64,000 nucleotides of DNA. Source: Cymbomonas tetramitiformis. Taxonomy: Eukaryota > Chlorophyta > Pyramimonadophyceae > Pyramimonadales > Pyramimonadaceae. Shown here piece after piece: positions 1-64,000 of the stretch. Numbering within the stretch: the first letter of the stretch is position 1; every line of letters starts with the position of its first letter. The position numbers were made by a program, and so were the translations under genes. The notes under the pieces are model-generated. The model saw only the letters and a list, made by a program, of their open reading frames with translations. It was not told the DNA's origin and did not search any database. The stretch is from contig LGRX02003641.1 in the NCBI GenBank assembly GCA_001247695.2, forward strand, positions 1 through 64,000, in the 5' to 3' direction.

Positions 1-236
1 CCCGATTTTGCATGCTCTCTCTTATTGGTCGGAGCTCGTGGCACCTCCCCCGATTTTGCATGCTCTCTCTTATTGGTCGGAGCTCGTGGCACCTCCCCCG
101 ATTTTGCATGCTCTCTCTTATTGGTCGAAGCTCATTGGCACCTCCCGATTTTGCATGCTCTCTCTTATTGGTCGGAGCTCGTGGCGCCTCCCCCGATTTT
201 GCATGCTCTCTCTTATTGGTCGGAGCTTGTGGCATC
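1..236. repeat. 48-bp tandem repeat, about 5 copies
   Basis: The motif GATTTTGCATGCTCTCTC recurs at 4, 52, 100, 147 and 195, so the period is 47-48 bp. Each unit holds TTATTGGTCGGAGCTCGTGGC with a few substitutions and one deletion in copy 3. The array runs off the left edge of the window. The overlapping open frames here come only from the repeat and are not taken as genes. Confidence 0.9.
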
Positions 237-994
237 TCTCAGCCACGCCTGGCAGTTCGGCTGGCTCATGTGCTTAAGCAATCTCTATCTTGGTGTGTCC
301 AAAGACGTATTTTGAGCAGCTCCGCGCTCCGCAGGCCGCCGCGCTCAACACCGACAATTGGCACTGGCGTTGAATGGTGTGTATACATCTAGCCGTCTAA
401 TCCGAGCCATCGGAGAGAGCCGACATCGGAGCCATTGCAGAGAGCCGCCATCCTGACGAGTGAACACGTAGGGAGTCCGAACAGACACGGCCTCAGCTCC
501 GTTCTTTGCACTTGTGCCAGAGAGCTTCGCGGAATTGTGCACCGCAGAAGTTTTGAGCGGCACACTGCACAGCTCTCAATAAATTCCCCAGTCCCAACCA
601 TCATGCTCATAAGCACGGGTATCGCCTGTCAGTGTTGGATGCCTTTGTGTATGCCGCCAGTTTGAATTGAGGGTTGTTCTATCTTGGTTGTGTTACAGTT
701 ACAAAACTGTGGACGACTACTACAGGTGCAGCGGCTCCCCTCACATCGCTGCTACTCTATTCTTACTGGCACGATCATTGTTTCAAGCGCAAAACCTTTG
801 GCTTTTGGTTGCGTTTAATCGCAGCAATCACTCGCTTTAGAAAGGTACATTGGTGCAACCGCAGGAATCTCTTGAAGGGGCGCAGGCGCATACAATGTGC
901 TTCGCAATTCGTAGCTGCGTGTGTACAACAACCAAAGCACTGCATGATAGCAGCGGGATTGGGCAGCTGCTCTCCTGTTACATCCGTGTGATCG
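237..994. other. Intergenic, no recognisable feature
   Basis: Only short overlapping open frames on both strands, none resembling a known protein and none with consistent codon use. I see no RNA gene or clear repeat. Confidence 0.5.
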
Positions 995-1448
995 AGGGAT
1001 AGCCGGCTCTTGGATGGCAGGGATAACAGCAGTGGCAATATGATGAAGGGGTAGCCGGATGGCAGGGATAACAGCAGTGGCGATGTGATGGAGGGGTAGC
1101 CGGCTCTTGGATGGCAGGGATAACAGCAGTGGCGATGTGGTGGAGGGGTAGCCGGCTCTTGGATGGCAGGGATGACAGCAGTGGCGATGTGGTCAGAGGG
1201 GTAGCCGGCTCTTGGATGGCAGGGATAACAGCAGGCGACGTGATGGAGGGGTAGCCGGCTCTTTGGATGGTGGACAACAGCAGTGGCGATGTGGTCGAGG
1301 GGTAGCGGCTCTTGGATGGTAGGGATACAGCAGTGGCGATGATCGAGGGATAGCCGGCTCTTGGATGGCAGGGATAACAGCAGTGGCGATGTGATGGAGG
1401 GGTAGCCGGCTCTTGGATGGCAGGGATAACAGCAGTGGCGATGTGATC
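995..1448. repeat. Minisatellite of about 50-60 bp, about 9 copies
   Basis: The core GTAGCCGGCTCTTGGATGG followed by CAGGGATAACAGCAGTGGCGA and a short GATG-rich spacer recurs about nine times, with small deletions in the middle copies. A minus-strand open frame through it repeats the same short peptide and is a by-product of the array. Confidence 0.9.
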
Positions 1449-2196
1449 GAGCAAATTAGCATCCCGATGCTTTGCATCCAGGTGCGTCGTTGGCAGAGCT
1501 GGTTGAGTGTTCTCAGGCCTACTCTGATTCATCGGGCATCTTCAGCGTTTATGCCACGTGGCCTTCTGATTCATTCCCTCGCGGCCTTCTCTCCACCATG
1601 CAGCGCACGCGTCATCCCTATACCTCGAGGGTGAAGAGTGCGCATCCCGAATGTCAGCAGCGAGAGTGCATCTTCTGCGGTGGTGTCGTTGCTGCTGAGG
1701 GGAGTTTCGAGAGGTGAAAGAGGATTCCTCCATTTGGCCACGTGGCGGCTTTAAAGCGGATGGCAAAGTCCTGCCGGCGTCATTTCCACCTTTCGAGCGC
1801 TGCGGCCTGCTCGCGCACATACTCTTTGAACACCTCAGCCAACTCACATATTCTGATTTCCTTCAGCATCGCAGAACCAGCATATTTAACCCTATAAAGA
1901 TAATATGACAATATTAAGAAAATAGGGAAAATCCAGTTACACAACCCTAGAAAGACTGTCTTCCTGGATGGCGTGGAATGTCTTTCGGGGAACGCTTTCC
2001 CACTCGCATTCTACTCGGACATGGCAGCAGAGATCATTCGGGGCCGACGTCTCGATTTAGCGACGCCGGGCGACGTTTACAAGCAGAGCGCAATGCAGGC
2101 GTTCCAGCAGCTCGCCATTCCCCGGCCGCGCTGGGCTCAACTTGCGGGGAGAGGCGTGTCGCTGGACGGACGTATGAAGATGAAGCTGCCCGTGGG
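1449..2196. other. Low-information region upstream of the hydrolase exon
   Basis: Open frames exist on both strands from about 1970 but change frame without a clear splice signal, and I cannot align them to a family. Earlier exons of the hydrolase that follows may be hidden here. Confidence 0.4.
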
Positions 2197-2472
2197 CTTC
2201 CGGGAGTGCGCATCGCTGCGCAGGCGGAGGATGACCCCATCTCGCTTGACCGAGCGATCCCCCGCAGCGCCATCGCGGCCAATCCAAACACGGTGTTGGT
2301 CACCACACCAACCGGGGGGCACTTGGGGTGGACCGCCGGCGACCGGGCCCCATTTGGAGCCCCCTGGACCAACAAGCCCGTCATAGAGTACTTTGTCGCG
2401 ATGGCAGAGATTGTCGCCCGGCAGCGGGAGAGTTGCCTTGTGGTGAGCTCCACCATGCCTGATTTTCCGTAA
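2197..2472 (+). CDS. C-terminal part of an EMB8/ABHD1-3-type alpha/beta hydrolase
   Basis: About 92 codons ending in TAA at 2470-2472. The peptide contains AEDDPIS, then a stretch reading ANPNTVLVTTPTGGHLGW, then APFGAPW and a hydrophobic-acidic tail. In the EMB8/YheT/ABHD1-3 family the DDP motif carries the catalytic aspartate and GGHLGW the catalytic histidine, and the family ends in just this way. The nucleophile (serine) part of the fold is not visible upstream, so this is a last exon or a truncated copy. The upstream boundary is an estimate placed where family likeness begins. Members hydrolyse lipid esters or related substrates, but the substrate here cannot be read from this fragment. 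Whether it is an expressed gene or a fragment is open. Confidence 0.7.
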   Translation, partial: LPGVRIAAQAEDDPISLDRAIPRSAIAANPNTVLVTTPTGGHLGWTAGDRAPFGAPWTNKPVIEYFVAMAEIVARQRESCLVVSSTMPDFP

Positions 2473-2712
2473 ATACTGAAAGGTGCAATATCCGTCCCAG
2501 GAAATTTGCAACACTCCATGCATAGGTCTTTAGGGTTTGAGGACACACACGCGTGTCCCATCATCACAGTCGAAGTAGCACGCTCCGTTGTTTTAGATCT
2601 GCGCGATTGAGCGATTGAGGAGATGGACTACGCTACACAGGCCGGCCAGAATGGGCCTGGTGGCAGGCGGCAAGGGTCTGGGAGAAAGGTCGGGTAGGCT
2701 TCCGGTGGGGCA

Positions 2713-2836
2713 GGCGAGGCAGGAAGGATGGCATCACAGCAGCAGATCTGCAGCAAGAAGCAGAGAATCGAGCAGGCGGGCGACTCGGCTTCTTGCTGCA
2801 CATCTGCTGCTGTGATGCCATCCTTTCTGCCTCGCC
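2713..2836. ncRNA. Near-perfect 49-bp stem with a short loop, miRNA-precursor-like
   Basis: The left arm starts GGCGAGGCAGGAAGGATGG and continues through the CAGCAGCAG stretch to AGCAAGAAGC. The right arm is its reverse complement with about two mismatches, separated by roughly 26 bases. It could be a small-RNA precursor, a foldback insertion or a recent inverted duplication. No expression evidence is available from sequence. Confidence 0.5.
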
Positions 2837-5339
2837 GTGTACGCCTGCACACCACCACCAAGGCGAGAGGGGCAACTTTTGCAGTGCTAACGCCTCAAGG
2901 CCAACAACGCTGATAGTGTGCATTCAGCCAATATCTGAAGATGCAGTTGCACTAAGCAGCGGCGGAGAAACACACTTGGCCGCTGTGAGAGCAGCGGCTG
3001 GAGATCCATCTGCAGCATGCGGTGCTAGGGACATGCGCCTGCCTGGTGCTACATTCGGCCTCGCTAATGCGAGCCATGGGGCTGGGGGCCCTCCTGTGCA
3101 GGGTGCAAGCAGCAATTCCGAAGAATCTCTTTAGGCTTTAGGTTTAGATGAGTAGCCTAAGTAGAGGTATTTATACGCAAGATGCAAGTGAGCTGTGGAG
3201 TCGTCGTTGGTGTGGATGTGGTTCTCGAAATGACACCGCACACTAAGAGATGTTCAAACAAAACAATGTACATAAAGAGATGTGTGAAAGCTGCATTGTA
3301 AAGGGAGATTCGGTGATTGATTACAAAATGGGATTTTGAGGGCAGGATTATATGCTAGGAGCATCAGAGAGAGATCTGATCTCATACAGAAGTAAGAAAC
3401 TGGTGATTGGTGTGTGACTGTGATATGTAGAAATGGCAGTGTTGCGTATCGCGCCAATGGATGCACTTTATCGTTGATTCGGTATATATGGTGCAGTTTA
3501 ATTAAGTGTTTATTTTTTATTTAGCTGCTCTTGATTTGCTCTACTCACCCACTCATCGACCTGAAGAATAACCAGTTCGAGTGTTTGTATCATTATTATT
3601 GGAAATTATTGTAGATTGTGATGAATGCTGTAGAATGTGTGTTTTTGTATGCGTATCCTTGCGAATCCTTTGGCACCCCGAAGCCACAGGAGACTGCACT
3701 ATGTACCCACGCCGGGAATCAAAGGATTCAGCACACACTTCGGAACACTCATCCGGATTCTCCGGAGCTCACTAACGAAGAATGGGACCCCCTAAGCCTC
3801 GCTGAGCCACCCGAGCCCCTCTGCGTCTGCACCGCCAGCGCACTGCCGCCTTGTGCCTGAAGCCGATTCATCCCTGCCCTGTGTATTTGTGTGTGTGTGT
3901 GTGTGTGTGTGTGTGATAAACCAGTTGTGATGACATTTATCACGTCTGTGATTCTTCGGGAACATGTATGATGATCTCTGATCATCATAAGGCATCAAGA
4001 TACTTCTCGAAATGATCCTGCCGAGTGCCCACAATGACTGATATTACAGCGCGGATTATTGAATGGAAGAAAGACTGACGAATTATGCCCTCGGTGCACA
4101 GGATTGCACAGCAAGTATCAGTGCTGCGTCGGAATACATCGGGGCATATCATCCCATCGTCGAGTAGCCACGACCATACATATTCTGACGTGTAAACAAA
4201 GCGATCGGCATTCCATCATTTGTATAGTCTATAGGGCAGCTTGTTATATTATTTGTGTGTATGAAATATACCGGCATCTTACTAACTTACATCATGCATA
4301 TACTGTATATCGTACATGCATACATACATACATCGACACACACACACGCGCGCGCGCGCACACATATATATGTGTGTGTGTGTGTGTGTGCGCATGAATG
4401 CTAGTTTCCTTTTTGCATCCGACGAAACTGGTGGCTCCTCGGCTCCCCGAGAGTTTCCGCCCATCACAAATGTAATATATATATATATATATATATATAG
4501 GGGGTACGCGAACATACAGGTGGGGGGAAAATATCCACTCCCTACTTGCGAACGCATATTAAGGATGTGATTTACGGGGGGGCATGTTACAAATGCCACG
4601 AAGTAGGTCTCGGTGACATGACATGTCATGCCATGTCAAAGCCAATGACACGACACGACATTTGATGGTTCCCGAATGGATTAAAATTATTCCCCACCCA
4701 AATTATCTCCCACTCGCAAGGAGCGCGATGGGGGCACCGCGATGGGGACGTGATGAGGGGACGATGGGGGCGCGATGAGGGGGTGATATGCGCGTGTCGA
4801 GAACGCGATGAGAGGGCGATAGGAGGGCGATATGGGAGGGTGATGGGCGGGAAGGGGAACGTTCTGGGGTCCATAAGCTTTCGCCGAGCCTCTTCGATCA
4901 ACTGTAACGCCGACCCTCGCGTGTCGCAGGCCGCGCAGCGGCCGCGCTCGGAAAAACTCTGGGAACAAGAGTATTCACATGATGATGATATAATTGATGA
5001 TGGATGATCAGGGGGTTTATTTTTTCCCCACCTGTACGTTCACGTATCCCCTATATAATATTATATCATTACTCCAACGAGCGAGCACGCAATAATGTAT
5101 AATATCGATCGATCTCAATCTGGCATAAGACTAGTTGAGACGCGCATTATAAACGTCATCTTGATATATTTTTGGTCAATTTAGATTTTATACGAAATGC
5201 ATCCCTTCTTTCAAGTGGACGCAGGTGATTCCAGGCAGACCTGGCAGTGACTCGTTAATGCATGTGTAAACTCCGCGATGACTTAATGTTGGGTTTCATC
5301 TGAAGTCGATTACGATTGGTCAGAAATATTGAGCTGAGT
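2837..5339. other. Intergenic with microsatellites
   Basis: No gene supported. Contains (GT)n at about 3889-3915, a mixed CA/CG/TG alternating purine-pyrimidine run at 4337-4392 that could adopt Z-DNA, (AT)n at 4475-4499, and a degenerate GGGCGATG-type repeat at about 4725-4850. Everything else is unassigned. Confidence 0.6.
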
Positions 5340-6600
5340 TAACTACACGATGATAAGATGGGCTATGCCACGATGGGCTTGCTACAGTGTGGTGAAGCCT
5401 ATTATGACACTACGCCGTACGATGGCTTCTTTTTCCTAAACCAATAGGAGCACGAAAAATAAGAAAAGGCACACCTTTCTTGAACGTTTGCTGAGTTCTG
5501 ACTATGCCTTTGAAATGACATTTTTCAAAAATATACTCTCTACAGCGGGGTGACCTTAAGAACTTATACCACGCAGTCGATCACCATTGCGATTGGTCAA
5601 AATTAATGAGCTGAGTTGACTACACGACGGCACGATACGCTATGACACGATGGTTTACTACAGTGTGGTGAAGCCTATTATGACACTACGCCGTACGCTG
5701 AATGCTCTTTCCTAAACCAATAGGAGCATGGGAAAAAAAAAGGCACGCCTTTCCTGGACGTTTGCTGATGTCTGACTATGCCTTTGAAATATCAATTTTC
5801 TTTTACATACTCTCTACAGCAGGGTGACCTTAATAACTTATACCACGCAGTTCTCTAACCTAAACCAATAGGATGCCGAATAAAAAGGCACAGCACTTTA
5901 AGTATGGAGAAAATCATTTTCCGCGATGCGATTTTTCAAGGGGGGATCTCCGATTTCATCTCCGATTGTTCCCGCATATGCTCTAGGGGGCGACCTCAAT
6001 ACTTATACCACGCAGTTCTCTATCGTACTCCGATGACACGATGGGCCATGACACGATGGGATTTCCACAATGTGGCGAAGCCTACAGTACTGATTATAAC
6101 ACTACGCCGTACGATGGCTTCTTTGTCCTAAACCAATAGACAACCGAATAGAAGGCTTAACACTGCAAAATATCCAATTTCCGATTGGAACTTTTTAAAG
6201 AGGGGGAATCTCCGATTTCATCTTCGGTTTCCCCCAATATACTCTCTACAGCGGGGTGACCTTAAGAACTTATACCACGCAGTCGATCACCATTGCGAAT
6301 GGTCAAAATTAATGAGCCGAGCTAGCTACACGACGGCGCGATACGCTATGACACGATGGTTTACTACAGTGTGGTGAAGCCTGTTATGACACTACGCCGT
6401 ACGCTGGATGCTCTTTCCTAAACCAATAGGAGCACGGGAAAAAAAAGGCACGCCTTTCCTGAACGTTTGCTGACGTCTGACTATGCCTTTGAAATATCAA
6501 TTTTCTTTTACATACTCTCTACAGCGGGGTGACCTTAATAACTTATACCACGCAGTTCTCTAACCTAAACCAATAGGAGAACGAATAAAAATGCACAGCA
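5340..6600. repeat. Cluster of about four diverged 200-340 bp repeats
   Basis: Blocks containing GACACTACGCCGTACG, then CCTAAACCAATAGGA, then GACTATGCCTTTGAAAT, then TATACTCTCTACAGC and CTTATACCACGCAGT recur in the same order near 5390-5575, 5650-5855, 6000-6280 and 6375-6560. Some copies are partial. No coding capacity is seen. This looks like a dispersed non-autonomous element that has been tandemly duplicated. Confidence 0.8.
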
Positions 6601-7049
6601 CTTTAAGTACGGAGAAAATCATTTTCCGCGATGCGATTTTTCAAAAGGGGGGAATCTCCGATTTCATCTCGTAATTTCCCCCCAATTACGCTTTCAACGG
6701 TCGCGATTTTTTTATTGTACATCGAAAAATGGCATGGCATCTTGGGATGGCATGGCATTGACATCCCAGGTTCCGAGTGCGGTGGCAACGGCCTCACCGA
6801 TGCCCATGCCACTGCCGCTGCAGTCCATCGCTATCGCATGACGTCTGCGATTCTCCCCGTCTCCTTGGGAAACGGAAGCATCATGCCATCGATCATCGTG
6901 CGCTGTAAATGGAAACCAATTGCGAATCTCCAAAATTTCTTGATCAATCGTACTCTGAAATCCGACGTGGACAACTAGCGCAATCCGATTTCGTTTTTCA
7001 GTTTTCCTCACACTCACACGACAGTGAACTTATTGCACTGCACTGACTG

Positions 7050-7555
7050 GACTGCCGCACTGCCCCCGCCGATCTTCTCCCCATCATCCAAGACCAACTC
7101 ACCCTCCGCCATGCAATCCGCCAAGCCGCCGATGAACACCGTGTCCACTACCAGAAGGAATACGATCACACACTGAAACCTGGTTGCTAGATTAGAACGC
7201 CTTCTCATCCCTCATTCTTGCATGGCTTGGTACAACGCACCCACCATCCCGTTACTTTACTTGCCCAACTTCCCTCAGCCTATCTAACACCCTAACTAAC
7301 TTCCTGGATGCTCCTTCCGCTTTACTTTGAAATTTGGCGACCTCGTCATGCTGCACCGCACCACCGGCCGCCATCACCACCAGCAAATTTCAAGGCTTCG
7401 CCGCCACGACCGACCCATTTGTCATCAACGAGCTCGTCGGCAAAGGCTCCGTGCGCCTCCGTGACCATCTATGGGGCCGAGACTTTCCTCAAGCAACTCC
7501 AATCAACATGCAACTGCATCATTACTTCAAGCTCGTGGCGAACCCTCCGTGAAAC
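7050..7555 (+). pseudogene. Decayed Ty3/gypsy-like integrase C-terminal region
   Basis: Three separate frames give parts of one protein in the right order. First comes a stretch reading IRQAADEHRVHYQKEYD, which matches the helical segment before the integrase C-terminal domain. Next is FGDLVMLHRTTGR (from about 7330). Last is a DPFVINELVGKGSVRLRD stretch (about 7410-7475). In Ty3/gypsy polyproteins these are the end of the integrase, with the GDLV motif and a beta-barrel that ends in a GSVRLRD-like strand. Stops and frame changes between the pieces show the copy is dead. No reverse transcriptase, RNase H or LTR is seen nearby. Confidence 0.6.
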
Positions 7556-7624
7556 ACACTTAGTCACAACGCACTCCCTTCCATCGTACAGATCTTCCCA
7601 TCATAATAACCATAGCTTTTAACT

Positions 7625-8085
7625 GACCTTGACCTGAGCATAGCCTGAGTGAAGCTTAGCATAGTTGACCTGATCCAAGCCTAGGCTGGGCTTATGTGAC
7701 CTGCACTGAGTTGAGCGTAGGCCGACCTAAGCTGAGCTGAGCCGAGCATAGGCTGACCTGAGCTGAGCTATGATGCTACATTAAGCTGAGCTGAGCTGAA
7801 GAGCTAAGCCGAGTTGATCGTATGTAGGCTGAGCTGAGCTAAGCCGAGCTGAGCTAAGCCGAGCTGAGCTAAGCTGAGCTGAGCTAAGCTGAGCTGAGCG
7901 TAGGCTGAGCGTAGGCTGAGCTAAGCCGAACCGGGCTGAGCTAAGCTGAGCGTAGGCTGAGCTGGGCTGAGCTAAGCTGAGCGTAGGCTGAGCTGAGCTG
8001 AGCTGAGCTGAGCTGAGCTGAGCTGAGCTGAGCTGAGCTGAGCTGAGCTGAGCTGAGCTGAGCTGGGCTCGGCTAAGCCTCTTAC
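7625..8085. repeat. GAGCT/GAGCTA pentamer array
   Basis: About 460 bp of GAGCT, GAGCTA and AGCGTAG words that become a pure (CTGAG)n run at about 7990-8065. The array degrades toward its left side, as expected for slippage growth. Confidence 0.9.
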
Positions 8086-10548
8086 CGCATAACTCACAAT
8101 CATGCGATCCTGCATCGCCCTGTCCTCTTACCGTTGTCTATGCTTTGCGTGCAGCACCATATAAATGGAGCACATCCTTCTCGCGAAGCAGCCAGCGTTC
8201 GATGCCGCCTACCAGTCACAGGACAAGCGCTTGGAGGAACTGAAGGCTGAAATGAGTCCCCGCCCCAATGCGCCGACGTGTGACAGGTGCTAAAAGCCTT
8301 GCCACAAGCTCTGGCGCTGTCCATCGCTATCGCATGACGCAAAACCCTTAAAAGGGCTCTTTAAACCCTGCTACACCGAGAACCAAACCGACGCTGCCAA
8401 AGAACTCCGGCAGCAACATTAAGCCCCCGCTAAACGGGGCCGTCCGAAAAACACTGCTTCTTACATTTTGTAGCATTCAGCTTTTGCCACAAATCCTCTT
8501 GCCAACAGTCTAAAATCTTGACATACCTTGCTCATAGCCTTAGTCACCTTTTCCCCGCGTTTACACAAGGCCAAATACACACACACACCCACACACACAC
8601 ACATGTAACATATATAATATATGTATACATGTAATTGCATCATCCCTGCCTGACTGTCATAGCTACTAGCATCTGTGCCAGATTAGCATCCGTGCTAAAT
8701 TGGCTTTCGTGCTACACCACATATATACGTCGTATACGAATATATAGTGTGGTGGTGTGTGTGGTGTTGCCTACGTACAAGCCACCAACCTCGACTTCGA
8801 CATTTTCACCATCGACAACACTGTTGACTCCTACGAGTTCATCTCGCCACCTCCCGCATCTCCATCGTATGCACCCCTTGCTCGCTGTCTGGTGCCAGGT
8901 GGTGCCTCGATGCCATGCTTACGTACCACACGCCCGAGCACTCATCATCGTTGTGCTACCCTAATTTTCCGCATGTCCGGGAGCATGCACGCCTGCCCAC
9001 ACCGGCCACGGCCCTTGCCCACCTCTCCCTACTGGTCCCTTGCCGCGTAAACATGCTTCGTACGCGCATGAGATGACCCCTCCCATTCACGCAGGATATA
9101 TGCGTCCCAATGTTTTCCGGGGCCCGCTGTATTGTGAGTGCAGCACCATGCTATATTTAAAATGCTCAGGCCATATCGTTGGCTCCGGCGCATGGTAGAT
9201 TATCAATGCATGCACACACCACTGTAAACCACAGCGACAGAAAATATATTTCGTAGGTATTGGCGGGTTGCTCGGTTCTTTAAACCCTTAAGGGTTCATG
9301 CTCATCCGCAGGCGCTCCGTGCATTGAGCATGAAGAGCGTAAGCGTAACGGGTAATCAGGCAAATTTTCGAATCAAATTCCACGGGTGTGTACCAACATC
9401 GGACGGTACAAATAACAAAATGCGCAAGCGGTTTGCGGCTTGAATCTTAGGTTATGGGTGACGGTCCTATAGCAGCTGGATCCAGTCACTGCAAGCGATG
9501 ATGGACTCGCTTGCACCGAGCATACACGCGAGTCCATTCGAGCATGCACTCGCATACAAGCGAGTCCATTCGAGCATGCACTCTTAATTGCATGCCCGAC
9601 GACTGAACATACAGTATATGCTTCTAGATATACAATATTACCGATTACCCTACACTTCAACAGTGATGGCACTTCTTCAATATTCTCGCTTACCGCTTAC
9701 CGCATCTTACCGCTTCCGCTTGTATTGATGCCACTGTGCCGTGGTAGCGAATCTTCATCAAGGATGAGAATTCATCAAGACCCGCGCGCTCATCACTCAT
9801 CACTTACCGCTCCTTCTGGTCAGAGTGCTAACACCTCCTTCTCCTCATCACTTCTGTTCAAAGTGCTAGCACAAAAATCACGTACGCACACACCATAGCA
9901 CAGATACCGACGCTTGGCCCATAAGATAAATAAGCCGTATCGTCAGGTGCAACGCGTCTAAAAAGCGCATAATGCCATCTATGTTACGTCGGGCCCAAAA
10001 ACCGTTATCTATATATTTTGCCAAAATTTGCGCTATTAAAAAAAAGGCTCTGCTTTCGCCTTTAGAGCAAGAGTTACACGCCCCTGCATGAGTCACAGGG
10101 TCATAACCACACTGATGAAATGTACGCGCTATAAAATCATTGCAAAGGGCGCTTCAAGAGCTTTCGGTGGCAGCGGCACGTCATTCGTCATTCAGGTCAG
10201 CGAAGAAGTCGTTCAATCGAATAAAGAAGCAAATGAGTTAGGCCAACCTCGTGGACTTTGCAGCGGCATGTCATTCAACTAGAGTATCGAAGTCATTCAC
10301 ACTAAAGAAGTATATGATTGTGCCACCCTCGTCTATGATGAATCCTCACCTATGCTGCAAGATGTATCGCATGAATACAATCATATGAATATATACAGCA
10401 ATTATCAATTGATACTGTCCATAGATCAACAAAATCCCGGCGTACGGAGCTATCTAGAATTTTCAACAAATATTATACATCAACCAAAGAGCGCCAAGAC
10501 AAAGTTCGGAAGCGATTTCTATTTCAACATTTTGTCATCAATCCGGCA
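8086..10548. other. Intergenic region downstream of the channel gene
   Basis: No gene supported. Contains a short CA-rich run (about 8577-8605) and a small direct repeat with GCGAGTCCATTCGAGCATGC at about 9530-9585. A peptide fragment near 8190-8400 faintly resembles a retroelement gag knuckle but is too weak to call. The stop codon of the channel gene is at its right edge. Confidence 0.5.
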
Positions 10549-13500
10549 CTAATGAGCTATACTATCTGAATGGCCACGGGGCTTACTTTCTGACTTTCCT
10601 AACAGATGTTGTCTGAGGAACGAAAAGTTTCCATCCATGCTTTTCATAAATTCCTCTATTCTGCTCTCCATGGCCTGCAGTCGCTTGTCCTGATTCTTCA
10701 GTGTCTGTTGCACCTGCTCATCTATAACCTTTGAGAGCCTATCAAATTTGTCATCCTCTGCCTTGGTTGTTTCCCTTACCTTATCCAGCGCGCAACACCT
10801 CATGATTGGCATAAAGTCGCTGTTGCCATGCTGCAGCTGCTCGCATACATAGGACTCGATTCCGTCGAGCTCCGACTCGTCGGTGTTGCTCAAATGCACA
10901 AAAAAACACGCGTACATCCAGGGGTTGTGGTCCCGCTCCAGGTGGATGTCAAAAGAATAATTCCCCAGCTCATCCAAAGTGCTGCGGTCGCAGCTGCAAA
11001 TCAAACATCGCTGCGCCGAGTCCATATGCTTCTCCTTTTCTTCCATCCGGATTGTCATGAAGGCGTCAGTGATCAACCCTGTGATGATATTTAGCAGCAC
11101 CAGCTGCCAGATTAGGCTGAAAATCACAGTGTACAAGTTGCGCAGGTGGTCGTGGCCATCCTCTTGGATGTACAGCGGCGTGACACGCCACAACCAGTTT
11201 GCACTGTTCGACAAGGGGTCAAAAAGTGGGTCAAGCCCAATACCCAGAAAGGCGCTCTGGATGTGCAGCGCCACCACCTGAAACAGCCCACACGCACGCA
11301 AGTCATCATTCAACAGTATCGTTCTACAACAAAGGGTTTGTTTGGCGCTTTCTGTGCGAGTTTGCCACATGGCGAGAGCCAGCATCTTAGCCTCACACTC
11401 CACCCTTGGTTGCATAAGCTCAGGCGTCCGCAGTCATGCAGGTGCTTTTCTCAACGCCGCATTCCTCACGTGCGAGTGGTCAATGCTAACACACCGCTGG
11501 TGCCGTGGCCTGACACGAATCATCGATGCATCAGCATTGCGCACCAGTGTGCGTTCAAATTCAATCATTGTGCGCGTATATGTGTTCTACATTGCTGCAG
11601 AAAGAAATGATCATCTCGATCAACACCTTGTCGGTTCTTTCTCGATCGAGCTCTTATCTCTTCCATCACCGTTCAGCCCAAAGTGGAGTGAAAGTGGCGA
11701 GCATCCGATGATTCACAGTCCACTCGCGACACACTCCGTCATGCATGCACGCCACCATTCAATCCACAGCGGCAATGCCCAATATCAAGATGGCCTGATG
11801 GCCGGGGTATCAGAGGGAGAGAGCCATCCCCTACCGGCACACGAAGGTCATATGACAGGCCCGTTCGAGGCAATGCCCCCTAAGGAATGCTTGTTCCGAT
11901 TCAGGACACGTGGCCGCACCTGAAAGAGGGTCACTGAGTCACTCGCACATTCATTGGTGGTTGCGTCCACAGAGGAGAATGTACAGCCGGCGTCGGCGTA
12001 GGACCTTTCCATGTCGCTGTAGAAGAAGACGAAGGAGCCGAACGCAAAGATGACCACCACGAGGATACCGAGCAGCAGAGTGCTGCGGAAGGCCGGGTAC
12101 ACGTTGCGCAGCGCCTGAATGATGTTCATCGCCATGGGACTCTCGATCGAGTACACCAGGAGGAACAGCACATAGATAAAGGGCGACAGGCATAGGCTAG
12201 AGATACTCATCATTATACTTGTGGTCAGCCAATACAGGTAGAAGTCCTTCACCAGGTAGCGGAGGTTGTGGGCCCTCGACTTAGCCTCATCCTGGGACAC
12301 GCAGACCGCCGAGCCCTCAGTATCCAGAGCTCCCCTCCGACCAACCTGTGCACAGCAAAGGGGGAGCGCCGACGGATGTGCACATGACCATCGATGTGGC
12401 CATGTCGCGCTAACAGGGGACCCTGCAACGATGCCGTTGCCCACCCCCCCCTCCGCCCCTCCAAATGGACTGCTGGAATGTGCCAGCAGGCACAGCAGGC
12501 ATTAGGCTGAAGACATAGTTGGTTGCATCGATGCCAGAGCCAAGGAGGATGGGACAACTCCAAAAGCACAGGGGGGGGGTGGATGCAGGGCATCTTCCCA
12601 CAGACATGGGGGATGTACAACGCACTCTCCGAAGCTATGGGGTGGTGGGGCACCTCAGGGAAACGACAGGAACGCTTACAGGGATAGGGGGCAGGCGAGG
12701 CGCCTCCCCAAGACATGAAGGGATGGCCGGGGCACCTCTGAGAGGGCAGAAGGGGCGACGCATCCACAAATTGAGCCCCCTCCTCAAGGGCAAGCGGGGG
12801 CAGGTGGCGCACCTCCACGAAAAGGAGATTCGGGGGTGAGGTGAAAGCCTCGCCAAGGATAAGGTGACGTAAGCGGGGCACCTCCTCAAGCACATGTGAA
12901 AGGGCAGGACGACTCCGCAAGAGAAGTGAAAGAAGGTGAGGCACTTCCGAAGGGTAGGGGGAGGAGGAGGGGGCGGGGGCTCCAAAGTCGGAGCACTCTG
13001 CAGATAACAGGGGGTAAGGAAGGAGGAGGGGGTGGAGCACCTCCACAGGAAAAGGGATGATCGGTCCGGGCACTTACGCAAAGAGAGTGGGGGCGGGCGG
13101 GGCACCTGAGTAGGATGATGGGGGCACCTCCTCAGAGTAGGGGGGCATCTTGCAAGAAAGAGGCGGAGTTCGAAGGGCGGGAAACCTCCCAAGAGTACAA
13201 GGGAGGGGAAGGGGGGGGTGGGGCACCTCACAAGAGTACAGGGAGGGGGGAAGGGGGGCACCCCTGGCAAGGATAAGGGGAGGGGCTGGGCACATGGCAA
13301 GAGTACCGAGTGCTAGGGGGGCTCGCGAGGATAATTCTAGATAAGGGGAGGGGGCCGGGGCACCTCATCAAGGATCTTGCGCAGCTTGACCGACATGTCC
13401 TCGCTGGAGTACGCGAGCACGTTCTCTTTGGGCTTGGAGAGCTGCTGCTCCACTGAGAGGCTCCTGCGCTTCCGCTTGAAGAGCAACATGGGCACCTCCA

Positions 13501-16500
13501 CTTTGATGTAGCGCACCAGGTTGAGTACCGTGGCCGAGAGGTGGAAGATCCCGAGCGCGAAGATGACCATGTCCAGCCAGCCGCTGATGTAGTAGCTGCA
13601 GCAGGGCGCCAACGCAAGGGAAGCCGTCAGGCAAACCGAAAGCAAAGCGGTCCTAGGACAAGCCACGCTCGCAAGTCACAGCGCAGATACGTTTCACAAG
13701 CCTACACGCATATCACTACCGTATCGCCCGACGCACGGCATCTCAGCTGATCACAATATCACCCACCAAGCGGTATGTAGCGCCTGAGGAATCGCTTTAG
13801 GCGCCAAAATGGGCACTCGTCATGACGGAACAGGTTTTCCTCTCGTCATGACGGAACAGGTTTTCCTCTCGTCATGACGGAACAGGTTTTCCTCTCGTCA
13901 TGACGGAACAGGTTTTCCTCTCGTCATGACGGAACAGGTTTTCCTCTCGTCATGACGGAACAGGTTTTCCTCTCGTCATGACGGAACAGGTTTTCCTCTC
14001 GTCATGACGGAACAGGTTTTTCTCTCGTCATGACGGAACAGGTTTTCCTCTCGTCATGACGGAACAGGTTTTCCTCTCGTCATGACGGAACAGGATTTCC
14101 TCTCGTCATGACGGAACAGGTTTTCCTCTCGTCATGACGGAACAGGTTTTCCTCTCGTCATGACGGAACAGGTTTTCCTCTCGTCATGACGGAACAGGTT
14201 TTTCTCTCGTCATGACGGAACAGGTTTTCCTCTCGTCATGACGGAACAGGTTTTCCTCTCGTCATGACGGAACAGGTTTTTCCCTCGTCATGACGGAACA
14301 GGTTTTTCTCTCGTCATGACGGAACAGGTTTTCCTCTCGTCATGACGGAACAGGTTTTTCTCTCGTCATGACGGAACAGGTTTTTCTCTCGTCATGACGG
14401 AACAGGTTTTTCTCTCGTCATGACGGAACAGGTTTTTCTCTCACTTTCAGCGTATCATCTCCACCTGTCCTGATGACGCGGAGGGTTGACCGCAATGTGC
14501 TTCCACAGTCCAAGCATCCAACGAAACATGGTAGAGTGCGGATGCCTGTGAGCGTGCGAGAGACCAGCCGGAGCTTCGGAGCGACCCACCAGCTTGCTCA
14601 GCGCTCCGAGGTGGTCCAGGAAACAGGCCCCCGACCCTTCTAACCCTGTCCACATGAGCACAGCAAAGCGCGGCAGACTGCGCCATCGCCGCGCGGGGGA
14701 CCCCTTCGACGCGGCGCGCCAAAACGAACCTGCTGTCCGGTGCATCCGTGGTGTTATACACAGTGAGGAGAGTACAGATGATGGTGGAGGTGTAGAAGGG
14801 GGTATTGAGGATGAGCTCCTGGTTCTGCACGAGCCAGGCGGTGTGCCGGTTGTTGCGCAGCAGCGAGTTGTGCTTGATGCTGAAGGCCGTCACCTGGGCC
14901 AACTGCACGAAGGCGTTCACCTTCCCCTGGGGGCTCTTCCTGGGCAGCGCCAGCAGCCGCTTCTGGAACCCCGCCATGTGGGTGCGGTCCGTCTGGTGGT
15001 GCGTGCACTGCGCCGGGATCGGGAAGAACGCCTTCGACACTTTGTCCTTGAACACGATCTCCACGGAGCCCACCACTTGCCTGCAGCGCGCCCAAGGCCC
15101 CAAAACCAACACGCCCCAACATGTCACACGCCGCCCGGTCCGAGCACCGCGTCGCCGAGCGCGGAACCCACCGCCTCCGCCCAGGCGGCGGAACACGTCG
15201 CGGCGATGCGCTTTAACGGGGTTTCACTCCTCGGCATTGACCCGGGGCCGCGCGTCACCTCCCTGACAAGCGCCACCTCAGCGGCCATCCGCTTCTTGCG
15301 GATTTATTTCATTTAGCACCGTCGATGCCTCTGCGGAGCAAGGTGCGCCCACAGAAGTTAGCGGGAGCACCGGTCGCACACTTGGTAGCTTCCGCACGCA
15401 CGGTGGTGATTGGTCGACTGCTCAGTCCGCCGAGCGCTCCCCTGATATGTCTGGCAGTGGGGAGGGCTATGAGTGAAACGGCGCTGTGCGGAGGCAGACG
15501 CTCATATCAGCTACACCCTTGTATCCCGGCACCTGGTACACGATGCCTGCAACAGCGGACCAAGAGGTGCCCACGGGTATGTTGCGGCACTATCATGTCA
15601 TCGAGCACGCTCATCGAGGAAGCGTGTTTCGAGGGAGGCGGCTGCTGGGGGCGCACTGGATGCGTTTGAGGTTGTTGAAAGTCTCGCGCGTGCTGGTGTG
15701 GAACATCGACTCCATGCGCCTGCCGGACTGCTGCTCGAGCACCGCGAGCAGGCTCAGGTGCCCATAGCACTCGTCCTGGAGCATGCTACACACCGCCTCG
15801 CTTTCGTTTTCTCCCCCCCCTTCGGACCGCAAAATTGTGTCCACTGGTGCGTACGAGCTGGTCAAGTCTCGCCCAACCTGGAAGCGCCCAACAGCCTCAA
15901 CCCTCCCCCGCGCCCCCCGTCATGCGCACCCCCCCGTCATGCCCGTAGCCTTAATAGAAGCTCTACATACCAAGGGCGCGACACAGAGGACATGCAAACT
16001 GCGCGGGGCTTTCTCAGGCGTCACCACCGCCAGGCGTCACCACCGCCAGGCGCTCCACCAGCCCTGACACTCGGAGACCAGCTGAGGAAGCAATGCCATC
16101 GAGGATGGGGACGCTGCAGGCCATTTCAAACTGCCAAATCAAACGATCCTGGTTTTCTCACCTCGATCCAATGGCAGCAAATCAACGCTGGAGCACCAGC
16201 CACCTCTGGCCAGTGCCGCGATGTGATTGGATCAGGAGCGCCGCGCGGAGAGCCCAAATCAGAGCAGATCCCCGTCCGGTGTCACTGCACTCCTCCGCCA
16301 GGTGGCCGCGATGCGGGCGTCCCGGGCACGCAGAATGAGGCCGGGCAAGCCCTCACCTTGCGCAGCTCCGGCCAGTTGTCCTGCCAGTCGATCAGCTGGC
16401 GGAGACCCGCGTGGGGGTCGGAGAGCCCGAGGTCGGAGAGACCTTTGTGCACCACCGTGTTGCCGCGCAGCCTCTCGAGGAACACGCTGAGCATCAACCC

Positions 16501-19500
16501 TTTGCTGTGGAAGCCCTGCACGTACAGCTTCTGCAGCACGCTCGTGGTGGCGTGCCGCGCTTGCCCCTCCAGCATGCTCCGCAGCAGCGTCAGCACACTC
16601 GTGTGCAGGCAGCTGCACATCGCCCCGGAGCTGATGTTGATGGCCCAGAGGTCCGTGGTGGCCGGGTCCAATTTGGGCGCCACCTCCCGGAAAAATGCTG
16701 GCCGTTCTGATTTGCTCGAGTCGCTCTTTTGATTCTTCACCCTGCGGCGCCTGCTTCCGGGACGCCCGCCTCTCCGCTCAGCGCCCCAACCGGCCGCAGC
16801 GGCGGGCGCGCCTGCAGGCGGCGACGCAGGCGACACTCTCTGATTGCCCACCAAAGTCGCTGGGCCAAGAGAGGCTGAGACCACATGGAAGAGAACAAAG
16901 TGTATCGGAGGAAACGTGAACAGGGCTCATCTGCTCCATCATCCCAGACAACAAGACCATCTCACACATCTCGGCATTCGCATCACACAGCAGCATGCGC
17001 CCTCCCGAGCTCCCCCCACCGCAGCTTGGCGAGGCATGCGCGCGCCTGGCGCGGAGTGTGGAAACGCCAGCTCAGCGAAGGGGTGGAGCGCAGTGAGGCG
17101 CACAGGGCGATGCGAAACCCGCAGAGTTGCAGCGAAGCAAGCGAGGCCCAGCAACGGCCTCTACGCCTCGAGCGACCCGGGTGCGGAGAAACAGGCAACG
17201 CCGCGGCCCAGCTGCGTCAGCGTCTGAGAATCCGCACATCGCCGCAGATCCCTCTGCGCGCAGCGGCAGCGCCGCCCAGGCGCCTTCCCACGCTGTGCGG
17301 CATGGACGCCGCGCAGCACGGGGAGCCCTGGAGTCTTCACGGTTCGTTCAGAGCAGAGCCTTGAACAGCGCTGAGGACTGACTGGCGAGAGGCCGGAAGA
17401 AAGTCTACAAAAGAGGCCGGAAGAAAGTCTACGAAAGAGGCCGAGAGCGGACTGGCCGGTCAGGCGGGCGGGCGCAAGAACTCGCTACGCCACGTGTTGG
17501 AGATTGGGAAGCGGGGGAGGCGGAATATACCCATTCTTGACGGAGGAGGACTCCGGGTCGATGTAGTCCTCGAGGCGCATCGAGCGGATCATGTGGTCCA
17601 GCGTCTTCACCAGGCTGGAGTGCAGCAGCTGCTCCTGGTTCTCCACGCAGGGCCCCTGCACAAACTCGGTCAGCGTGTGGACGCACTGCACCAGCAGCAT
17701 GGGCAGGTGGTGGAACCCGGCGTCGATGTGGTCCGCCACGAGCGGCGCGAGCTCCTCCGCCAGTGAGATGCACTGCCCCACCAGGTCCTGCGACACCGCA
17801 AACTGGGTCTGGCTCCGCACCAGGCTCTGCATCTTCTGGTGGTGGCCCTCCGTCAGCAGCTGCAGCAGCCGCAGCAGCTCGGAGGCCGCCTTCACTTTGG
17901 CCCCGATCTTCTCAGCCAGCTGGCCGAGGGTGTCCTGTCGGTCCTCCATGCCCGACTTCACCGTCTTCTTCCGCCTCCGTGGCCCCTCCGCGTTGTAAAC
18001 CGATGTCCGCATCGCTGTGACCATTGCTGGGGTACCGGCGGACATGCGCCGGCGGAGGCGGGCGGTGATCTCCGTGGAGCTCTCGACGGTCCGCACGAGC
18101 ACGCGCTGGTACGTCCGTATGAGCATGTGCGTACCCTTCAGGGCCGTGCCGAGGCTGTCAAAGAATCCCTCCGCAAGCTGCTTGGAGAAGGGGTCCGTGC
18201 GAACCTGAGGCACATCCCCGGCAGCCAACTCCTCCCTCAAGTGGCCAATCAAGGGTACGGGTCGATGCAGGCTCACCGGTCAGTGGGTTATCTAGCCTCC
18301 CAGATGGAGGCAATCAATCCAAACAGAGGACGGCATGAGTGCTCCCCGCGCCCTGGGAAGCAGCTACTTTTCTTTATTGCAAACAGGACACAAAGCGGCG
18401 AGCCAGCCAAATGCTCTGAAGGAGGATCAACGGCAGCGTGGCGATCTCCGATGAGGGAAGCTCTGTGGCGCGCCCCTGCATCAGAGCCGTTGAAGAACCT
18501 CTCGGGAGGCGATCTGAGCCGAGGGCGTGAGGGCGCGGGGGTGTGCGCACCAGCTGCGAGTGGAGCATGTCCAGCACGGGCCGGTTCCCGCCTTCCAGCA
18601 GTGCAATCAGCAGCCGCCGCGCCATGGTGGCCACCTCCTCCGACCCGCTACTGATGCACTGCACCGCCACCTGCCCCACCCCTGCCACCATGTGGCGCAG
18701 CTGCACCCACTGCAGCAGGTGGTTGCTCACGAAGCTCGAGTTGGCGAACTTGGTGGGGGGTTGGCCGATCACGAAGTTGCGGAAGTTCTTCCGCCGGCAG
18801 GGCTCCCCCTTCAGGTCTCCGGGCAGCAGCGCGGGCTCCTCCGCGTAAATGCTGCACCGCATGAGCTGCATCGCCGCCACCAGTACCGCGTCGGGGATGG
18901 CCACCGCGCTGTCTTGCACCATCCGCACGATGCATGTCAGGGCGTCCTCCTCCACCACCAAGTTCATGCTGTGCAGCATCCGCATCGCCTGCAGCTCGTA
19001 TATGGAGCCCTGCTTGACGCGCGGGGTTCTGCTTGCCTTTGGCCGCTCCGATTGTATCTCCAATCCTCCCAAGTTCGCCCAGGAGAGGAGCTGCTCCAGC
19101 CGCTCACCCACCTTCACCGGCTTCGCCTGCGCGGGGTCTGCGGAGCGGTCCCAGGACTGCTCGCCCACACCCCCAAACTCGCTGAGGACGCGCGCCAGGT
19201 TCCAGATGCCTTTCCCGAGCATCTCCTTCTGGCCCACGATCCCGCACGCCTTCATCAAGTCGTCCAACAGCGCCTTCCACGTCTCGTCAAAGACGTCCAC
19301 CACCATCTTCTGCGCATTGTCTGCGTCGTGATCATCCAGCGAGTCCGAGGAGCTGAAGGGCAGCACCTCCGCGGGGTCTCGGCCGAGCGAGAGTTTCTGC
19401 CACAGACTTTTCGCCGACTCGGGGACGTGCTCCCTGTGGGCAGGATCGTCCAGGGAGTCCGAGGAGTTGAAGCGCAGCATGTCCCCCGGCACTGGCACCT

Positions 19501-22500
19501 TCTTCGAGATGCCCGTCGCTCGCTGCCATAAGCTCTTGGGCATCGGCGCCTCCACCTGTGTGATGTGCGGGACGTCGGGATCACCCTCAGTCACCCTCGG
19601 TGAGATGGCGTCGTCATCGAAGAGCTCCAAAATGTTCTCGAGCGTCTCGCGCAGGTACAGCCCCTCGTGGCTGCCGTAGTCCTGCAGGGCGTCGTGCAGC
19701 TCCCGCAGGGACTCCATCAGCTCCTCCTGCGTGGCCACCGTCACGTCGCAGTCGCTGTCCTCGTCGATCTGTGGCTCGATGATCTCCTGCACGCGCTCCA
19801 GGTAGGCCACCAGGCACGGGCACACTGCGCCGAGCACGTACGGCCGCATCGCCTGGTTCGTCGCGGCGGCCTTGATGTCCTGAGCAAACACCTGCACTCC
19901 CGCGCGCCCCCCCTGGCCCCCATTCAGCCTTTGACGTTGTGCAACCTCCATGCTGCAGCTTCCGACCCTCTCTTCGGCACGGCACACCCCCTTGAGACCA
20001 GTTTGAGCCATCTTGCAGACTGGAACAACCTTTTTTAGCAGATCTACCGTCGGAGCCGCGCCAACCCTTGGATCAACCTACGCGAGACTGACATTGGCGC
20101 GTGCGGATGTTCTGACATTGGCCGAGGGCAAGGGGTGCCGCCTCCGGTGCCGCGAAGGTGGCATTGCATGCGACCAACTGAATCTGCGATATTCACAGCC
20201 CAGCCCGCCGCCACTGTCGCCAGAAGCGCCAGGCATCCGGTCTCTTCCGGCGCACAGAGCCCGCCACTCCCGCGCCGTGGCGGCCCCTGCGGCCGCACTA
20301 CACGCCTCCCACAGCTGTTCTCGGGGCAGGCGCCTCTACGACAGCCTCCGGCTAGCGTTGTGAACCCATCGAGCGGGTGGCGGCGCTCCACACGGCAGGA
20401 CATTCCCCTGGGCGCGCTCCCGGGCCTCCAGGCTCGTCACCTGCATGAGCACCGTGCCGGCGTGCGGGATCCGCAGCCAAGGCCGCCTAATCCCGCTGGG
20501 GAACCCCTCCTGGCCGGGTGACTTGGCGGCAGCCGTGGGGTTCACGCAGGACCAGATGCGGTAGCCCATGGCCTCCTCGACCATTGCCCGGCCGTCGTCG
20601 GTGGTGAGGTACAGCGCGGTGAAGAGGCGCAGGAAGGGGGTCTGCACCAGCACCCGCGCGGGCACCGGCGCCCCCGGGTGCTCCACGGCCCCCCGGCGGT
20701 CCCCCCCGGCGAGCCCCTCCTCACCGCAGGTGCAGTCCAGCACGTGCTGCACGCAGTCCTGGAAGCTGAAGAGGCTGCGCAGGGCGTTGCGTAGGAAGGA
20801 GTTGCAGTTGCTGGCGCACAACGCGATGAGGTTGATGAGGGCGGCGTGGTATGCGAGGCGGGAGGTGTGCTGGCGGCTCCTGTCGAGGTGCTCGTGCGCC
20901 GCCAGGAGCCGCGCCCGCTCCAAGAAGCCCTCGGTGGTGTTCCACAGCAGGCACAAGGAGTCGCGGCGCTCCAGCAAGAGCGTCAGCACTTGTTCCTGCA
21001 TCCCGCCCAGAATAGCCGCCTTTAGTTGTTAGCCCCCATCGCTACCGCTGATCGCCCTACGCGCACTACCAAATCCAACCGTCTGTGCGCCTCCCGAGCG
21101 CGCATATTGAGTCCCGCGCGTTCCGTCGCTCGCGCACGGTTTCCGCTCATACGACGCCATCGAAAAAAGAAAAGAAATAACCCGAGGCTGCCTGTCACTG
21201 CATCAGACGCGCACACTGTGGCCTGAGCGGGGCCGCACAAAATGCCTGGTGCTCCGCGCGGAGAATCTCTGAATTTGGCCACCCTGTGACGGTCATTTCC
21301 TTCAGCGCCCGCTTCGTACGGCGGCAGCAGCAAAAGGTTACCCGAGCAGTGCCCATTTCGAGCTGTGAGTCAACACCGGAAAATGTGATGAACACGCAAC
21401 CTCTACATTCACCAGACTCGCGCCTATACTTCATGATCACTCCGCACAACCGGCGCGCCACGTGGACCATACAACTCGCCCAATCACAATGCGCGGAATG
21501 GCCAAATATCTCAGTCTCCATACACCTGTCAGCATGAGGTTTGCTCCACCCTCTCCTCGCCCCCCCCTGCTTGTCCTCGCCAAGCCCCGGCGCGTGCATG
21601 TCTAGGAGGCGAGGGGTGCGGGGCAAGAGGTGCGGAGGCCCAGCGACCTGCTTTTCTACGATCATACCCCCGTCCACGAGCACCAGCGACGTCATGAGCC
21701 GAATCCAGCGCGCCTGCTGGCCGAAGCCGCCGATGTAGCCGGCGCAGGCGGCGATGACGTTCCCTTCCGGCCGTCGGATGAGCCCCTCCGCGGTCTCGAA
21801 GAATGCAGCGAGGGTCGTGGGGGCGTCCATCCCGGACACGCCAAGGTGCTCCTGCAGCGCCCCCGCGTGGCTCCACAGAACCTGCTGGTTGCCGAGGTGG
21901 GCCGGCGCCACACAGGCTGCAGCCAGGAAGCGGTGGCACAGCAGCATGAAGTCTTGGTGCAAGGACAGGTTCTCCGCGTTCGGGTCTGGGGGCGACGGAA
22001 GCCGCAGCAGCGCCACAACCTCCTCCACCAGCCCGCTGTTGCCCACCATCGTCTGGAACGTGCCGATCCTACCTGCAAGCCCGCTCACCGGGACCATGGC
22101 AAGGCGGCCGTGCGCGGCACCCGGCCCGCCTCCTAGGGTGAGGTGCACCGGGTCTGCGGTCGGGCTCGTCGCCCAGGTGACGAAGGATGCCTCCACCTCC
22201 GCGTTTCTATCACTCTGCTCCTGGTAGCCGGTGGTGCAGAGCATGAGCAGTCGCGTGAGCACGCCACGCGCTTCCCAGAGGACCTTCCAGGAGTGCGCGG
22301 ACCCCAGGCCGGTGCCGGCGCACACGTGGCGGCAGTGCTGCAGCTGCGCCAAGTTCTTGAGCAGCATGTCGTGCATGGCCATCAGGTCCGGGTCCATCAC
22401 GAGCTGCAATTGGTGCAAATGCTGCACGAGGCTGACGCGCTGGATCAGATGCTGGTGCATGAGCGTGAAGGCCTTGAGAACCAGAGGCGGGTGGCGGTAC

Positions 22501-25500
22501 CGCAGCAGGTCAAGAAGTATGCACACAAAGTAGTTAGGCGCCTGCGCCACGTCACCAGGCAGCCCATCAGCTCCGAATTTGGGTCCCGGCAAAAATGTAT
22601 TCAGCTTCGTAGGAGGGTTGTGGGGGGGGTTGGGGAGTGCCTGGGGGGTTAGGACAGGGTCGAACCAAGAGGCAGATAGCAGCAGCACAGTGTTGGCTTC
22701 GGAGGAATTCGGGCAACGGCGTGGCAGCGAATTAATGTAACGAGACCGGGATGACGGCAGCACGAGGCGATATGACAATGATGATACCAGCACGAGGCGA
22801 TATGACAATGATGATACCAGCACGAGGCGATATGACAACCAAGCGCGGATTAAGATGGCGCCGGGACGCGATGGATGAATGATGTGAGGTGACAGAAGAC
22901 TGAGCGTGTGGCGCCAGCATCTCAGGGGCAGCGCGGCACTAAAGCAATCAGAATGTGGGCCGCGCTGACAAGACACTCCCAAAACTCCCACCAACGTAGA
23001 GAGCACCAACGTAGAGAGCACCATTAATGCAGTGAAGCCAAGCCAAGCTGTGTTGAGCATGACGGAACTGTCGACAGCAGCACAGCGATTGAGTGAAAGA
23101 GGAGGATTGCCGAACGCGGGAGCGGGAGAACTGAAGCGCTGCGAAGCGTTGACGGGGCGGGGGAAGCGCGTCGCGGAGCAAAACCGCGGGTGGCGCGGCC
23201 ACGGAGACACGCCAGTGAGCGCGCAGCACAACGGCAGAGAGGGGAAAGTGGGACAATAAGGAAGCCACGTGGCGACAGAGCGGGAGGGATGGACCAATTG
23301 GTTTCATTTGTTATTGCGCAGCGCTGGAGACATGTGTTGAGAGGATGCTGATGGCCACACACTGCAGCCTGCCCTGGCGCGTGCAGTCCAGAGCACAGCC
23401 GCGGGCTGAGGGCTTCCCCGCGGACCGGCCAGGGCCATGTCGAAGCGAAGGCGGTGGCCGTGGCACCTGGAGGGAGCTCTTGCCCTGGAGAGCAACCAGA
23501 TCGGACAGCATGTCATCCTCGAAGAGCTTGCTGCGGAGCGCCTCAATCTGCTCTTGCGTCCACACCACCCGGGAGGCGCTCAGCTTCGCCATGGCTTCTT
23601 TGGACGAGAAGGCGGAGGACGCGATCCCCTTCAGCGCGGCGGCGTGCTGGGAGATGAACATGTCCTCCATCGTCTGCTGCACCAGATGCGTGCGTTTGTC
23701 CAGCCGCAGAGTGAACATCGCGGTCAGCAGATCGCAGATGGCGACTTTGCCCTCCATCACGATCGCGGAGTTGTCAGAGTGCTGGAACCTCTCGGCGTTC
23801 GTCAGCCGCTCCTTTTGCGCGGAGTCGACGTCTGTGCGGCCGTCGAGCAGCTCCAGCAGCGGCTTCACCAGCCCCTGAAGCTCCCTCAGATTGTGCTCCG
23901 AGGACGCCAGCCTGGCGGCGCTGTGTGTGGCCCGTGAAGTTGGGGATCCTGGCCCGGGGGAGGGGGTCCGGTTTCTGCTCGTCTCCCGAGTGTGCAACCC
24001 ATCTGTTTTACCTTGCGCAAAGAAGTGGCCGTTGCTCTTCGGCAAAAGGTTGGCGTTGTCTACCCAGTGGTGTTTGTTCGTCTTCGACTCCGCCACAGCA
24101 CTGGCGGCGGAAGCGGCTTGCTTCGCGTCTGGAGCCTCCGTGCAGGCGAGCAGCGTGTTCGGAAGGGGTCCCGGTCGTGGGGAGTTGGGGTCGGGTGAAA
24201 CAACAAACAAATCTTCATAGATCTCCCCCAGCGGTATTAGTGGGGGCGACGTGGTCGCTGGACGGTGCCCGCCAGCCTGTTGGGCCTGCGTGGAGCCCAA
24301 GGAGTTCGAGCCAGGCTTGAAGTCCTCGAAGGACAGCTGGGCGCAGTCGTAGAACCGGTTGCCCGCGCTCTGGGGAGCGTCCAGCCACTGCGTGTAGTGG
24401 CCGGCGCGGAGCAGACAGAGCGCCACCCGCAGCACCGCAATGGTCAGGCGGTTCTCGCTCGGCTGGCTGATGTTGAAGGACGCCTTCTCGCTGACGTACT
24501 CGCTGATGAACTCCTTGAGGTCGGCGAAGTGCCCCGCGTGGCCCGCCCCAGAGGCCTGCTGGGTGCTCCAGGTCGTATTGATGATGTTGGCATGGCGAGA
24601 CACCGCCGCCACCGCTCGCGAGCTGAATGTATGGCTCTTGGTCAGTTTATCGTTCGGCGGGTGAGCGGGCTTGGGGCTGCTAGGTGCTGGGACTCCGCCC
24701 ATCGCAGCGGCGAGCGCCCAGCAGCAACGCGTGTTCTTCAGCAAGGGCGGGCTGGCATCGTCCCTGAGCAGCACGTACAGCACGTTGAGAAGGTTCACGG
24801 CACGGCTGCGGATCACTGCCGGTAGTGCCGTTCTCCGTGAGATCGCCAGCAGCGCTGGATAGCTGCGGGCCCCGCCGCCTCCCACCATGCCCGAGACACA
24901 CCCTCAGCAAAGAAGGCTGCAAGCGAGTACCGTGGATGCTGCAGGGGCTAATTCAAGGGGACCGTTGGATTGCGCTGACCGCTACTGAAACAAGAAGGGA
25001 CGGTTGAGGACATCTCAGACAAAATCTGGAACCGTGTCTGCCACACGATCCGAATCTATGAGTGACGGGTGCAGATCAAAGCTCCTAATCAAGAACAAGG
25101 CCGCTCCTTCGTGGCGGCGGTGGGCCGTGAAGATCCCCTTGCCTGGTGCCAATTTGGTCCATCGAGTCGACGAGCACACGCTTCCCGTTATAGTTGTGTC
25201 CCTCGCACAGCGACCCGTACAACTTGAGCATCTGCAGATAGTAGCACAGCAGGGCCTCCTCCTCGTCCGGCGTGTCATTGGCCAGCAGCAGCATATCGAT
25301 GCGTTTAGAGGGGACGGCGCTGCAGTTGCAGGACACCCCACTTCGGATGTCGTTGATGGTCACAGCCCCCGAATCCTCCACCTCCACAGCGGGCATGACG
25401 TCCTGCGCACAATGCCAGCCACATCGAATCATGGCCATTCACACCACACATGCACCACCCATGACGAGATCCACGTCCAGGATACAACTCCACCGCCACC

Positions 25501-28500
25501 GGTGATGCGATGAGACCAGCAAAGGCCACTCCATTGGCGCAGCCATTAATGTGAATGGAAGAGCACCACCACACGGCGAATGGTGCGGTCCGGCGATTAA
25601 GGGGACTGCATTAAGAAAGCGGGGCGATGCCAATCTCACGAACAACGCATTCACTCCGCCCGTGTTAGTGATCCTCAAGCCCAATCAAATCTGAATTCAA
25701 CATCAAGATTCTGAACGATCGAGCGGCTTTACCTTGTTTGCATTTAGAAATTGAACCATCGAGAGGCTGAACCTTATTTGCATTTAAAAATTGAATGATC
25801 GAGCGGCTGTACCTTGTTTGCGTTTAGAAATTGAACAATCGAGTGGCTGTACCTTGTTTGCGTTAAGAAATTGGATGATGCGGTTCTGATTGTGCACCAT
25901 CGGCTTCTTGCCGCACACCGCGCAGATGATGAGAAAGGACACGAAGGACGCCTTCCGATTAACGAGCAGCAGATTCAGGAAACACGCGAGGTTGTCGTCC
26001 TGAACACCCACACGCACCCAAGACAGGGCCTCTCATCTCCCAGACAGAGCACGAGTCCTCGCGAGCCAACCATTGCGGGCGCGGCGCAATCGTGTGGCTG
26101 CGAAAGCCGCATGCACCCGCGCGGCGCCCCTCGAGCCGTGCCCCACAGCAGCTCCAGATCCTGCATGTGTCTAGGTAGTGTGTTCCACCGAGTCCGCTGT
26201 AGCGGATCATAGCCGTTCACTCCTAAAAACGGATGCAGATGAAGAGCTGGCAGCGGCTTTCACGAGCGCCCTGATGTTTCCACCGTCCGATCTCCAAGCT
26301 CTTTGGAAGCTCTGGAGAAGTGGGAGCCTAATGCGTGAATAGATCCGCGCCCTCTGGGTTGGTCGGCCGCAGGCCCACTTGTTCCGCCACCGCCTCGTGC
26401 TCGTGGGCGGGGCAGCAGCACACGGGCCGTACCGAGATGGACTTCACAAGCTGCAGATTGTCGGCGTAGATCTCCATCAGAGAGCTCCTACTTCCCAGTA
26501 CACTGCTCAGATGGAGCTGCAGCATCGGGGTGTGTCTGGACATGTGTATTTTGTTCGGCAGGTTGTCCTTGCACACCTGCCCCACGATGCGGTGTGCGTG
26601 CTCGCACCAGGAGATGAGGTTGCGCATGCCGAAATCCAGCTCCGCGAGCTGAATGCCGTTGCTCTGCAAGGAGATGCCGCGTGTGAGGAACAGCTCCTGC
26701 ACAGCCAATGGGCAACCAGTACACACCTCTCAATCACAAACCCCAGCAGCGCACCAATCAGCACGCGTATTGAGCATGCAGCAACGGTTGGTCAGCGATG
26801 ACGGGAAGGTTCGGGAACGAGCTGCGTGCTCTGGGCACACACGATCCAACGGTGCGCAAGGAGAGCACATGCGGGGGGCATGCGAGCGCCGCAGGGGGAG
26901 CAGGCGTACGGGGCGGGGACACTTTGCAACATCAGGCGGGACCGTTTTGCTCTTTTCGAATTTGAAATCGGCCATTGTCAAGGGGGTTGCCACAGGAGGC
27001 CTTGACAGAGGGGGTCGTTGCGGGCGCGCCTTAAAGATGGCCATGAGCACATCCAGGTAACACTGCTCGCGCATGCAGTCCTGCATCGCCCTGTTCGTCC
27101 GCCCTTCGCGTTCCAGCACATTTGCGCTCTTCGAGTCGGGGGCCAGCTGCAGCAGCAGCATACTGAACACCTTGATCTGGCTCCCCACATAGCGAGCGAC
27201 AATCGTGCCGAGCTCCGAGGCGGCCAGCGCCGCGCTCCAAGCCTCGCTGTCATCGCGCGGCAGCTCCACTGGCGGCGCAGCGCAGACCTCCTGGAAGAAG
27301 TGCTCGAGGCAGCGCCGAGCGTGCACCACCGGCCACAGGGTCTGCAGCTCCTTGTTACGCACCGCGTGCACGGACATCGCGTTGGACTCGAGCTTGCTGA
27401 GGATCGCCTGCGCCTTGTATATCACGGCCCGCGGCCCGTGCGAGAAACCGGGAGAAGGCGCAGGCCCGTCTGCAGCTCCGCCGCTCAACGTCTCCTCGGC
27501 GGCGGCGGCGTTCTGCGCGTCTTCGGGGCCGGGGCCGGGGCTTCGGGACTGCGCCTCCGAGGTGGGCACCTCTTGGAAGCTCTGCGATAAAAACTGACCG
27601 GTGGCGATGTTCTCCAGGTACAACAGCACCCCTGAACTGAAGCTCATGGGCTGCCCGTCACTCCAGCGCTCCTCCCGCCAAGACCGGAACGGACGGAGCT
27701 GCCAGAGCGAGTTATCGTTGTACTCGCTGGACACCTGCGAATCCGTGAGCACCCTCGCACGCCCCCCCCTGTGAAAGCGCATGAAGGGGCCCCTCGCTGG
27801 GATTTTTGGAATGCGGCACGACACACCTGGACCGCCACGTCAGCACTTGGACTGCCACGTGACACGACCGCAGAAACGGCGTCGCATTCCAGAATGAAGC
27901 GAGTCATATGTGGACTGTTCTGGACCAAGGCGCACCGCACCGCCAGACTGCATTGGTCCAAGGACTGCAGCAGGTGACGCTGGTTCGCATGTCTCATGTA
28001 ACATCTGTTGTCAATACTGCGCGGCGCGGTCCAACGCCTGGGAGAGTCTGTCATTTACGACTTGCCGCAGGGCTGGTGGCATCGCCGTTGCTCCGACCAC
28101 GGCACTCTATTGCATTTACATCCCCCCATGTGTGGTGCAGGCAGTGTGCTAAGGCCCAGGGTTATGGCGCACCCTAGCTGTCAGCCAATCATATCTTAAT
28201 GTCAGATGCAGGCAGTGTGCTTCGGCGAGTCGAGACTTGAGCCAAGGGACACTATGGGATGTGCATGCGGCGGGAAGCACCATGCGAGTCTAAGGCTTCC
28301 AACGGGCGCCGCACCGCCTGACGGGCGCGGTTCAGCACCGAAAGCGGTCAGGCAGCCAAGGTTGAAGGGGGTTGAAAGGGGGGGGTTGAGCTGGCTCTGT
28401 TGAGTCCAGCGCTAAGGCCCGTGGAGGGGGGCGGCACATGAACTCCGCTTACCTCCAATTCTCGCATCGGCGTCCGAGCCCCCATGGCGAGCACACGCAT

Positions 28501-31500
28501 CATGAGCTTGCTGCCGAGGGCTCCCCGCGCCATGGCGTTGCGCACCATGGTCCAGGGGTGCGCCCGCTGCGTGCGGAGGAACTTGTTGGTGGCGATGTGC
28601 TTGATGCGGTACCGCTTCGTCCACGTCAAGTGCTCCCCGGACCACAGAGGCGTCACACTCTCCACCTGCCACATCCCACTCCAGGTGATACACCTCCTAC
28701 ACTGCAGAGGCGTCACACTCTCCACCTGCCACATCCCACTCCAGATGATACACCTCCTACACTGCAGAGGCGTCAGACTCTCCACATCAACACCAGGGCT
28801 AATCAGTTCTCTCCATTAAGGGTAGGCTCCAGCCAATTAGGGCAGTTTAGGGCACACTGCACTCGATGGATCGTAACTTTCACGTTACGGATCGCACCAT
28901 GATGACCAAAAGAGATTCTGAAAGGAGACAGTGTCCGCTTTCGATCGGGTCCCAGTCTCAACTCTCCGATCAAAATACTCGAAAGCTTGTACTCAATCAA
29001 ATTCACAGCTTACCACGATTTTCTGGAGAATTTTAAAATACGGGCACCGCTTGTGGGGGAAATTGGCTCCATGAGCGGAATTTTTTCGCTTAAAATATAC
29101 GAGTTGAATACTGTTTTCCACATGTCCATACAAAAGTGTAGGTCCTGATCTCAAGTTATGGGGGGGGGTTCAAGGGGGGTAATGTTTTTAGATACGCATG
29201 GGTATAACTTGAAATCGGGACCCACACTTTTGTATGGACACGTGGACATCATGATTCCAGTCGTATACTTAAGGTGAGCGAAATATAAGGTGAACGAGAA
29301 AAAAATGCCGCTCATGGAGCCAATTTTCCCCCACAAGCGGTGCCCATATTTTAAAATTCTCCAGAAAATCGTGGTAAGCTGTGAATTTGATTGAGTACAA
29401 GCTTTCGAGTATTTTGATCGGAGAGTTGAGAATGGGACCCGATCGAAAGCGGACACTGTCTCCTTTCAGAATCCCTTTTGGTCATCATGGTGCGATCGGT
29501 AACGTGAAAGTTACGATCCATCGAGTGCAGTGTGCCCTAAACTGCCCTAATTGGCTGGAGCCTATCCTTCAGCTATTTCTCTCGACTCCATGCCAGACGC
29601 GGCGGTGTCACTTCGGCAAAAGCTGTGCTAACCCTTCATATACTCGCATGCACTGCACCTTCCACATACTCGCACGGAAGATAGCATGGAGGATGGCGGA
29701 CTGGCCATGCCACCGCGCGGAGGAGGATACTCTCATTGGCTCGCCTTGCGCAGAAGCTTCACTCTCATTGGCCCGCCTTGCGCAGAGCTTCACTCTCATT
29801 GGCCCGCCTTGCATGAAGCTTCGCTCTCATCTGACCACTTTGTGCGCCAGAAGCTTCGCTCTCGTCAGGCCCGCCATGCAGCAAGCTTCGCTCGGCATCA
29901 GGCGCCTTGTGAGCTTCACTCTCATTGGCCCGCCTTGCGCAGAGCTTCACTCTCATTGGCCCGCCTTGCGCAGAGCTTCACTCTCATTGGCCCGCCTTGC
30001 GCAGAGCTTGTTGAGCACATGCTGCTGCATCAGGCACCTCATCGGAACTCAAGATGGCCACGTCAGCAGGCGCCGGGTACTCCATAGGGACTGGAGATGG
30101 CCACGTGGCGGCGCAGACTGAGCGCACCTTCCAGAAGCTGTTTGTGTTTTTGCACTGCCAGGTCGAGACTTGCGACTCGGAGGAGGAAGACAGGCCGGCG
30201 GAGCTGGTGTTGAAGTCCGGGCGGAAGTGCACATGCAGCTTGCCGCCCTCTCCGGGCTCGCACATGAGGTAGCTCGCAGACTCCCGGTGATGTATCTGAA
30301 TCACCTTGCCGCCGTGCAGGAATGCAGTGTGCTCGTCTACATGCCCCACCAAATCCTGCATAGAATCCAACGAGCACCGAAACGCAGCATCCTAAATCCA
30401 ACAGTCACTGAAACGCAAGATCCTAAACACCGTCACTGCGCGCTGCCTGCATGGTGTAAAGGGACCGCAAGCTGTAGGAGACCTCGAAGTGCCTCAAGTG
30501 GCCGGCCAGCCGGTGCCTCACTGGTGTCTAGGTGCCTCACACGGTGGGCCGGGGGGCACCTGGCTGGCATCCAGATTGCTGATGAGGAGGGAGTCATACT
30601 CCTTGATGGCCTGGAGGGCGGTGTCCTGGGCGAAAGGGTGCATCTTAAAGTGCGATGCCATGTGAGATGCGTTCAGCTCTGCCGCGTATTGAACGTATGA
30701 AGAGTCCTGAGAGCATTCCCACAAGAACCTCGGTTAGATCGCTCTACTGCAGAGTCACCATACCCCGTCAAGTCAGGCCGCTCTAGCCCCCCCTCGGGGG
30801 CCAAAGGACCGAGACTCTGCCGGGAGTGGAACCGCGAGAAACGGATTTTCAGCTAATAAGTGAAAATGTTTCCCTCCGTGTGCCAGGGTCCTCCTTTGAT
30901 AGAATCCTGAGAAGCGAGTCGGACGCACCGCTATCTTCTGTTCCCAGAAGAAGTTGTCATCTTTGGAGTCAGCTGGGGCTCGTGTCCGCAACATCTGCTG
31001 ACCTTTCCGCTGGGCGAGACTAACGTGGAAGTGCAGATCGGGAATGGAAATGCTCTGAAAGAGGATCGAGTCGCCGTATTTCACCACTTCACCGTGAGAT
31101 TTCGCCTTGAAGCCCGGCAGCACACGGAAGCAGGAGTCCACTGAGCCGTGCTCCCACAATTCAACCTTGCTCGAACTCGCATCCAGATCGGGTGTGGCCG
31201 TGGGCGCCACCGTCAAAAACTTACCGGTCACCTGGATTCCCTCAAACCCGTGCATCAGGCGGCATCGAGGCGGAACACCTTCCACTCTCAGATAGTACGC
31301 GTCACCAGTTCAGTCTTCTCGATCCGCCTCACAGGCCGCTGTCCCACAACTACTTACCAGCAGCAGATGGCGATACACAAACCATCTGTTTCCCTCAGGC
31401 ACTGCATTTGAATTTCTGGCAAGCTGCGTCTCTCGACGCTCTCGAAAGCGAGTGAGGAAGCACCTGGTGCCTGAACTGGACCACGTCACCGAACATGATC

Positions 31501-33615
31501 GTCTCCTTCCCTGAAAGGCTCCAAAAGCAGCTCGCAGCCGGTGAGTGAGGAGGGGCTTGGGAGCTGGCAGACTTCTCGAAGCATTCAAGACAGCGTTTCG
31601 AATTCCTATGCTCTGAGCCGTGGAGGGCCGCTGTTAGAGGTGATGCTCTGCCAGGAGGCGCCTTGTTAAGATGAGAGGAAGCTGAAAGCTGATCATTCAA
31701 AAGGTCTGAGTTTGCGGAGCGGCACCTTCGACAAGCCGACGGAATTCAAGGAGGCTAGCGAGCTTTTGCTTTTGCACCTGAACCCGCAAGGCCAACCCTG
31801 CGTCGTACTCCGCCTTGCAAACAGCAGATACAATAGCGCTCACCTGGCACGGGTTCAAGCTGAGCTGGCGTACAAGCGTACGCAGGTCGTGCTTAGCTGG
31901 CGTATAAGCATCGGCAAGTTGAGCTGTGCTGGCGTAAAGGGTGCGCGAATCAAGCCGCGCTGGCGTACAGAGAATACGAAAGTCCAGCTTAGCCGGAAGA
32001 CGAGACGTGCCCAGGTTGAGCTGGACTGGCGTAAAGCGTGCGAATATCTCGCCACATCGCTTGTGAGAAAGCAGTGCGACCCTAAACAGGAAACTGGCGT
32101 TGGCTCACTTCCTCCCAACAGCGGTGAAAAATGATCGTGCCAGAATTGGCGCACCTTCGCTTTGAGCGCTTTCAGTAGCAGAACCCTATCTTCGACTCCT
32201 CCTCTTAGGTCCTGACTACGATTCCTAGACGCATTCGTGAACGCGGTGGCGGCGACGGCAGCAGTACTCAGCCGCATGAGCCTCTTTTGCGAGAGTGACA
32301 AACTTCGCTTGTTAGGTTGCTCCTTCTGGTACGACTGGAACAAGGAGTCCTTCCGAGTATTCAAGCTGGCAGTAAGGTCGTCGTCTGTGGCGTTACTATC
32401 GTGCAAAAGCTCGTGAAGCACATCCTATTGTAGCACATCGTCTCCCTCACAACGCCATCCTCAGTCCATATCCCCCAAGCCCTATCATCGCCACCCTCAG
32501 TTCATACCTTCCCACCCCTCTTATGGCCACCATCAGTCCATACCTTCCCATNNNNNNNNNNNNNNNNNNNNNNNNNNNNNNNNTCCACATCTCCTCACAG
32601 CCCCTCTCCACGCCTCAGTCCATATTTCCCCACCGCCCATCTCATCACCATCCTCCATCCATATCTCCTCACAGGCCCTCTTATCGCCACCCTCAGTCCA
32701 TCTCTTCCCACCGCATATGTTATTGTCAGGCTCTCAATACAACTCTTAATACCATTCTCGCCGACAATATCACTTGCAACTCATTCTGCTGCTCTCTTTG
32801 AAAGGACGCCTTGCGCTTTGACTGCCGCTTTGCCGAATCATGCCCTCGAGTCCTTCACCCTTCCGCTAGTCAGTGCTCGACTAAGGTGCCCCTACTATAG
32901 CTTGATCCCTTGCCTGAATATTTTCCCCAGAGAAGGTCACTCAAGCCGCAGCCCTCACAGAGCTGGTACGCACGCCGCACACTGAAAGCTTGATTGAGCT
33001 CAGTTTAAACATGGCTGCAGCCGAAAAGGCGACTACTGTCCGGGGCAAGCAGTCGGTGTGGCAGCATTCTCATAACATAGATATTTCAGAAGGAACTGCT
33101 TGTCTCTCTGCAAGCTGAACACAATAGTTAGTGGGACCAGTGGAATGTAGGAAGTTTCTTCGCAGAGGTGAGGAGACTGAAAGCGCTGCGGCGATTACCT
33201 CCCTCAGCTCAGGAAAGTTCCTCGCGCTTTCTTTCACGCCGTTGTAATTCATCTGTTGATAGACGAAGAAGCGGCAGAAGTCTAAATTTGGAGGCATTGA
33301 TTTGTCTGGCAAACGACCGATATGCCAATCAGTGATTTACCGCAACCATCCGAAAACGCAGAGAGCGCTGAAGCGTTTTGACAACTCGTTCAAGTTCTGC
33401 AAGTAAGTTCGTGTTTGATATAGCAAAATGTGACACTTACCTTCCTCCATGCCGTGCACTGCACAAGACGCGAAATCGTCAGTCGAGGAGACGTAGCCGC
33501 TGGTACCCCCGTGAGGTTCATACTGATAAAGCAAAATCTCATCTCCGATGTGCACGGAAACTTCTGTCATATTTTGGGCCCTTTCGGTGTAAACCGGATC
33601 TTCCATTGCGACCAT
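10549..33615 (-). CDS. Inositol 1,4,5-trisphosphate receptor-like intracellular Ca2+ channel, about two dozen exons
   Basis: A large tetrameric ER/vacuolar calcium-release channel by family. Conserved blocks occur in receptor order on the minus strand: the N-terminal beta-trefoil (exon 1 33615-33441, exon 2 about 33305-33200, exons at about 32424-32155, 31660-31464, 31231-30930, 30728-30560), MIR repeats (30355-30128, 28665-28453, from 27734), the RIH and RIH-associated helical regions (about 27600-15600), and the channel (15080-14730, 13595-13364, 12291-11920, 11277-10549). Most of these boundaries have GT-AG signals that keep frame. The start was chosen as the first ATG before VHIGDEILLYQY, the block matching the receptor N-terminus; an ATG three codons later is also possible. 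Several central boundaries are estimates. Odd points are the altered pore filter, loss of several IP3-contact residues, splice-site minisatellites, and a 5' end inside a triplicated 3,080-bp unit. Confidence 0.9.
12640..13370. repeat. Intronic degenerate minisatellite containing copies of the 5' splice site
   Basis: The exon ending at 13364 has donor GAG followed by GTGCCCC on the minus strand. The adjoining intron repeats the same GAGGTGCCCC-like word (GGGGCACCTC on the plus strand) near 12647, 12738, 12874, 13033, 13098, 13126, 13224 and elsewhere, about every 30-60 bp, separated by GGGG/AAGG-rich spacers. Confidence 0.75.
13816..14442. repeat. 26-bp minisatellite, about 24 copies
   Basis: Unit CTCGTCATGACGGAACAGGT plus TTTCCT, repeated head to tail with almost no change. 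The main variants are TTTTTC for TTTTCC and one GGATTT. It contains the palindrome GTCATGAC. It lies in the intron between the first two channel exons (15080-14730 and 13595-13364). It has no unique spacers. Confidence 0.95.
15600..21001 (-). other. Central regulatory helical region of the channel gene
   Basis: Exons at about 21001-20440, 19960-18530, 18230-17530, 16690-16370 and 15800-15660. Recognisable family helices include LLIALLEGGNRPVLDMLHSQL (about 18600), VDHIDAG...FVQGPCVENQEQLLHSSL (about 17740-17610), which matches the conserved QGPC.ENQ motif, and DECYGHLSLLAVLEQQ (about 15780). This part couples cytosolic signals to the pore in animal receptors. Exon limits are approximate. Confidence 0.75.
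22755..22838. repeat. 33-bp tandem repeat, about 2.5 copies
   Basis: CAGCACGAGGCGATATGACA plus ATGATGATAC recurs with a 33-bp step in non-coding sequence between the helical-region exons of the channel gene. Confidence 0.85.
25704..25868 (-). repeat. 40-bp tandem repeat carrying four copies of a 5' splice site
   Basis: On the minus strand the exon ends in CAATTTCTTAACGCAAACAAG and the intron starts GTACAGCC. The same exon-end plus donor segment recurs three more times at 40-bp steps, with junctions near 25853, 25813, 25773 and 25733. The donors read GTACAG, GTACAG, GTTCAG and GTAAAG. Use of a downstream donor would add 40, 80 or 120 bases, and only the last keeps phase. Confidence 0.85.
28665..28795 (-). 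repeat. 60-bp tandem repeat carrying a 3' splice site
   Basis: The MIR exon starts at 28665 after GGGATGTGGCAG. The upstream intron holds another full copy of the 60-bp block, with the same acceptor and the first bases of the exon (GTGGAGAGTGTGACGCCTCT) ending near 28725, and a third partial copy near 28785. The 60-bp period keeps reading phase. Confidence 0.8.
28819..29573. mobile_element. Foldback element, about 755 bp with long inverted arms
   Basis: The sequence from GGTAGGCTCCAGCCAATTAG (28819) is repeated as its reverse complement up to CTAATTGGCTGGAGCCTATC (ending near 29573). The arms are about 330-370 bp and diverged by several percent, with a short G/C-run centre near 29160-29180. 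It lies in the long intron between MIR exons of the channel gene. No open frame of note and no clear target duplication found. Confidence 0.8.
29745..30010. repeat. 31-bp tandem repeat, about 8-9 copies
   Basis: GCTTCACTCTCATTGGCCCG followed by CCTTGCGCAGA recurs, perfect in the right-hand copies and degraded in the middle ones. Intronic in the channel gene. Confidence 0.9.
31840..32060. repeat. Degenerate repeat of about 45 bp in an intron
   Basis: GAGCTG..CTGGCGTA.A followed by GCGT words recurs about five times between the exons ending at 32155 and starting near 31660. Confidence 0.6.
32440..32725. repeat. Degenerate minisatellite with assembly gap
   Basis: CACC(C)TCAGTCCATAT..CCCAC words recur in the intron between exons 2 and 3 of the channel gene. 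A run of 32 N at 32552-32583 interrupts the array, so its true length is unknown. Confidence 0.8.
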
Positions 33616-35345
33616 GCTATTTTGGCGACGTGGAAGGGGCGTGTCACCCCAGGAACAGCCTCGAGGCCGGGCCTTTAATTTGCCGAGGGCATGTAGCGAA
33701 TCTCTGCATGTCCCCTGGTTGCTTCAAACGACCGTTGGACCTTACATCTTCGCTGTAGATACCGAGGTTTTCTCAGACATATCCAAAATATAATTTTGTT
33801 GTTTGCGAAGAGCGGTATGTCCAACCACTCTGCTACACTTCGACTAAATAACTCTTCAGGAAAAGAAGGAACGCCATACCAGCAGGCATGCGCTACGACA
33901 ATGCCTAAAGTGTGATGGTTTCTTGCGCGGCAATTTATGCTAGGGAAACTGAAGGAGAAGTCTGTATTTTTCATGCAGCCCGACCCTTGACGACCCCTGC
34001 TTATGCGAAGACGAAGATACCCAAGCAACGGGGTCATGCACGATCCACTCTGCAAAAGAAGCACGATAATACATTCCAAGCTTCACTATTATTTGTTTTA
34101 ACTTGGGGATCCTTTCCAGATATAGCGTATGGAATGCATTTTCCACAGATGTTGCGGGGAATTTTCTCACTTCCCGAATGCATTACACGAACATCATCGA
34201 TTATGTTTTTCGCCCTTCGCCTTCGCAGTCGCAGTCGAGTGTGACTAGACTCAAGACTGTCTCGTCGCGTCGTCGCGCGTGTCTGTCGTGACATGAGAGA
34301 GAGATCTGAGATCAGATGTCGCTGCGCTGTCGCTGTCGCTGTCGTGACATCACGGCAGCGGCAGCGGCATATCGAATTGTCGATGTCGATGTCGTCATGG
34401 TCATCAGACTCAGGCCCGTCCTTAAATCTGGTTTGGAGATTACGGCCGTCGCGTCGCGTCGCGTCGCGTCGCGTCTGACCAGATTTAAGGATGAATAATT
34501 CGACACTTCCCGTCATGCTGCCCAACATTTATCGTTTACGTGGCGTCTGGATGGTGTCGTCGTGGCAACGGCAAAACAATTGCACGCAAGCTTAAACGTG
34601 AATGCAGTGTTGAAATTGACAGTGCCCCGTAAGTCGCTATCCAGCGGCTGTTGTTTTCGGGATGCTAACGTATACCAAACACAGCATTACTTTGCATATG
34701 AATTCTAATAAGTCTTAGGAACAACATGTTTTTTTTGCGCGCAAGATTCGTCCAGGATTCTGGATGCTGGACGACTCTTGTGAGGGGGGGTAATGGGCGT
34801 GATTCGAGCCAGCCATCTCGACTCACGCCCAGCAGCGACTCATACTGCACAGCATGAACATATCAGGCATATCATATGAACATACGAAATCAATTCTGAG
34901 CACCTGACAGTGCACTGTCACCTTTAGCGGAAACGCGGATGTCAACCGCGTCCACGTTTCCGCCGCGGGGCTCGAAGCGGGTGAACCAAATGACCAAATG
35001 AAACACAGATGCGCACATACAACGTTGAAAATATGTTTCAGTTGTTGCTATTAGTATTTTTTTTAGCTTTCCCTACGGCGGGATACCGAAGGGAATGCCG
35101 TTTTGCGGATGCGGTTTCCCGCTTCCGCAATTCCCGCTTCCGCCACACGAAGCGGAGAATTCGAGATCTGCTTCCAGTCACCGAATATGTGCGGGGATGC
35201 TTCCTATCGTTCATGATGCCTTCTAGTAAACATTATTTCCTTCTATTATATCGCGAATACTTCAATTTCTTCACTAATCTACCCTGCTGCACTAGGTTTT
35301 CACGGTGCTAATGCTCGGTGCTAATTAGGTCAAACGTTTGACCTA

Positions 35346-35954
35346 CAGTTCCCGCTCGTTCATAAGAAACCTTTTTTTAAGAAACCAGCCGCTGGGATTT
35401 AGAATAATAAGAAATTTCCAGCGAATACGAAAAGCGCTGGAATTTGACGATCAGAAATAAGAAAATCCAGCGTACTAGGTGCCGATAATTAAGAAATAGC
35501 TGGCGCTAATTAGCGACGTGGTTTAATTAGCTATTCGTGTGTAGTTGGAGGCTGTACCAGAACTGCGAGTAGCTTGCTCCTCTCAGAATCATACTCATCA
35601 CTGTTGATGATGTCCCTGTCAAGTAATTCCTTGAGTTTCTTTAGCGCGTCGAAAGCAAAATTTGACATGATGAAGTGATTTAAAAAAATGGAAAGTTTTC
35701 AAAAAAAACATTGTATTTGAGTTTAAAAAAAACATTGTCAGTGGTCCTTCGCATTCTGGAAATGGCTTCACATCGGATTAAGAAAATCATTGGCTGGGAT
35801 AAGAAAGTCTGTCGCTGCGGAAGTCCAAGAGTTAAGAAATTTCTTTTGAGCCCTATTCGCTGGGCGCTGGAAAATCCGGATCGGCGCGATAAGAAAGGGG
35901 GCCCGCTGGTCGCTGGATCGAAATGACCCGTTTCTTATGAACGAGCGGGCACTG
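35346..35954. mobile_element. TA-flanked CAGT-ended element with SHOCT gene (type A, copy 1)
   Basis: 609 bp. The left end TA|CAGTTCCCGCTCGTTCATAA and the reverse complement of the right end TA|CAGTGCCCGCTCGTTCATAA match for about 25 bases with one mismatch. A TA is present on both sides. Interior and ends carry many copies of TAAGAAA and CCAGCG/CGCTGG words. The reverse-complement copy of this locus (TA at 44180-44181) lacks the element cleanly. TA target duplications and CAGT ends fit pogo/Tc1-type DNA transposons. No transposase is inside. Confidence 0.85.
35531..35668 (-). CDS. 45-residue SHOCT-like protein in element type A (copy 1)
   Basis: ATG at 35666-35668, stop TAG at 35531-35533. 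The protein is almost nothing but one short domain: ALKKLKELLDRDIINSDEY is followed by SERSKLLAVL and a seven-residue PPTTHE-like tail. This fits the SHOCT pattern (two-helix module, L..LK.LLD.G.I...E[FY]...K.KLL). Here the usual glycine is Asp19. It shares about 14 of 30 aligned positions with the 119-residue protein at 62147-62506 in another TA element. SHOCT domains usually sit at the ends of larger proteins and their role is poorly known. Here the domain stands alone, with T-rich sequence upstream of the ATG. Function unknown. Confidence 0.75.
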   Translation of the reverse strand: MSNFAFDALKKLKELLDRDIINSDEYDSERSKLLAVLVQPPTTHE

Positions 35955-38425
35955 TACAAAGTGTCGCATTGCCTACGTGGAGCGTACACTTGCGTCGCAT
36001 ATCCAAGGAGCGTCCATTTATTTTATCTCCGATTTGATCTGACGAACAGTTTTCTAATTTTGCCCACGTGGAACCAAAAAAGGCGACGCAAGAGCGTCGC
36101 GTCGCGTAAATGTTGAACAAAACATCTCTGCGTAGCGTGTTACGCAAAAGATGTTTGTCCAAACATCTCCGCGACGCGACGCTCTTGCGTAACCTTTGCG
36201 TAGCGTTTTACAGTTTTCCAACCAATCAACTCGCTGAGGCCCGTCGTTAGTCCTGGTTTGGGAACTTTGTCGCGATGTCGGCATGTCGTCGTGTCGTGTC
36301 GGATGTCGCTGTCGCGTGACCAGGAACAACGATGGAATTTCTCTGGACTGCATGACGTTCCGTGCGTACGTGGCGTCCAGATTTATATTTTTTTCCCCCC
36401 ATCGGGTGGCACAAATGCCTCGATCATTGAAACGCACGTGCTAGATTCACTATTTCGCTTTTCCCCCACAAAACGCGGTCATGTCTTTTTGCCGACGTGG
36501 AACCGAAAAACCGACATTCATTACATGCATTACATTAAATGCCTGTGCGCCCTTAAAAAAGTTTTGATCTAACGATAGATTTTAAATTAACACGACATCG
36601 GTCGACAAAAACGTGACAAAATGGGTTTTGTGCACGGAAACTTCTGTCATATTTTGGGCCCTTTCGGTGTAAACCGGATCTTCCATTGCGACCATGCTAT
36701 TTTGGCGACGTGGAAGGGGCGTGTCACCCCAGGAACAGCCTCGAGGCCGGGCCTTTAATTTGCCGAGGGCATGTAGCGAATCTCTGCATGTCCCCTGGTT
36801 GCTTCAAACGACCGTTGGACCTTACATCTTCGCTGTAGATACCGAGGTTTTCTCAGACATATCCAAAATATAATTTTGTTGTTTGCGAAGAGCGGTATGT
36901 CCAACCACTCTGCTACACTTCGACTAAATAACTCTTCAGGAAAAGAAGGAACGCCATACCAGCAGGCATGCGCTACGACAATGCCTAAAGTGTGATGGTT
37001 TCTTGCGCGGCAATTTATGCTAGGGAAACTGAAGGAGAAGTCTGTATTTTTCATGCAGCCCGACCCTTGACGACCCCTGCTTATGCGAAGACGAAGATAC
37101 CCAAGCAACGGGGTCATGCACGATCCACTCTGCAAAAGAAGCACGATAATACATTCCAAGCTTCACTATTATTTGTTTTAACTTGGGGATCCTTTCCAGA
37201 TATAGCGTATGGAATGCATTTTCCACAGATGTTGCGGGGAATTTTCTCACTTCCCGAATGCATTACACGAACATCATCGATTATGTTTTTCGCCCTTCGC
37301 CTTCGCAGTCGCAGTCGAGTGTGACTAGACTCAAGACTGTCTCGTCGCGTCGTCGCGCGTGTCTGTCGTGACATGAGAGAGAGATCTGAGATCAGATGTC
37401 GCTGCGCTGTCGCTGTCGCTGTCGTGACATCACGGCAGCGGCAGCGGCATATCGAATTGTCGATGTCGATGTCGTCATGGTCATCAGACTCAGGCCCGTC
37501 CTTAAATCTGGTTTGGAGATTACGGCCGTCGCGTCGCGTCGCGTCGCGTCGCGTCTGACCAGATTTAAGGATGAATAATTCGACACTTCCCGTCATGCTG
37601 CCCAACATTTATCGTTTACGTGGCGTCTGGATGGTGTCGTCGTGGCAACGGCAAAACAATTGCACGCAAGCTTAAACGTGAATGCAGTGTTGAAATTGAC
37701 AGTGCCCCGTAAGTCGCTATCCAGCGGCTGTTGTTTTCGGGATGCTAACGTATACCAAACACAGCATTACTTTGCATATGAATTCTAATAAGTCTTAGGA
37801 ACAACATGTTTTTTTTGCGCGCAAGATTCGTCCAGGATTCTGGATGCTGGACGACTCTTGTGAGGGGGGGTAATGGGCGTGATTCGAGCCAGCCATCTCG
37901 ACTCACGCCCAGCAGCGACTCATACTGCACAGCATGAACATATCAGGCATATCATATGAACATACGAAATCAATTCTGAGCACCTGACAGTGCACTGTCA
38001 CCTTTAGCGGAAACGCGGATGTCAACCGCGTCCACGTTTCCGCCGCGGGGCTCGAAGCGGGTGAACCAAATGACCAAATGAAACACAGATGCGCACATAC
38101 AACGTTGAAAATATGTTTCAGTTGTTGCTATTAGTATTTTTTTTAGCTTTCCCTACGGCGGGATACCGAAGGGAATGCCGTTTTGCGGATGCGGTTTCCC
38201 GCTTCCGCAATTCCCGCTTCCGCCACACGAAGCGGAGAATTCGAGATCTGCTTCCAGTCACCGAATATGTGCGGGGATGCTTCCTATCGTTCATGATGCC
38301 TTCTAGTAAACATTATTTCCTTCTATTATATCGCGAATACTTCAATTTCTTCACTAATCTACCCTGCTGCACTAGGTTTTCACGGTGCTAATGCTCGGTG
38401 CTAATTAGGTCAAACGTTTGACCTA

Positions 38426-39034
38426 CAGTTCCCGCTCGTTCATAAGAAACCTTTTTTTAAGAAACCAGCCGCTGGGATTTAGAATAATAAGAAATTTCCA
38501 GCGAATACGAAAAGCGCTGGAATTTGACGATCAGAAATAAGAAAATCCAGCGTACTAGGTGCCGATAATTAAGAAATAGCTGGCGCTAATTAGCGACGTG
38601 GTTTAATTAGCTATTCGTGTGTAGTTGGAGGCTGTACCAGAACTGCGAGTAGCTTGCTCCTCTCAGAATCATACTCATCACTGTTGATGATGTCCCTGTC
38701 AAGTAATTCCTTGAGTTTCTTTAGCGCGTCGAAAGCAAAATTTGACATGATGAAGTGATTTAAAAAAATGGAAAGTTTTCAAAAAAAACATTGTATTTGA
38801 GTTTAAAAAAAACATTGTCAGTGGTCCTTCGCATTCTGGAAATGGCTTCACATCGGATTAAGAAAATCATTGGCTGGGATAAGAAAGTCTGTCGCTGCGG
38901 AAGTCCAAGAGTTAAGAAATTTCTTTTGAGCCCTATTCGCTGGGCGCTGGAAAATCCGGATCGGCGCGATAAGAAAGGGGGCCCGCTGGTCGCTGGATCG
39001 AAATGACCCGTTTCTTATGAACGAGCGGGCACTG
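38426..39034. mobile_element. TA-flanked SHOCT element, type A, copy 2
   Basis: Same 609-bp element carried along in unit copy 2. Its identity reflects the large tandem duplication, not a new insertion. Confidence 0.85.
38611..38748 (-). CDS. 45-residue SHOCT-like protein, copy 2
   Basis: Identical to the 35531-35668 gene, duplicated with the 3,080-bp unit. Confidence 0.75.
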   Translation of the reverse strand: MSNFAFDALKKLKELLDRDIINSDEYDSERSKLLAVLVQPPTTHE

Positions 39035-41505
39035 TACAAAGTGTCGCATTGCCTACGTGGAGCGTACACTTGCGTCGCATATCCAAGGAGCGTCCATTTA
39101 TTTTATCTCCGATTTGATCTGACGAACAGTTTTCTAATTTTGCCCACGTGGAACCAAAAAAGGCGACGCAAGAGCGTCGCGTCGCGTAAATGTTGAACAA
39201 AACATCTCTGCGTAGCGTGTTACGCAAAAGATGTTTGTCCAAACATCTCCGCGACGCGACGCTCTTGCGTAACCTTTGCGTAGCGTTTTACAGTTTTCCA
39301 ACCAATCAACTCGCTGAGGCCCGTCGTTAGTCCTGGTTTGGGAACTTTGTCGCGATGTCGGCATGTCGTCGTGTCGTGTCGGATGTCGCTGTCGCGTGAC
39401 CAGGAACAACGATGGAATTTCTCTGGACTGCATGACGTTCCGTGCGTACGTGGCGTCCAGATTTATATTTCTTTCCCCCCATCGGGTGGCACAAATGCCT
39501 CGATCATTGAAACGCACGTGCTAGATTCACTATTTCGCTTTTCCCCCACAAAACGCGGTCATGTCTTTTTGCCGACGTGGAACCGAAAAACCGACATTCA
39601 TTACATGCATTACATTAAATGCCTGTGCGCCCTTAAAAAAGTTTTGATCTAACGATAGATTTTAAATTAACACGACATCGGTCGACAAAAACGTGACAAA
39701 ATGGGTTTTGTGCACGGAAACTTCTGTCATATTTTGGGCCCTTTCGGTGTAAACCGGATCTTCCATTGCGACCATGCTATTTTGGCGACGTGGAAGGGGC
39801 GTGTCACCCCAGGAACAGCCTCGAGGCCGGGCCTTTAATTTGCCGAGGGCATGTAGCGAATCTCTGCATGTCCCCTGGTTGCTTCAAACGACCGTTGGAC
39901 CTTACATCTTCGCTGTAGATACCGAGGTTTTCTCAGACATATCCAAAATATAATTTTGTTGTTTGCGAAGAGCGGTATGTCCAACCACTCTGCTACACTT
40001 CGACTAAATAACTCTTCAGGAAAAGAAGGAACGCCATACCAGCAGGCATGCGCTACGACAATGCCTAAAGTGTGATGGTTTCTTGCGCGGCAATTTATGC
40101 TAGGGAAACTGAAGGAGAAGTCTGTATTTTTCATGCAGCCCGACCCTTGACGACCCCTGCTTATGCGAAGACGAAGATACCCAAGCAACGGGGTCATGCA
40201 CGATCCACTCTGCAAAAGAAGCACGATAATACATTCCAAGCTTCACTATTATTTGTTTTAACTTGGGGATCCTTTCCAGATATAGCGTATGGAATGCATT
40301 TTCCACAGATGTTGCGGGGAATTTTCTCACTTCCCGAATGCATTACACGAACATCATCGATTATGTTTTTCGCCCTTCGCCTTCGCAGTCGCAGTCGAGT
40401 GTGACTAGACTCAAGACTGTCTCGTCGCGTCGTCGCGCGTGTCTGTCGTGACATGAGAGAGAGATCTGAGATCAGATGTCGCTGCGCTGTCGCTGTCGCT
40501 GTCGTGACATCACGGCAGCGGCAGCGGCATATCGAATTGTCGATGTCGATGTCGTCATGGTCATCAGACTCAGGCCCGTCCTTAAATCTGGTTTGGAGAT
40601 TACGGCCGTCGCGTCGCGTCGCGTCGCGTCGCGTCTGACCAGATTTAAGGATGAATAATTCGACACTTCCCGTCATGCTGCCCAACATTTATCGTTTACG
40701 TGGCGTCTGGATGGTGTCGTCGTGGCAACGGCAAAACAATTGCACGCAAGCTTAAACGTGAATGCAGTGTTGAAATTGACAGTGCCCCGTAAGTCGCTAT
40801 CCAGCGGCTGTTGTTTTCGGGATGCTAACGTATACCAAACACAGCATTACTTTGCATATGAATTCTAATAAGTCTTAGGAACAACATGTTTTTTTTGCGC
40901 GCAAGATTCGTCCAGGATTCTGGATGCTGGACGACTCTTGTGAGGGGGGGTAATGGGCGTGATTCGAGCCAGCCATCTCGACTCACGCCCAGCAGCGACT
41001 CATACTGCACAGCATGAACATATCAGGCATATCATATGAACATACGAAATCAATTCTGAGCACCTGACAGTGCACTGTCACCTTTAGCGGAAACGCGGAT
41101 GTCAACCGCGTCCACGTTTCCGCCGCGGGGCTCGAAGCGGGTGAACCAAATGACCAAATGAAACACAGATGCGCACATACAACGTTGAAAATATGTTTCA
41201 GTTGTTGCTATTAGTATTTTTTTTAGCTTTCCCTACGGCGGGATACCGAAGGGAATGCCGTTTTGCGGATGCGGTTTCCCGCTTCCGCAATTCCCGCTTC
41301 CGCCACACGAAGCGGAGAATTCGAGATCTGCTTCCAGTCACCGAATATGTGCGGGGATGCTTCCTATCGTTCATGATGCCTTCTAGTAAACATTATTTCC
41401 TTCTATTATATCGCGAATACTTCAATTTCTTCACTAATCTACCCTGCTGCACTAGGTTTTCACGGTGCTAATGCTCGGTGCTAATTAGGTCAAACGTTTG
41501 ACCTA

Positions 41506-42114
41506 CAGTTCCCGCTCGTTCATAAGAAACCTTTTTTTAAGAAACCAGCCGCTGGGATTTAGAATAATAAGAAATTTCCAGCGAATACGAAAAGCGCTGG
41601 AATTTGACGATCAGAAATAAGAAAATCCAGCGTACTAGGTGCCGATAATTAAGAAATAGCTGGCGCTAATTAGCGACGTGGTTTAATTAGCTATTCGTGT
41701 GTAGTTGGAGGCTGTACCAGAACTGCGAGTAGCTTGCTCCTCTCAGAATCATACTCATCACTGTTGATGATGTCCCTGTCAAGTAATTCCTTGAGTTTCT
41801 TTAGCGCGTCGAAAGCAAAATTTGACATGATGAAGTGATTTAAAAAAATGGAAAGTTTTCAAAAAAAACATTGTATTTGAGTTTAAAAAAAACATTGTCA
41901 GTGGTCCTTCGCATTCTGGAAATGGCTTCACATCGGATTAAGAAAATCATTGGCTGGGATAAGAAAGTCTGTCGCTGCGGAAGTCCAAGAGTTAAGAAAT
42001 TTCTTTTGAGCCCTATTCGCTGGGCGCTGGAAAATCCGGATCGGCGCGATAAGAAAGGGGGCCCGCTGGTCGCTGGATCGAAATGACCCGTTTCTTATGA
42101 ACGAGCGGGCACTG
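41506..42114. mobile_element. TA-flanked SHOCT element, type A, copy 3
   Basis: Third copy carried within unit copy 3, with the same ends and TA flanks. Confidence 0.85.
41691..41828 (-). CDS. 45-residue SHOCT-like protein, copy 3
   Basis: Identical to the other two copies, duplicated with the 3,080-bp unit. Confidence 0.75.
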   Translation of the reverse strand: MSNFAFDALKKLKELLDRDIINSDEYDSERSKLLAVLVQPPTTHE

Positions 42115-42828
42115 TACAAAGTGTCGCATTGCCTACGTGGAGCGTACACTTGCGTCGCATATCCAAGGAGCGTCCATTTATTTTATCTCCGATTTGATCT
42201 GACGAACAGTTTTCTAATTTTGCCCACGTGGAACCAAAAAAGGCGACGCAAGAGCGTCGCGTCGCGTAAATGTTGAACAAAACATCTCTGCGTAGCGTGT
42301 TACGCAAAAGATGTTTGTCCAAACATCTCCGCGACGCGACGCTCTTGCGTAACCTTTGCGTAGCGTTTTACAGTTTTCCAACCAATCAACTCGCTGAGGC
42401 CCGTCGTTAGTCCTGGTTTGGGAACTTTGTCGCGATGTCGGCATGTCGTCGTGTCGTGTCGGATGTCGCTGTCGCGTGACCAGGAACAACGATGGAATTT
42501 CTCTGGACTGCATGACGTTCCGTGCGTACGTGGCGTCCAGATTTATATTTTTTTCCCCCCATCGGGTGGCACAAATGCCTCGATCATTGAAACGCACGTG
42601 CTAGATTCACTATTTCGCTTTTCCCCCACAAAACGCGGTCATGTCTTTTTGCCGACGTGGAACCGAAAAACCGACATTCATTACATGCATTACATTAAAT
42701 GCCTGTGCGCCCTTAAAAAAGTTTTGATCTAACGATAGATTTTAAATTAACACGACATCGGTCGACAAAAACGTGACAAAATGGGGTTACGTTATCTTTT
42801 TGGGAGCTACGATATCTTTCGTTTTCAG

Positions 42829-43682
42829 TCCCGTCCTTAAATCTGGTTTGGGTAAAATGAAAATTCGTCGCGTCGCGTAACTTTTGATCGCAGCGATTTG
42901 ATTGGTTGGGAAACTGTAAAGCGCTACGCAAAAGTTACGCAAGAGCGTCGCGTCGCGGAGATGTTTGGCCAAACATCTTTTGCGTAGCATGCTACGCAGA
43001 GATAATTTGTCCAACATTTACGCGACGCGACGCTCTTGCGTCGCGATTTTTGGTTCCACGTAGGCAAATTTTGAAAACTGTTCGTCAGATCAATTCGGAG
43101 ATAAAATAAATGGACGCTCCTTGGATATGCGACGCATGTGTACGCTCCACGTAGGCAGGTGCGACGCCTTCACAGATCTTTGGATAAAATTCGTCGTATA
43201 AAATACATCTCCCCCTTTCGCCGTCCCCCCCTTTGCCTTTTTTTCCCCACCGCCCCCATTAAACCCCAATTTTTTTATCCCCCCGCCCACCCCATATACA
43301 CTCCCTCCCTCTACCCTTCCCCCCTTTATCAACCCCGATTTCATCCGTCCCGCATCCCCCTTCCCTTCCACCCCCAACCCCCATCCTCCCTTATAACTCC
43401 CCACATTTCCCCCTTTCCCCCTTCCCCCGCTTGTTTCCCCCTTTCTCCCACTTTTTCGACCCAACCCCTTTTCGTTTCGGAAAATCGTGTATTTATTTTT
43501 ATACCCATTCCAGATATAATAAAACCGCGTAACCACGTCGGACGCCACGTACGCATGGGCCGTCGTGCACACAATCGCAGTACGCCGATTTATTCATCCT
43601 TAAATCTGGTCAGACGCGACGCGACGCGACGCGACGCGACGCGACTCGCGTAATCTCAAAACCAGATTTAAGGGCGGGCCCC
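42829..43682. mobile_element. Hairpin-rich MITE-like block with CCTTAAATCTGGTTT ends
   Basis: Left end CCCGTCCTTAAATCTGGTTT (about 42829) and right end AAAACCAGATTTAAGGGCGGG (about 43661-43682) are inverted. Inside are the GCGACGCGACGCTCTTGCGT hairpin (about 42935-43045), a pyrimidine-rich tract, and a further (GCGAC)n hairpin (43587-43672). No coding content. Boundaries are by eye. Confidence 0.5.
43205..43475. repeat. Pyrimidine-rich tract, about 270 bp
   Basis: The plus strand is almost wholly C and T with short A/G interruptions, largely CCCCC, CCCTT and TTTCCCC words. It is capable of triplex formation. No repeat unit is fixed. Confidence 0.85.
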
Positions 43683-43894
43683 GACATGCAGAGATATCGT
43701 AACTCCCAAAAAGATATCGTAACCCATGTCGCATGTCGGTCTGTCGCGTTTCTGTAATTTTCAACCAATCAAATCGCCGTGATCAAAAACGCGACAGACG
43801 ACGGGCCTGAGTCCCGTCCTTAAATCTGGTTTGGGTAAAATGAAATTTCGTCGCGTCGCGTAACTTTTGATCGCAGCGATTTGATTGGTTGGAA

Positions 43895-44060
43895 AACTGT
43901 AAACCGCTACGCAAAAGTTACGCAAGAGCGTCGCGTCGCGTAAATGTTGGACAAAACATCTCCGCGTAGATGTTCGGACAAACATCTTTTGCGTAACACG
44001 CTACGCGGAGATGTTTTGTCCAACATTTACGCGACGCGACGCTCTTGCGTCGCGTTTTTT
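43895..44060. repeat. Long hairpin block
   Basis: GCGTCGCGTCGCGTAAATGTTGGACAAAACATCTCCGCG (about 43928-43967) is matched by its inverse (about 44004-44042), with an extra CAAACATCTTTTGCGTAA core. The same block recurs in each 3,080-bp unit (about 36095-36215 in copy 1) and near 42935-43045. Confidence 0.7.
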
Positions 44061-45100
44061 GGTTCCACGTAGGCAAAATTAGAAAACTGTTCGTCATATC
44101 AAATCGGAGATAAAATAAATGGACGCTCCTTGGATATGCGACGCAAGTGTACGCTCCACGTAGGCAATGCGACACTTTGTAGGTCAAACGTTTGACCTAA
44201 TTAACACTGTGAAAACCTAGTGCAGCATGGTAGATTAGTGAAGAAATTGAAGTATTCGCGATATATTAGAAGGAAATAATGTTTACTTGAAGGTATCATG
44301 AACGATAGGAAGCATCCCCGCACATATTCGGTGACTGGATGCAGATCTCGAATTCTCCGCTTCGTGTGGCGGAAGCGGGAATGGCGGAAGCGGGAAACCG
44401 CATCCGCAAAACGGCATTCCCTTCGGTATCCCGCCGAAGGGAAAGCTAAAAAATACTAATAGCAACAATTGAAACATATTTTCAACGTTGTATGTGCGCA
44501 TTTGTGTTTCATTTGGTCATTTGGCGGTTCACCCGCTTCGAGCCCCGCGGCGGAAACGTGGACGCGGTTGACATCCGCGTTTCCGCTAAAGGTCACAGTG
44601 CACTGTCAGATGCTCAGAATTGATTTCGTATGTTCATATGATATGCCTGATATGTTCATGTTGTGCAGTATGAGTCGCTGCTGGGCGTGAGTCGAGATGG
44701 CTGGCTCGAATCACGCCCATTACCCCCCCTCACAAGAGTCGTCTAGCATCCAGAATCCTGGACGAATCTTGCGCGCAAAAAAAACGCGTTGTTCCTAACA
44801 CTTATTAGAATTCATATGCAAAGTGATGTTGTGTTTGGTATACGTTAGCATCCCGAAAACAACAGCCGCTGGATAGCGACTTACGGGGCACTGTCAATTT
44901 CAACACTGCATTCACGTTTAAGCTTGCGTGCAATTGTTTTGCCGTTGCCACGACGACACCATCCAGACGCCACGTAGACGATAAATGTCGGGCAGCACGA
45001 TGGGAAGTGTCGAATTATTCATCCTTAAATCTGGTCAGACGCGACGCGACGCGACGCGACGCGATGCGACGGCCGTAATCTCCAAACCAGATTTAAGGAC
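44050..45100. repeat. Diverged inverted copy of the 3,080-bp unit, without the SHOCT element
   Basis: Reverse complement of about 34430-36090 of unit copy 1, with scattered substitutions and small indels. It includes the GGTCAAACGTTTGACC palindrome, the TCAATTCTGAGCA block and the TTCACCCGCTTCGAGCCCCG block. At 44180-44181 a single TA stands where the unit carries the 609-bp element. Confidence 0.9.
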
Positions 45101-45321
45101 GGGCCTCAGAGGTCACGCGATGCGACGCGACGCGACGCGACGTGACGGGACGGGAGAAGCCGAGGCGAGGCGAGGCGAGGCGCGCCCGGCTGCGCCGGGC
45201 GCGAGGGCAAGCGAAGGGGTATATGACAAGGGACAGGGTACGGGCGCTTTGAACTTTACAAAGTCACATGCTGAGTGCATATCACGACTGCGTCTATCGC
45301 GTGAGAGACAGCGACACATTA

Positions 45322-45804
45322 CAGTTCTTGCATCATTAAATTCCTCGTTTCAAATTCTGAGGACCGCGAGTCATCGTGAGGGCACGCGCGAGGAGTTCTT
45401 GGAACTGTGACCGGAAAATTTTCCGGACATAAATCGAGGATTGAGGAGCATCGCCGTTTGCATCTTCTCACGGATGTCCCCGAAATTCGGAGTGATGAAA
45501 CGCGATCTCGCCTCACAAATTCTGAACTCGGCAGATATGAATCCACGTTCACTCCACGTGGCTCAAATTTATTCGCTTGCCCAACGCGAGGACTCCACAA
45601 AACGAGGAGAAAAGTTTGAGACACCTCCGGAGTGGCTGAAAATTTGTTCCTCGTTCCTTGTTCTGAAGATCAGTATAAATGACATATAAATTATATAAAT
45701 GGTCGCTTTTGAGGATTTAGGAATAAAGATGCAAAGTTCGCGCGCGGGCAAAATCCTCGTCCAGAATGGGATTCTGGACGAGGAAATTAATGATGCAAGA
45801 ACTG
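45322..45804. mobile_element. TA-flanked CAGT-ended element (type B)
   Basis: 483 bp with ends CAGTTCTTGCATCATTAAAT and, inverted, CAGTTCTTGCATCATTAATT, flanked by TA. It interrupts a sequence found whole in inverted form at about 58475-58656: GAGACAGCGACACA on one side and GTGACCGCAATGAACGTCG on the other join there without the element. Contains short GTCCAGAATG..CATTCTGGAC-type and GGACCG inverted words. Confidence 0.75.
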
Positions 45805-45842
45805 TAGTGACCGCAATGAACGTCGCCGGCAGCAGACGGTGA
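45699..45842 (+). CDS. Possible 47-residue small protein spanning the right end of element B
   Basis: ATG at 45699, TGA at 45840-45842. Contains KILVQNGILDEEINDAR, faintly like the SHOCT pattern (turn with Gly, then acidic helix start), but the second half (TVVTAMNVAGSRR) is read partly from flanking DNA beyond the element end. A chance frame cannot be excluded. Confidence 0.25.
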   Translation: MVAFEDLGIKMQSSRAGKILVQNGILDEEINDARTVVTAMNVAGSRR

Positions 45843-46180
45843 ACACATCGACATCGCGGACACCATTGCCGCTGCCGTTCAGGGAACATATCAACGCCCT
45901 ATGGCCGGTCTGTGGCCGTACGATGAGGGTTGTGGCCGAGGTTTGGCCGAGAGCCGAAATCGGCATTGGCCGTACGGCGTTTGTGGCTTGAGGGGCCCAA
46001 AAACTGTGTGGCCAGGCTGGCCGAAGGTGGGCCGTGACGATTTTCGATCGATAGGCGACTGTGGATATTCGTGGCCGAACGATCCAACGGTTGGTCGAAG
46101 CCTGGCCGAACAACCGGAGGTCTTAGAGAATATTCCGTTCCTATCGATAGCTACAGTGACACACACGCACTTGCTATACT
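45810..46180. other. GTGGCCG-rich low-complexity region
   Basis: Repeated TGGCCG words between element B and the hAT gene. 45808-45890 belongs to the sequence shared with 58475-58560. No gene supported. Confidence 0.5.
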
Positions 46181-46274
46181 AATGAAAACTCAAGCCAACG
46201 AAAGTCTTATGATCAATCAGTCCGACGTCGGTGCATTCTCACTTTACTGTCGGACGTTCCTTCTAGGACGGAGG

Positions 46275-47690
46275 ATGGAAAACCTAAGCTGGTGTGCGCT
46301 GTGCGTATTTTTATGGTTATTCATCTCCAACGTTTTTCTCTTGGGTGCAGTTGAAATTACTGAAATCAGTCAGGACACTGAACGCTTAGAACGCACCGAT
46401 GATCATGCACAGCAGGGTTCTAGTCGACTCGTCGTGCGTGACGATTGGGAAGCTTCTTGCAACGATTCTGGGGGTGCAGTCCTTATCTCCGATGCACTTG
46501 AAAACGTTGTTCCTCCCTCGCCTTTTATTTACTTTGGATTTCGGCAAGTTCTCGTGCATCCATACCACAGCTTTTCTACTTACGAGCTGGGATACATTTC
46601 TTCCTCTGACCCTCCACTCACGGTTCGCAATGTTTCTCCACTTACTTGGGGGCGCTCGCCAGTCGAAAGTATTTCAGATGAGATTTCCCTGGATAGTACA
46701 GTTCCTATTGCCTATTTTGGAATGCGACGCGTTTTCCCTCACCCTGACCACAGTTACAGTCGAGAGGAATATGGCCTTATTGTTTCTGACGTTCCTTTTT
46801 CCGCAGTGCCTACTTTTAAGCAAAATGTAGGCGCGCTCGCTTGGGGTAGAAACCCTCATACATCAGCAGGTCCTTTTGAGTTGCAGCCTCAGAGGAATTC
46901 TACGACCTCAGATGCACAGGTTCCACGCGCCAGCTCTTCATTTCTTTCCTGGAAGCCAAATGCACAACCTTTGCCAAGGCGCGCAGTCAAACATAGGAGT
47001 AAAGCCGCTGCGCAAGATACAAGATCGGCCAAACGCCAACGTTCAGTTTCCGTAGTTGCCACTGCAGCCACAATTCCAGAAACCACGATTCCAGAAGCCA
47101 GCTGCAACGACGTCGGAGCGCTGTCAAACTCTACACCTAGTGCTTGCGCGATGGACGCTGATATGGAAGAGAATAGGCCTGAGAAGGAGGGCAAGAAGCG
47201 CAAACGATCCTCGGAAATCACGAAGCAAGAGACAGATCGCAAATTTTTGCCGCAGTGACAGCACGAGCGCACCTGGTTGGTCTACGACACGGAACAAAAC
47301 AGTATGTTTTGCACGTTATGTCAAGATTTGAAAATGGATAACTCTTTCACTCGAGGATGTCAAAGTATTCGCCTCGTTAGAATTCGTCGACATGAGATAG
47401 AAAAGAACCACGTTTATGCGGTAAGCCAGGCTCAACGAAGTTGCGAACAGTGGGAGATAGCTAAACGAAACGCGTTGCTCCAAACTAAAAGTGGAGTGTT
47501 AAACTGTATGAATATGGCATATCGTCTAGCTAAGGAAGATGTGGCGATGGCCAAGTTCCCTTCGTTTTTGTCAGCAACTGAGTGCCGCTGTATGTCACTG
47601 ACGACCTGTCCAAGACTGTCAATATTGGTGTGGAATCTTATAGAAATGAGCTGAAGGCACGCTGTCGCGATTATGAACGAGGGGTGGCAA
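46275..47690 (+). pseudogene. hAT-type transposase, N-terminal part with zinc finger
   Basis: The frame beginning MENLSWCALCVFLWLF runs to a TGA at 47256-47258 and then continues in the same frame as QHERTWLVYDTEQNSMFCTLC, a TTF/BED-type zinc finger start (WL.YD...MFC.LC, later F..GC and H....H). After about 47585 likeness shifts frame (LSKTVNIGVESYRNELKA) and ends near 47690 at AAT|GTAAGG. The upstream part has a hydrophobic segment and two related ~60-residue blocks, YFGFRQVLVHPYHS and YFGMRRVFPHPDHS, each ending in WGR.P. This half probably pairs with the transposase core at 53576-55324. The in-frame stop and frame change argue for decay unless introns were missed. The start codon is uncertain; the open frame extends up to 46071. 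Confidence 0.55.
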
Positions 47691-47832
47691 TGTAAGGGCT
47701 GGCGGGGCGTTGGGGTATTGCTGGGTGCTGAAATGGCGGTATATCTCTGCTGTGGTTGAGAGTGGGGTGTTGTGAGGGATTTTGGGTTTGAGATGTGGGT
47801 GTGGCATTGGAGGGCAAGTTTTTTAAATATAT

Positions 47833-48354
47833 GTCGCGGGTGTGAATTTATGACACACGCAGCTTCGGGCTATCTCGCCGCTAGGCGCTCAAAGGGGAAA
47901 ATGCCCTCTGTGGGAATTCGCGATCGTGTTGTGAATTCGTGAACGTTTTCGGACAGCGGAGGATCTCCAGCGCTGCGGAACTGCGACATGCGTTTCTACT
48001 GCTATGCCACGTAAAACATGCCAGGCGGCAACGCGCTTCAGCCGTGCCGGCTCGTAGATTCGCAAAACGGGCACGGGACTAGCTTGTACTCGCAGACTGT
48101 AGATTCAGGCTCAGGTAAAAGCATGCAACGCAGAAAGGCAAGCGAGCAACACGGGGGCAATTCACAGACAAAACAAGTACAACGGCACGACTTCGCACAT
48201 ACGTCAGAGCGGCGTGCCGGCACTCTGTGGATCCGAACCAGGCTCTTACAAACTGCTAGTGACAAAGCTCTCATGTGGATTCGAAGCATATGTATGTATA
48301 TATCACATTTAATACTAGGCCACAAGAGGCAAATATCACTATATCGCAGAATGG
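47833..48354. repeat. 521-bp direct repeat, left copy
   Basis: From GTCGCGGGTGTGAATTTATG to ATATCGCAGAATGG. Nearly identical to 52454-52976 (differences are single bases). The pair lies about 4.6 kb apart in direct orientation. It could be LTRs of a non-coding element or a segmental duplication; I see no primer-binding site, polypurine tract or polymerase gene between the copies. Confidence 0.9.
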
Positions 48355-48380
48355 GTTTTGAATGGCTACTGCCCCGTGGT

Positions 48381-48602
48381 TCGGTACTATCTCAAGTACC
48401 GAAGCTTATCATCATGTAGGCCATGCTATCAGGTTATATGGTCTAAATGGCATCGTAGAAAAATCATTTAGGACCCATTTGATGTATTGTTTATGGTGGT
48501 TTCAACGACAACCGCCACTTTGCATGTGTAAACATGTCATGCTTTCGAGGGGTGCAATGCCTGAAAATTAATTGTTTTGCTCGGTACTATCTCAAGTACC
48601 GA
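48381..48602. repeat. Two identical 22-bp hairpins, 200 bp apart
   Basis: TCGGTACTATCTCAAGTACCGA at 48381-48402 and 48581-48602: an 8-bp stem with a 6-base loop. They could be the ends of a small insertion, but no target duplication is obvious. Confidence 0.8.
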
Positions 48603-49305
48603 ACACGCGGAGGCCCATTAGGCTTAGTAGGCGGTCATCCCAAGTCTTATACATCGGCATGTTTCTTCATTGGGACCTAATCTAAATGTTGTTGCACATT
48701 ATGCCACTATAAGGTCAGCATAGCCTCCGCGCCTACGCGTGTTAGCTCCACCCATGGGGAAATTCGAATTTCCACCAAATTTCACGCTTGACTTTTTGGT
48801 AAACGGCCGTATGCCATCGTGCACAATGATCTGAAATCTCAATATATAGTGCACTTCAAGGTCTCCAAAAATCGATATGTATGTATGCTTGAATATTCTA
48901 TATGTGGGCAGCCTATATTCGTATCCTCTTGACCTCGCCGTACGATTCTCGCATCCCCACCGTGGCTTCCTTTAAAAACAAAATACACCCTCCAAGTGCA
49001 AACTCGAACCCAAACTCAAACGCTTGTAACTCCCTCAATTTTGAGAGTTGTCTGAGCTATAATCAAGTAATATATCATGATTATATGTCACACATGACAT
49101 TTGAAAGATCACAGGGCATCTACATGACTCTCGTATGCTTTTTTGGCACGGCATAGCGTTTTCACGACATAATCAGGGTGCCCCCGACAAAAAAAAAAAT
49201 GAAAAAATTGAAAATCAGATTGGCACTCACAAATAACGGTAAAAACCCATCATAGGACTCCATTTAGTTCATATGTAACACTCGGCATGCGGAACATGTC
49301 CACAT
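48603..49305. other. Unassigned spacer
   Basis: AT-richer than its surroundings, no gene seen. Contains CTCGAACCCAAACTCAAACGC at about 49004, related to the palindromic satellite at 57.1-58.0 kb. Confidence 0.5.
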
Positions 49306-49310
49306 AATGC

Positions 49311-50232
49311 GAATGTTCGCTATGCGTACGTACCGCAGTACACAGTCAACCAGTCCCTGGCACCCTCCGAACCTCACAGATACACCTAGGACATCGCTCC
49401 TGATGCGTGCAATGCTCGTCGTAGTCTATAATATCATTACGAAACACATCAAAGCGATACACGACGCTAGGTCACCCATAGGGACGATCGCTCGCATACT
49501 AGTTGTGTACGCGTACTAATGATGTGTCTGCTAGGCCCTGGCACCCTCCGAACCTCAAACATGCACCTAGGACATCGCTTCCCATGCGTTTGATGTTTGT
49601 CGTAGTCTATGATATCACTATGAAACGCATCAGAACGATACACGACGCTTGGTCACCCATATGGGCGATCGCTCGCATACTAGTTATGTATGCGTACTAA
49701 TGCTTTGCCTGCTAGGCTCTGGCGCCCCCCGAACCTCAAACATGCACCTAGGACATCGCTTCTCATGCGTTTGATGTTTGTCGTAGTCTATAATATCATC
49801 ATGAAACACGTCAAAGCGATATACGACGCTTGGTCACCCATACGGACGATCGCTCGCATACTAGTTGTGTATGCGTACTAATGCTCTGTTTGCTAGGCTC
49901 TGGTACCCTCCGGACCTCAAACATGAATCTAGGGCATCACTTCCGATGCGTTTGATGTTTGTCGTAGTCTATAATATCATTGTGAAACACGTCAAAGCGA
50001 TATATGATGTCAGGTCACCCGTAGGGACGCTCGCTCGCATACTAGTTGTGTACGCGTAGTGTTGATGTTGCTCTGTCTGCTAGGCTCTGACACCCTCCGA
50101 ACCTCAAACATGCACCTAGGACATCGCTTCCGATACGTTTGATGTTTATCGTAGTCTATAATAGCATTACGAAACACGCTAGAGCGATATACGACGCTAG
50201 GTCACCCATAGGGACGATCGCTCGCATACTAG
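49311..50232. repeat. Satellite of about 180 bp, 5 copies
   Basis: GGGACGATCGCTCGCATACTAGTTGTGTA, CACCTAGGACATCGCTTC and GTTTGTCGTAGTCTATAATA recur in order with 178-184 bp steps. Copies differ by 5-15 percent. Short frames through each unit are related to each other and come from the array. Confidence 0.9.
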
Positions 50233-50261
50233 TTAGGGACGTCCTAAAAATCAAGCGTCTG

Positions 50262-51118
50262 AGTTGAAACGCACGTTTCAGGCGATGCGCGCATTTCAGG
50301 CGACGCGCATATTTCAGGTGCTGTGCACATTTCAGGCGACGCGCACATTTCAGGCGGTGCGCGCATTTCAGGCGATGCGCACATTTCAGGCGATGCGCAC
50401 ATTTTATGCGGTGCGCGCATTTCGGGCGATGCGCACATTTCATGCGATGCGCACATTCCAGGCGATGCGCACATTTCAGGCGATGCGCGCGTTTCAGGCG
50501 ATGCGCTTTTCAGGCAAACGCGCCTATCAACCGGTGTGCGTCGTTCAGGCGGTGCGCGCCATTCAGGCGAGTCGAGCGTTTCGGGTGATACACGTGTTTC
50601 AGGCGCCAGGCGCATTGCAGCGAAGCGAGCATTTCAGGCGACGCGCCAATTTCGTGCGAAGTGCGCCTTTCGGGCGATCATGCCTTTCAGGCGACACGCG
50701 CCATCCTGGTGATGCGCGCCATTCTGATGATGTGCGCCGTCTGGGCGAAACGCGCCTTTCAGCCGGTGTGCGTCGTTCAGGCGAGTCGAGCGTTTCGGGC
50801 GACACACGTGTTTCAGGCGCCAGGCGCATTGCAGCGAATCGAGCATTTCAGGCGATGCGCACATTTCGCGCGAAGCGCTCCTTTCAGGCAAACACGCCTT
50901 TCAGCTGGTGTGCGTCGTTCAGGCGAGTCGAGCGTTTCGGGCGATACGCGTGTTTCAGGCGACAGGCGCGTTGCAGCGAATCGAGCATTTCAGGCGGCAC
51001 ACGCGTTTCATCGATATGCGCATTTCAGGCAAACGCGCCTTTCAGGGCGGAACGCGCATTTCAGGGCGAACGGGGTGGAACGCGCCTTTCAGGGCAGAAC
51101 GCGCCTTTGTCAGGCCTT
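50262..51118. repeat. Array of CATTTCAGGCGATGCGCA-type 18-bp words
   Basis: The left half (50280-50520) is nearly pure 18-bp repeats. The right half carries higher-order units of about 180-220 bp with CGTTTCGGGCGA and CAGGCGCATTGCAGCGAA. Because 18 is a multiple of three, all frames stay open and give a 339-codon frame of Phe-Gln-Ala-Met-Arg-like repeats. I do not regard it as a gene. Confidence 0.85.
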
Positions 51119-51339
51119 TCATGTGAGGGCAGGAGTCAGGAGTCAGGAGTCAGGGAAATGGAGACAGGGGGTATAAGAGTGAGCAGGGAAGAGCGCGCTT
51201 GCGGAGTCGGCGAGTCACTGCTGCCGGTGGACTGCGAGCTTGAGGGTGACGTGCGTTTGCTGTGGGTCGATACCCACCAGTGAAGTTGGTGTTGTGGACC
51301 TGCACACCAAGCCATACAAAGCCTTCAGGTCATGCAGAC

Positions 51340-51478
51340 CTGCACACACACAGACCTGCGCACACACACACACACGCACGCACACACACACACCCACACC
51401 CACACACACACACGGTCACACGACCGCACACACACACGCACACACACACAGACCTGCACACACACACACAGACCTGAC
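51340..51478. repeat. CA-rich microsatellite
   Basis: Interrupted (CA)n with GACCTG and CGCAC interruptions, about 140 bp. Confidence 0.95.
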
Positions 51479-51903
51479 ACACCGAGCCATTCAGAGAGAG
51501 ACTCTGTATGGCTGGAAGGGCCGAAAGCAGGTGTCGCAGTTGGCATGGCACTTGAAAGGTCGCAGAGCTGCGCAAAGCTGGCGTCTCAGGCGCCATGGCT
51601 GCGAAGCACTGCACCTGTGCTGATGAGTCACAACAGAAGCACACTCAACACAAGTTGCTGACCCAATTTGCTACAAAGTTTGAAAAACCATGTCAGGCGT
51701 GCACAAGCTGGCCTGAAGTGCACTGAGCCTCTGGCTGCCGTGTCACTCCGCGCGCGAGCCTGGTGCCATCACATAGGAGTTCACACACAAGTGAAAACAA
51801 AGGAGATCCGAGAAATATTTCAAAACCAACGAAGAGGTTCGGCGCCCTGTTAGGTGATACCGTTCCAGCAGAACAAAACAACACTTTGCAATTGGGCATT
51901 CAC

Positions 51904-52400
51904 TCCAGGCCCGAGCTGGCGCGTCGCCAACCATGAATTCCCACAACCTGTCATACAGGCTCGTCGGGGAATTCACCGCTGCCAACGCCCACAAGGGTCG
52001 AATTCGCAAATACAAACACAATGAAAACTGAAGGGGGAAACATCCGGCTGCAATGCTGTCGAAAGGTTGCAGTCGGGTGTTTGGACTCGAGCTGGCGCGC
52101 CGTAAGCCGTGAATTCCCACAACCTGTCACACAGGCCCGTTCGGGGAATTCAACGTTGCCACAGCCTGCGCAGGTCGAATTCACAAAGGTTAACATCATA
52201 CAAACTGAGGGGAAAACGTGGGTGCGGCTACAACCTCGTCAAACAGCGACAGTCAGGTGTCACGGCTCGGGTTGGCGCGGCTACGGTTGTGCATTCCCAA
52301 ACGCCGGTCATATATGCCGGTTTGAGCATATTCGGCAAGCAAGCCCTGCGAGGTTCGAATTCGCATAGCAAATGGTACAAAATATCGCACAAAAAGGCCG
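51904..52400. repeat. Degenerate repeat of about 180 bp, nearly 3 copies
   Basis: GGCGCG.CG, GTGAATTCCCACAACCTGTCA, GGGGAATTCA.CG and GGTCGAATTCGCAAA recur at about 180-bp steps. The right copy is the most diverged. Confidence 0.75.
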
Positions 52401-52453
52401 GGCGCATCGTGCACACGCGTGAATACCGCTGAGAGTGCCTGAGACGGTTCGCC

Positions 52454-52976
52454 GTCGCGGGTGTGAATTTATGACACACGCAGCTTCGGGCTATCTCGCC
52501 GCTAGGCGCTCAAAGGGGAAAATGCCCCTCTGTGGGAATTCGCGATCGTGTTGTGAATTCGTGAACGTTTTCGGACAGCAGAGGATCTCCAGCGCTGCGG
52601 AACTGCGACATGCGCTTCTACTGCTATGCCACGTAAAACATGCCAGGCGGCAACGCGCTTCAGCCGTGCCGGCTCGTAGATTCGCAAAACGGGCACGGGA
52701 CTAGCTTGTACTCGCAGACTGTAGATTCAGGCTCAGGTAAAAGCATGCAACGCAGAAAGGCAAGCGAGCAACACGGGGGCAATTCACAGACAAAACAAGT
52801 ACAATGGCACGACTTTGCACATACGTCAGAGCGGCGTGCCGGCACTCTGGGGATCCGAACCAGGCTCTTACAAACTGCTAGTGACAAAGCTCTCATGTGG
52901 ATTCGAAGCATATGTATGTATATATCACATTTAATACTAGGCCACAAGAGGCAAATATCACTATATCGCAGAATGG
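52454..52976. repeat. 521-bp direct repeat, right copy
   Basis: Partner of 47833-48354. Sequence beyond GAATGG differs on the two sides, which sets the right boundary. Confidence 0.9.
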
Positions 52977-53575
52977 TTTTGAAAGGTTCGGATCTAACTT
53001 TTCGAAAGCAGAGCTAGCTAAATACTCAAGCGAGCAGTGAAAGTCCGCGAATGCCATTGTCGTTTCGGATGCCCTGTGACCATTGGTTCCCAGTGACAGC
53101 GGCGTTTGGTGTCAACGCGCGCTTGCGTTTGCCCTGCCATGCATTGCCGAGACGTCATGTGTGGTCGTGTCGTGATGTCACTTCGCGCGATGTCGTGCTT
53201 GACGCTCTGCGGTGCTCTCGGATCGGCACGGGCTGGTCGCGGCGACGTCGATGTAGCGCCTGGCGAGGCGTTGTGCATGATTCAAAATGGGAGGGAGATC
53301 TGAGCTGGAGGGTGAACGTGATATGCTCCGAGCGCTCGAGCGGACAATGAACTGGGGTAGGACCGTGACTGAGGGGGGAATGACAATTACTGAAAAAGGG
53401 GGTCATGGTTGGGGCGTTTGCTGTCGGCTGAGACGGGCGCGATGGGGGCAAATGCGGTGGGGTCTGACATAGGCTGCGGTAGCGTGACTAAATATGGGGG
53501 GTGTGACAGGCCTTTCAGGGGTGCCCGAGGGACCCCTTCTAAGCGTGTTCATGGTTGTGACAACGCGAATTCATT
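52977..53575. other. Spacer before the transposase core
   Basis: No gene recognised. TATGTGTTTAG near 53572-53582 could be a splice acceptor if the 5.9-kb insert is an intron of the hAT gene. Confidence 0.4.
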
Positions 53576-55324
53576 ATGTGTTTAGCAGATGTGATCCGCG
53601 ACTCTATTCTGGAAGATATTCGTCTATCTCCTGCGTTTGCTATTGGGGTTGACGAGAGTACTGATATTTCTACAGTGGAGGAGATGGTGATGTATTCTTG
53701 GTACCTTAAAAACGGAATTCCTGTGACAACGTTCTTGGGTTTGCATGCTATGCCTAAGGCAGATGCGGAGTCTATCACCCGCACAATAAAGGAAACTGTC
53801 CTCAACTATGATCTTGAGGAGTCCAAATGTTTTGCTTTTGGTGGTGACGGTGCGTCTGTGATGACTGGTTGTGAATCAGGAGTGGGAGTCCGCCTTCGAA
53901 ATACCGTCGAGCCACATATGCTTGCTTTTCACTGCTTAGCACACAAATTGGCAGTGTGCACGAAATCAGCTGCTGATGGCATTGAATTCTTTGAGAACTT
54001 TGACACTATTCTGCACTCAATTTATTCCTATTTTTCTCGATCTGGTGTCCGGAAAAAAAGCTTTTTAGATATTCAGAAGGCACTGGGTTTTGAGTCAGTG
54101 ATTGGGATAGCTAAAGACTGCCAGACACGTTGGTTATCCAAGGGATTTTCCGTCGAGTCTGTTTATGACACGCTTCCTGTTCTGGTAGAAGAGTTTCGAA
54201 GCTCTGCAGCGCATAGTGATATTGCGAAAACTTTGCTTTCGCATGTTACCTCTGTCGAGTTTTTGGGAACTCTGTGCTTTTATAAAGATATATTGCACAA
54301 GCTGAACCTCTTAAGCAAGTGTTTCCAAGCTGACAATATTGACTTTGAGGTTGCAGCAGACCTGATACAGGGCACTCGTGTTGGCTTGGAAGCTTATTAC
54401 ATGGCTAGTGCCAAGCCAGGAGGTACTGCGTTCAAGACGTTTCTGCGAGCTATGGACCGCCAAGAGCAGGGTAAAAACACTTTCGCATACCCGCACCCTG
54501 AAGGTGATATTGACGTTATTGTGAATACAGACTGTCTGGAGACCCTTTTTATGAATATCAAGTTATTTACTACCACCTTACATTCAGAGTTGGGTGACCG
54601 TTTTCCTTCGCAGCCTTTGATGTCGGCACTTGATATTTTTAGTCCCAAGAAGTTTCCTCGAGAGCAGGCGCATTTATCTAATTATGGGGAGGATACGCTA
54701 GAGACCCTTATCGAGCATTATTCCGAACAAGTATATGATGGCTTTGAATTTCCTGCGCCGATCTCAAATGCGGACAAAATTCGAGAACAGTGGGACAGCT
54801 TGAAAACTGTGTTGTTCTCTGGGAAATTTTGGGAACAGTCGTATCAGGATTTTTGGACGCCTTACTTGGTTGGTCCCGCAAAAGAATATGAAGATATTAT
54901 GTTTTTTGTTTGTATTCGTAGCATTTTGCCATTGAATACAGCATGTTGTGAGCGGGGGTTTTCTCGAATGAAGCTCATCAAAACGTACCTGCGGAACAGA
55001 ATGCTCGATACCACTTTATCTGCTTTGATGTTGATCAGTATTAATGGGCCGGAAACATGTGATAAGGTTGCAGTGCACGATATTTGTTACAGAGCGTATT
55101 TGAAATGGGAAACGGTGAAGAAGCGCTCAGCTCAGAAATCTTGCCACAAGCAGAGACAGAAGCAACACTACAAAGGGAAAGTTATTTCACGGTCCAAAGT
55201 AGCTGTCCCAAGTATAATGCTCAGTGGGTTCCTGGATAATATCGACAGAGAGGCCACATACGATACGGGTGCAGATGGCAGTACTGCTCCCCAGAGTGGT
55301 ATTTCAGATAACATCGAGTCATGA
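53576..55324 (+). CDS. hAT-superfamily transposase core and dimerisation domain
   Basis: 582 codons, intact. The RNase H-like core shows VDESTD at residues 25-30 (first catalytic Asp), GGDGASVMTG at 89-98 (second Asp region) and HCLAHKLAV from 119. The conserved C-terminal hAT dimerisation region begins at about residue 456 with CCERGFSRMKLIKTYLRNRM and ends in ALMLISING. This is the ZNF862/KIAA1586-like branch of hAT, often annotated DUF4371. The N-terminal zinc finger is missing from this frame and lies at 46.3-47.7 kb. The annotated ATG is therefore probably internal; reading upstream is open only to a TGA a few codons earlier. The tail (residues about 520-582) is basic, then acidic. It ends at a TGA that overlaps the frame of the next gene. 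Confidence 0.85.
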   Translation: MCLADVIRDSILEDIRLSPAFAIGVDESTDISTVEEMVMYSWYLKNGIPVTTFLGLHAMPKADAESITRTIKETVLNYDLEESKCFAFGGDGASVMTGCESGVGVRLRNTVEPHMLAFHCLAHKLAVCTKSAADGIEFFENFDTILHSIYSYFSRSGVRKKSFLDIQKALGFESVIGIAKDCQTRWLSKGFSVESVYDTLPVLVEEFRSSAAHSDIAKTLLSHVTSVEFLGTLCFYKDILHKLNLLSKCFQADNIDFEVAADLIQGTRVGLEAYYMASAKPGGTAFKTFLRAMDRQEQGKNTFAYPHPEGDIDVIVNTDCLETLFMNIKLFTTTLHSELGDRFPSQPLMSALDIFSPKKFPREQAHLSNYGEDTLETLIEHYSEQVYDGFEFPAPISNADKIREQWDSLKTVLFSGKFWEQSYQDFWTPYLVGPAKEYEDIMFFVCIRSILPLNTACCERGFSRMKLIKTYLRNRMLDTTLSALMLISINGPETCDKVAVHDICYRAYLKWETVKKRSAQKSCHKQRQKQHYKGKVISRSKVAVPSIMLSGFLDNIDREATYDTGADGSTAPQSGISDNIES

Positions 55325-55329
55325 CCGTG

Positions 55330-56404
55330 TGCACGACCACCACTTTGTTCGGTACATGCGGAAAACGATTATCGAGGACTACTTTGTGGGCCGGGGTTTG
55401 GCGAAACCGGTGTTCTTGCACGAGTGGGTTGATGGTAGTGGGTGCCAAAATAAGTGTGCGGCGGGTTTCGCGGATGTTGGGAAGAGTAAGGCGGAGTGGT
55501 ACTTGGGTGTCCCTTGTCAAAGGAACTTTTTTGAGACGGCACACGCAAAAGGGGAACAAGATGCGACGGGTGCACATGTGAAACACGCGGCGGCCACGGC
55601 CGTGATATCGGAGGGGGACGAGTTCTATGCAAACATAAATTGCGCGGGGGATTTGCACCGGTTCTGTGTTGCACGACTTTCCCGTCCGGCACCCACTACT
55701 TATATAAAAGCAAGGTCACTTTCAATGCGCGGCACTTCTATCTTGTACCCGAAAGTCCCCTACACGAGGAGCCCGGGGGAATGCGCGCGGTTGACCGGAC
55801 GGGTGAAGCGTATCAGTCGGTTGACGGCACGCTGCGTATGCACAGCGTTCGCGCGGGGGTTGGTGAAGGGCGCCTCCTATTTCGGGACCGCTCTTGCTAT
55901 TGCGCCCATTGCTATGCGCAATGCACACACCCGGTGCCGGACTCCTCCCGGTGCTTGGAGAAATCTCATGTCGACTCTTGGAGGGAGGTGGAGTTGCGTC
56001 CGGCGTCGGGAGCGGAAGCGAGACAAGTGCGCATGATGGTGGAGCGGTATGCGACGGAGGTGAGTTTGGAGGTGCGGCGGGGAAGCGTTTTTGCGGTGCG
56101 GGTCGAAGGGGACGCCGCACATTCCTACTACTTGGTCAAGGCCTTGGCCTCAAGCATGCAAGTAGATTGTGAAATGCAAGAGGATGACTATGGTGTCACA
56201 CACGGTCCTGGCTCCTGGGTGATCTCCGGTCGATACTTTGAATGGAAGGATGAGGGGGAACGGGACGCATACGTTTTGGACACCTCCAAGAAATGCCTCA
56301 TTCCATGCGAGGCGGTGATAGCGACGGAGGTGCCCTTAATTCGGCAGGGTGCTGAATATTTCATATCGGATCGGACCCATCAGCGCCTGTTAGCGTTGGT
56401 ATAG
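55330..56404 (+). pseudogene. Transposon-associated protein with DGSGCQNKC...FFETAHAKGE core, frame broken
   Basis: In one frame (to about 55650): RYMRKTIIEDYF, then LHEWVDGSGCQNKCA, then NFFETAHAKGEQDATGAHVK. This is the pattern of a widespread uncharacterised eukaryotic transposon-linked family in which a DG.G.Q.K motif precedes FF.T.H.KG..D..G..VK. A second frame (from about 55690 to the TAG at 56402-56404) continues with the family's next block, VDGTLRMHSVRAG and RDRSCYCAHC. The frame change could be a frameshift or a small unrecognised intron. Function is not established. The gene starts just after the hAT stop on the same strand, so the two may be parts of one composite element or a chance nesting. 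Confidence 0.5.
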
Positions 56405-57084
56405 ATATGGAAGTGATATAGACTAGATGTCCCCCTTATCGTTTGTATTATTGATATGTAGCAATAACCTCGGATTTGATTCCAACAATGTTTTGTATGT
56501 GCCTTCATATGACATGAATTATTACACTCGCTTTCCCGAGTGCGCATATGCATTCTTGCACCTCTTTATCTCTTCGGGAGATCATAACCCACTCGGTTAT
56601 TTCCATGTTGGAGAAATGTATATGATTCTTTGTAGAATGTGCATTATCATATTTGTATGGAATCCATATGCACATATAGTGATTTCATACATCCCCGACG
56701 CGGTTCACATTCGGAACATTCGGAGAACGTCCCGATACCTTTAGACTACCTCTAATGCTCACCCAAGTGCCCGAAATCTCAAAGTTGAAAAAATAGTCAA
56801 TTTGGAAATTAACGTTCTCAATGAGAATAACAAAAACGAATCGGTTTTCATAAATTATTGTCTACTTCACATTTAACGCGCATACGAAAGATTCGGAGAG
56901 ACGTTTCCACCTCGGGTGGGCACCCAACTGCCCGAAATCTCAGAGTTGAAAAAATAGTCAATTTGGAATATGATATTGTCATACGAAATATGAAAAAATA
57001 AGTCATTATATTTTCTTAAACCCTCTTTAAAAAAATTATGCGCCTCTACATACTTAAGCTTACCAACTAATTTTGCAACCCATC
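56405..57084. other. Unassigned spacer
   Basis: AT-rich. GCCCGAAATCTCA.AGTTGAAAAAATAGTCAATTTGGAA occurs twice (about 56771 and 56931). No gene seen. Confidence 0.6.
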
Positions 57085-58045
57085 TGTTTGGCATCTTTGG
57101 GTTTGGGTTCGAACTCAAACCCAAACCCAAAATATCCGCCTTAGAAATAAATTGCGCGTTTTGCGCACAAGTAACTTGAAGCCTTGAGCTTCAGTTAACT
57201 CAAAGATATGTATCGTGGCAGTATTTATGCCAAGTATCGTGCTCTAGGACGAACGGGAAGCCCTCGGCTGTTTGGCATCTTTGGGTTTGGGTTCGAACCC
57301 AAACCCAGCCCCAAAACATCTGCCTTAGAAATAAATTGCGCGTTTCGCGCACAAGTAACTTGAAGCCTTGAGCTTCAAGTAACTTAAAGATATGTATCGC
57401 TTGGCAGTATGTATTCCAAGTTTCGTGCTCTAGGACATACGGGAAGCCCTCGGCTGTTTGGCATCTTTGGGTTTGGGTTCGAACCCAAACCCAAACCCAA
57501 AACATCCGCCTTAAAAATAAGTTGCGCGTTTCGCGCACAAGTAACTTGAAGCCTTGAGCTTCAGGTAACTTAAAGATATGTATCGTGGCAGTATTTATGC
57601 CAAGTATCGTGCTCTAGGACGAACGGGAAGCCCTCGGCTGTTTGGTATCTTTGGGTTTGGGTTCGAACCCAAACCCAAACCCAAAACATCTGCCTTAGAA
57701 ATAAATTGCGCGTTTCGCGCACAAGTAACTTGAAGCCTTGAGCTTCAGGTAACTTAAAGATATGTATCTTGGCAGTATGTATGCCAAGTTCCGTGCTCTA
57801 GGACATACGGGAACCCCTCGGCTGTTTGGCATGTTTGGGTTTGGGTTCGAACCCAAACCCAAACCCAAAACATCCGCCTTAGAAATAAGTTGCGCGTTTC
57901 GCGCACAAGTAACTTGAAGCCTTGAGCGTCAGGTAACTTAAAGATATGTATCTTGGCACTATGTGTGCCAAGTTTCGTGCTCTAGGACGCACGGGAAGCC
58001 CTCGGCTGTTTGGCATCTTTGGGTGTGGGGTACGTTCGAACCCAA
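57085..58045. repeat. Palindrome-bearing satellite of about 185 bp, 5-6 copies
   Basis: Each unit holds the palindrome TTTGGGTTCGAACCCAAA (near 57105, 57289, 57476, 57659, 57846), then GCGCGTTTCGCGC, then AACTTGAAGCCTTGAGCTTCA and GTGCTCTAGGAC. Steps are 183-187 bp. Confidence 0.9.
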
Positions 58046-58474
58046 ACCCAAAGGCAAAGGGATAGGACAGTTTCGTGGATTCTGTCCCGATGCCTTTGCA
58101 ACCTCGCATGCTAACTCATATTATAATGAACATTCAACATTCAAGCGTTGGATACCCCACGCCAACGGGAAGCGCTCGGCTGATTTGTTATTTGGGTATG
58201 CGCACCCAAATGACAAAAAAACGCATCTTTGAAACTCGTTAGTTTCAAAGATGCGTGGCCGATGCCTTCGTGCTTATGCGTGTATATTTCATATGAAATA
58301 TGCCATGGAATAAATGTGAGTATCCCGCACAAACGGGAAGAGCTCACAGCAGTCACAGCACCGTTCGCCCCATGAGGCGGAGGAACGTTGACGAAATTGC
58401 GTAGCTGTCTCGGAAGAATTTTACGATGCAATTGCGGATTGGGATGGGTCAACGAAGAACGAGTAAGTAGTCAC

Positions 58475-58656
58475 GCAACGGCAGCGGCAATGCCCTTTCA
58501 ATGGTGTCCGCGATGTCGATGTGTTCACCGTCTGCTGCCGGCGACGTTCATTGCGGTCACTGTGTCGCTGTCTCTCACGCGATAGACGCAGTCGTGATAT
58601 GCAGTCAGCATGTGACTTTGTAAAGTTCCCAGCGCCCGTACCCTGTCCCGCCAAAT
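58475..58656. repeat. Inverted, uninterrupted relative of 45228-45320 plus 45808-45890
   Basis: Reverse complement of the sequence that flanks element B. It lacks the 483-bp insert and gives the likely empty form. Confidence 0.85.
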
Positions 58657-58683
58657 GACAAATATGAGATAAGTATATAGTAT

Positions 58684-58767
58684 TTATACCCTCCCGTCTC
58701 CGACGGAGGGCCCATGCGGCGTTTAATACCCTCCCGTCTCCGACGGAGGGCCCATGCGGCGTTTAAT
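58684..58767. repeat. 41-bp direct duplication with hairpin
   Basis: ACCCTCCCGTCTCCGACGGA followed by GGGCCCATGCGGCGTTTAAT occurs twice in a row. CCCTCCCGTCTCCGACGGAGGG folds on itself. Confidence 0.9.
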
Positions 58768-58787
58768 GCGTCGTCGTCGTGGACAGT

Positions 58788-59275
58788 TTGTGATCAGGTA
58801 GGTGGTCGCCAGGTTTTACGACATGTGACGCAGTCCGCAAAGCTCCCAGAATGAAAGTTGGTGACAGTGTCATGAGCGTTGGGAATTATACACAGGAGCT
58901 CGCAGAGCTCGAGCTCCCAGAGTGCAAGTTGGTGACAGTCTGAGACAGTGTCACAGGACACGGTGACGATGACGCCCGCAAAGCGTTATCGTTGTCGTCG
59001 TCGACACTTTGTGTTCAAATAGGTGGTCGCCAAGTTTCACGACATGTGACGCAGTCTGCAAAGCTCCCAGAATGCAAGTTGGTGACACAGTCACCAAAAA
59101 AAAAAGTGTACTTACGGTGGGGGGCGGAGCCCCATCGGGGGAAAAAAGTGTACTTACGGGGTGTGGGGGGCGGCGCCCTCCCACTGGCTGAAAAAAAAGT
59201 GTACTTACGGGGGTGTGGGGGCGGAGCCGCCCACTAGGCTCACCCGGGGACAAAAAGTGTACTTACGGGGGGGTG
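58788..59275. repeat. Duplicated block and four AAAAAGTGTACTTACGG repeats
   Basis: GTGGTCGCCA.GTTT.ACGACATG plus TGACGCAGTC.GCAAAGCTCCCAGAATG occurs near 58800 and 59020. From 59100, AAAAAGTGTACTTACGG followed by G-rich GGGCGGAGCC sequence occurs four times (about 59101, 59144, 59195, 59252). On the minus strand each reads CCGTAAGTACACTTTTT. Confidence 0.8.
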
Positions 59276-59884
59276 TCCCTACGGTTCTAGCAAATTGTAG
59301 TATGTGTACTAAAGGTGTCCTAAAGGCATAGTAAAGGACAGTTAGTACGTATGGGCGTTAGTATGCCGGTAGTATAATATAATACAGGCATACTAACGCC
59401 ATATTGGCCTGTTAAGATGCGCGTACTACAGGCGTCCTAACGGCACTGCGCCTTAAGTATGCGTTGGCCCCAACTGGAGCAGGGGCGGGTGAGTGGTGGG
59501 GCACGTGTGGGTGTGCAGATCACTGAGATGGCGTTTTATGGTGACTAGAAGGCCAGAGGAAGTTTATTCCGCGGAGTATGGTGGGATTCGGGGAAAGTAG
59601 TACGCAGGCTGAGTTTCTCGGAAATGTAGGGACGTTAGGATGGCGTTAGCATGCCTCTAGGATGGCATTAGGAGGTTGGCGTTAGGACGTAGTTAGGATG
59701 CTCGTAGGCAAAGTTAATACGCTAATGGCACTCTAGCGGCACTGCGCCTTATAAAGTATGCGTTAGTTGTACTACTGCAGGGGTCGTTACCAAGGTCACA
59801 ATTTGCAACTACCTGCATGGCATGTGGTAAGCAAAAAATAAACTAGCAGCGATTCATGTCTCATACATCGACCTCGTCGTCGTC
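59276..59884. other. Non-coding region with TTAGGA/TCCTAA words
   Basis: Many GTTAGGATG, CGTTAGTA and CCTAACG words, the same style as the introns of the CACTA gene that follows, so it may be its 3' untranslated region or a last intron. No frame supported. Confidence 0.5.
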
Positions 59885-61784
59885 CTATGTCCTTGATCCC
59901 TCCAAGAAGTCGGCCGTTGGGTCGAGAATGACCGCGGTCTCCATGCACGGATGTGGTACAATAACAACCTGCTGTTCTACTCTATTGGCTAATTATATGA
60001 ATGGCTCCATGTTGTCAAAGGCCGCGCGGTCTACGTGCGGGTTGAAGGTATAGACCGTCTTGGTCAAGTTATCCGGGCCGAGAATGGAGTGACGTCGACG
60101 GTACTCCTTGATCTGTTCGTCGGTCGGCTTAGCGAACCAATCGCATTTCAGTAAGATGTAGACCTTTCCTGCAATCTCCACCCGCAATATTCTCGTAATA
60201 CGGCCGTGCCTGCATATCACCAAGCCCACGATTGTGTAAACAGCTAAGTTAGTATGTCGTTAGGACATTATGCGCATCCTAATCGAGTCATAACGACATC
60301 CTAAAGACATGTTAAAGGTAGAATAGTGCGTGCTCCTTTCTCACCTTGCCACGGATTTTGGCTCACCGTGCTCGTCCACTTCCTCACTCGCAAAGAAAGT
60401 GCGAAAGTAGCTGTGTACGGTGCGCTTGTTCCGATCGGTCGTAGCCGTGCGGTAATCAGCGTCGCCGATCTTGACGTGCGTGAAGTTATAGCAAACCGGT
60501 GTCGGCCCCGCCATGAGCAACATCTCGTACTTGGTGAACTGTCGGCCCAACCATTCCGTAGGATCCGCGTACGCTCCAAATGGGGGCTCGCGTATGTGCT
60601 CAGGTTTGCCCTCCCTTGCACACACCGCGTTCCGGTACTTCTTGTTTCGCAGTCGCATCTGTACATTCCAACTATGCACAGCGATACGATACCGTTAGTA
60701 CTTTAGGCGCGTCCTAAATATGCAACAACGGCGTCATAAGGGCATAAACAACCGCTCGGGGAATGGGGCCACAAATCACCTGCGCGCGTCTTCCACATAC
60801 TTCTCCCACTTCTCCACCAGCTCTCGATAAGCCGGCAATTCAGTCCGCATCCAAACTTTCAAGGCCTTAATGTCGTCATCTCGCAAGACCACACGTTTCC
60901 CCCTAGCCGATACCTCAACCGCAATTGCCCCGCGGCTCCCCATGGTCACGGCCGCCGGCATCCGGGTGGAGTGGTCTTCCGAAATGAAAGTGATTAACCC
61001 ACGCACCAAATGCAACACCTTCACCCGCTTGATGCAGTTCATTATGGCTGGAACGGGTAGGGAGTTGCTCCTCGCTAGGCTTTTGATGTGACCGTTCAAG
61101 GACTCGAAGGCGTACATCCATACCTCCCGCATGGGACCATACTTCTCAAGTTGTTGGACGAAGTGAGAAAACATGTGAGTGTTAATCACACACCAAGCAT
61201 ACGCTGGCCCGGTCGCCTCCAACTCCTCGAAAAATGACTTGATTTCTTGTGCGAGTGGCTCCATATCCTGCACGTACGCAGCAATTCGTTAGGGCCCGTA
61301 TGATGTACGAAGCATGTTAACGGCATCATAACATCATACTAACTATATCCTAACCGTTTACCTTAGGACGCACTTGTGTCGTCGTGATCTCCCGCACGAT
61401 CGTGGTCATTTTACCCACTAGCTTGGCCAATCGATTGGCGGGCTGCCCTTCATCTCGTGGCCAAGCGCAGACTGTCGACAAGATACTGTTTTGCACGAGC
61501 TTCAAGCCGTCGTGAGCCCGAATGTGCTTGGCGGCGTTCTTATCGGCGGTAGTTTGCAACAATCGTTTGTGGCCACGCCCCCATCTTTCCACCGCCCTTA
61601 TGCTCTTCAAGAAACTGCGCGCTGTCTCCAAGCTTCGCTTCGTGGTAGACCTTCTGTCAGGGCGGGGTGGAATCGCGAAAGGTCCGTGATTCATCTTGTA
61701 CATCAATACCTCCTTACCTGCGTCACATTATTTGAACTGAGTATGCCGTTAGTACCCCTTCGTGACACCGATAACACGTGGTTA

Positions 61785-62896
61785 CAGTAAAGACCGGTAT
61801 ATAAGAAGCCGGGGAAATTTTGCCAGCGGCTGGCTTCTTAATCGACGGTCATGGATTTGCCTTTGCCAGCGTGGGCACGTTTCTTAATTTGGCAAAATCC
61901 TGACCATCGGAAATCCAAATCCAGCGTGTGCCGCTTCTTAAATCGGCAAAATTTTCTGATTCCAGATTCGCCAACGTGATCCAGCGCTCAGCTTCTAATC
62001 TTGGGGGTCCAACTTCTGACTGTCGACCAGCGTCGAAGTTCTTAATTTCGGCTTTTAAAACCCAGAAACCGACACACAGACTTGTAGACCCAGCGGTGAC
62101 TTCTTATTTCAGGTGTATTTCTTGGAGCTCACAGAGCTCTTGTAGGATGGATCCAGCAGTGAAGGCTTCTTTGCAGCAATTGAAGCAGCTGTTAGACCGC
62201 GGTGAAATTAGCAGTTCCGACTTCAAAGCCGAGAAAAGCAAGCTATTGTCACTCGCGGGCGGATTTGTATACGCCCTGACAAACGCGATTCAATCCGAGT
62301 TAAAAGAGCTGGCAGAATTTTTAGCGCTTGAAATATTAGACACCTCTGAGTATGTCGCACAGAAGCGCAACGTTTTGGACGGAACAGTGTCCAAGACACA
62401 GGACATTCCAGCACTCACCAGTGATGCTCAGCAGTCAGAGATTACTTTCGAAGTCGAGACGCATAAGACCGCCCACAACCGATACCATGCCATGATGCAT
62501 ACGTAATGAGAATACTTATTGTGTACCTTCAGTACTGCATATGCATTGTGCTTGTGATCATCCAAAACTTCTCAAGTGTATTGAACCTTAATAATGGTTG
62601 CATTCTTCGAAGTATAGATATACATATATACATATAGATATATATCGATACGTTGTATACGATTAATTGAGAACGAGTTCACTGGATCGATATTCATGAT
62701 ACGGCTTCTTAAATCGATCATTTTAATGTAGCCTCTTCTCGAAATTCCAGCGGTATAGCTTCTTAAAATGACATTTTTTCTATCGCCATCCGTTTTTTTC
62801 CCAGCGGCTGGCTTCTTAGCCGGCTTCTTAATTTTTGGGCAAAAAGCCAGCGGCTGGCTTCTTATAGCCGAGCTTCTTATATACCGGTCTTTACTG
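61785..62896. mobile_element. TA-flanked CAGT-ended element with SHOCT gene (type C)
   Basis: 1,112 bp. Both ends read TA|CAGTAAAGACCGGTATATAAGAAGC inward (right end inverted), a perfect 25-base terminal repeat. TA lies on each side (61783-61784 and 62897-62898). Next to both ends are arrays of CCAGCGGCTGGCTTCTTA-like words. Without it the host intron of the CACTA gene (62948-61723) would be about 110 bp, the size of its other introns. CAGT ends with TA duplication fit the pogo/Tc1 group. No transposase inside. Confidence 0.9.
62147..62506 (+). CDS. 119-residue protein with one clear and one weak SHOCT-like module
   Basis: ATG at 62147 was chosen over an open-frame start at 61928 because the upstream part is element repeat sequence and likeness begins at MDPAVKASL. 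Residues about 8-37 (SLQQLKQLLDRGEISSSDF, then AEKSKLLSLAG) fit SHOCT closely, with the conserved Gly, Ile-Ser turn, aromatic and K.KLL. Residues about 51-79 (ELKELAEFLALEILDTSEY, then AQKRNVLDG) look like a second, weaker copy. The rest is polar and may be disordered. It is the only gene in the element. Compared with the 45-residue protein of element A it is longer but shares the first module. Function unknown; roles in binding a partner or transposase are speculation. Confidence 0.75.
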   Translation: MDPAVKASLQQLKQLLDRGEISSSDFKAEKSKLLSLAGGFVYALTNAIQSELKELAEFLALEILDTSEYVAQKRNVLDGTVSKTQDIPALTSDAQQSEITFEVETHKTAHNRYHAMMHT

Positions 62897-63438
62897 TAAT
62901 ACACTATCGGCACGTTATGCACATCCTAAGACGTGCATATTTGCCTACCTTGAGCATTCTTCACCTTGGTTGTGGCATGCCACGTGGGATGGACACCGTC
63001 CGCTTTCGCTTGCTGGCGGAGGGCGTCGTTGAAGTCGACCCCGAGCAAGGTTGCAGCGATTCTGTTCACCAGGTTCATGATGCCATGCATGCCATCTAGG
63101 ATGATATCACGGTAGATCTTGAAGTAAACCAACCGAGTAAAAACGCTCGAGAACTTGACGCCCGTATTCCGCATGCTCTCCTCCAAGGTCGCTCCCGAAA
63201 GTTCGGGGTCTCCGCTATCTCGCAGATCTTCATGCATTGCGGCATGACGCTTGTACTCGGCGTCCGTGCGCAACGGTGGAGTGCCTAGACCGAAGAGAAA
63301 ACAAAGTAATCAGCAAACACTCATTTACACCACATGCATTATACGGTTAGCACGCCTTTAGGCTTTTAAGTACATTCTAACGCCAACCTAACGACGTGCT
63401 ACTAGCATACCTGGCGGATTTTGCTTGCTGAAGAGGTA

Positions 63439-64000
63439 CAGTAATCACTCACCAATAAGAAAGTCCTAAATTTGGGGTCAGCCAGCGAATTTCGTCAAGT
63501 TGTGCCCCTCCCCCCCCCCGCCAGCGCCAGCGACCTATGAAATTGCTAAGAATAAGAAATCCCGATTTCGTAGCTCAGCCAGCCGATTTCTTATTCTTAT
63601 TACTTAAGGAGGAGGCAGCCAGCTATCATGAAATTGGCACTCAGCGACGGCCACAGTAGTAAAATTTTAGTATGGATCCTGCTAGCCGTAACTCACTTTT
63701 CGCCGACAAGCCAGCGTTTGCACCTCCGTTCGAAAAAAATCAATAGTCTGTATGATATTTTTATTGAGATAAATTGAGTACAACCATCAAAATCCTTGTT
63801 AAATCGAGTAAACCCAACAAATAATCCAGCCAAAATTTCTTAAGTAGCTTTCACTATGATTCAAGCCAGCCAGCCCCTCGATTTCTTATTTTGGCCAATT
63901 TCTTAAGAAATTAAAGCTAGCCAGAAATTTCGTCAAGTTGTGACCCCCCACCCCAAACGCTGACTGGTTTCTTATTGCTATTATTTCTTATTATTGGTGA
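63439..64000. mobile_element. TA-flanked CAGT-ended element (type D), cut by the window edge
   Basis: Starts TA|CAGTAATCACTCACCAATAAGAAA at 63437-63439. The window ends in TTTCTTATTATTGGTGA, the start of the inverted copy, so the element is about 570-580 bp. It has the same CCAGC / TAAGAAAT word style as types A and C. A 24-codon frame at 63673 starts MDPA as in the type C protein but has no SHOCT pattern, possibly a remnant. Confidence 0.75.

Follow-up and report, generated by a model that had tools for sequence, protein, structure and literature searches.

Short TA-flanked elements with subterminal arrays in Cymbomonas tetramitiformis, two of which carry a small SHOCT-domain gene

Small non-autonomous transposable elements are usually regarded as gene-free parasites. 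A preliminary description of a stretch of 64,000 nucleotides from the green alga Cymbomonas tetramitiformis (positions 1 to 64,000 of contig LGRX02003641.1; hereafter ‘the window’) singled out two transposon-like elements, A and C, that seemed to carry one gene each, encoding a SHOCT-type microprotein. This introduces the question of why the same small domain should be found in two elements with different ends: whether it serves the element, was picked up as a passenger, or is what remains of a transposase. To answer this, we analyzed A, C and a third element of the window, D (Table 1).

Ends, target sites and arrays of the elements

Element C begins with CAGT (61785) and finishes with ACTG (62896), with TA on both flanks. 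Counting from one base outside each TA, its ends form an inverted repeat that is complementary at 28 of 28 nt, and they were also perfectly matched (26/26) in a scan for inverted repeats, where those of A matched at 25 of 26 positions. The sequence and the scan thus confirm the coordinates, CAGT...ACTG ends and TA duplications first proposed for C and A, the empty-site evidence for TA duplication being confined to A.

Table 1. Elements, genes and arrays, with positions in the window
Feature	Position	Strand	Evidence
TA target duplication left of element C	61783..61784		sequence
Left terminal inverted repeat of C, CAGTAAAGACCGGTATATAAGAAGC	61785..61809		inverted-repeat comparison
Left array of C, CCAGCG...TTCTTA	61823..62106	+	motif counts, spacing
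SHOCT gene of C, 119 aa	62147..62506	+	PF09851 34.2 bits; CYMTET_56464 98% identical
Right array of C, CCAGCG...TTCTTA, direction same as left	62706..62879	+	motif counts, spacing
Right terminal inverted repeat of C	62872..62896		inverted-repeat comparison
TA target duplication right of element C	62897..62898		sequence
Element A, copy 1, TA at 35344-35345 and 35955-35956; arrays mostly TTCTTA on minus strand	35346..35954	-	inverted-repeat scan, copy comparison, motif counts
SHOCT gene of A, 45 aa	35531..35668	-	PF09851 30.2 bits
Element A, copy 2, identical	38426..39034	-	scan, copy comparison
Element A, copy 3, identical	41506..42114	-	scan, copy comparison
Paralogous site without A, ...CGTTTGACC-TA-CAAAGTGTCG..., single TA at 44180-44181	44165..44203	-	comparison with inverted partial repeat copy
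Element D, third kind of end (CAGTAATCACTCACCAATAAGAAA), TA at 63437-63438; outermost right-end bases beyond window	63439..64000	+	sequence, motif counts
Remnant frame of D, 24 aa, MDPASRNSLFADK..., like start of C protein	63672..63746	+	frame comparison

The three copies of A (TA at 35344, 38424 and 41504) showed no differences over 613 nt. They lie, one per unit, in a 3,080-bp unit that is repeated three times in tandem (approximately 33545-42791). Units 1 and 2 differ at one base; the third stretch of this comparison overran the end of the block, so that its 118 differences should not be taken at face value. Beside the tandem block lies a partial copy in inverted orientation (about 42800-45900), which, around the site of A, matches the repeat over 912 nt at 96% on one flank, over 219 nt at 97% on the opposite flank, and in one more piece. 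Here the empty site reads ...CGTTTGACC-TA-CAAAGTGTCGC..., whereas the filled site reads ...GTTTGACC-TA-CAGT...ACTG-TA-CAAAGTG.... Two TAs are therefore found with the element and one without it, which is direct evidence that A inserted at a TA and duplicated that TA. Precise excision of the element from the inverted copy is a less likely explanation.

The surroundings of C contain separate minus-strand frames (60341-63273) that may form one DUF4218-like gene, possibly of CACTA type. When four minus-strand frames around C were compared with Pfam, one matched DUF4218 at 17.1 bits. Because this score lies below the cut-off of 27, a CACTA-like host element around C is a suggestion only. By eye, the rejoined flanks of C could form an intron of a minus-strand gene, and C seems to be placed within an intron of the DUF4218-like gene. 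Element D begins 166 bases past the outermost frame of the same gene.

We then counted the array motifs of the elements. Counted over both strands of the window, TTCTTA has 64 occurrences; shuffled sequences have a mean of 20.6, and 0 of 100 reached 64. For CCAGCG, the count is 76 and the shuffle mean 45.8 (0 of 100 shuffles as high). Both counts are inflated by the three A copies, which are tandem duplicates. The TAAGAA/CCAGCG arrays that had been reported for A and C are thus present, with window counts above those of all 100 shuffles. On the strand of the gene, TTCTTA outnumbers TAAGAA 11:1 (C) and 9:1 (A), so that the arrays flanking the gene share one direction and the gene lies on their TTCTTA strand in both elements. 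The lone TAAGAA exception lies, in each of the two, within the left end itself, and the final TTCTTA of the right array of C falls inside the right inverted repeat. In D, the ratio on the strand of the remnant frame is less one-sided (7:4).

Only short matches were found between the DNA of A and that of C. The best of them is the array unit, CCAGCGGCTGG(C or T)TTCTTA, with 19 of 20 nt identical (E 1.6e-4). We also analyzed the spacing of the two motifs. TTCTTA follows CCAGC by 11-16 nt, a range chosen after the spacings were known, at eight of the 11 sites in C (0 of 5,000 random placings), more weakly at three of the eight sites in A (82 of 5,000), and at two of the nine sites in D, which is not significant (505 of 5,000). 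Neither the ends of C and A nor the array unit common to both had a match in IMG/VR.

The SHOCT gene and its products

For the SHOCT fit, the preliminary description had named the lack of a profile match as grounds for rejection. Against PF09851, whose curated Pfam cut-off is 27 bits, the product of C scored 34.2 bits (E 1.9e-8, residues 8-34 of 119) and that of A 30.2 bits (E 3.5e-7, residues 7-34 of 45), so that both lie above the cut-off. When multiplied by the 1,922 frames of the window (stop to stop, at least 20 aa), the match of A still amounts to about 7e-4. A profile made from A and C and run against the same frames recovered only C and the three copies of A; the next best frame had an E-value of 1.2. 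Each element also has the single small gene ascribed to it, of 45 aa in A and 119 aa in C. The domain is N-terminal in the C protein, and the A protein is too short to tell its position.

Over the SHOCT stretch, the two products are identical at 14 of 29 residues, close to the figure of about 14 of 30 given earlier, and positive at 25 of 29. At the DNA level, they use the same codon at seven of the 29 positions, with saturated silent sites (pS 0.95) and a pN of 0.33. When an equal number of changes was placed randomly, at least 14 identities were retained in four of 5,000 trials, and in a second set of 5,000 the observed similarity score was never reached. The stretch is more alike as protein than as DNA. 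The difference between pS and pN fits purifying selection, and the constraint may predate entry of the gene into the elements; the comparison covers one domain of only 29 codons, in a stretch picked for its matching residues. The low dN/dS that had been put forward as a check is therefore seen between the A and C families over these 29 codons, a comparison that fits constraint wherever it acted, and the identical A copies are uninformative.

The frame of the C gene has no stop from 61904 onward, and the longest open frame of C, which holds the gene, spans 200 codons from stop to stop, a length equalled in one of 1,000 base shuffles. In codon usage, this frame was favored over the other five, whether the gene was taken whole or in either of its two parts, whereas the frame of A was neutral. 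We gave this test little weight because, of the five long open frames used for training, four have no Pfam match at E 0.01 and the fifth has matches only below the cut-offs.

The C protein is identical at 117 of 119 residues (98%) to CYMTET_56464, a hypothetical protein of C. tetramitiformis that one source labels as a SHOCT domain-containing protein. Judging from the two differences, the copy in the window may be a second copy, an allele or the product of another assembly. We also considered the possibility that the frames are open by chance and merely resemble SHOCT. The shortness of A (45 codons) and its neutral codon usage would agree with this, but two matches above a curated cut-off, saturated silent sites with conserved residues and the near-identical protein on record all argue against it. 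We consider chance frames very improbable and rejected them.

Another protein record, P0002, joins the first 26 residues of C to an unrelated tail; the N-terminal segment of C can therefore be shuffled. Among 5.8 billion proteins, P0002 retrieved only itself and P0001 at E 0.01, and the A protein retrieved no candidate relative. A search for relatives of the C protein in IMG/VR and the GTDB genomes gave 4, 288 and 75 pattern matches, none of which was confirmed, and a comparison with solved structures gave none. In NCBIfam, C had one match far under the cut-off and A had none; in PHROGs, there were matches to families of unknown function, the best at 27.8 bits (A); in Rfam, nothing matched at the gathering score.

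With regard to other protein families, Pfam matches above the cut-off were limited to SHOCT and, for C, the gas-vesicle protein GvpG (33.5 bits, cut-off 30.6), and included no transposase family. We rejected GvpG as the same SHOCT-like signal under another name because the match is confined to positions 32-62 of the 67 in the profile and A reaches a score of 13.9. The matches to DMAP_binding and Coatomer lie under their cut-offs and were likewise set aside. A second SHOCT repeat in C, seen by eye at about residues 52-78, scored 1.0 bit with a home-made profile and was dropped, C having one SHOCT stretch at E 1. TnpB/Fanzor families did not occur among the Pfam matches of the A and C products up to E 1.

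Possible origin and role of the gene

Element D bears on how closely gene and element belong together. Its right side, up to the edge of the window, closely resembles the inner portion of the CAGTAATCACTCACCAATAAGAAA end, apart from a 3-nt insertion. No frame of D matched the profile of A and C, which was run against window frames of at least 20 aa. The remnant frame starts with MDPASRNSLFADK and the C protein with MDPAVKASLQQLK, and the two starts are identical at seven of 13 residues. Among 1,557 starts in the window, C itself excepted, the first 13 residues of D gave the best match to the start of C, and two of 3,000 shuffles of D matched it equally well. D may therefore be a decayed relative. 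Because D has arrays and ends without SHOCT, it also counts against a strict need for the domain. The repeated pairing of domain and element type that was first noted thus holds, with two families and a remnant start in a third, while the function for the element that was drawn from it is an inference only.

Our preferred explanation, which we put forward tentatively as a possible one, is that the three elements form one structural group of short, non-autonomous DNA transposons, and that A and C keep a SHOCT protein with an accessory or regulatory role. Members of this group would share CAGT ends flanked by a duplicated TA, an inward TAAGAA, and CCAGCG and TTCTTA arrays. CAGT ends are usual for the IS630-Tc1-mariner superfamily. 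Since the element ends and the TA duplication fit such an enzyme, A, C and D may be moved in trans by an IS630-Tc1-mariner-like transposase encoded elsewhere. The SHOCT gene would be retained because its product helps the element, and D would have lost the domain and rely on borrowed proteins.

As to what this help would be, the likeliest role, which we again propose only as a possibility and by analogy, is that of a small helical accessory protein or regulator that acts on the arrays or on a protein bound to them. It might aid synapsis or damp excision, in the manner of TNPA at the subterminal repeats of CACTA elements; the analogy is drawn because TNPA binds those repeats. TNPA is required for transposition and can also be a suppressor (PMC2613891, available text). 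That the SHOCT protein itself would bind the arrays is a guess.

An alternative is Pack-TYPE capture, in which parts of a SHOCT gene, from the host or from a foreign source, travel as passengers without a role in transposition. Pack-TYPE elements, including Mariner ones, have been described in plants (PMC8903248), and SHOCT, a short domain joined to many partners in 63 architectures (PMC3581485), would be a suitable passenger, as the union of the first 26 residues of C with the unrelated tail of P0002 might illustrate. However, capture would need two events that took the same domain and gave it the same orientation with respect to the arrays, and it sits poorly with the common start of C and D. 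The protein and GTDB searches found no closer donor gene, a result of little weight because the host genome lies outside those searches. We therefore regard capture as somewhat doubtful.

The gene could also be left over from an internal deletion. A full-length parent would then have had SHOCT as the head, or first exon, of its transposase, and the truncated product might be a repressor, as is KP in the case of the Drosophila P element. The domain starts within the first eight residues of both the A and C proteins, D retains this start and little more, and P0002 presents the same head on another tail, all of which would be expected of a remnant. On the other hand, the A and C products carry no transposase family in Pfam, and each of the three elements has ends of its own, so that one head would have to be common to three parents. 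This origin seems unlikely to us.

It is also conceivable that the benefit of the gene to the element lies outside transposition, in an effect on the host or on rivals such as endogenous viral elements. Targets would abound, given that the long-read assembly of Cymbomonas has 68.3% interspersed repeats and many endogenous viral elements (PMC10675990, available part). However, no pointer to a target was found in the sequence, and we consider action of this kind improbable.

A stronger version of our preferred explanation is that these elements form an undescribed eukaryotic TA/CAGT transposon group in which the SHOCT microprotein is a standing, selected part that recognizes the arrays or an array-bound transposase and controls transposition. 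We hold this stronger version to be doubtful. If it is true, then non-autonomous copies bring their own regulator and borrow the catalyst, and SHOCT would have its first defined role in mobile DNA. Should the microprotein be a selected part, miniature elements would be able to bring their own control gene, and array and protein would constitute a compact, testable system with a possible biochemical role for SHOCT.

Relation to known elements and other features of the window

TA duplication, inverted repeats and CAGT ends are common to A, C, the IS630-Tc1-mariner elements and their miniature derivatives. In contrast to these, A and C have no transposase in the element, have arrays beside the ends and carry a SHOCT gene. 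The closest parallel that we found for a sole accessory gene is SPu-1, which has 33-bp terminal inverted repeats, putative TA duplications and a single ORF for the accessory protein Fanzor; in another old family, CMe-1A, persistently open frames were read as a hint of function (PMC3627910, available part). Like A and C, SPu-1 combines terminal inverted repeats and putative TA duplications with one frame that is not a DDE transposase. Its gene, however, encodes a 633-aa TnpB-like protein, whereas those of A and C encode SHOCT proteins of 45 or 119 aa, and the available part of that report mentions no arrays for SPu-1 (PMC3627910).

Pack-TYPE elements are also non-autonomous and carry coding DNA, and the Mariner ones have TA duplications (PMC8903248, available part). 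A and C differ from them in having the same domain in two element families and no known donor gene. Given the Fanzor gene of SPu-1 (PMC3627910) and the Pack-TYPE elements (PMC8903248), the initial statement that small non-autonomous elements normally carry no genes or a remnant transposase was too strong.

The CACTA elements En/Spm and Tgmt* resemble A and C in having short-motif arrays close to the ends, G+C-rich in one part of the motif and A+T-rich in another, and they encode a DNA-binding helper, to which the SHOCT protein would correspond by analogy (PMC2613891). However, A and C end in CAGT and not CACTA, and they duplicate TA, whereas the duplication of Tgmt* has 3 bp; the size of TNPA is 67 kd, and the available text of that report makes no mention of a SHOCT domain (PMC2613891). 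The comparison is meant as an analogy, and we do not claim CACTA membership.

According to the available text of the founding paper, SHOCT is mostly bacterial, with 19 eukaryotic species, and predominantly C-terminal, which is a tendency and not a requirement (PMC3581485); that of C lies near the N-terminus. The same paper left the function of the domain open. It offered nucleic acid binding as one hypothesis only, and its own test did not support oligomerization or self-association. The string ‘transpos’ has no occurrence in it (PMC3581485).

As far as we have seen, the kind of element is already known and the SHOCT cargo is new. The former follows from SPu-1, with its putative TA duplications and a non-DDE Fanzor as its sole gene. 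Thus, of the original claim that no such family had been described, the part on TA-flanked elements with an accessory gene alone does not stand, and the part on the SHOCT cargo appears to. In the open literature, which leaves out most subscription journals, no title among the ‘SHOCT domain’ papers concerned transposons. SHOCT and transposase occurred together there only in a Mycobacterium abscessus paper, available in part, and pairing SHOCT with transposon terms gave no occurrence of SHOCT among the matches listed. The main text of the Cymbomonas genome paper contains neither SHOCT nor mariner (PMC10675990). Searches of the open literature for mariner in prasinophytes or algae, subterminal repeats and miniature-element microproteins gave nothing specific beyond PMC3627910 among the matches listed.

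The window also holds CAGT/TA elements with other ends, at 42369-42918 (TACAGTTTTCCAACC...) and 45320-45806 (TACAGTTCTTGCATC...), which contain no TTCTTA/TAAGAA and no SHOCT frame. The former, a complete element of this second CAGT/TA kind, has its first 420 nt in common with stretches at 36209 and 39289. A frame of 582 aa at 53576-55321 resembles a hAT transposase, with matches to DUF4371 and Dimer_Tnp_hAT that are both under the cut-offs. Four long minus-strand frames (10552-24888) had no Pfam match at E 0.01. A minus-strand frame at 30776-31285 matches Ins145_P3_rec at 35.3 bits (cut-off 23) and, together with neighboring minus-strand frames back to approximately 10549, makes up an inositol trisphosphate/ryanodine receptor-like gene. 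Finally, a long inverted repeat that starts with TA at 28823-29564 has exact arms of 66 nt and, further inward, 65 nt, and looks like a hairpin or foldback element.
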